From a virus: DNA of 30,911 bases. The position numbers and the translations under genes are program-made. Under the pieces are notes generated by a model. The model worked only from the letters and a program-made list of their open reading frames with translations. It ran no database searches and was not told where the DNA came from. Below are positions 1-30,911 of the stretch, in pieces. The stretch lies in IMG/VR virus record IMGVR_UViG_3300006802_000332, positions 1 through 30,911 of that record, one strand, 5' to 3'. How positions within the stretch are numbered: the first letter of the stretch is position 1; each line of letters starts with the position of its first letter.

Positions 1-498
1 TACCTTGTCGTCTGGGGCGATCAGACCGTCTACTGCCCGTTCCCGAAGGGGTCGAAGGCTGGTCTGATGCACGAAGACCTCGGCGAGCAGACCGTCTACG
101 ACGGCGCGAACCGGATGCAGGCCCTTGCCACGCGCTACCAGTGGAAGACCGGTCTGGTGGTCAAGGACTGGCGCTACGTCGTCCGCATCGCCAACATCGA
201 CGTTGCGGAGCTGATCGCCGGAACCGGCACGCAGGCGCTTTCTGCGGGCACCAACCTGCTGAAGCTGATGACGCAGGCGACCTACAAGATCCCGAACCTC
301 GCCATGGGTCGGCCGGTCTTCTACATGAACCGCACGGTTCACTCGTCCCTTGCCAACATGGCGATGGACAAGTCGCAGGGCGTGCTGGCGATCCAGCCCG
401 CTACGACGCAGTTCGGCACGGCTCAGAGCTACCTGAGCTTCCTTGGTGTCCCCATCCGTCGTGTGGACGCCCTTCTCAACAACGAAGCTCTGGTCTGA
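1..498 (+). CDS. Major capsid protein, C-terminal part (5' end cut by window)
   Basis: The reading frame is open from base 1, so the 165 residues visible are the C-terminal part of a longer protein; the first in-frame ATG at 67 is internal. The sequence has the run GLVVKDWRYVVRIANI and the C-terminal stretch SYLSFLGVPIRRVDALL, which I recognise from major capsid proteins of BPP-1/epsilon15-type podoviruses (HK97-fold shell protein). It would form the icosahedral shell. The next gene is a Bbp16-like cement protein, which is the known partner of this capsid type and supports the call. The terminal hydrophobic beta strand (PIRRVDALLN) fits the end of an HK97-fold A-domain. Family assignment is from memory of the sequence, not from a search. 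Confidence 0.88.
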   Translation, partial: YLVVWGDQTVYCPFPKGSKAGLMHEDLGEQTVYDGANRMQALATRYQWKTGLVVKDWRYVVRIANIDVAELIAGTGTQALSAGTNLLKLMTQATYKIPNLAMGRPVFYMNRTVHSSLANMAMDKSQGVLAIQPATTQFGTAQSYLSFLGVPIRRVDALLNNEALV

Positions 499-527
499 TC
501 CAGGCCCACAAACAAGGAGACACTTAC

Positions 528-980
528 ATGATTACTGACGCACTTCTGCGGCTGTCTGATGGTCAGGCGGTCACTGGCACCAACACGACTGTCAAGGCAA
601 CCAACGTGGTTGATCTTGGCGTCGCCCGCGATGTCGGCGAAGGCCGCGAACTCTACGTGGTGTTTTCGGTCACGAAGGACTTTGCTGGTCTGACTAGCCT
701 TGCCTTCCAGATCGTCATCGACAGCAACGAAAACATGACCACGGCACCGGTTGTGATCGCTGCGACCGATGCGATTGTCAGGGCCGACCTGAACGCCGAC
801 GGCAAGTATGCCCTTCGCATCCCGCCGGACATCTACGGCACGGGCAAGCAGTTTCTTAGCGCCAAGTATGTCATCGTTGGCACTGAGTCTGCGGGCGTGA
901 CCGCTGGCGAAGTGACGACCGACATTGTTCTGGATGTCCAGGACGGTCTGAAGTTCTACGCTTCCGGCTTCACTGTCTGA
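528..980 (+). CDS. Bbp16-like capsid cement (decoration) protein
   Basis: A 150-residue protein starting MITDALLRLSDGQAV. The chosen ATG at 528 has a strong ribosome site, AAGGAGA at 514-520, seven bases upstream; the frame is open further upstream but those codons overlap the capsid gene. The N-terminus (LSDGQAVT, then TNVVDLGVARDVGEG) and overall beta-rich composition match the Bbp16 cement protein of BPP-1, which binds outside the shell at local symmetry axes and stabilises it. It lies 29 bases after the capsid gene, as in BPP-1. There is no signal peptide or membrane segment. I rate the family assignment as strong; copy number and exact site on the shell are inferred from the family. Confidence 0.85.
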   Translation: MITDALLRLSDGQAVTGTNTTVKATNVVDLGVARDVGEGRELYVVFSVTKDFAGLTSLAFQIVIDSNENMTTAPVVIAATDAIVRADLNADGKYALRIPPDIYGTGKQFLSAKYVIVGTESAGVTAGEVTTDIVLDVQDGLKFYASGFTV

Positions 981-988
981 TCTAGCGC

Positions 989-1216
989 ATGGCTAGATAC
1001 ATGGTCAAAGAACGTTGCTTGGTCGGCGGTTTGATCCGTCGGCCCGGCGACGTTGTTGAGTTCGAGGGTGATGCCCCCCGGTATCTGGAACCCTTGGACC
1101 CGCCAGCCCCTGAGCCTGTGGTTGAAGAGCCAGAGGTTCAGGAGCCGGTTGCCGAAGAAGCAGCGGAGACCGCGCCCAAGCGTAAGCCCGGGCGTCCGCG
1201 CAAGACTCAATCCTGA
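989..1216 (+). CDS. Small acidic protein with AT-hook-like basic tail
   Basis: A 75-residue protein lying eight bases after the cement gene. Residues 1-33 form a compact beta-like segment (LVGGLIRRPGDVVEFEGD). Residues 34-60 are a Pro/Glu/Val-rich disordered tract with repeated EPV/EPE units. The end is KRKPGRPRKTQS, in which PGRPRK resembles the DNA minor-groove AT-hook core (GRP flanked by basic residues). Short proteins with an 'x-G-x-x-R-R-P-G-D-V-V-E' start commonly sit between capsid and tail genes in phages, so this is probably a minor head component, possibly a head protein touching packaged DNA through its tail. The function is inferred; no strong ribosome site precedes the ATG, so it may depend on coupling. 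Confidence 0.7.
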   Translation: MARYMVKERCLVGGLIRRPGDVVEFEGDAPRYLEPLDPPAPEPVVEEPEVQEPVAEEAAETAPKRKPGRPRKTQS

Positions 1217-1239
1217 CGTGCTACTCACCGGGGTGATTC

Positions 1240-1908
1240 ATGACCTCAGCCGTTGACATCTGCAACCTTGCACTGGGTCACCTCGGTGACGTAGCTAACG
1301 TCTCTAGCATCTCGCCACCCGATGGGTCGGCGCAGGCTGCTCACTGCGCTCGGTTCTACCCGATCGCACGCGACACGCTGCTAGAGCAGCACCCATGGAA
1401 CTTCGCCATGCGTCGCTCTGCGCTGGCTACCGTGTCTGGCACGATCCCAGAGTGGGACTACGTGTATGCAGCCCCGGCAGACCTGCTGACGGTTGTGGCC
1501 GTCCAGGGTGACGACAACGAAGACGACTACAGCACGCGCTACGCGCCCGCAGACGCCATCATCACGACGCCGATGATCGCTGCTGGGCAGTATGTCCCGC
1601 GTCGCTACACGATCGAACTGGACGCCAACGGCAGCCGCGTCATCCGCACTGACCAGAAGTCGGCGCAGATGCGCTACGTCGCGAAGGTCACGGACACGAC
1701 CAAGTTCTCGCCGACGTTCATCATGGCCCTGTCTTGGCACCTCGCCGGGATGCTGGCTGGCCCGATTATCAAGGGCGACCAAGGTGCGGCCGAAGCCAAG
1801 CGGTGTGCCCAGATGATGGCTTTCTACCTGAGCGAGGCTCGCCGGTCGGACAGCATCCAGAGCAACACCAAGCCTGAGCACATCGTGACCTGGATGGCAA
1901 ACCGCTGA
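1240..1908 (+). CDS. Tail tubular protein A / head-tail adaptor (T7 gp11-like)
   Basis: A 222-residue protein with N-terminal SAVDICNLALGHLGD, followed by DTLLEQHPWNFAMRRSALA. This 'N-x-AL-x-x-LG … LL-x-x-xPWNFA-x-R' signature is typical of the tail tubular protein A / adaptor family of podoviruses (T7 gp11 is 196 residues). It forms the ring under the portal that joins head to tail nozzle. The ATG at 1240 is preceded by GGGGTGA, an extended Shine-Dalgarno-like match. Its stop overlaps the start of the nozzle gene (TGATG at 1906-1910), so the two are translationally coupled, which fits equimolar-type structural partners. Position between capsid and nozzle genes supports the call. Confidence 0.85.
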   Translation: MTSAVDICNLALGHLGDVANVSSISPPDGSAQAAHCARFYPIARDTLLEQHPWNFAMRRSALATVSGTIPEWDYVYAAPADLLTVVAVQGDDNEDDYSTRYAPADAIITTPMIAAGQYVPRRYTIELDANGSRVIRTDQKSAQMRYVAKVTDTTKFSPTFIMALSWHLAGMLAGPIIKGDQGAAEAKRCAQMMAFYLSEARRSDSIQSNTKPEHIVTWMANR

Positions 1909-4523
1909 TGCCTAACACCCGCAACTACCTCCGTTCGTTCGCTGGCGGCGAGGTCAGCCCGGAGATGTTCGGGCGCATCGACGACATCCGCTATCAGACC
2001 GGCGCGGCGAAGATGCGAAACTTCATCGCGAAGCCGCAGGGTCCGGCACAGAACCGTCCCGGGTTCGCTCTGGTCAGAGAGGTGAAGGACAGCACCAAGA
2101 AGACGCGGCTGATCCCGTTCACGTTCTCGGTTGACCAGACCTACGTCATTGAACTTGGTGCAGGATACTTCAGGTTTCACTCTGACGGTGGGACATTGCT
2201 GGACGGCGCGTCACCCTATGAGGTTGTCAATACTTACACCGAATCAGAGCTGTTCGACATCAACTACGTCCAGTCAAACGATGTCCTGACGCTTGTCCAT
2301 CCCAACCACCCTCCAGCAGAGCTACGCCGCTACGACACCCTAGACTGGAGGTTTGTAGATGTCACATTTACACCATCGCTATCTGCGCCAACCAATGGAA
2401 ATGTAAGTGTAAACTTCGGCCGCAGAACTAGTATAAATGAGGTTCAGGGTGATTCGTCACAAGGTGTTGGCTTGGCGCATGTTGCGATATTTAGAACGAC
2501 GGCTCATTATCCTGAAATATATTTTTCTGTGGGCGATCCTGTTTATCTTTCAGGATTACCGGCAGCAGGTATTAGCTCCGGTTTTTATCATGTAGGCTCA
2601 AAACCGAACAACTCGGAAGTCACACTTGCTTACATTGAAACCGGCGATCCGGTTGTTGCAAACAGCACTACTGCCATTGCGGTAAACTGGACGCTTCAAT
2701 ATGCTGAAAACTCTCCAGACACCAATGTAAACTACAAAGTCACCGCTGTTGGTGATTCGGATATTGCGGAGTCTCTACCGAGCGCAGCTATACCGGCAAC
2801 AAATAACTTATTTGCTTCCGGCGCCTACAACACCATTTCTTGGGACGTAGTTGCTGGCGCAGTTCGCTACAACGTCTACAAAGAACAAAACGGTCTCTAC
2901 GGCTACATCGGTCAGACCGAGGCGCTACGGTTCATCGACGACAACATCGCGCCGGACATGGGCATCTCGCCCCCGACCTACGATGACACGCTGACCTCTG
3001 CTGGCAACTACCCTGCTTCTGTTGCCTACTTTGAGCAGCGCCGTGTCTTCGGCGGCACCGACAACGAACCGCAGAACATCTGGATGACCAAGTCGGGCAC
3101 CGAGTCCGACTTCAGCTACCAGCTTCCGATCCGCGACGCCGACCGCATCTCGTTTCAGATCGCGTCGCGTGAGGCCAACCGCGTTAAGCACATCGTTCCG
3201 CTGACCGAGCTGATCCTGCTGACGAACTCAGCAGAATGGCGCGTCACGTCGGTCAACAGCGATGCGATCACGCCGTCGTCGATCGCGGTGCGACCGCAGA
3301 GCTACATCGGTGCGTCCGGTGTGCGGCCGACGGTCGTCAACAACTCGCTTGTCTACTGCGCGGCACGCGGCGGGCACGTCCGTGAGCTTGGCTACAACGA
3401 TGCGGTGCGTGGCTTTGTCACGAACGACATCAGCCTGCGTGCTGCACACCTGTTCGACAACCTGAACATCCGCGATCAGGCTTACCAGAAGTCGCCGCTG
3501 CCGATCGTCTGGTTCGTGTCGTCCGACGGCAAACTGCTTGGGTTGACCTACGTCCCTGAGCAGCAGATCGGTGCATGGCACCAGCACGACACCCTAGATG
3601 GCACGTTTGAGTCGTGCTGCGTTGTCTCTGAAGGCGACGAAGACAGGCTCTACGTTGTAGTCAAGCGGCTGCACAAAGAAGTCGAAGGCGTCATCGAATA
3701 CAAGCGATACGTCGAACGCATGGGCATCTGGAAGTTCGAGACGATCTCGGATGCGTTCTTCGTTGACAGCGGCCTGAGCTTCGACGGCACCAACACGACC
3801 GCGACTCAGATGAAGGTCACGGGCGGCACGCTCTGGGACCCGTCTGAGGAGCTGACGCTCAACGCTACGACACCGCAGTTCGTGACTGGGCCATCGTCGA
3901 CGGACATCGGCGATGTCGTTGAGCTGGACGCGGCTGACGGCCAGATCTACCGGCTGACGATCGTGTCGGTGACGACGGACACGACCGCGCAAGCCCGCGT
4001 TGACAAGACGCTTCCTGCCGCGCTGCGCGACACCTACACCACAGCGTGGGCCTTCTGCCGCAACACGTTCTCCGGTCTTGGTCACCTGAACGGCTACACA
4101 GTGTCCATCCTTGCCGATGGCGCTCGCCACAACCCGCTCTTCGTGCAGACCGGCACGGTCACTCTTGGCCGCGCTGCTCGCAAGGTCCACATTGGTTTGC
4201 CGATCGAAGCCGACTTGCAGACGTTGCCGATGACGTTGCAGATTGACGGCTTTGGTCAGGGTCGCCATAAGAACGTCAACCGCGTCTGGCTGCGCGTGTT
4301 CCGTTCGTCTGGCCTGCTGGCTGGCCCAGATGCGTCGTCGCTTGTCCCTTACAAGCAGCGAACCAACGAAGCCTACGGCACGCCGCCACGACTGATCTCT
4401 GAGCAGATCGAAGTCGTGCTGCACCCATCTTGGGACGAGGACGGGCAAGTCTACATCCGCCAAGCCGATCCGCTGCCGCTGACGATCGCTGGTCTGACAA
4501 TCGAAGTTGCGTTGGGAGGCTAA
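1908..4523 (+). CDS. Tail tubular protein B / tail nozzle (T7 gp12-like) with inserted domains
   Basis: An 871-residue protein beginning RNYLRSFAGGEVSPEMFGR, with AAKMRNFIAKPQGPAQNRPG: the standard start of podovirus nozzle/stabilisation proteins (T7 gp12 is 794 residues). The body also has family-typical runs such as YFEQRRVFGGTDNEPQNIW and LLTNSAEWRVTS. It would form the tubular lower tail through which DNA passes. Residues ~145-305 (about bases 2341-2820) are visibly AT-richer than the rest and look like an insertion: first a small beta module with A199-H200 and VGDPVYLSGLP, then an Fn3-like segment ending ISWDVVAGAVRYNVYKEQNG. The start overlaps the previous stop by one base. The insertion is an observation; calling it surface-exposed is inference. 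Confidence 0.88.
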   Translation: MPNTRNYLRSFAGGEVSPEMFGRIDDIRYQTGAAKMRNFIAKPQGPAQNRPGFALVREVKDSTKKTRLIPFTFSVDQTYVIELGAGYFRFHSDGGTLLDGASPYEVVNTYTESELFDINYVQSNDVLTLVHPNHPPAELRRYDTLDWRFVDVTFTPSLSAPTNGNVSVNFGRRTSINEVQGDSSQGVGLAHVAIFRTTAHYPEIYFSVGDPVYLSGLPAAGISSGFYHVGSKPNNSEVTLAYIETGDPVVANSTTAIAVNWTLQYAENSPDTNVNYKVTAVGDSDIAESLPSAAIPATNNLFASGAYNTISWDVVAGAVRYNVYKEQNGLYGYIGQTEALRFIDDNIAPDMGISPPTYDDTLTSAGNYPASVAYFEQRRVFGGTDNEPQNIWMTKSGTESDFSYQLPIRDADRISFQIASREANRVKHIVPLTELILLTNSAEWRVTSVNSDAITPSSIAVRPQSYIGASGVRPTVVNNSLVYCAARGGHVRELGYNDAVRGFVTNDISLRAAHLFDNLNIRDQAYQKSPLPIVWFVSSDGKLLGLTYVPEQQIGAWHQHDTLDGTFESCCVVSEGDEDRLYVVVKRLHKEVEGVIEYKRYVERMGIWKFETISDAFFVDSGLSFDGTNTTATQMKVTGGTLWDPSEELTLNATTPQFVTGPSSTDIGDVVELDAADGQIYRLTIVSVTTDTTAQARVDKTLPAALRDTYTTAWAFCRNTFSGLGHLNGYTVSILADGARHNPLFVQTGTVTLGRAARKVHIGLPIEADLQTLPMTLQIDGFGQGRHKNVNRVWLRVFRSSGLLAGPDASSLVPYKQRTNEAYGTPPRLISEQIEVVLHPSWDEDGQVYIRQADPLPLTIAGLTIEVALGG

Positions 4524-4524
4524 C

Positions 4525-5229
4525 ATGTCTTACGGTTCCCCGCCCCCGATGATTAACTCTGGCTTGGTCTCGCCGACCGGCCAGCTTCCAGCCGGATTTA
4601 CACCAGCCGCCTCCTCGCCAGCATCTGCCTCCGGCGGTATGGGCATGGCTGGCCCGATCCTGATGATCGCTGGTGCGGTCAACCAAGCGATCGGGTCGTT
4701 CTACGCCGCCAAGAACGCGCAGATTCAACTGCGGATGCAGGAGCAGAACCTTCTGTTCCAGCAGCGCATGAGCAACATCGCTGCGCGACAGGCTGAGTTC
4801 CAAGCGCAAGGCATCATGGAGGCCGGTCAGCGGCAGATCGGTGCCTACACGATGCAGGCTGGTGCGGCCAAGTCGCAAGCCAAGACGCAGCTTGCTGCAC
4901 GCGGCATTCAGGCTGGCAAGGGTTCGGCTGCCGAGATCATGGCGACGTTTGATCTCATCAAAGAGATTGACGCCATGACGATCAACGCCAACACGGTGCG
5001 TGCGGCCGAAGCACAACGCATGGCGGCCACGCGGGCGCGTGTGCAAGGCATCATGGCCGGTGCGTCGGCAAGATCTTACGGCCTTTCTGCCGGAGCCATC
5101 AGCCCAGGTCTTAGCGGGTTCCAAAGCCTGCTTGGCAGCGCGTCGCAGATTGGGATGCAAATGCAATCCGCTGAACTGTCTTCGCAGCGCCACCACGAAA
5201 TAATGCGTGCCCTGGAGGGAACTTACTAA
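4525..5229 (+). CDS. Internal virion protein, T7 gp14-like
   Basis: A 234-residue protein. I place the start at ATG 4525, directly after the nozzle stop, with GGGAGG at 4514-4519; a few upstream in-frame codons overlap the nozzle gene and are not needed. Residues ~1-35 are Pro/Ser/Ala-rich, residues ~36-60 form a hydrophobic segment (GPILMIAGAVNQAIGSF), and the remainder is Gln/Ala-rich amphipathic helix (for example RMQEQNLLFQQRMSNIAARQ). This composition, length and position before the two larger internal proteins match T7 gp14 (196 residues), which is ejected into the host and makes the outer-membrane part of the DNA channel. The assignment rests on gene order and composition more than on residue identity. 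It ends in a TAATG overlap with the next gene. Confidence 0.75.
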   Translation: MSYGSPPPMINSGLVSPTGQLPAGFTPAASSPASASGGMGMAGPILMIAGAVNQAIGSFYAAKNAQIQLRMQEQNLLFQQRMSNIAARQAEFQAQGIMEAGQRQIGAYTMQAGAAKSQAKTQLAARGIQAGKGSAAEIMATFDLIKEIDAMTINANTVRAAEAQRMAATRARVQGIMAGASARSYGLSAGAISPGLSGFQSLLGSASQIGMQMQSAELSSQRHHEIMRALEGTY

Positions 5230-7163
5230 TGGTCAAAGTCCCCGTAGCTCCGCAGGTCCAGCCGCAGGTCCAGCAAGAGCAGGTTGCGGCACCGCAGTTC
5301 CAGGCAGCGCCCTCGCCCGGGATGCAGTCTGCCATGCAGCTTGGTCAGGACCTGATGCAGGCTGGCAAGATGGCGATCGAACTTCAGCGCGACAAGCAGG
5401 CGATGGAGTTCTGGAAGGCCAAGGAGGAGCGCCGCGAACAGATTGCTCAGGGGCGTGAAGCTGAGGCTGCGGCTAAGGAAGCGGCGCAGCTAAAGGCCAA
5501 GACGACAGACTTTATCGTAGACGAAGCGATCAACCTGCTTGGCTCGCAAGTTGGCGAGGTGGCAGACATCTTTGGCCGCACGACCGGACGCGAATCGGTT
5601 GAGCGATTTGAAGAGGCAAACTCTGCCATTCAGGGTCTTGCCCAAAACCTTCGCGACAAGCTGCAAGACGAAGATCAGATCGCGCTGTTTGACATGAAGG
5701 TTGGTCAGCGCATCGGCGTTGCTCAACGCAACATCCGCGCTCACTACAGCAAGCAGCTTGATCTAGCACAGAAGGCTGCACGCATCGGCAACCTTGAAAC
5801 ACTCGGTCGCGAAGCCGCCACCAGCAGCGACACGCAAGACTTTGTCAAGGCCGCCGCAGCCGCCGAGGCAGTCATCAACCAGATGAACACGCTGCCAAGT
5901 GGCGTGGTCAACCAAGACGTTGCCAAGCAGCAGATTCAAGCGTGGTATGGGCAGTATGTTGGTCTTGCTGCCGACAGGATGATTCGCAGCAACGATTACG
6001 CATCGGCACACACCCTTGTTGGCGCGCTTAGTAAAGGCGGCCGTCTAGAAGTCGGCGTTGCTGACAAGATGTTGTCGGTCATCGCTAGCGCCGAGGAGGC
6101 CCACAGCTCCAGGGAAGTCGCCAAGAACTTGGTCCGTGAAGGCCGCACCGGTGGCCTGACGCAGTTTGAGTCGACGACTCCTGACCCAGAGTCCAAGCCG
6201 CTGCCACGCACGTTTGACGGTAAGCCGGACTACAACGCAATTCGCAGCACTATCGACGGCGCAGACCGCCCAGACTCTTGGAAGGAACAGGCCAAAAATG
6301 TTGTCGATGGCATGGAGCGCGATCAAGTGCAGGCAGAACAGAGTGCCTACAGAGATTTGCTGCGTCAGGCGGAGTCTATTGCGTTTTCTGACAAGGCTAT
6401 CGCTGACAACAAGTCTTACTGGACTGAGATCCAGCAAGAGATCTGGTCAAAGCTGCGCCTAGAAGATCAAAATCGCCTGAAGAACATCACGGTCGTTAGC
6501 GATGAAGCCACGCTTGGCGGCCTACTTGTTAGCCTTGGCACTGTGCAGCCAGAGAACCCAAAGGCTGTGCAAGAGTTTGCTGCTAATGTTGAGCAGGAAC
6601 TAAAAGATGGCCGCATCACCAAAAAGGACGCCGACGCGCTGATTATGAGCGCGACTGAGCCGCGCAAAGCCATCGAAGCCAAGCTAGACAACGATCAGAT
6701 TACAGCTGTGTTTGCCAGTGAAGGCTTGGATGTAGACGATACACAGCGGGCCACTGCTAGGTATCGAATCTCTTCTCGCATCACCGAGATGCAGACCATG
6801 CTTGGTCGCCCGTTGTCCGCCCAAGAAAAGGAGGACGTCATTCGAGAAATGCTTAAGGTCAATTACATTAAGACCGGCGTTGTTATGGACGATGTAGAAA
6901 GATCTATGTTTGTATCTAGGCCAAGCGAATACGATCAGGTCTCTATCGGCGTGTCCGGCAAGCAGCTTGTAATGCACCGCCCGTATTATGAGGCTGCGCT
7001 TCTTGCTGCAAAAATGAACCTAGAAAAAGAAGGGCAATACGGCGTTTACCCAACGCCGCAACAGATTGTTGAAACCTACAACAGGATGATGAAGCGCAAT
7101 GCGCCGGGAGATGCCGCACGCGACCAGCACATGTTTGTGCCAGCCCTCAACGTCCCCCGATAA
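5229..7163 (+). CDS. Internal virion protein, T7 gp15-like
   Basis: A 644-residue protein (T7 gp15 is 747). The N-terminal 35 residues are Gln/Pro/Val-rich; then comes a long charged, Ala/Glu/Lys-rich helical region (ERREQIAQGREAEAAAKEAA) and a mostly helical remainder with no membrane segment. It lies between the gp14-like gene and the giant gp16-position gene, as in the T7 ejectosome cassette, and would form part of the periplasmic channel built when the virion proteins are ejected. Its start shares one base with the previous stop (TAATG), implying coupled synthesis. No catalytic motif is seen. The call is based on position, size and helical composition; direct similarity to gp15 cannot be claimed by eye. 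Confidence 0.72.
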   Translation: MVKVPVAPQVQPQVQQEQVAAPQFQAAPSPGMQSAMQLGQDLMQAGKMAIELQRDKQAMEFWKAKEERREQIAQGREAEAAAKEAAQLKAKTTDFIVDEAINLLGSQVGEVADIFGRTTGRESVERFEEANSAIQGLAQNLRDKLQDEDQIALFDMKVGQRIGVAQRNIRAHYSKQLDLAQKAARIGNLETLGREAATSSDTQDFVKAAAAAEAVINQMNTLPSGVVNQDVAKQQIQAWYGQYVGLAADRMIRSNDYASAHTLVGALSKGGRLEVGVADKMLSVIASAEEAHSSREVAKNLVREGRTGGLTQFESTTPDPESKPLPRTFDGKPDYNAIRSTIDGADRPDSWKEQAKNVVDGMERDQVQAEQSAYRDLLRQAESIAFSDKAIADNKSYWTEIQQEIWSKLRLEDQNRLKNITVVSDEATLGGLLVSLGTVQPENPKAVQEFAANVEQELKDGRITKKDADALIMSATEPRKAIEAKLDNDQITAVFASEGLDVDDTQRATARYRISSRITEMQTMLGRPLSAQEKEDVIREMLKVNYIKTGVVMDDVERSMFVSRPSEYDQVSIGVSGKQLVMHRPYYEAALLAAKMNLEKEGQYGVYPTPQQIVETYNRMMKRNAPGDAARDQHMFVPALNVPR

Positions 7164-7168
7164 ACAGC

Positions 7169-10100
7169 ATGTCAGACTTCGGCATCACGTTTTCCGATCA
7201 GCAGTCGTTTAACGACGACGTTCGCAACCGACTTGATCGGATGCGTGAGCAGCGCCTGCGCCAAGCAGTTAACTTTGGCACGCGCTACAACCCTGTTCGT
7301 ACCGGTCAGGCAGCACAGCATGGCCTGCCGTTCACGGTGTCTGATGACATCTTGGATGCTGCGCTTCAGCAGACCAAGCAGCAGAACATCTACCGGGAGG
7401 TCAACAGCTACCCGGTTTCGATGGACTTCTTTGCCGACCCAGCGTTTGCTTCGCTGGCGGCAGACGATGCCGACAACGTCGGAGCGATGGAGGGCCTGTT
7501 TAAGACCCTGCTGTCTTCCGGAGCGCAAGTAGTCAGTGGCGCTCTCAGGTTCATTGACTGGGAGCGAACCAAGACAGAAGAGTGGCAGACGCAGATGTGG
7601 ATGAGCTTGCGTGAGCAGGCCATCGCCAACATGACGCCAGATGAGCGTCGTCGGTTTATTCAAGCGCAGCAGCAACTCCCGGCAGAGTTTCGCCCGATCG
7701 AAGAGCCGATGACCCAAAAGGTCATGCGTGGCTGGGAAGAGATGGCGCAGGGCCTTCAGGCCGACGCCAGGACTTTCTGGGGCCAGACAATCGTAGGCGA
7801 GTCGGCGTTCTCCGCTATCCAGTCCATTACGCAGATGCTGGCGCTTGCTCCGCTTGGCCCGGCGGCGGTCATGGCTGGCTTTGGATCTACCGAGTTTGGT
7901 TCGGCCATGCAGGCTGGCGAAGCGGCTGGCTTGTCGCCGCAGGAAGCATTTAAGACTGCTGTGGCAGGAGCGTTTGCAGAAATCGCTCTCGGCTTCACGC
8001 CGGTCAAGTCACTGCTCGCTGGAGCCGCTGGCAACACGCTGAGGCAGACGCTCGTCAACACAGCCAAGGCGGAGCTTGCTACTGAGATCCCAACCACGCT
8101 GATCCAGAGCTTTACGCAGTTCATGGAGTTCGAGCGTCCGAACACGTCCGCCGACTTCGTTGAATACGCGCAGAGACTGCCCCGAGAGGTCGCTGTCACG
8201 GCGCTGTCCACTTTGTTTTCAACCGGCGTCACCGCTCCGATCATCTATCGTTCTCAGGAAGCGGTTAACAAGCAAGCGTCCGACATCGACGTAGCGCAGC
8301 GCAACTCTGATGTTCTTGGTCAAATCCAAGAAACGATGTCGCGCTCTAAGGCTGCCGCTAACGGTCCGGCTTTGTTTCAAAAGCTGGTTGCCGCGCAAGC
8401 CAAGGCTTACGAGGTTCGAGAGATTCGCGTCGATCGGCAAATCGTTGAAGATTCGCTGGAAGAGCTGGGCGGGATTGAAGCCGTCCGCAAGGCGCTGCCA
8501 GAGGTTGCCTCCAAGCTGGAGGCTCAGGACCCGGCAGATGGAACCGAGCTGTTCATTCGCCCGGAGCAGTGGGCCGAAGCCGTTCGCCTTAATCCTAAGT
8601 TTGACGAGGTGCTGAGGCAGCACGTTCGCATCAACGATCAGGAGATGACTGCTGCCGAGGCGCTGGTCGCCGAGAAGAACAAGGAAAAGTTCCTAGAGGA
8701 GCTGAACCGCCTGATCGAGGACGAGGCGGAGATTCTTGCCGAGGTTGAGTCGGACCGTCAGTCGATTGAAGACGACATCGTTGAGCGCGTTAGCGGTGTC
8801 CGGCCGCAGCCTGCGGTGGTCGAGACCGAGGCAGAGCTGCCAGAGGTCGCAGAGCAGCCCCAGGAGGCACCAGAGGGCGCTGAGGTCGCGCAGGCCATCC
8901 AAGAAGTGATAGCCGCTCAGGAGCCAGCAGAGGTTGCCGTAGAGCCTGCAACGGAACAGCAACCGTTTGATGCTTGGTTTGCCAACTCACAGGCTGTGGA
9001 TGTGAAGGGCAAGCCGCTGGAGCTGGCAATTCGACCGCTGCCCGATGGAGAAGGCTCGTTCTACTCGGAGGCACCGGCTGGCACCGGCAACACTTTGGTG
9101 TCGATTGCCAACCCGCTGATTCTGACCGGTGACAAAGCCAATCGGTTTATCAAGGACGCCAAGTTCCGTCAGCGGACGATGCAGAAGGCGCGTGACCTTC
9201 AAAAGGACGGCGTCATCGCGCATGGCAAGACACAGGTTGATGATCGCACGGTTCGCGACTCTATCTACGCCCCGCTAGATGAAGCACAGATCCGGACCAA
9301 CGGTCGGCCTGATCCGTCTGCGCTAGAGGCCCCGCGTGTCACGCTGCCTCCTGCCGATCAGCCCAAGCCAAGGCGCATCGTCAAAACCGAGGCGGACCTT
9401 GCTGACGTAAAGACTGGTGATGAGGTAGACATTCTTGGCTATCACTTCACTTCTGCCCTAGAGCAGAATTTGCCAAAAAACGCAACGGATCTTTATCCGG
9501 GCGGCCCAGACCCATCGGTGGTCAGCGATACAGGTTGGTTTGGGACCGCCGTTTATTTCAGCATTGGCGACGCGCAGTATGAAGACGAAAGAAATCTGCA
9601 CGCCACAATACGCGCAAAAAACATTTTGGTGTCAAACGACATCCCTGTCGTTGACATGAAAAAATTTGGAGGAGAGAACCTTGTTTATAACAGATGGGGG
9701 GACTTTAGCCTCGCGAAAGCGAGAGTCATTTGGGAAAGTGGCCTTGTTTCTGACCTTGAATATGCAGGGGCAATCAAGAAGTATTTTGGCAACGATAATG
9801 ATGCCTATGACAAAATTCAGGATGAGTTCAATTATGACGCGGTAATACACAGAAATGAGTCGCTTGCGGCCATGTCCGAGCAGTCTCAGGTTGGTGTTTA
9901 CGATTTGGATATTATTTCTAACAGGGACTTTCAAGAAGACACGCTGCAAGGCCGCGAAGATGCTGGCCTAGAGAGTCCGCAGACCAGCGCCACGGACGCT
10001 GCCTACATGGCCGCCATCGAAGCTGGCGACATGGAGACGGCGCAGCGGCTAGTTCTAGATGCAGCAAAAGCATCTGGTTTTTCGGAACAGGTATACGAGC

Positions 10101-13100
10101 ACGCAACCGATCAAGAGTTTGATGTTTTTGACATCAACGCTCCGCGTGCTAATGCCCCAAAGGGAGGGAGTCCGGCTGGGCTGTATTTTTCTTCCGGGAC
10201 AACCAAATACACCGGGAAGCGCGTTATCCGTGCAGTTCTTAACTACAGCAACCCATACAATTTGGCTGGAGGCAATGTCATAAGTGATAATGCCGTAGAA
10301 GTATATAAGCAGGCTTTGCGAGACGAGGGTCTTTCTCCAGACGAATACTGGCTAAACGAAAAAGCTGAGAAGTTTCAGAAGACCGGTCGTATGCCGTTTA
10401 CCGGCTTGTCTCGCCAGGGTCAGACAAGCGTCATCAAGGCCGCTGGCTACGACAGCTTGATAGATGGCCGTGATGTTGCTGTTTTCAGCTCAGAGCAGGT
10501 CAAGGTTGTAGACCCCATCACCCGCGACGCCGACGGCAACATCATCCCGCTGTCACAGCGGTTTGATGTCACGCAGCCGAGCATCTTGTATGCACCAGAA
10601 GTTGCCACATCAAAAATCAAGGGAGCACTGTCTAGTGTTTCTGAATCAATCAAAAACTTTGTCGCCAAGATAAGCGGGCGCGACAAAACCCCAAACATTG
10701 ACAAAGAGCACGCCAAGGCTGCAAAGCAAGGAGATATTGAGGCTGGAGCCAAGCTCACAGAAGCCGCCGCTTTTGCTGCCGCACCCTATGTTTTCCCAGC
10801 AAACCACGGTTTGCGCGAAGGCATTTTGCGTGAAGCAACATTCGATATGTCAATGCTTGGCGTTAACACTAGGGCTGCCAGTGCGGCCAAGGGAGTGTTT
10901 GCCAGCAAGGGCAGGTCTACCGCTTCTTTCTATGCCGTTCCGCCAGCGAAAAAGTCTAGAACTCCAATCAATGAGCGCGATGTAAACGCACAACTGTCCA
11001 ATGTGTATGAGAAACTAATTAAGCCAATTAAAACCACTACCCGCGTTGGCTATGGCGCAGGATCGCAACTAGTTGAGGGGATTAGTGGATACACAACGAT
11101 TTTTTCTGGCTACAGCTTTGGGCAGAAGCCAATTCCGTTGCCGCGATTGCTTTCTGAGTATGCAGAATACAAATCACGCAAACGAGACAGCTTTAGTGCT
11201 TGGTCTCAGTCTCAAACGCCAGAAACAGTTGTCCGTTATCTGGAAGAAGAACGAGCACTACTTGTAGACAACGCCACGCGCACACGCAATTTTGCGGTGT
11301 TGCGTGACGCAGCCAAGGGTCTGCAAAAGATCATCAACCAAATCAATGTCGATTATGATCTGAAGCCTAGCGATGTAGTTGCTACAGGCGAGGGCGGGAT
11401 TCTCAATCTGTATGTTCTTATGAACAACCCGCTAATCCATGACCAAAAAGGCAAGCGCGGAAGAGCGATAAACTTTTCAAGGCTAATAGATATCGCCAAA
11501 GCTAGAGGGCATGACGGCCTTGTTATTCAAAACACGTTTGACGGTAGCACGGTCGATGACGTTTACGTTGCGTTTGATTCAGGACAGCTAAAGTCTGCTG
11601 ATCCGTTTACATACGACAAAAGCGGCAAGCTGATTCCGCTGTCGCAGCGATTTGACGTCACGCGACCAAGCATTTTGTATGCCCCAGAACAGCAACCGAT
11701 TGGCCCTGTCACCAACGACCAGCTAAAGCAGCAAGCTGTCATCGCTTCGTCGATGTTCAGCAACCTTGCTGTGGAACTTGGCATTAAGCCAAAACAGTTC
11801 TGGGAAAGATACGGCCCGCAGTTCCGGGTTGATGAGCAGGCGCGTGGCGGCTCCCCGGGCGCGTATCAGCCAAAAAGCATGACTGTCGTGCTTCAGTCTG
11901 ACCAGACTGCTGACACGCTGCTGCACGAACTTACGCACCACTACGTTCACATTCTGTCGGTCATCGCCGCACAGGACACGGCGCTAGAGGACACGCAGAC
12001 TGCTGCGGGCATTATCCGTGCCCGTGAGGTGTTTGAAGACCTTGTCTCCGAGTTTGACACCGACGGGTTCATCGCGGCCGAGGGATACAACACAGGTCAG
12101 GCGTGGACACGCCTTACCGCTGAACAGCAGGCGCGCATCCACGAACGCATCGCCTACCAGTTTGGTGCCTACATCGCCGAAGATGCTGCGCCAACCGAGA
12201 AGGTTCGCGGCGCTTTCCGCAAGATGTCGGACTGGCTGCGGAAGATCTACGGCAAGACGCTTCAGAAGCTGGACGAGGCTTACTTTAGACGGTTTAACGA
12301 GCACCTTCCGGCGCTGACCGATGATGCCCGCCGCATCTTCGATCGCATGATCGGATCTGCTCTTGCTGTTGAGCAGGCAAAGGCTGCTGAGGGCTCTGTG
12401 CCCATTTTCCAGTCACAGGAGGAGTCCGGCCTGACCGATGAGCAGTGGGCCCGGCTGCAAGCAGATCAAGAGGCATCGGACCAAGAAGCCATTGAACAGA
12501 TGATGGCTAGGTTCATGCGCGATGAGAAGTGGGGCATCAGCAGCCGCAACCGCTTCATCCGCAAGATGCAGCAGCAGGTGCGTAAGAAGCGCGCCGAGGC
12601 GCGTGACCGCGTGCAGGCCGAAGTAGAGCGTCGCCCAGTCTATCAGGCCATTCGGTTCTTTCGCACTGGAGAGCGACTTACCGATCAGGATGCGTTTGCC
12701 AAGATCGAAGGCAAGCACCGCCTGGATGTCGCCGCGATCAAGAAGCTGTTCCCAAAGGCTGAGGACCGCAAGAAGCTGCGTGGTGGCCGCTACGGGATGA
12801 CGATGAAGGAGGGCATCGACCCTGACCTTGCCGCATCCATGTTTGGCTACGAAAGCGCCGGGGCCATGATTCAAGACATCATCGACGCCAAGCCTATTAA
12901 GCAGGTTGTCGATGAGGAGGCTGAGGCGCTCCTGCGAAAGGAGAACGCAGACCTGTTCGACCAGAACAAGATTCGCGAAGCGGCCATCGAATCTATCCAG
13001 AACGAACGCACGTCTCGGTTTATCGCGGCAGAGCTTCGGTTCATGTCTGCCGTAGTCACGCCGGTTCGCATCCTGATTGCGGCTGCCCGCGCCGCAGCCA

Positions 13101-15724
13101 CGCAGCGCATCGACGGGATGACGATCAGAGAGCTGCGCCCGGATCGCTACGCCAACCAGTCAAAGCGTGCATCCAAGGATGCGCTGAAGGCAAGGCGTGC
13201 TGGCAACAATGCCGAAGCCCTGAACGCCAAGCGTCGCCAGCTTGGTTTGGATCAGATGGCGTTTGTTGGCCGGGCAACCAAGAAGAGGATTGAGCAGCAC
13301 CGCAAGTATCTTCGCAGGCTTGCCAAGCCAGCCAAGAGAAAGCGTGTGGGCGCAGATCACGGTGATGTGATTGACATCGTTCTGTCGCGCATTGCTGATG
13401 GCAACAATCCCTTGGTTGTGGTGCAGCCTGGGCAGGTTTTCCAGAAGGGTCTTAGCTGGCATTCTCAGCTCATGGCCGACCAAGGCAGCCCAAGCCTGCT
13501 GGACGCGGAAACCAGCCGTCAGCCGGTTGGGTGGACTGGCGAAGAGCCCGCCACCCTTGCCGATGAGATCATGTCGATGCCGCTCGGCGTTGACATCAAC
13601 GACATGACGGTTGAGCAGCTAGAGGACATCGTCAAAGCTGTCAAGGAGCTTGAACACGTCGGCAAGCAGCTCACTGAGGGCAACGCCGCTTCTAGAAAGC
13701 AGAAACTTGCTGACATTGACGAGCAGCTTGCAGATGCCGTTATGCAAAGCATCGGGCGCAAGCACTCTCGCAAGACAGAAGATTCGTGGATGCAGGACCC
13801 CAAGCGCATCTACGAAAAGATGAGCGTCCAGCACTACACCATGGCTGGCAAGTCCTACGTCATGGACGGGGGTAAGTATGGGGTGTGGTTTGACTACGTA
13901 GTCAACGTCGCCAGTCAGATCGAGGACGCTGAGCTGAAGATGCGTGCCGATCTGACGCGACAGATGAGCGATATTCTTAAGCCCGTCACTGTTCGTGGCT
14001 ACAGAACCAAGCGTCGCATCGACCGGCTAGATGGTGACTACAGCCTGATGGAGCTGTTCGTCATGGCGTGCAACCTCGGCAACGCTCAGAACGCGCAGCG
14101 CCTGTTGAACAACGGGTATGGCAAGTGGACCATCGACGATGTTCGCATGGCGATTGAGGAGAACCTGAATGAGCAGCAGATTCTTGCTGTTCAGAAGACT
14201 TGGGATGTCTTCAGCTCGATCAAGCCGTTGATCGCAAAGCTAGAGCGTGAGGATCGCGGTGTTGAACCTACTTGGGTTCAGCCCAAGCCCGTAGCGTTCA
14301 CGGTTGCTGGCAAGACCGTTCATTTGTCCGGTGGCTACTTCCCGATCAGCTACGACGGGCAGGCATCTCGTCTTGGTGCTTACACGGAGCAAAGCAAGGA
14401 AGCGGAGACCCGTGATGTGAAGTCTGCCGTAGTCGCCACAACGCACCGCGCCTTCCTTAAAAACCGAGCAAGGGAGGTCCAAGATGCACCGCTGCTTCTA
14501 TCTCTGAGTGGAGCATTCGCGTCGCTAGAGGAGATCGTCCACGACATCCACTGGCGTCAATTCGGCAAGGATCTCAACCGGCTGCTTGGCAAGAACAGCA
14601 AGACATCCCGGGCCATCCAAGAGAAGTATGGCACGGACTGGCTGAGCGACATTCTGAACTGGCGCAACCGCGTTGTGTCTGGCGACATGTCTGGAACCAG
14701 GACGGCCCTAGACAACGTGATGTCTTGGACTGGACGGTTCACGTCGCAGGCGTCGCTTCTCTACAACATCGGCTCGCTTGCCATTCAGTGGACCGGCATC
14801 TTTTCTATCGGAGCAGCCACCGGCTACAGCAACGCGATGTATGGCGCGTCTCGCCTGTTCAACTGGCGCGATGCCAAGACGCAGATGATGAGGCTGTCGC
14901 CGCAGATGGAGCTGCGCTACGCGACTCGCTTGCGTGAGTTCTCTGATCTGATGAGTCAGATCCGGGGCAAGATCACGCTAAAGCAGAAGATGGAGATCCA
15001 CGGATACTGGCTGCTTCAGCAGGCACAGTCAGTAGCGGACATCGCAGCTTGGCACGCCGGGTTCAACAAGGCTTTGTCTGAGGGCAAGTCAGAACGATCT
15101 GCGGCCGACATCGCGTATCAAGTGGTCCTTGACACGCAGTCGTCCGGTCGCCTGCAAGACTTGTCAACCGTTGAGGCCGGAACGGTCGGACGCATCTTCT
15201 CTGTGTTCTACCGTCCGATGAACGCGCAGCTCAACGTCTGGATGCGTAATGCTGGATACAAGAGCCGCGCCCGCATGATCGCCGACTTCTCGGCCATCTT
15301 TATGATTATGCCTTATGTGCAGTTCCTGCTTAAGGATGCCATCAAACCAGACGAGGGCGAGGACGAAGAGTTCTGGACCGCTAAGAATCAGGCCGCGCTT
15401 CTTGGCGCTGAGACCATGAAGGCGTTCCTTGGTTCATTTGTCTACGTCAGAGAGTTCTCCAACTCTATCGGAGCACTGTTTGGGCAAGAGGTCTTTAGCT
15501 ACTCCGGCCCAACGCGGCTGCGTTTGATTAAGGACTTTGAGCGCCTAATCACGCAGATCGCACAGGGCGAGCTTGACAAGTCGCTGTTCAAGTCGGTGTC
15601 CACCATTGGTGGCGCAGCTGGATTCCCGTCCGCGACCGCAAACCGAATCATCGACGGTGTTCATGCAGTGATGAATGACAAGGATGTTCCGCCTTGGGCC
15701 ATCATCACCGGCACCGATCGGTAA
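7169..15724 (+). CDS. Giant polyvalent internal virion protein with ART-like modules and a zincin motif (T7 gp16 position)
   Basis: A 2851-residue protein, over twice T7 gp16 (1318). It starts five bases after the gp15-like stop with only a weak ribosome site. From the N-terminus: helical region; hydrophobic segments ~215-380; charged coiled-coil-like part with an acidic Glu/Val linker (~380-600); then at least three and perhaps four segments resembling ADP-ribosyltransferase modules of phage polyvalent proteins (about 600-715, 755-925, 970-1144, 1180-1507; motifs include FDAWFANSQAVD, GYHFT, AGLYFSS, GYDSLIDGRDVAVF, RGHDGLVIQN). Next comes a zinc-metallopeptidase HExxH motif, HELTH at 1586-1590, followed by long helical regions and a C-terminal hydrophobic part (~2700-2790). 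It is probably packaged and ejected with the DNA, protecting or modifying host targets; that role is inferred. No gp16-like transglycosylase domain was recognised. Confidence 0.85.
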   Translation: MSDFGITFSDQQSFNDDVRNRLDRMREQRLRQAVNFGTRYNPVRTGQAAQHGLPFTVSDDILDAALQQTKQQNIYREVNSYPVSMDFFADPAFASLAADDADNVGAMEGLFKTLLSSGAQVVSGALRFIDWERTKTEEWQTQMWMSLREQAIANMTPDERRRFIQAQQQLPAEFRPIEEPMTQKVMRGWEEMAQGLQADARTFWGQTIVGESAFSAIQSITQMLALAPLGPAAVMAGFGSTEFGSAMQAGEAAGLSPQEAFKTAVAGAFAEIALGFTPVKSLLAGAAGNTLRQTLVNTAKAELATEIPTTLIQSFTQFMEFERPNTSADFVEYAQRLPREVAVTALSTLFSTGVTAPIIYRSQEAVNKQASDIDVAQRNSDVLGQIQETMSRSKAAANGPALFQKLVAAQAKAYEVREIRVDRQIVEDSLEELGGIEAVRKALPEVASKLEAQDPADGTELFIRPEQWAEAVRLNPKFDEVLRQHVRINDQEMTAAEALVAEKNKEKFLEELNRLIEDEAEILAEVESDRQSIEDDIVERVSGVRPQPAVVETEAELPEVAEQPQEAPEGAEVAQAIQEVIAAQEPAEVAVEPATEQQPFDAWFANSQAVDVKGKPLELAIRPLPDGEGSFYSEAPAGTGNTLVSIANPLILTGDKANRFIKDAKFRQRTMQKARDLQKDGVIAHGKTQVDDRTVRDSIYAPLDEAQIRTNGRPDPSALEAPRVTLPPADQPKPRRIVKTEADLADVKTGDEVDILGYHFTSALEQNLPKNATDLYPGGPDPSVVSDTGWFGTAVYFSIGDAQYEDERNLHATIRAKNILVSNDIPVVDMKKFGGENLVYNRWGDFSLAKARVIWESGLVSDLEYAGAIKKYFGNDNDAYDKIQDEFNYDAVIHRNESLAAMSEQSQVGVYDLDIISNRDFQEDTLQGREDAGLESPQTSATDAAYMAAIEAGDMETAQRLVLDAAKASGFSEQVYEHATDQEFDVFDINAPRANAPKGGSPAGLYFSSGTTKYTGKRVIRAVLNYSNPYNLAGGNVISDNAVEVYKQALRDEGLSPDEYWLNEKAEKFQKTGRMPFTGLSRQGQTSVIKAAGYDSLIDGRDVAVFSSEQVKVVDPITRDADGNIIPLSQRFDVTQPSILYAPEVATSKIKGALSSVSESIKNFVAKISGRDKTPNIDKEHAKAAKQGDIEAGAKLTEAAAFAAAPYVFPANHGLREGILREATFDMSMLGVNTRAASAAKGVFASKGRSTASFYAVPPAKKSRTPINERDVNAQLSNVYEKLIKPIKTTTRVGYGAGSQLVEGISGYTTIFSGYSFGQKPIPLPRLLSEYAEYKSRKRDSFSAWSQSQTPETVVRYLEEERALLVDNATRTRNFAVLRDAAKGLQKIINQINVDYDLKPSDVVATGEGGILNLYVLMNNPLIHDQKGKRGRAINFSRLIDIAKARGHDGLVIQNTFDGSTVDDVYVAFDSGQLKSADPFTYDKSGKLIPLSQRFDVTRPSILYAPEQQPIGPVTNDQLKQQAVIASSMFSNLAVELGIKPKQFWERYGPQFRVDEQARGGSPGAYQPKSMTVVLQSDQTADTLLHELTHHYVHILSVIAAQDTALEDTQTAAGIIRAREVFEDLVSEFDTDGFIAAEGYNTGQAWTRLTAEQQARIHERIAYQFGAYIAEDAAPTEKVRGAFRKMSDWLRKIYGKTLQKLDEAYFRRFNEHLPALTDDARRIFDRMIGSALAVEQAKAAEGSVPIFQSQEESGLTDEQWARLQADQEASDQEAIEQMMARFMRDEKWGISSRNRFIRKMQQQVRKKRAEARDRVQAEVERRPVYQAIRFFRTGERLTDQDAFAKIEGKHRLDVAAIKKLFPKAEDRKKLRGGRYGMTMKEGIDPDLAASMFGYESAGAMIQDIIDAKPIKQVVDEEAEALLRKENADLFDQNKIREAAIESIQNERTSRFIAAELRFMSAVVTPVRILIAAARAAATQRIDGMTIRELRPDRYANQSKRASKDALKARRAGNNAEALNAKRRQLGLDQMAFVGRATKKRIEQHRKYLRRLAKPAKRKRVGADHGDVIDIVLSRIADGNNPLVVVQPGQVFQKGLSWHSQLMADQGSPSLLDAETSRQPVGWTGEEPATLADEIMSMPLGVDINDMTVEQLEDIVKAVKELEHVGKQLTEGNAASRKQKLADIDEQLADAVMQSIGRKHSRKTEDSWMQDPKRIYEKMSVQHYTMAGKSYVMDGGKYGVWFDYVVNVASQIEDAELKMRADLTRQMSDILKPVTVRGYRTKRRIDRLDGDYSLMELFVMACNLGNAQNAQRLLNNGYGKWTIDDVRMAIEENLNEQQILAVQKTWDVFSSIKPLIAKLEREDRGVEPTWVQPKPVAFTVAGKTVHLSGGYFPISYDGQASRLGAYTEQSKEAETRDVKSAVVATTHRAFLKNRAREVQDAPLLLSLSGAFASLEEIVHDIHWRQFGKDLNRLLGKNSKTSRAIQEKYGTDWLSDILNWRNRVVSGDMSGTRTALDNVMSWTGRFTSQASLLYNIGSLAIQWTGIFSIGAATGYSNAMYGASRLFNWRDAKTQMMRLSPQMELRYATRLREFSDLMSQIRGKITLKQKMEIHGYWLLQQAQSVADIAAWHAGFNKALSEGKSERSAADIAYQVVLDTQSSGRLQDLSTVEAGTVGRIFSVFYRPMNAQLNVWMRNAGYKSRARMIADFSAIFMIMPYVQFLLKDAIKPDEGEDEEFWTAKNQAALLGAETMKAFLGSFVYVREFSNSIGALFGQEVFSYSGPTRLRLIKDFERLITQIAQGELDKSLFKSVSTIGGAAGFPSATANRIIDGVHAVMNDKDVPPWAIITGTDR
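10511..10600 (+). repeat. 30-residue direct repeat inside polyvalent protein, copy 1
   Basis: This in-frame segment encodes DP-(I)-T-x-D-x-x-G-x-I-PLSQRFDV-T-x-PSILYAPE, at the end of an ART-like module. A second copy lies 1089 bases downstream (11600-11689) and matches at 23 of 30 residues while many third codon positions differ, so it is an old protein-level duplication rather than a recent DNA duplication. Confidence 0.85.
11600..11689 (+). repeat. 30-residue direct repeat inside polyvalent protein, copy 2
   Basis: Second copy of the module-end segment described at 10511-10600, sharing PLSQRFDV and PSILYAPE. It closes the last ART-like module and directly precedes the HExxH zincin region, so these repeats mark module borders. 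Confidence 0.85.
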
Positions 15725-15756
15725 TCTAAACCACCACCACCAACCACCAACTCGCC
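15725..15756 (+). promoter_or_regulatory. CCA-rich leader without a Shine-Dalgarno before the fibre gene
   Basis: The 32 bases between the polyvalent-protein stop and the fibre ATG consist largely of CCA/CAA units (CCACCACCACCAACCACCA at 15731-15749) and contain no AGGAG-like sequence. The leader is predicted to be unstructured, which could allow initiation without base pairing to 16S rRNA. This is an observation about sequence; the mechanism is inferred. Confidence 0.4.
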
Positions 15757-18700
15757 ATGACCATCAGCAGCGCAGACAGGAAGAGCCAGCTCTACATCGG
15801 CTCTGGGACCACTGGTCCATTCGCCTTCCCCTTCAAAGTCTTCGCTGCCAGCGAGGTCAAGGTCACTACGTCTGTCATCGCGACTGGCGTAGAGACCGTG
15901 CTCAGTGCGGGTGAATACACGGTCAACCTTAACGCCGACCAGGACGGCAACCCGGGTGGTTCAATCACACTCGCCACGGCCCTGCCGACGACCAAGAACC
16001 TCATCATTACGTCGGCGGTGCCGCTCACGCAGCCGGTCAACATCAACAACCAAGACGGGTTCTTCGCTGAGGTCGTTGAGGACGCTTTGGATAGGAGCGT
16101 CATTCAGGTTCAGCAGATGCAGACTGAGCTGGACCGTGCATTCAAGGTGCCCCTGACCAGCGGCTACACGGACCCGAACGAGTTCATCACCGACCTGCTG
16201 AACACGGACGCTGCGGCGCAGACGGCGCGTGTTGGGGCTGAGGCGGCGGAGACGGCCGCTGTGGCAGCGCAGACTGCGGCCGAGTCCGCAAGGGATGGCG
16301 CGTTGACTGCGGAGACCAACGCAGAAGGCTACGCAGCCACCGCCGTTGGCGTCGCGACCCGCATGTTTACCAGCTACTCGGCTGCCGTAGCTGCTGGACT
16401 GAGCAACGACGATCTGTTCCGCGTCCAGATTGGTCAGCGGATCTTCGTCTACAAGTTTGTCACCCCTGGCAACTACGGCGTGCTTCAGAGTGTCATTCCT
16501 CTGAACTACCCGGAGGCCACGTTTGCCAGCGCATCGTCTTCGGGCACCTCTGTTTCAGGGGTGTCCATACCTGCCGGTGCTCTCATCGACGTGTCTGGTG
16601 TAGACGCTCTCTACAGCTACAACCAGATTCGCAACCGCGCTGTAGATGGCAACCCTAGCCTTAACCTGCTTGGGGTTCAGGACGCATCCAAGCAGCCGCT
16701 GCGGAGCTACATTTCAGACGCCGACCCTAACGATACCGGTGTCTACGATTTCAACGTTGACAACGAACTTGTTGTCAGCCACCTCCCGGCCACGGGAACA
16801 GACACCTACACGGTAGCTTTCCCCGACATCTATGTGCCGCCTGGACGGTGGACGTTTGCGTTTGATGCCAAAGGCATCGGACAAAGCTACCAATTCCGCG
16901 CCTCGGCTGATGGTGGCGCGACCTACACGCCTACGCAAACAGCCACGACTACGTTTCAGACGTTTGCCATCACGTTTGACAACACCACGGAACAGGCCGA
17001 CACATTTCAGTTCTTCCGTGAAGTCGCCGGAACAACGTCGCTGTCTGCGATTGCCTACAAGAACTTTCGCATTGTTCCTGGCACCTCCGCCACCTACACC
17101 GAACCAGCCAATCGTCACGGCTGGCATAAGCGCCCGTGGTCGCTGGAAGACAGATCGCTGGTGCCAAGCAACGAGCCGCGTGGATCAATCGCTGTTGTTG
17201 CATCCAACAGCAGCGGCATGTTGCTTACGTCCGCTGGTCACGGGTTCAGCAACAACGACACTGTGCTGCTGTCCGGTGGAACCTATGCGCTGGCTGGGGT
17301 TGTTCACTACGTTCGTGATGCAACGGCAGACACGTTCAAGGTTTCGCTTTCGCTCGGAGGGGCGGCGCTGCCTTATAACGCAGCTAGCGTTCCAACAACT
17401 GCTAGCTTTGGTCCCATCGTCGACAATTTGCACTTCCAGCTTCCTCTTGCGGAGACCAAGCAGCTTAACGAATACACGGTCAGCTTTGCGATTAAACCGG
17501 CTGACAACGCTTACGCCAACGCCTTCAGTCTGACGTCGCCGTCTACGGCTGCGGACAAGTTCGGCATGTTGCTGGTCCCAAGCACCGATGCTCTTTCGTT
17601 GTCTTCTGGCTTCATCAGCTTCGACCACCTTGGCAGCACCGACGACACGGTGCAGCTTCTTGGTGTCGCGATCCCGAAGGAGAAGTTCAGCATCCTGACG
17701 GTTGTTGCGCCAGCAGATGCAGGCGTCAACAGCGACCCGGCACGGGTCTACATCAACGGGATTCTGCTGCGCGAAGTTGAAGAGCAGATCCGTGTCAAAA
17801 CGTCTTCGCGTGACGCAGATGGTGCGAGCCTTCGCTTCAACTTTGGAAAGGCTCACAGGTTTGTTGAAGACGAGCCGGTGAAGCTGCAAAAGGACCCCGG
17901 GGCAGTGTTCCCGGTGGGTGTTGACGACGCGACGACCTACTACGTTCGGCCGCCAAGCAGCAACTTCCAAGAGACCCTGCTGCTGTCCACGACGGCAGGC
18001 GGCACGCCGATCGCCTTTACCAATCCTGGCTCCGGCAACATCTTCGTTAATAGCCAGCCGCGCCCAGTTGGCACTGCTCCGATCTCGCTGAACTGTCTTT
18101 CGCTCTTTGGTTTCAAGACCATTGAACCGTCGACCTTCAACCTGAAAGGGGGCTTCGCCAACTTTGTCTTGTATGACAAGGCTCTGACTGAATCTGAAGT
18201 GCAAAAGCTCATCACGGTTCAGAAGCAGCGGGTCGCCGCACACTACGAACCGATGCCAGCCCTTGGTTCGGTGCTTCTCACGGAAGGTGACTCGATCACC
18301 TTCGGCGTTGGTGTAGAGAACCCGACGCAGACGTTCCGCTACCGCTTGTTCTACGGTCTGGACTTTGATCCCAAGACCGTATCCCCAGCGGCTTTCGGCA
18401 AGTCGGACAACGACACGTTGATGACGACCTCCGATAACAGCGGCAACCTGCGTTTTACGGCAGTCGGCCACGGCTTCCCGCAGGGTGTCTCTGTTGTCGT
18501 CACCGCATCAACGTTCCCGGACAACATCACGGCGGCAACAACTTACTACGTCAACGTCATCAACGATGACAACATCCAGCTCACGACTGATGAGACCATG
18601 CTGAACACGGTTCAGGCCGGTGCCGAGCTGGGCGCTGACGTTCATGTGCTGCTTGCTGACAGCATTGGAAACGTGCGCGAAGCCATGACCGTTAACCTGC

Positions 18701-19509
18701 CCGCTCACGGCTACGACCAGACAGGCGTATCGTTTACAACGACCAACACCTTGCCAAGTGGCTTGGTTTCCAACTCGGTTTACTTTGCCCAAAAGCAAGA
18801 TGACAACAACTTCTTCATTTCGCAAAAGGGGTTTGTCAGCAACTCTTTCCCGCTGATTCTTGGTCAAGCGGATTACGGAGCCATCGGCGATGTGACGATT
18901 CGCCAAGATCTTTCGACGCTAGACAACGCAGCGACGAAGCTCAACGAAAAGACGTTTGCTGTAAGCGGCGCAACTATCGCTGATACCATCAGTCGAAAGG
19001 GTGAGCTGCTTGAAATGATTGGCCGGGTGGTCGCTGATGGTAGTCGCCCGATCGTGACCTACATGGCTGGCGTCAACGACATGATCGTTGGTGGCTCACC
19101 GAACGAGTTTGGTGTCCCAACTGCGCCGCTGACCGAGGCCGAGCAGACCGCGATCATCAACAGCCTGAAGGACTACTGGACCGAGATCCGCAACGCTGGG
19201 GCAAAGCTGATCGTTGGCACCATCACGGCGGTCAACTTTGATCCAACCCAGACCAGCGAACCTAACGGTCCGTTTATCTACGCGACTGACACGGTCCGCA
19301 ACTCCTTTAACGCCAAGATCCGCGCCGCATCTAGTTATTACGATGCACTGGCTGACTTCGCGTCTTACGATTTGCTAAACATTTGGCAGACATCAAATCC
19401 AGTAATAGCGCCAAACTCCTACTTCTCTGACAGTGTCCACATCAGTCTGCGTGGGCACCTTCTGATGTCCAACATCCTCTCGCCTCTGGTGGACCGATTT
19501 CGCCTCTGA
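15757..19509 (+). CDS. Multidomain tail fibre/spike: T7 gp17-type N-terminus and C-terminal SGNH hydrolase
   Basis: A 1250-residue protein. Residues ~1-125 match the T7 tail-fibre anchoring domain (YIGSGTTGPFAFPFKVF … LDRSVIQVQQMQTELDRAFKV). Residues ~150-205 are an Ala/Thr coiled coil. A CBM-like beta-sandwich follows (~280-445), then a LamG/concanavalin-like region (~550-815). The C-terminal part carries an SGNH/GDSL hydrolase: block I GDSITFG with Ser846, a block II candidate SGAT, block III GVND with Asn1107, and block V DSVH with Asp1225 and His1228. Four small modules with an (A/G)HG(F/Y)-like start occur near His495, 700, 905 and 984; the second seems to split the LamG region and the last two lie between SGNH blocks I and II. 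Likely role: binding and deacetylating or de-esterifying host surface glycan. The enzyme substrate is inferred. Confidence 0.88.
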   Translation: MTISSADRKSQLYIGSGTTGPFAFPFKVFAASEVKVTTSVIATGVETVLSAGEYTVNLNADQDGNPGGSITLATALPTTKNLIITSAVPLTQPVNINNQDGFFAEVVEDALDRSVIQVQQMQTELDRAFKVPLTSGYTDPNEFITDLLNTDAAAQTARVGAEAAETAAVAAQTAAESARDGALTAETNAEGYAATAVGVATRMFTSYSAAVAAGLSNDDLFRVQIGQRIFVYKFVTPGNYGVLQSVIPLNYPEATFASASSSGTSVSGVSIPAGALIDVSGVDALYSYNQIRNRAVDGNPSLNLLGVQDASKQPLRSYISDADPNDTGVYDFNVDNELVVSHLPATGTDTYTVAFPDIYVPPGRWTFAFDAKGIGQSYQFRASADGGATYTPTQTATTTFQTFAITFDNTTEQADTFQFFREVAGTTSLSAIAYKNFRIVPGTSATYTEPANRHGWHKRPWSLEDRSLVPSNEPRGSIAVVASNSSGMLLTSAGHGFSNNDTVLLSGGTYALAGVVHYVRDATADTFKVSLSLGGAALPYNAASVPTTASFGPIVDNLHFQLPLAETKQLNEYTVSFAIKPADNAYANAFSLTSPSTAADKFGMLLVPSTDALSLSSGFISFDHLGSTDDTVQLLGVAIPKEKFSILTVVAPADAGVNSDPARVYINGILLREVEEQIRVKTSSRDADGASLRFNFGKAHRFVEDEPVKLQKDPGAVFPVGVDDATTYYVRPPSSNFQETLLLSTTAGGTPIAFTNPGSGNIFVNSQPRPVGTAPISLNCLSLFGFKTIEPSTFNLKGGFANFVLYDKALTESEVQKLITVQKQRVAAHYEPMPALGSVLLTEGDSITFGVGVENPTQTFRYRLFYGLDFDPKTVSPAAFGKSDNDTLMTTSDNSGNLRFTAVGHGFPQGVSVVVTASTFPDNITAATTYYVNVINDDNIQLTTDETMLNTVQAGAELGADVHVLLADSIGNVREAMTVNLPAHGYDQTGVSFTTTNTLPSGLVSNSVYFAQKQDDNNFFISQKGFVSNSFPLILGQADYGAIGDVTIRQDLSTLDNAATKLNEKTFAVSGATIADTISRKGELLEMIGRVVADGSRPIVTYMAGVNDMIVGGSPNEFGVPTAPLTEAEQTAIINSLKDYWTEIRNAGAKLIVGTITAVNFDPTQTSEPNGPFIYATDTVRNSFNAKIRAASSYYDALADFASYDLLNIWQTSNPVIAPNSYFSDSVHISLRGHLLMSNILSPLVDRFRL

Positions 19510-19517
19510 GGAGTTTG

Positions 19518-19781
19518 ATGATGGACCAGGAACTCATCAACATGATGATTGGCATGGGCGCAGCCGTCTTCGGCTGGTTCATGCGGATCATCTGGCAGTC
19601 TGTTCGGGACCTGCAAATTGCAGATCAGAAGCTGGTCTCGGAGCTTCACATGTTCAAGGAGCATGTGCCTGTCACATATGTATCCAAGGCAGACTTCGCC
19701 GAGATTCTCAAAAGCATCAACACAAAGCTGGATCGCATTTGCGACAAGCTGGACAACAAGCAAGACAGGAGCGACCCATGA
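19518..19781 (+). CDS. Small membrane/coiled-coil protein of the lysis region
   Basis: An 87-residue protein. ATG codons at 19518 and 19521 follow GAGGAG (19508-19513); the second has the better spacing (seven bases), so the true start may be either. An N-terminal hydrophobic segment (MMIGMGAAVFGWFMRIIW) is followed by a helical, coiled-coil-like tail ending KLDRICDKLDNKQDR. Short proteins with this TM-plus-'KLD-x-I-x-x-KLD' layout are frequent just upstream of phage holins. It could be a holin partner, antiholin or a tail-associated membrane protein; I cannot decide. Its stop overlaps the next start (ATGA at 19778-19781), placing it in the lysis operon. Confidence 0.75.
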   Translation: MMDQELINMMIGMGAAVFGWFMRIIWQSVRDLQIADQKLVSELHMFKEHVPVTYVSKADFAEILKSINTKLDRICDKLDNKQDRSDP

Positions 19782-19954
19782 CCGCAGAACAAGTAGCAGG
19801 TATCGTCCGAGCCCTAGTCGCCGCCGTTGGTGGCTACCTTGTTGGGCGCGGGTTCGTGGACGGTGAGACCGTCTCGGCAATCGGTGGTGCCCTCGCCACC
19901 CTTGTCACCGCCGTCTGGTCTGTCATTTCCAAGAGGGACAAGGCTTCGGCATGA
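19778..19954 (+). CDS. Holin candidate (two TM segments, Pam3 gp28-like)
   Basis: A 58-residue protein starting MTAEQVAGIVRALVAAVGGYLVGR. Two hydrophobic helices (about 6-26 and 32-50) with a short polar, Gly-containing turn (FVDGET), then a basic tail KRDKAS, give a small-holin topology. The pattern resembles the Pam3 gp28-type putative holins, a family I recognise from memory. The start at 19778 is set by the ATGA overlap with the preceding gene; its own stop overlaps the i-spanin start in the same way. It would accumulate in the inner membrane and trigger lysis timing. The presence of spanin genes immediately after it supports a lysis role. Confidence 0.75.
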   Translation: MTAEQVAGIVRALVAAVGGYLVGRGFVDGETVSAIGGALATLVTAVWSVISKRDKASA

Positions 19955-20172
19955 CAGAGTTTGCCTTTGTCGGCGGCTTGGTGATCCTGCTCGGCTTGGT
20001 GGTCTGGGCACTGGTGTCATCAACTTATGACAAGGCGAGGGCCGAAGCCGCACTGGAGCGTCACCGTGCCAACTTGGAACAACTGGAAGCAGCTATCGAA
20101 GCTGGTCGTCGCGCTGCTGCTGACGCTGACGGCGACGGGCTGCTGCTGGATGACGGGTTCCGACGTGACTGA
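19951..20172 (+). CDS. i-spanin-like (Rz-like) inner-membrane protein
   Basis: A 73-residue protein with a single N-terminal membrane helix (FVGGLVILLGLVVWALVSS) followed by a charged alpha-helical periplasmic part (ARAEAALERHRANLEQLEAAI). This is the layout of an Rz-type inner-membrane spanin, although shorter than lambda Rz (153 residues). It begins in an ATGA overlap with the holin candidate. A lipoprotein gene (20027-20299) starts inside it in the +1 frame, the classic nested Rz/Rz1 arrangement, which is the main support for the call. Together they would span the periplasm and fuse the two membranes at the end of lysis. Sequence similarity to known Rz cannot be claimed. Confidence 0.7.
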   Translation: MTEFAFVGGLVILLGLVVWALVSSTYDKARAEAALERHRANLEQLEAAIEAGRRAAADADGDGLLLDDGFRRD

Positions 20173-20299
20173 TGTCTGCCGGGTGTTTGAGCCGATTCGG
20201 TGGTCGGTTCACGACACCCCAGAGACCATCCGGCAGATCAAGATCTACAACGCCAAGCTACAAGGGTTGTGCGGGCGAGATCCTAGCGTTGACGATTGA
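20027..20299 (+). CDS. o-spanin-like (Rz1-like) lipoprotein, nested in i-spanin gene
   Basis: A 90-residue protein read in a different frame from the i-spanin and overlapping it by 146 bases. A basic N-terminus (to K24) is followed by a hydrophobic run (LVVALLLTLTATGC) ending in a lipobox-like ATGC, so Cys38 or so would be lipidated. The mature part has VCRVFEPIRWSVHDTPETI and QIKIYNAKLQGLC, a conserved pattern I recognise from many small phage lysis-region proteins. The start could be ATG 20027 or GTG 20066; the former is chosen because it provides the positive N-terminus. It is the last gene before the terminator at 20346. The outer-membrane spanin role is inferred from lipobox and nesting. 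Confidence 0.78.
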   Translation: MTRRGPKPHWSVTVPTWNNWKQLSKLVVALLLTLTATGCCWMTGSDVTDVCRVFEPIRWSVHDTPETIRQIKIYNAKLQGLCGRDPSVDD

Positions 20300-20345
20300 G
20301 GGTGTAGACGCTAGAGTTAAGGCCCACTCGCCCGACCAACCCGAC

Positions 20346-20386
20346 AGGGCCGCAGCTCCTCTCCCCAGGCTGCGGCCCTGTTTTTA
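20346..20386 (+). terminator. Intrinsic terminator of the late operon
   Basis: An 11-bp perfect stem (AGGGCCGCAGC at 20346-20356 pairing with GCTGCGGCCCT at 20369-20379) with a 12-base loop is followed by G and TTTTT (20381-20385). It lies 47 bases after the o-spanin stop and between convergent operons. The T-tract is on the + strand side only, so it mainly ends rightward late transcription; the same stem could also slow leftward transcripts. Confidence 0.92.
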
Positions 20387-20617
20387 TGACATCGACAGCC
20401 CTTCGCGGGCGTCGTTGCGTTGTTCAAGCAGAAGCCTGACTGCTGGCGAGATGTCCGCGTAAACGTCCGCAGGCACCGGCACATCGTGCGCGTCGGCTAA
20501 GACGGCGTGGACACGCACCAAGATGCCGCGCAGCTTCTGGAGGTCACTGACGGCCAGCAGCAAGGCTTGGTGCATGTCTTGGTCTGCCACGTCTAGGTAT
20601 TTACTGACAAGGGTCAT
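20384..20617 (-). CDS. Small helical protein of unknown function
   Basis: A 77-residue protein, the last gene of the leftward operon. It is almost entirely predicted helix (SDLQKLRGILVRVHAVLADA; ISPAVRLLLEQRND) with no membrane segment, Cys cluster or catalytic motif. Its ATG overlaps the stop of the methyltransferase gene (ATGA at 20614-20617), which makes translational coupling likely and is the main reason to accept it. I do not recognise the family. It ends within the T-tract of the convergent terminator, so the two operons are packed without a gap. Confidence 0.6.
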   Translation of the reverse strand: MTLVSKYLDVADQDMHQALLLAVSDLQKLRGILVRVHAVLADAHDVPVPADVYADISPAVRLLLEQRNDAREGLSMS

Positions 20618-21344
20618 CTTTCCCGTCCTTCAGTAAGAAACCGAAACGCGACTGCTCCTGCCAGTGGGACAATTCCGTTTCCAAGCATCCGAATCCTGTC
20701 CACCCTATCGGCAAGCCCATAAGCCACTCGACCCATGTTGGGCTCAGTTGCCCACCAGCATGGGTTGCCAGCGTTGCTGTTTTTCTGTTTAGCTCTGCTG
20801 GGTTCTTCCCATTGTCTTTGTAGTCTCTGGCCGCTGGCGTTGGCAGCAAGGCACCACCACCGATCTCTTTGGTGTGGAGCCCCAACATCTGACGCACTGA
20901 CGCGGACTGCTGGCGAGACTTGATAGCCCAAGCCCTCCAGGTCGCTTCTTGGTCCTCGAAAAGCGTCCAGCGAGACGTTTTCAAGGAAGAGGATTCCAGC
21001 TTCGCATTCTTTGGCAACGCGGGCGATGTTAGGCCAGACGCCGTAGTATCTTTCATCGCTTTGCCCAAGCCTTTTCCCAGCCACGCTCCATGGCTGGCAT
21101 GGGAATCCGGCAGTGATGAGATCCACCTTGCCGCGCCATGGTTTGCCGTCGAACGTCGTAAGGTCAGACCAGATAGGAGCCTGATCCAGCCGCCCTTGTT
21201 CCATTTTCTTAGCCAAGACCGACGCGGCAAATGCTTCCCTCTCCACGTAGCAGACCGTGCGAGCCGTGATGCCGGCAAGTCGAAGGGCAAGGGTAAACCC
21301 TCCGTATCCGGCACACAGCTCCATGGTATGTAAAACCAAGTCAC
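20601..21344 (-). other. +1-frame open frame overlapping the methyltransferase (possible second coding frame)
   Basis: A 247-codon frame opening at GTG 21344, four bases inside the methyltransferase start, and ending 13 bases beyond its stop. Its C-terminal third reads LLPTPAARDYKDNGK … GGQLSPTWVEWLMGLPIGWT. I recognise the 'PTP-x-ARD-x-K' and 'LNP-x-WVEWLMG-x-P-x-GWT' patterns from separate proteins found with phage cytosine methyltransferases. In a GC-rich gene long shadow frames are common, so the openness alone means little; the conserved-looking motif is the reason to list it. It may be a true overprinted gene, a programmed-frameshift product, or a trace of how the other family arose. 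Confidence 0.3.
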
Positions 21345-21348
21345 ACAT
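20614..21348 (-). CDS. DNA (cytosine-5) methyltransferase
   Basis: A 244-residue C5 methyltransferase. Visible motifs: I, ELCAGYGGF (10-18, SAM binding); IV, GFPCQPWS with catalytic Cys84; VI, ENV at 123-125; VIII, QRDR at 160-163; IX/X, RMLGNGIVP near 220-228. All core motifs are present, so it is probably active. The segment between VIII and IX, where the target-recognition domain lies, is only about 40-50 residues, much shorter than in HhaI- or Dcm-type enzymes. No restriction partner is adjacent, so it is probably an orphan enzyme protecting phage DNA from host restriction. ATG 21348 is preceded by GGAGG with no spacer; ATG 21324 (residue 9) is an alternative. The same DNA is open in the +1 frame throughout. 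Confidence 0.88.
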   Translation of the reverse strand: MCDLVLHTMELCAGYGGFTLALRLAGITARTVCYVEREAFAASVLAKKMEQGRLDQAPIWSDLTTFDGKPWRGKVDLITAGFPCQPWSVAGKRLGQSDERYYGVWPNIARVAKECEAGILFLENVSLDAFRGPRSDLEGLGYQVSPAVRVSASDVGAPHQRDRWWCLAANASGQRLQRQWEEPSRAKQKNSNAGNPCWWATEPNMGRVAYGLADRVDRIRMLGNGIVPLAGAVAFRFLTEGRER

Positions 21349-21586
21349 CCTCCACGCTCAGGTGGGCGATCTCGGCCTTCAGAATGCTAACCTGGAACAG
21401 CGCGGTCTGCACAGCGCGTCTGGCTTCATCGACGTAGCTAAGAAGGTGTTCCCGCTTATGGCGGTTTGCCGACAGCACCGACAGCTCGGCGTGCTTGACA
21501 AGGTTGTCTGCGTCACGCATGGCCTGCAAGGCTTCGGCGACGACTTTGTTGGCGCGTGGCAGCGCCTGCATGATGGATCGACTCAT
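21341..21586 (-). CDS. Small helical protein of unknown function
   Basis: An 81-residue, highly helical protein (ANKVVAEALQAMRDADNLVK; ARRAVQTALFQVSILKAEI). I choose ATG 21586, which overlaps the stop of a preceding 37-codon frame as ATGA; the frame extends upstream to 21661, but that part has a poor, Arg/His-rich composition typical of non-coding sequence. There is no clear Shine-Dalgarno, consistent with coupling. The C-terminal heptad-like hydrophobic spacing suggests coiled-coil oligomerisation. The stop lies eight bases inside the methyltransferase gene. I do not recognise the family. Confidence 0.55.
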   Translation of the reverse strand: MSRSIMQALPRANKVVAEALQAMRDADNLVKHAELSVLSANRHKREHLLSYVDEARRAVQTALFQVSILKAEIAHLSVEDV

Positions 21587-21696
21587 AATACGTAATACAT
21601 CAATAGGATTGCGGCGATGATGAGTGCGATGCACATCCTGCACATCGCGACGAATACGCATTCCATGAATGCGACATCAACTTTATTTGGGTCCAT
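21583..21696 (-). CDS. Possible 37-residue membrane protein
   Basis: A short frame read MDPNKVDVAFMECVFVAMCR then a hydrophobic run CIALIIAAILLMYYVL. It starts 14 bases inside the end of the HTH gene and its stop overlaps the next start as ATGA, so it fills exactly the gap between two genes with overlaps at both ends. The single C-terminal membrane helix and three Cys residues are the only features. Ribosome site is weak (GAAG). It may be a real small membrane protein or a coincidence of spacing. Confidence 0.42.
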   Translation of the reverse strand: MDPNKVDVAFMECVFVAMCRMCIALIIAAILLMYYVL

Positions 21697-22093
21697 CGTC
21701 TTCAGTTAGGAATGCGTAGATCATGTTGCCCTGGAGTTCGATGCGATCGCGAAGCGGCTTGTCCATGCCGATGTTGTGAACCTTGATAAGAACGCGCAGC
21801 GTCTTGTCTAGGATAGTCTCGGCTTCCTTCAGCCGCTTCGCACACCGGTCCAGCGCATCATCTCGGAAGTCTTCACCCATGGTCGCAGCCACATGGGCAG
21901 GGATCTCCAGCGCCCTGATGATGGTCGTCTGGTAGCGGCCCTGCGGTGTGTAGACGCCTCTGATCCAGTTCCGGATGGTCTGGGGTGAGGCACCACACAT
22001 CTCCGAAGCCTTCCTGAAGCCGTGCCGGAGCACTAGCGTCTTGGCGGCTTCAGCCCAAGTAGCGGGCTTCCAATCAGGTGGATGGTTGCTCAT
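21683..22093 (-). CDS. Helix-turn-helix protein (probable regulator)
   Basis: A 136-residue protein. Residues ~12-45 read AAKTLVLRHGFRKASEMCGA followed by SPQTIRNWIRG, a helix-turn-helix pattern (A-x-x-CGASPQTIRNWIRG) like Cro/XRE-type or phage-repressor DNA-binding domains. The remainder is helical with charged residues (KRLKEAETILDKTLRVLIK), plausibly for dimerisation. It overlaps the upstream HTH gene by 20 bases and lies in the leftward recombination operon. It could regulate the divergent control region at 24022-24141, but the sequence does not show its target. Family identity below the HTH level is not clear to me. Confidence 0.68.
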   Translation of the reverse strand: MSNHPPDWKPATWAEAAKTLVLRHGFRKASEMCGASPQTIRNWIRGVYTPQGRYQTTIIRALEIPAHVAATMGEDFRDDALDRCAKRLKEAETILDKTLRVLIKVHNIGMDKPLRDRIELQGNMIYAFLTEDDGPK

Positions 22094-22295
22094 GGTTCTT
22101 GGTCATCGCAAGCTCATAGGCTTCGATGCCAGACATCGGGTAGCGGATGATCGGCGACTTCTCGTTCGTTTCGATTTCGAAGTAGGGAGGACCGGAGCCC
22201 TCCCGACGCATCTTCCGCAGGGTCCAGCGGGTCACGTTCCAACGCGCACAGAGTTCACTCTGTGTCAGCATCGGCGACTGGGGGAGTTCCTTCAT
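22074..22295 (-). CDS. Excisionase/MerR-type winged-helix DNA-binding protein
   Basis: A 73-residue protein with the motif MLTQSELCARWNVTRWTLRKM followed by GSGPPYFEIETNEKSPIIRY, the standard pattern of the HTH_17/AlpA/excisionase-like family (helix-turn-helix, then a wing with 'G-x-GP-x-Y … I-x-Y'). ATG 22295 is favoured by an AGAGGAACAGG sequence just upstream; TTG 22298 and ATG 22271 are alternatives. It begins inside the recT 3' end. In phages this family acts as a transcription regulator or directionality factor; with no integrase in the window, a regulator role is the safer reading. Confidence 0.75.
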   Translation of the reverse strand: MKELPQSPMLTQSELCARWNVTRWTLRKMRREGSGPPYFEIETNEKSPIIRYPMSGIEAYELAMTKNHEQPST

Positions 22296-23076
22296 CAACC
22301 TGTTCCTCTTCGGGGGTCACTTCGGGGGTCACGTCTTCGTCGATCTGGATGGCCGCACGCAGGCGGTCCATCGGGTTCGGTGCCTGCTTGGTCGGCTCAC
22401 GCCGGAGGTCGTAGTTCTCGTTATCGTGAGCCATGAGCTGGTCTAGGTCGGCGCTGCTGGGCAGGCGCTTGCAGATGCGGCGGATGACGGTCTTCTTTGC
22501 CATCTCGCCCCACCAAGTGGTCCACGGGCCGCCGTTGCCAGAGCGGCTGACAGACCGGACCTTCTCTACCTCTTCGACCGACATGACTTCGCGGTAGACC
22601 GCGCCGTCCTTGGTCTTGGCGATGGCGTAGACAGCGATCGGGTCGCCGCGCTCACCGAAGAGGCAGGGCTTATGCTCGATCTTCTCTTCGTCACCAAGCA
22701 CGTAGTCAAAGTGGTCGCGTTCATGCACGACCTGCGCCGAGATGCTGGCAAGCTCGCCTGAGTTGCGGAGCTTCTTCAGCAGCCCGCCGATCATCGGCAT
22801 GTATTGCACCATCGGTCCGCCCTTGCTGCGGAAGATGACGAGTGCAGCTTCGCGGCCGTCAGGCAGCAGGCCATCCTGCGCCGACTTCATCACCGCACCA
22901 AAGAGCGACCGGCGGTCAGCGTTGAGCAGCTCAGGCTGCATCTGGATCGCGGTCAGCGTCGTGCGGATGAACTTGTCCGGGCTGATCTGCGGAGGCAGAG
23001 CTGCGGAGAACTCCGGCTGCATCCGGGTCAGCGTGGAGCGCATCGTGTCAATCGGGGATACTGCGTTGGTAGTCAT
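22255..23076 (-). CDS. recT: RecT-family single-strand DNA annealing protein
   Basis: A 273-residue RecT protein (E. coli RecT is 269). Diagnostic stretches are TTLTAIQMQPELLNADRRSL, GAVMKSAQDGLLPDGREAAL and MPMIGGLLKKLRNSGEL, followed by the core with WWGEMAKKTVIRRICKRLP. It promotes annealing and strand exchange on single-stranded DNA made by the exonuclease encoded just upstream. A Shine-Dalgarno AAGGA precedes ATG 23076, three bases after the exonuclease stop, so the pair is co-translated. The C-terminal ~35 residues are acidic and contain a short VTPE tandem repeat, made by a 12-base DNA duplication (22309-22332); an acidic tail is a common SSB-like or partner-contact feature. Confidence 0.92.
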   Translation of the reverse strand: MTTNAVSPIDTMRSTLTRMQPEFSAALPPQISPDKFIRTTLTAIQMQPELLNADRRSLFGAVMKSAQDGLLPDGREAALVIFRSKGGPMVQYMPMIGGLLKKLRNSGELASISAQVVHERDHFDYVLGDEEKIEHKPCLFGERGDPIAVYAIAKTKDGAVYREVMSVEEVEKVRSVSRSGNGGPWTTWWGEMAKKTVIRRICKRLPSSADLDQLMAHDNENYDLRREPTKQAPNPMDRLRAAIQIDEDVTPEVTPEEEQVDEGTPPVADADTE

Positions 23077-23079
23077 GTC

Positions 23080-24021
23080 TTAGTCCTTTCTGGCGGTGAA
23101 TCGGAACACACGGAACGGAGCCCTCGCTCCGGTGTAGGTGCCGACCATGTCGGCGGTGATGAGCTTGCCCGGGCTTGGCTGGGTTGCGCCACACGACACG
23201 GTGCCGTGGCCGCTGTGGATCTTGCTGGCGGTGCCAGCGCGTTCGATGATCTGTGCCTTCAGCACCTTTTCCTTGGCTTCGATGTCCTTCCGCAGCGCCG
23301 CGACATCGCGGTAGTCAGCGATCAGAAGGTCCAAGGCTTCGTCGGCTTCCATGACCTCATCGCTGATCTCGGCGAGGTTGGCCCGCACGATGCGGTCGTA
23401 GTCGCGGTCGTAGTCAGGCTTCGGCGGGATGCCCTTGTCAATGCTGTCCCAGAACTGGGCGACCTTGGCGCGGATGGCTTTGCCGACCGCACGGTCACGC
23501 TTCCGGTGCGACATCTTCAGTTCGTTGCCACCGACCAGAGCAGCGATGACCGCGTATTCAAGGCCAGCGACTTCCATCTGGTGCTGGACCTGGAGTTCGA
23601 TGTGCTCCGGCGCTTCGATGGTGCCGTCCGCGTATTCGATCCACTTTTTGGCGAACGCAGAACGGTCCACGTTCTTGATCTCCAAGATGCCATCACCTTC
23701 CTGGTGGTTGATGATGCGGTAGTCGAACGACGACCCAAGCCGTGCTTCGTCGTCGCGGATGTAGAGCTTGAACGGCTCCACGCTCCAGCCTTGGTCTTCG
23801 GCCACGCCTTCGGCGATGATCGGCTCCAGCCGCTTGCCCCAGGTCATGCGCTCGGTTTCAAAGAAGCTGCCGCGTTCGCCGCTGGCCTTTTGGTGCCACA
23901 GCTCGTATTCGGTCAGATAGGGGGACAGACCAAAAAGTGCAGAGCACTCCGTGCTGGTCACGTCCTGCTGCCGCATCGCAAGCCATTCGGCTTCGTCGGC
24001 TGGGTCAAGAATCACTTTCAT
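23080..24021 (-). CDS. YqaJ/lambda-exonuclease-type recombination nuclease
   Basis: A 313-residue protein. The N-terminal WLAMRQQDVTSTECSALFGL and WGKRLEPIIAEGV match the YqaJ viral recombinase family (PD-(D/E)XK fold). Catalytic residues visible: Glu66 in GKRLE, Asp100 in GSSFDYRI, Glu114 and Lys116 in ILEIKNV, and Gln144/Gln148 in LQVQHQ. It degrades one strand from double-strand ends, feeding the RecT protein downstream. It is the first gene of the leftward operon; AGAGGA lies about ten bases before ATG 24021. Residues ~210-275 form a long helical insertion (charged coiled coil) before a C-terminal beta-like tail; similar extensions occur in phage members. Confidence 0.9.
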   Translation of the reverse strand: MKVILDPADEAEWLAMRQQDVTSTECSALFGLSPYLTEYELWHQKASGERGSFFETERMTWGKRLEPIIAEGVAEDQGWSVEPFKLYIRDDEARLGSSFDYRIINHQEGDGILEIKNVDRSAFAKKWIEYADGTIEAPEHIELQVQHQMEVAGLEYAVIAALVGGNELKMSHRKRDRAVGKAIRAKVAQFWDSIDKGIPPKPDYDRDYDRIVRANLAEISDEVMEADEALDLLIADYRDVAALRKDIEAKEKVLKAQIIERAGTASKIHSGHGTVSCGATQPSPGKLITADMVGTYTGARAPFRVFRFTARKD

Positions 24022-24141
24022 GCTTAACTTTTCCTCTGAGAATCGGACAGCAGCGCGGTTGCGCTGTGTGGACTGTCGTAGTCAGCGGTAGAAGTCGGTG
24101 CAACCTTGATCTGCCGGTTTTTTTGCATGAGCATCTAACTC
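24022..24141. promoter_or_regulatory. Divergent control region between leftward and rightward operons
   Basis: 120 bases separate the diverging exonuclease and RusA genes, so promoters for both operons are expected here. I see no convincing -35/-10 pair on either strand (weak TTGCAC and TTGATC only). The region contains a perfect inverted repeat at 24051-24066 and a T7 run at 24119-24125. No Shine-Dalgarno precedes the rusA ATG. Confidence 0.55.
24051..24066. repeat. Inverted repeat, candidate operator
   Basis: CAGCGCGGTTGCGCTG is a perfect 6+6 inverted repeat with a four-base centre. It lies in the divergent control region, 30 bases from the exonuclease start. One of the two nearby HTH proteins could bind it; it could also form a small RNA hairpin in the leftward leader. 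Confidence 0.45.
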
Positions 24142-24513
24142 ATGGACACCACGCTAGTTCTGCCGTGGCCGCCGTCGGTGAACTCTTACTACCGGTCGGT
24201 GAACCGAGGTCGTCTAGCTGGCCGCGTCCTGATCTCCGAGAAGGGCCGGGCCTACCGGGCTGCTGTAGAGGGCATCGTTCAGAAGCGAGGCATGACCCCG
24301 ATCCAGGGGCGACTTACGGTCTACATCGTGGCGAACCCGCCGGACCGTAGACGCCGAGACCTGGACAACATGCTGAAGGCGACCCTGGACAGCATCGTCC
24401 ACGGGGGCGCGATCCCTGACGACTCGCTGATCGACCATCTAACAATCGTGCGAGGACCCATCAAAGAGGGTGGATCTATTTCTGTTAACATCAAAAACGA
24501 CAAGGACTTATGA
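24142..24513 (+). CDS. rusA: RusA-type Holliday junction resolvase
   Basis: A 123-residue protein (E. coli RusA is 120). The N-terminal LPWPPSVNSYYR is the RusA family signature. Acidic catalytic residues are present: Asp73 and Asp75 in RRDLDNMLKATLDSI and Asp93/Asp94 in IPDDSLID, matching the Asp70/72/91 set of E. coli RusA. It cuts four-way DNA junctions formed during recombination or replication, and would complete the exonuclease/RecT/SSB set encoded around it. It opens the rightward operon and overlaps ssb by ATGA at 24510-24513. No Shine-Dalgarno is visible before its ATG. Confidence 0.93.
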   Translation: MDTTLVLPWPPSVNSYYRSVNRGRLAGRVLISEKGRAYRAAVEGIVQKRGMTPIQGRLTVYIVANPPDRRRRDLDNMLKATLDSIVHGGAIPDDSLIDHLTIVRGPIKEGGSISVNIKNDKDL

Positions 24514-24932
24514 TTAACGTCAACAGAGTGACGCTGCTTGGCTACGTCGGTGCGGACCCGGAGATTCGGGATCTGCCGAACGGCCAGATGTGCAACCTGC
24601 GGCTGGCAACGACGGATCGCTACAAGGACAAGCAGGGCGAGCAGCATGAGCAGACCGAGTGGCACACGGTGACCATCTGGATTCCGTCGATGATCCGGCT
24701 CTGCGAGGACTACGTCCGGAAGGGCAGCAAGGTCTACGTGGAGGGCAAGCTGACGCACCGCAAGTATCAGGACAAGAACGGGCAGGAGCGGACGGCTACG
24801 TCGGTGCAGATCCGGCCGTTCAACGGCTACCTGATCCTGCTGGATGGCCCAGGCAAGGGCACGTCAGCTCCGGAGCGTCGCCAGAAGGAACAGCGCGAAG
24901 TCAGCATCAACGACGATGACATCCCTTTCTGA
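24510..24932 (+). CDS. ssb: Single-stranded DNA-binding protein
   Basis: A 140-residue SSB starting INVNRVTLLGYVGADPEIR, with the OB-fold pattern LRLATTDRYKD, WHTVTIW and KGSKVYVEGKLTHRKYQDKN. It ends in the canonical acidic tip DDDIPF, the docking site for recombination and replication partners. It coats single strands made by the exonuclease. The start overlaps the rusA stop by four bases, and the next gene begins 17 bases before the ssb stop, so the three are one translational unit. The protein is short in the Gly/Pro linker compared with E. coli SSB (178), as usual for phage SSBs. Confidence 0.94.
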   Translation: MINVNRVTLLGYVGADPEIRDLPNGQMCNLRLATTDRYKDKQGEQHEQTEWHTVTIWIPSMIRLCEDYVRKGSKVYVEGKLTHRKYQDKNGQERTATSVQIRPFNGYLILLDGPGKGTSAPERRQKEQREVSINDDDIPF

Positions 24933-25308
24933 GAAGACCTGCACCAAGTGCGGGGAGACCAAGTCGGTCAGGCACTTCTGGAGGCGGGCGAAGGCCAGAG
25001 ATGGTCTTTCGTCTGCCTGCATCGTCTGCCGCCGGGCCGAAAGAAAGCGCCGGGACGGCAGGCCAGAGGTAAAAGCTACGCGGCGCGTCAACGATGCCGA
25101 GTGGCGAGAGCACAACCGCGAACGCACCCAAGCCTACGACCGTCTTCGGCACGCGATCAAGCTCGGCAAGATCAAGAAGCCAAGCGTTTGCCCGAGGTGC
25201 AAGGTCAGCAAGCACGTCGTAGCTGACTACATCCGAACCAAGCCGCCGATTGAGTTTGTGTGGCTTTGCAGACAGTGCATATCTGATCGCTTTTGGAGAC
25301 GAAGCTAA
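24916..25308 (+). CDS. Double zinc-ribbon protein, degenerate HNH-like
   Basis: A 130-residue basic protein starting inside the ssb 3' end; the ATG at 24916 is chosen because the first Cys pair follows directly, while the upstream extension is an ssb shadow. Two four-Cys zinc sites are visible: Cys9, 12, 35, 38 (CTKC … FWRRAKARDGLSSACIVC) and Cys92, 95, 118, 121 (CPRC … EFVWLCRQC). The layout resembles phage HNH-type proteins whose second site normally carries 'HHxDYxxPLxVxWLCRxCH'. Here the catalytic His pair is replaced (HVVADY) and the last His is Ile, so nuclease activity is doubtful. A DNA- or RNA-binding role is inferred. Confidence 0.72.
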   Translation: MTSLSEKTCTKCGETKSVRHFWRRAKARDGLSSACIVCRRAERKRRDGRPEVKATRRVNDAEWREHNRERTQAYDRLRHAIKLGKIKKPSVCPRCKVSKHVVADYIRTKPPIEFVWLCRQCISDRFWRRS

Positions 25309-25324
25309 ACTGCTAGTTTAGCTT
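25302..25324 (+). promoter_or_regulatory. Hairpin between Shine-Dalgarno and mazG start
   Basis: A perfect 9-bp stem (AAGCTAAAC at 25302-25310 with GTTTAGCTT at 25316-25324) closes a five-base loop. GGAG (25295-25298) lies upstream and the ATG at 25326 one base downstream. Folded, the stem would bring the ribosome site about four bases from the start codon; unfolded they are 27 bases apart. It could alternatively act as a weak terminator (only TTT follows). Confidence 0.65.
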
Positions 25325-25325
25325 T

Positions 25326-25646
25326 ATGACCCAAGAAGAAGATCTCGGCACCGTCTACCACCGCATTAGGCGCTGGGCACATGCCCGCGACATCGTCGAT
25401 CAGTCGACGACCGTCCAGCAACTGGCAAAGCTGGTCGAAGAGTGCGGTGAGCTTGCCTCTGCGCTCGTCCGGCACCGAACCGTCGATGCCAAGGACGCTA
25501 TCGGCGACATGGTGGTTGTCCTAACCATCATCGCCGAGCAGCTCGGCCATGCAGTAGAGGACTGCGTTGAAGCGGCTTATCAGGAGATCAAAGATCGCCA
25601 AGGTCGAATGGTCGATGGCGTTTGGATCAAGCAGGCTGATCTTTGA
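25326..25646 (+). CDS. MazG-like nucleotide pyrophosphohydrolase
   Basis: A 106-residue all-helical protein with the MazG metal-binding pattern: LAKLVEECGELASAL (Glu38, Glu39, Glu42) and KDAIGDMVVVLTIIAEQLG (Asp57, Asp61). This is a single MazG-like domain, as in phage and dUTPase-related enzymes that hydrolyse nucleoside triphosphates to monophosphates. In phages MazG-like proteins are thought to adjust nucleotide pools or alarmone levels during infection. The C-terminal DCVEAAYQEIKDRQGRMVDG is also family-typical. It starts behind the hairpin described at 25302 and shares one base with the next gene (TGATG). Confidence 0.85.
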   Translation: MTQEEDLGTVYHRIRRWAHARDIVDQSTTVQQLAKLVEECGELASALVRHRTVDAKDAIGDMVVVLTIIAEQLGHAVEDCVEAAYQEIKDRQGRMVDGVWIKQADL

Positions 25647-25834
25647 TGAATTGGAAAACCGCCCATGCGATCGGTGATACGTATTATCATGGGCGCAAGC
25701 CATGCGCTGTGTGTGGCGAGGTGATCCGCTACGTGTCAAGCCGAACCTGCGTGCCCTGCACGGTTCGCAAGGCTGCGGAGCACCGTAAGTCCGTGATCGA
25801 GCAGACCGAGGCCCTGCGACGGAGGGGGCTCTGA
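25646..25834 (+). CDS. Small zinc-binding protein
   Basis: A 62-residue protein with one four-Cys site: CAVC … VSSRTCVPCTVRKA. The pattern 'KPC-x-x-CG-x-x-x-RY-x-S-x-x-C-x-x-C' is common in short phage proteins related to the zinc part of HNH/endonuclease VII-type nucleases, but no nuclease residues are present. ATG 25646 overlaps the mazG stop by one base. The C-terminal part is a basic/acidic helix. Probably a nucleic-acid-binding accessory protein; function is not known to me. Confidence 0.68.
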   Translation: MNWKTAHAIGDTYYHGRKPCAVCGEVIRYVSSRTCVPCTVRKAAEHRKSVIEQTEALRRRGL

Positions 25835-25835
25835 C

Positions 25836-26069
25836 ATGGCTTCCAAGAGAATCAACGTCCAGCGCCTCTTCATCGGGCTCATCGAACACCGGGACAAGCT
25901 GCTTCGGGCGATCGGCCGGGAAGAGAGCGTTCAGGACAAGCAGGAACTCCGTGACCGCTTGGTTGAGGCGATCGCTGACTCCACCGAGGTGATGATCGGC
26001 GAGGTCTTGGAGCGATACCTCCGAGAAGAGTTCGGTCTTGCGCCGGATCATGGTGATGAAGGAGAGTAA
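25836..26069 (+). CDS. Small charged helical protein of unknown function
   Basis: A 77-residue protein starting MASKRINVQRLFIGLIEHRD, nearly all predicted helix and rich in Glu/Arg, with an acidic tail (DHGDEGE). It lies one base after the preceding stop, in the same direction and with a similar codon use, so it is likely real. No Cys cluster, membrane segment or known motif is seen. I do not recognise the family. Confidence 0.6.
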   Translation: MASKRINVQRLFIGLIEHRDKLLRAIGREESVQDKQELRDRLVEAIADSTEVMIGEVLERYLREEFGLAPDHGDEGE

Positions 26070-26074
26070 TATTA

Positions 26075-26836
26075 ATGGTCACAGTTGTCAGCTACGGGGG
26101 TGGACTGAACAGCACGGCGCTGCTGATTCGGTTGGTTCAGCTTGGGGAGCGCCCAGACGCAATTCTGTTTGCTGATACCGGCGGTGAACGCCCACACACC
26201 TACGCATTCATCGACATGTTCAGTCGGTGGCTGCAAGAGGCTTGCTTCCCGGAAATCACAAAGGTCAGCGCCTCTTTCAAGAACTACAGCACGCTAGAAG
26301 AGAACTGCATTAAGAATAAAACCTTGCCAAGCATTGCTTTTGGCTTTAAAACATGTAGCCATAAGTGGAAAAAGGAGCCTCAGGAGAAGTGGGCAAACTC
26401 TTGGGAACCGGCTGTTGAATGCTGGAAGTCTGGCGGCAAAGTGCTGAAATACATTGGATACGATGCTGATGAATGGCACCGAGCTAAGATCCCAGAGGAC
26501 AACAAATACGTTTATCGGTATCCGCTTGTTGAATGGGAGTGGGGCAGGGATGAGTGCTACGAAGCCGTGATGGCTGCTGGGTTTACAGACCCAGGCAAGT
26601 CATCATGCTTTTTTTGTCCATCGTCTAAGCGGCACGAAATCAGATCGTTGAAGAAGCATTACCCAGAGCTTTTTGAGCGTGCTTTGCAGATGGAAGAGAA
26701 CGCAAAAGAAAACCTGGGCGCGGTGCAAGGTCTCGGCCGCAACTGGTCTTGGGGAGAGTTCAACGTGGCCGATGAGGCGCAGATGAAGCTCTTCGATGAG
26801 GTGCCAGAGGTCCCGTGCGGGTGCTACGACGGATGA
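26075..26836 (+). CDS. PAPS-reductase-like PP-loop protein
   Basis: A 253-residue protein with an N-terminal PP-loop, VVSYGGGLNSTALL (residues 4-17), and LFADTGGERPHTYAFI, the pattern of the phosphoadenosine-phosphosulfate-reductase/DndC-like ATP pyrophosphatase family. Conserved-looking cysteines are Cys94 (KTCSHKWK), Cys178 and Cys181 (SSCFFCPSS), with Cys248 and Cys250 at the end (PCGCYDG), possibly ligands of a metal or Fe-S site. Such phage proteins may act in sulfur activation, nucleic-acid thiolation or defence; the substrate cannot be told. Start ATG 26075 has GGAGAG eight bases upstream. The gene is clearly AT-richer than its neighbours around 26260-26700, suggesting separate acquisition. 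Confidence 0.82.
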   Translation: MVTVVSYGGGLNSTALLIRLVQLGERPDAILFADTGGERPHTYAFIDMFSRWLQEACFPEITKVSASFKNYSTLEENCIKNKTLPSIAFGFKTCSHKWKKEPQEKWANSWEPAVECWKSGGKVLKYIGYDADEWHRAKIPEDNKYVYRYPLVEWEWGRDECYEAVMAAGFTDPGKSSCFFCPSSKRHEIRSLKKHYPELFERALQMEENAKENLGAVQGLGRNWSWGEFNVADEAQMKLFDEVPEVPCGCYDG

Positions 26837-26840
26837 CTCC

Positions 26841-27338
26841 GTGAAGTGGTTAGAGAACGATGCGTTAGCAAAAAAGCTGATCGCCGAAGGGCATCGCTGG
26901 GAACGCATCGTCGCAGAGCGCCTACAACTGCTTGGGCTGGACGTAGAGATCCAGAGGCAGCAAGTGAGGCAGGATGTCTCCGAGGCCCTCAGAGGCGACT
27001 ACACGGGCTCCTGTGACCTCCTGGTCAACGGCTGGCGAACGCAGGTCAAGTCCCGCAACTTGGGCAAGTGGTATGACCCAGTTTATCTGTGCTCGGCCCG
27101 GTCCTGGAAGAACGAAGGAGACACGACCGACCTCTGGATCTGTGTCTTGCAGCGGACCGGCGAGATGCGATGCGTCTCCGGCGAGCGTGCCCGGGAGCAC
27201 AGTATGGAGATGCAGATCCGCGATCGGGTCCGCAAGATCAGCCGCCTGACCGTCCGAGCGGTGCCTCTGAAGCACTGGTCGAAGCTCGGTAAAGTGGCTC
27301 TGTATCTAAGGTTCGGACCGAAAGAGCCACCGCGCTAA
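26841..27338 (+). CDS. PD-(D/E)XK-like nuclease
   Basis: A 165-residue protein; I choose GTG 26841 (VKWLENDALAKKLIAEG), four bases after the PP-loop gene, because codons upstream of it overlap that gene. Nuclease-fold residues visible: Glu21 in HRWERIVAERL, Asp59 in GSCDLLVNGW and Gln68-x-Lys70 in RTQVKSRNL, matching the E…D…(E/Q)xK layout of Holliday-resolvase/restriction-type folds. It may process branched or foreign DNA, or act with the PP-loop protein next to it. No DNA-specificity domain is visible. A perfect inverted repeat (27294-27330) lies at its 3' end. The fold call is from motif spacing only. Confidence 0.68.
   Translation: MKWLENDALAKKLIAEGHRWERIVAERLQLLGLDVEIQRQQVRQDVSEALRGDYTGSCDLLVNGWRTQVKSRNLGKWYDPVYLCSARSWKNEGDTTDLWICVLQRTGEMRCVSGERAREHSMEMQIRDRVRKISRLTVRAVPLKHWSKLGKVALYLRFGPKEPPR
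27294..27330. repeat. Inverted repeat at the end of the nuclease gene
   Basis: GTGGCTCT (27294-27301) and AGAGCCAC (27323-27330) are perfect complements, and the intervening 21 bases contain a smaller nested repeat (TTCG GAC CGAA). On the + strand it is followed by AAAAAA rather than a T-tract, so it is not a standard rightward terminator; it may stabilise the mRNA 3' end. Confidence 0.5.
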
Positions 27339-27459
27339 AAAAGTTTCAGATTTCTTCCCGCTACCCGTCCATCGACGTGTAAGATTCGGGAACCTAGGGG
27401 GGACCACAGGGGGGTGAGGAGGCCCGGCAAAAACGGAGCAGCCAGCGAAGCGAGGCTGC

Positions 27460-27473
27460 TTCTATTAATAGAA
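27460..27473. repeat. Perfect 14-base palindrome
   Basis: TTCTATTAATAGAA is its own reverse complement. It is AT-rich within a GC-rich setting and directly follows a 7-bp hairpin, so it is a candidate protein-binding or strand-opening site. Confidence 0.6.
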
Positions 27474-27491
27474 GAAGGTTGGTCCTAGCAA

Positions 27492-27578
27492 CCTACCTAC
27501 CCAAACCCACACTTATGATTAGTACTGGGCTCATCATCGACCTCCAACGGTTGGTTGGTTGGTTGACAGGTAGGTAGG
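27492..27578. repeat. 10-bp inverted repeat flanking a GGTT tract
   Basis: CCTACCTACC (27492-27501) pairs perfectly with GGTAGGTAGG (27569-27578), enclosing 67 bases that include (GGTT)4. The right arm and GGTT tract together give eight successive GG doublets, able in principle to form two-tetrad G-quadruplexes on the + strand. Confidence 0.55.
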
Positions 27579-27672
27579 CAGGGGGGGAGAGAGGAAAGTT
27601 CGGAGAAGGCTTGAAAGCCGGAGGCAGGTCGCTAAGAAGGGACCTGTGCAGGGGCGAGCCCAACGCCCTGAT

Positions 27673-27716
27673 GGCCCGGCGGCGCTTTATCTCCATCTGG
27701 TTCCCGCCGCTGGGCC
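27673..27716 (+). ncRNA. Strong hairpin in leader of the next gene
   Basis: GGCCCGGCGGCG (27673-27684) pairs with CGCCGCTGGGCC (27705-27716): 12 bp with one G-U wobble and a 20-base loop. It ends 25 bases before AGGAGG (27741-27746) of the following gene. No T-tract follows, so it is not an intrinsic terminator; a regulatory 5' leader structure or a DNA cruciform are alternatives. Confidence 0.45.
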
Positions 27717-27751
27717 GCACACCTTTCCTGGGCCTTGGGCAGGAGGATGCG

Positions 27752-28318
27752 ATGGAGAACGATTCAGGCAGCAAGGCTGCCATCGCAGAGATACTGCGAA
27801 AATGCGGGCTGGCGGCCGGTCGACCGGATGACCGCGAATACGCCGCCGAGCTGATCCTGAAGACCGGGCACGTCCTGACTCAGGAGGAAGCCGACAAGCT
27901 CCTGGCTCAGGCCAACCGCGTGGCGACGAAGAGCCCGACCGGGCTTCTCTGGCGCTGGATCACCCTCGGTGAGTGGCGCAACATCCTGCTGGACATCAAA
28001 GCAGCAGAGGAGCACCTGTCCAGACTGGGCCTAGAGAGGCCGAAACAGGTGGTCAAGCAGGAGAGGAAGGTGACTTCAGCTCCGAGCCACTACTCCAACA
28101 CCTGGGTGCCTCCAGAGGAGACCAAGGAAGACCGCGACATCTACGCGATCACCTGCGCTGCTGTCTACGACCGCAAGACCGCAGAGTTCCTGGCAAGCGT
28201 ATACGGTAAAACCGTATCAGAGATCAGGAAGATCGTAGACACACACGGCCGCAAGGTCCACGGCGACCTCTTGGTTGACCGGTGGATTGGCAAGAAGAAG
28301 AGGAGGGTGAGCAAGTAA
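27752..28318 (+). CDS. Unknown protein, possible HTH-containing replication or regulatory factor
   Basis: A 188-residue protein. ATG 27752 is selected by a consensus AGGAGG five bases upstream; the frame stays open back to 27611, but that part covers the strong hairpin and looks non-coding. N-terminal half: KAAIAEILRKCGLAAGRPDD and LTQEEADKLLAQANRVAT, helical; middle: linker with QVVKQERKVTSAPSH; C-terminal half: DIYAITCAAVYDRKTAEFLA then VYGKTVSEIRKIVDTHGRKV, which resembles a helix-turn-helix segment, and a very basic end KKKRRVSK. The basic tail and HTH-like part suggest DNA binding. I do not recognise the family. Confidence 0.66.
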   Translation: MENDSGSKAAIAEILRKCGLAAGRPDDREYAAELILKTGHVLTQEEADKLLAQANRVATKSPTGLLWRWITLGEWRNILLDIKAAEEHLSRLGLERPKQVVKQERKVTSAPSHYSNTWVPPEETKEDRDIYAITCAAVYDRKTAEFLASVYGKTVSEIRKIVDTHGRKVHGDLLVDRWIGKKKRRVSK

Positions 28319-28506
28319 TGGGAGACGCACGCACCTACTACGAAGCCTGGGAAGACGCTGAGGTGGTGATCCAGGAGATGAAGGAGAAGATCCGCATCAT
28401 GCGGAACGCTCTGGAAGAGCTTTCTAGCTACGACGAAACACCGGACAGGTTGCCGATGATCGAAGACGCCAAGGAAGCCTTGGACAAGGTGGATGATCTC
28501 GGCTGA
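28318..28506 (+). CDS. Small acidic coiled-coil-like protein
   Basis: A 62-residue protein, MGDARTYYEAWEDAEVVIQE then a heptad-like helix (KEKIRIMRNALEELSSYDE) and an acidic C-terminus (IEDAKEALDKVDDLG). The ATG at 28318 shares a base with the preceding stop (TAATG) and has GGAGGGTGA upstream. Function unknown; the composition suggests a dimeric helical accessory protein. Confidence 0.6.
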   Translation: MGDARTYYEAWEDAEVVIQEMKEKIRIMRNALEELSSYDETPDRLPMIEDAKEALDKVDDLG

Positions 28507-28545
28507 TTCAGACCAACAAGCAAGTTAACAGAGGGGTAAATACAA

Positions 28546-28863
28546 ATGAGCAAAGTTTTCGATCCGCTCCCGGTTCAGGAATGCAAGCGCAGTTCTGATT
28601 ACATAAGGCAAAGGCTGGATGCAGGAAGCAAGCGCAAGTGGAATCAAGAGGCTTATAGGGCTTATGCGTGCGCGGCCTTGTCTGGCATTTTCAATCTGCC
28701 AGAGTTCAAGGACATGCTGACGGAAATGGCTCACCCAGAATGCGATTTAGATATGTTCGCAACAACGGAAAAGCTGGTCATTGACCTTGTTAGCGAAATA
28801 GCCATCAGGATGGAGATGGAAGAAAGGTGTGAGGTGGCTTGGCAGGAAGATAATGGTCACTAA
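28546..28863 (+). CDS. Unknown small protein, AT-richer than neighbours
   Basis: A 105-residue protein starting MSKVFDPLPVQECKRSSDYI, with AGAGGGG about ten bases upstream. It is mainly helical (YACAALSGIFNLPEFKDMLT; KLVIDLVSEIAIRMEMEERC) and has four scattered Cys residues but no zinc-type spacing. Its codon use is AT-richer than flanking genes and it is separated from the previous gene by 39 bases, so it may be a separately acquired gene. The end overlaps the next gene by 11 bases. I do not recognise it. Confidence 0.6.
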   Translation: MSKVFDPLPVQECKRSSDYIRQRLDAGSKRKWNQEAYRAYACAALSGIFNLPEFKDMLTEMAHPECDLDMFATTEKLVIDLVSEIAIRMEMEERCEVAWQEDNGH

Positions 28864-29368
28864 GCGCAAAAACGGGCTCACCGACCCGCAGTTGAAGTGC
28901 CTGCTTGCCATGCACCAGTTCGGGCCGATGCACTACATCGGCTCATCGGTCGCGCACTACAGAGCCGGAGACGGCAGCAAGCACGCGATCCGCACGATCC
29001 TCAACCTGCACCGCGATGGCATGGTGTTCATCGTCACCACGAAGAAGTCTAGGGTGGCGACGATCACAACCTACGGCAGAGAACGTCTGGACACGCCGAT
29101 CAAAGACCTCGGCAAGCCGACACGCGGAGTCAAGCCGGACAGCGCCACACGAAAGCTGACTTCTGAGGAGTCGGATGCGCTCCGCGCTATCGCGGATCAC
29201 AACAAGGTCTACTACGATGACGCGACCCGGTCCTACGACGGACTGGACTGGCGACTCATCCGACGCATGGCGAGCTACGTCTGGATCGCCGTGACGCCGA
29301 AGCATTACGCAGAGATTCTGCCCGCTGGGTTGCGGGCTCTACAGTCTGGAGAGGTTTCAATTCTGTGA
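28853..29368 (+). CDS. Probable winged-helix protein of unknown function
   Basis: A 171-residue protein. ATG 28853 (MVTKRKNGLTDPQLKCLLAM) is chosen because GGAAGA lies just upstream and the extra upstream codons overlap the previous gene. Residues ~7-75 look like a winged helix: LTDPQLKCLLAMHQFGPMHY, SKHAIRTILNLHRDGMVFIV, then a wing ending ITTYGRERL. The second half (SATRKLTSEESDALRAIADH … RRMASYVWIAV) may be a second helical unit. It could be a transcription regulator; this is inference from predicted secondary structure. The stop overlaps the next start by one base (TGATG). Confidence 0.6.
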   Translation: MVTKRKNGLTDPQLKCLLAMHQFGPMHYIGSSVAHYRAGDGSKHAIRTILNLHRDGMVFIVTTKKSRVATITTYGRERLDTPIKDLGKPTRGVKPDSATRKLTSEESDALRAIADHNKVYYDDATRSYDGLDWRLIRRMASYVWIAVTPKHYAEILPAGLRALQSGEVSIL

Positions 29369-30911
29369 TGGAGAAGAACATGTTTGGATCACTCACCCAC
29401 AACGACAGCGAGAAGCTGCCGTTCGTGCTCCAGAGCCCGGTTGATGGCTTGATCTTCGACTGGGTCAAGGTCGTCGTGCCCAAGGTCTACATGGAGACCT
29501 ACGGCGAAAACCTGATGTTCGAGACCAAGGACGGCCGCTGGCTGCCCGCGATCAAGCATCGGGACAAGGGACACCACGGAGCCAGCTATAACGTCTGCTG
29601 CCCGTTCCCAGGTGACACCGTCACCGGCACGTTCCGGGACAACAAGCTGCTGATCCCGACGAAGCTGGGACTACATCCAAGCATCGTCCATGAGCCCTAC
29701 GTCATCGGCATTCCGAAGCTGGGCATGGAGGTCGTCCAGGATAGCCCAGCAGAGCAGGTCATCCGCTACGTCTTCGGCAACCAGCGCGAAACGGTCATCG
29801 TCTACGCACGGATCAAGTCGATGCACCCGGTCGTTGACTATGGCATCCGCTGGTCACGTCGCATGGATGATGGCTGGCTGCCGAGCGTGGTTATCGACGG
29901 AGCTGAGCGCGTGTGCATCGTGCCTGGACACAACTGGGACGACGTGCAGGTTGCAGGCAACTGCGTGAAGGGACCGAGCGTCGTCGATGCACGCTGCGCC
30001 CCAACCATCTGGGTCCGAGCCACGTTCCCAGCCGTCGGCGAAGAGCACATCATCGACCAGCAGCTTCGGGAGACGGTCAGCCATCAGTGGCCGGTTGGCG
30101 TCTACACGCAGTATGCACAGGCTTACGCCGATGGCGCAGATCTCGGCGAACCAGAAGCCCTGCATTTCGAAGGCGGCGGTGCTCGCTGGCTGACGCTTGG
30201 CAACATCCCGGCGCACGAAAGCTACTACTCGTCCACTAGCGGGCCGGGCATCTACGACAAGCGCATCGGGGCACAGGCGCTGTCAGCCAACCAAGCAGGC
30301 ACGCAACGGTTCGGTTGCGCTATCGGTGCTCTGTCCGCGTTCGATGATCCGATCCGCGCAGAGCAGATCTACCGGCAGATGGCTGGAGACGAGGAGCTTC
30401 GGCCGATCCACTACTATGAGCTGGACGGACAGCCGCTGCGAGCCGTCAACAGGCAGGCGCTCCGGACTCACAACCGCCGCATCGACTGGCGCAACACCAA
30501 GGACAAGCTCTGGTTCGAGCAACAGCCGCCGCGTGTCACGACCGCATCCAAGCGGACAACCGATGACGAGCAGCACATGGATGAACTCGGCATCGACGCC
30601 TACTTGGCGCTGTTCGATGACCCGGCGCTAGAAGAAACCCGGCGCATGATGATCCAACTGGATGCGCTGGACACGCAACTGATGAACGGCAAGGTCAACT
30701 CCGCTGCACGCGGGGTCGGCAGGCCACTTCTGAGCTTTGCAAACGCTGCTTGGCTGTTCGCTGGTGATCCCGATGGTGATCTGGCGCAGCTTCTCTGCAA
30801 GCTGACCGTGCAGGCTCTGGCGAACAACTGGGAGGGCAGGCTTGTCCCGATCACGAAGCAGATTCGGCCGGTGGCGACGATCAAGGGCAATGCGTCTTGG
30901 AACCTGCGGCA
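29368..30911 (+). CDS. Large protein of unknown function, runs off the right edge
   Basis: An open frame of 514 codons with no stop to the window end. It starts at ATG 29368 (MEKNMFGSLTHNDSEKLPFV) in a TGATG overlap with the preceding gene; ATG 29380 is an alternative. The first ~230 residues are beta-rich and contain two similar stretches (ETKDGRWLPAIKH and RRMDDGWLPSVV), suggesting an internal duplication. Later parts include RWLTLGNIPAHESYYSSTSG and a more helical, charged section with FDDPALEETRRMMIQLDALD. No signal peptide, membrane segment, Walker motif or nuclease motif is seen. I do not recognise the family. Codon use matches the phage late genes. Confidence 0.75.
   Translation, partial: MEKNMFGSLTHNDSEKLPFVLQSPVDGLIFDWVKVVVPKVYMETYGENLMFETKDGRWLPAIKHRDKGHHGASYNVCCPFPGDTVTGTFRDNKLLIPTKLGLHPSIVHEPYVIGIPKLGMEVVQDSPAEQVIRYVFGNQRETVIVYARIKSMHPVVDYGIRWSRRMDDGWLPSVVIDGAERVCIVPGHNWDDVQVAGNCVKGPSVVDARCAPTIWVRATFPAVGEEHIIDQQLRETVSHQWPVGVYTQYAQAYADGADLGEPEALHFEGGGARWLTLGNIPAHESYYSSTSGPGIYDKRIGAQALSANQAGTQRFGCAIGALSAFDDPIRAEQIYRQMAGDEELRPIHYYELDGQPLRAVNRQALRTHNRRIDWRNTKDKLWFEQQPPRVTTASKRTTDDEQHMDELGIDAYLALFDDPALEETRRMMIQLDALDTQLMNGKVNSAARGVGRPLLSFANAAWLFAGDPDGDLAQLLCKLTVQALANNWEGRLVPITKQIRPVATIKGNASWNLR

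Follow-up and report, generated by a model that had tools for sequence, protein, structure and literature searches.

Genomic setting of the gene

The window (the whole stretch of DNA analysed here) is a virus fragment of 30,911 bases. One giant gene occupies positions 7169..15724 (+) as a single uninterrupted open reading frame, started by ATG, of 2851 codons for 2851 amino acids, just as an earlier note on this DNA had described it. The gene order that the same note had proposed (adaptor, nozzle, gp14-like, gp15-like, giant gene, fibre) was confirmed by PHROG profiles together with position: the adaptor lies at 1240-1908 (PHROG 394), the nozzle at 1908-4523 (PHROG 376), a gp14-like internal virion protein at 4507..5229 (+; PHROG 418), a protein of 644 amino acids in the gp15 slot at 5229..7163 (+), and a fibre protein of 1250 amino acids, assigned by PHROG profiles, at 15757-19509. 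The 644-residue protein matches no Pfam or PHROG family and has no recognisable muralytic domain; it is tentatively labelled gp15-like from its position and a weak similarity. The giant gene follows gp14- and gp15-like genes and precedes the fibre, i.e., it stands in the position of T7 gp16, and it lies among virion genes, as polyvalent genes do.

Several neighbouring features may be recorded here. The frame at 3-980, truncated by the start of the window, matches the BPP-1 cement protein Bbp16 in its C-terminal part (aa 184-305) and is more than twice as long as Bbp16. The fibre protein has a GDSL-type lipase/esterase domain at its C-terminal end. A phage recombination set, which might promote exchanges in the giant gene, is found at 22255-24021 (-), 24142-24932 (+) and 20614-21348 (-); it comprises RecT, a YqaJ nuclease, RusA, SSB and a C5 DNA methylase.

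Relatives of the giant protein

A PHROG profile search places the protein in PHROG 9880 (E 6e-190), a family of unknown function, and tblastn relates it to Bbp10 of Bordetella phage BPP-1 (E 9e-129), with homology spanning the C-terminal ~1290 amino acids. Judged by its sequence, the giant protein is a distant homologue of Bbp10, and the whole gene (7169..15724, +) is assigned to the Bbp10/PHROG 9880 family. Among annotated phages, 41 records match by tblastn, every one at less than 60% identity; the closest are the uncultured podovirus ctEw122, BPP-1 (Bbp10) and Caulobacter phages, and others are to phages of Xanthomonas, Vibrio, Pseudomonas and cyanobacteria. In the records read, the gene always lies behind genes for internal virion, gp14- or gp15-slot proteins, i.e., in the third ejection position, and in most of them fibre or tail genes come next. 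In IMG/VR the relatives number several hundred, two overlapping scans having confirmed 403 and 371 candidates, and bacterial genomes, when scanned, yielded 25 loci, mainly in Proteobacteria and foremost in Betaproteobacteria. Searches for relative loci with the full protein or with its second ART module (module C, see below) as query returned nothing, and those with alignments of closer relatives succeeded; profile and sequence searches of PDB sequences with the giant protein gave chance-level matches only. Virion proteomics for members of the family was not found in the literature, the paper on the BPP-1 head (PMC3863775) having identified only its two capsid bands. Although Limnohabitans phage DC33 (L007) has the virion module of a tailed phage, its record is placed in Inoviridae, which is probably an error of taxonomy. 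In L131 and L071 the C-terminal part of the giant gene is broken, leaving two frames (a frameshift or an insertion).

Two conserved arms and a variable slot

An all-against-all comparison of the family divides the protein into three parts: a conserved region from aa 1 to about 545 (the N-arm, aa 1-545, 7169..8803, +), a non-conserved middle (the variable payload slot, aa 546-1556, 8804..11836, +), and a second conserved region (the C-arm, aa 1557-2851, 11837..15721, +). Both arms are present in 86/86 complete, non-redundant IMG/VR members, a set that comprises the best-scoring members and hence is no random sample of the family. In these relatives the N-arm measures ~560-700 amino acids and the C-arm, counted from the HExxH motif to the end, ~1250 (quartiles 1230-1316), whereas the slot ranges from 24 to 2286 amino acids (quartiles 247, 684, 1066); the slot lengths are approximate, the slot being taken to start where the BLAST matches to an N-arm stop. 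In L148, L130, L065 and others, the C-arm is about 100 amino acids above the median, with a BLAST match to BPP-1 from about residue 312, and may contain an inserted domain.

The N-arm of the window protein is recognised by blastp in BPP-1 (E 5e-9), ctEw122 (6e-6) and BL94 (2e-8). It contains an LPD22 domain (aa 45-114, 7301-7510, +), which scores 30.8 bits in the Pfam scan against a cut-off of 28.6, i.e., an LPD-type domain of the kind found in polyvalent proteins. The arms persist in relatives whose slot is nearly empty (24-80 amino acids). Since they are kept in 86/86 relatives despite such slots, the job of the arms would be separate from that of the payload.

Contents of the slot

The slot of the window protein is predicted, with support from profiles, to hold two ADP-ribosyltransferase (ART) modules, each bounded by a leader and a trailer. 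Module B (9995..10588, +) consists of a leader (aa 943-968), the ART and a trailer (aa 1111-1140). Its region (aa 943-1140) reaches 42.0 bits against ART-PolyVal (PF18760; cut-off 31.2 bits, E 2e-10) when the slot is scanned alone, and 28.9 bits, which is under the cut-off, when the whole protein is scanned; the assignment is also based on profile comparison. Module C (10703..11677, +), assigned by profile comparison, has a degenerate leader at about aa 1179-1204, the ART and a trailer at aa 1474-1503; compared with an alignment of the ART modules of the family, it (aa ~1179-1503) gives an hhalign probability of 99.7% and retains the His of H-Y-[DE], the structure model being of low confidence. 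Two further stretches had been taken by eye for ARTs, at aa 590-735 (8936..9373, +; hhalign P 0.1%) and aa 745-940 (9401..9988, +; P below 1%); neither is confirmed as an ART by these values, and for the latter, an orphan, no homologue was found by any search, that for relative loci included. Of the several ART-like segments that the earlier note had mentioned, it is therefore modules B and C that stand. Its assignment to the polyvalent proteins was about right as to class, with two ARTs supported and with the exchangeable nature of the slot overlooked.

Across the family, a Pfam scan of 73 non-redundant slots found ART-PolyVal in 31/73 and DUF7178 in 11/73. Several slots carry nuclease-type domains (PBECR1/3/5 and MuF-C), and one case each was found of zeta toxin, RelA/SpoT, GNAT, SAM lyase, RadC and GP88. 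The named phages also differ by Pfam in what they carry: PBECR1 in BPP-1, ART in ctEw122, BL94 and DC33, and LPD23 in AF.

Replacement of the slot as a block

In several pairs of relatives the arms are almost identical and the slots are different. For instance, the DNA of L106 and L107 is 94-97% identical up to the slot, has nothing detectable in common across it, and returns to 97.8% identity 89 nt before the HExxH codons. A like pattern is seen in the DNA of L155/L106, L109/L110, L035/L041 and L065/L064, and in the pairs compared the right border of the divergence lies each time about 60-100 nt upstream of HExxH. Slots replaced as a block are thus flanked by arms that are 94-98% identical in DNA, and such sharp borders between near-identical arms imply recombinational replacement of the slot rather than drift. 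The isolates BPP-1, BL94, CP2 and AF likewise differ in the slot. The fibre region just downstream of the giant gene is a second site of abrupt divergence in L105, L106, L107 and L155 (seen in DNA for three of the four), so that slot and fibre are the two variable places.

The modules themselves have near-constant ends. In many ART modules a leader of the type DADYxAAVERGDMxTAQRMVDEAA opens the module and a trailer of the type IKSADPVTYDExGNVVPLSRRFDITSP closes it. The pair occurs in 16/86 relatives and in the window protein, two more relatives having a single weak match. Between proteins, the median identity is 24% for module interiors, 65% for leaders and 68% for trailers. L116 and L106 share one module interior at 97% identity, although the identity of their C-arms is 67% and that of their N-arms 49%, and in L122 a leader is directly joined to a trailer, i.e., the module is empty. 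Similar leader/trailer modules are weakly present outside the family. RecT and the YqaJ-type nuclease of the window phage form a recombination pair that could aid slot exchange.

The HExxH region

The HELTH motif that the earlier note had pointed out lies at aa 1586-1590 (11924..11938, +) and is a zincin-type HExxH shared by the whole family: it is kept in 8/8 named relatives and in every complete relative that covers the region. Downstream of it, Glu 1659 (12143-12145, +) is invariant in 9/9 sequences and is a possible third ligand of the zinc motif. In the AlphaFold model of ART module C plus the zincin region, which has low confidence overall (pLDDT 51) and confirms neither fold, the zincin region reaches a local pLDDT of 70-79, with no match in the PDB. 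As to unrelated enzymes in one polypeptide, the profiles support the ART modules; the second activity would be a putative zincin, marked by the conserved HExxH motif.

The C-arm and gp16

The C-arm was modelled over aa 1652-2851 from 88 sequences; the model (pLDDT 79) is nearly all helical, and Foldseek found no match for it in the PDB at E below 0.001. In a second look with VIA, the core ejection proteins of PhiM1 and T7 come second and sixth among 421 chains, with Z of 6.1 and 5.5, respectively, values under 8 being attainable by mere helical resemblance. Both proteins cover one common part of the model (aa 2204-2597, 13778..14959, +), and their alignments are the longest among the VIA matches shown.

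Sequence profiles point in the same direction. Against a T7-type gp16 profile built from seven sequences, the C-arm of the family scores 39.9 in hhalign (E 0.0025), within a block typified by GGYYPIKYD; in the window protein the block, containing GGYFPISYD (aa 2329-2437, 14153..14479, +), is aligned with the KGTYVPHVYD block of T7 gp16. Against PhiM1-type gp16 the score is 33.2 over 264 columns, in an alignment that reaches the C-terminus (aa 2495-2815, 14651..15613, +). Sixty column-shuffled controls stayed at or below 23.5 and reversed ones at or below 22.5, with maxima of 23.5 for the T7 type and 21.6 for the PhiM1 type. With E values of 0.0025-0.014 and probabilities of 3-12%, the similarity falls short of the usual thresholds; PhiM1-type against T7-type gp16, the positive control of the pipeline, gives a probability of 97.7%. 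Thus, the comparison with T7 gp16 that the earlier note had recommended yielded a weak resemblance that exceeds its controls (39.9 versus at most 23.5) but at low probability, and homology of the C-arm to T7/PhiM1 gp16 is probable, if unproven. In BFVD many proteins with the fold of the C-arm carry annotations as polyvalent, ART, nuclease or MuF-C; most of the matches are phage proteins that either have a polyvalent annotation or are unnamed.

The observation in the earlier note that a gp16-type transglycosylase is missing extends to the family: SLT and M23 domains were found neither in the window protein nor in the giant proteins of the relatives (0/86). In the protein upstream, in the gp15 position, they were recognised in 27 of the 79 relatives that could be read (SLT-like in 23/79, M23-like in 4/79). 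The window phage has no recognised muralytic domain in either its gp15- or its gp16-position protein. A conserved hydrophobic, transmembrane-like segment of the C-arm (aa 2703-2721, 15275..15331, +) lies about 148 residues from the C-terminus, a distance that is constant across the family.

Proposed function and alternatives

Given the anatomy of the protein, its conservation, the block exchange of the slot, the domain families in it and the constant leaders and trailers, all of them established on sequence, we consider it probable that the giant protein serves BPP-1-like short-tailed phages as their third ejection protein, in the gp16 position, and that it consists of a chassis of two arms that carries an exchangeable effector bay. 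The protein would be packed in the head alongside the gp14- and gp15-like proteins and be ejected ahead of the DNA. The arms, one of which has the conserved hydrophobic segment, would help to form or anchor a channel at the inner membrane, and the soluble slot would emerge into the cytoplasm, where its ARTs (in relatives nucleases, zeta toxin and others) may modify targets of the host or work against its defence. The putative zincin adjoining the slot may free the payload by cutting, an idea that follows PMC5512222, in which release by a neighbouring zincin-type domain was suggested for polyvalent proteins. New payloads would be gained through recombination, for which the conserved arms as well as the leaders and trailers of the modules would provide the sites.

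The most serious alternative is a packaged polyvalent effector only, i.e., a protein that is borne in the head and injected, that has no part in a DNA channel, and whose arms are signals for packaging and delivery. Every domain type fits the published polyvalent class (PMC5512222), the BFVD matches are largely to that class or to unnamed phage proteins, and the gp16 signal of the C-arm is weak. However, a mere signal would hardly call for a C-arm of ~1250 amino acids, with its conserved hydrophobic segment and gp16-like block, the arms remain when there is almost nothing to deliver, and the gene occupies the third ejection position behind gp14-/gp15-like genes in every record read; we regard this alternative as unlikely, though by some way the likeliest of the rivals. 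The fusion of effector delivery with an ejection channel, which the earlier note had proposed, fares accordingly: the arms (in 86/86, even around a near-empty slot) and the effector families in the slot speak for it, and its C-arm part has a controlled resemblance to gp16 that falls below the usual significance.

Payloads that act on the side of the phage or in the periplasm (in packaging, head maturation or passage of the envelope), with the zincin as an element of maturation or encapsidation, would accord with the report that the HExxH region of the N4 vRNAP is needed for encapsidation (PMC5512222). Yet the NAD-dependent ARTs, RNases, zeta toxin and RelA/SpoT of the slots require cytoplasmic substrates, which makes such sites of action improbable. 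It might also be supposed that the slot is a disordered linker in neutral drift, or its variation an artefact of assembly, as slots are the least conserved part, some are tiny, and many of the contigs are metagenomic. This has been largely refuted and we give it hardly any weight: the slots carry recognised enzyme families, their borders are sharp in phages 94-98% identical in DNA on either side, one module is found again, 97% identical, between divergent arms, and the isolates BPP-1, BL94, CP2 and AF show equal differences.

If the chassis-and-bay reading is true, the machine that threads the DNA also delivers interchangeable enzymes before any phage gene is expressed, and the swapping of effectors parallels the tip exchange of polymorphic toxins. 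The constant arms would be a sequence handle to hundreds of phage effectors, many of them without a known family, which probably serve host takeover or bear on anti-phage defence. The reading also provides a concrete test for the role of the giant, unannotated proteins of the Bbp10 type.

Comparison with known systems

No description of a two-armed architecture with a slot was found in the open-access literature. The nearest counterpart is Bbp10 (BPP-1, Rauchvirus, PHROG 9880), which has the same gene position and the same HExxH and is about 30% identical to the window protein over the whole C-arm, with homology in the N-arm as well. Its slot has ~200 amino acids with a PBECR1 nuclease, whereas that of the window protein has ~1000 with ARTs, and Bbp11, encoded upstream in BPP-1, has an SLT domain that is missing from the upstream protein of the window. 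T7 gp16 and the PhiM1 core protein share with the window protein the third ejection position and resemble its C-arm weakly in profile and fold. Compared with T7 gp16, the window protein is twice the size and lacks SLT, and its additional parts are the N-arm, the effector slot and the zincin motif.

The vRNAP of phage N4 (gp50) is ejected as a gp16 analogue and is laid out as an N-terminal domain, an RNAP payload, an HExxH domain (C1) and a large helical domain (C2) (PMC12633501). No swapping of its payload has been seen, whereas the slot of the window family is swapped. It has no sequence similarity to the family, its C-terminal domain was rejected as a sequence homologue with hhalign scores at control level, its appearance in the Foldseek search of the C-arm against the PDB (E 2.3) is not evidence, and the window protein has no Pfam or PHROG match to a single-subunit RNA polymerase domain. 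Against the PhiM1-type gp16 profile N4 scores 40.8, which falls to 27.9 with a combined gp16 profile. As the sequence tests do not connect the N4 vRNAP with the family of the window protein, the two have, on present evidence, only their layout in common. A jumbo phage protein of ~3600 amino acids (L179, Enterobacter phage SonariX, 249 kb) is 21% identical to the C-terminal domain of N4 vRNAP. We suggest tentatively, as something rather less probable than the reading of the window protein itself, that in many podoviruses the gp16-position protein is a general cargo bay, in which a conserved channel chassis has its middle refitted time and again with different effectors by recombination; the N4 vRNAP would be one special cargo of this plan.

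Polyvalent proteins (Iyer et al. 2017, PMC5512222) resemble the window protein in having LPD22, ARTs and a zincin-type motif, in being encoded among virion genes and in being presumed to be injected. That paper reported an N4-like vRNAP fused to an ART and raised cassette recombination for one kinase locus; a search of its text for Bordetella, BPP-1, a two-armed ejection chassis and slot exchange found none of them. The known class to which the giant protein would belong is that of the polyvalent, injected phage proteins, to which it adds a chassis and an exchangeable bay rather than a new category.
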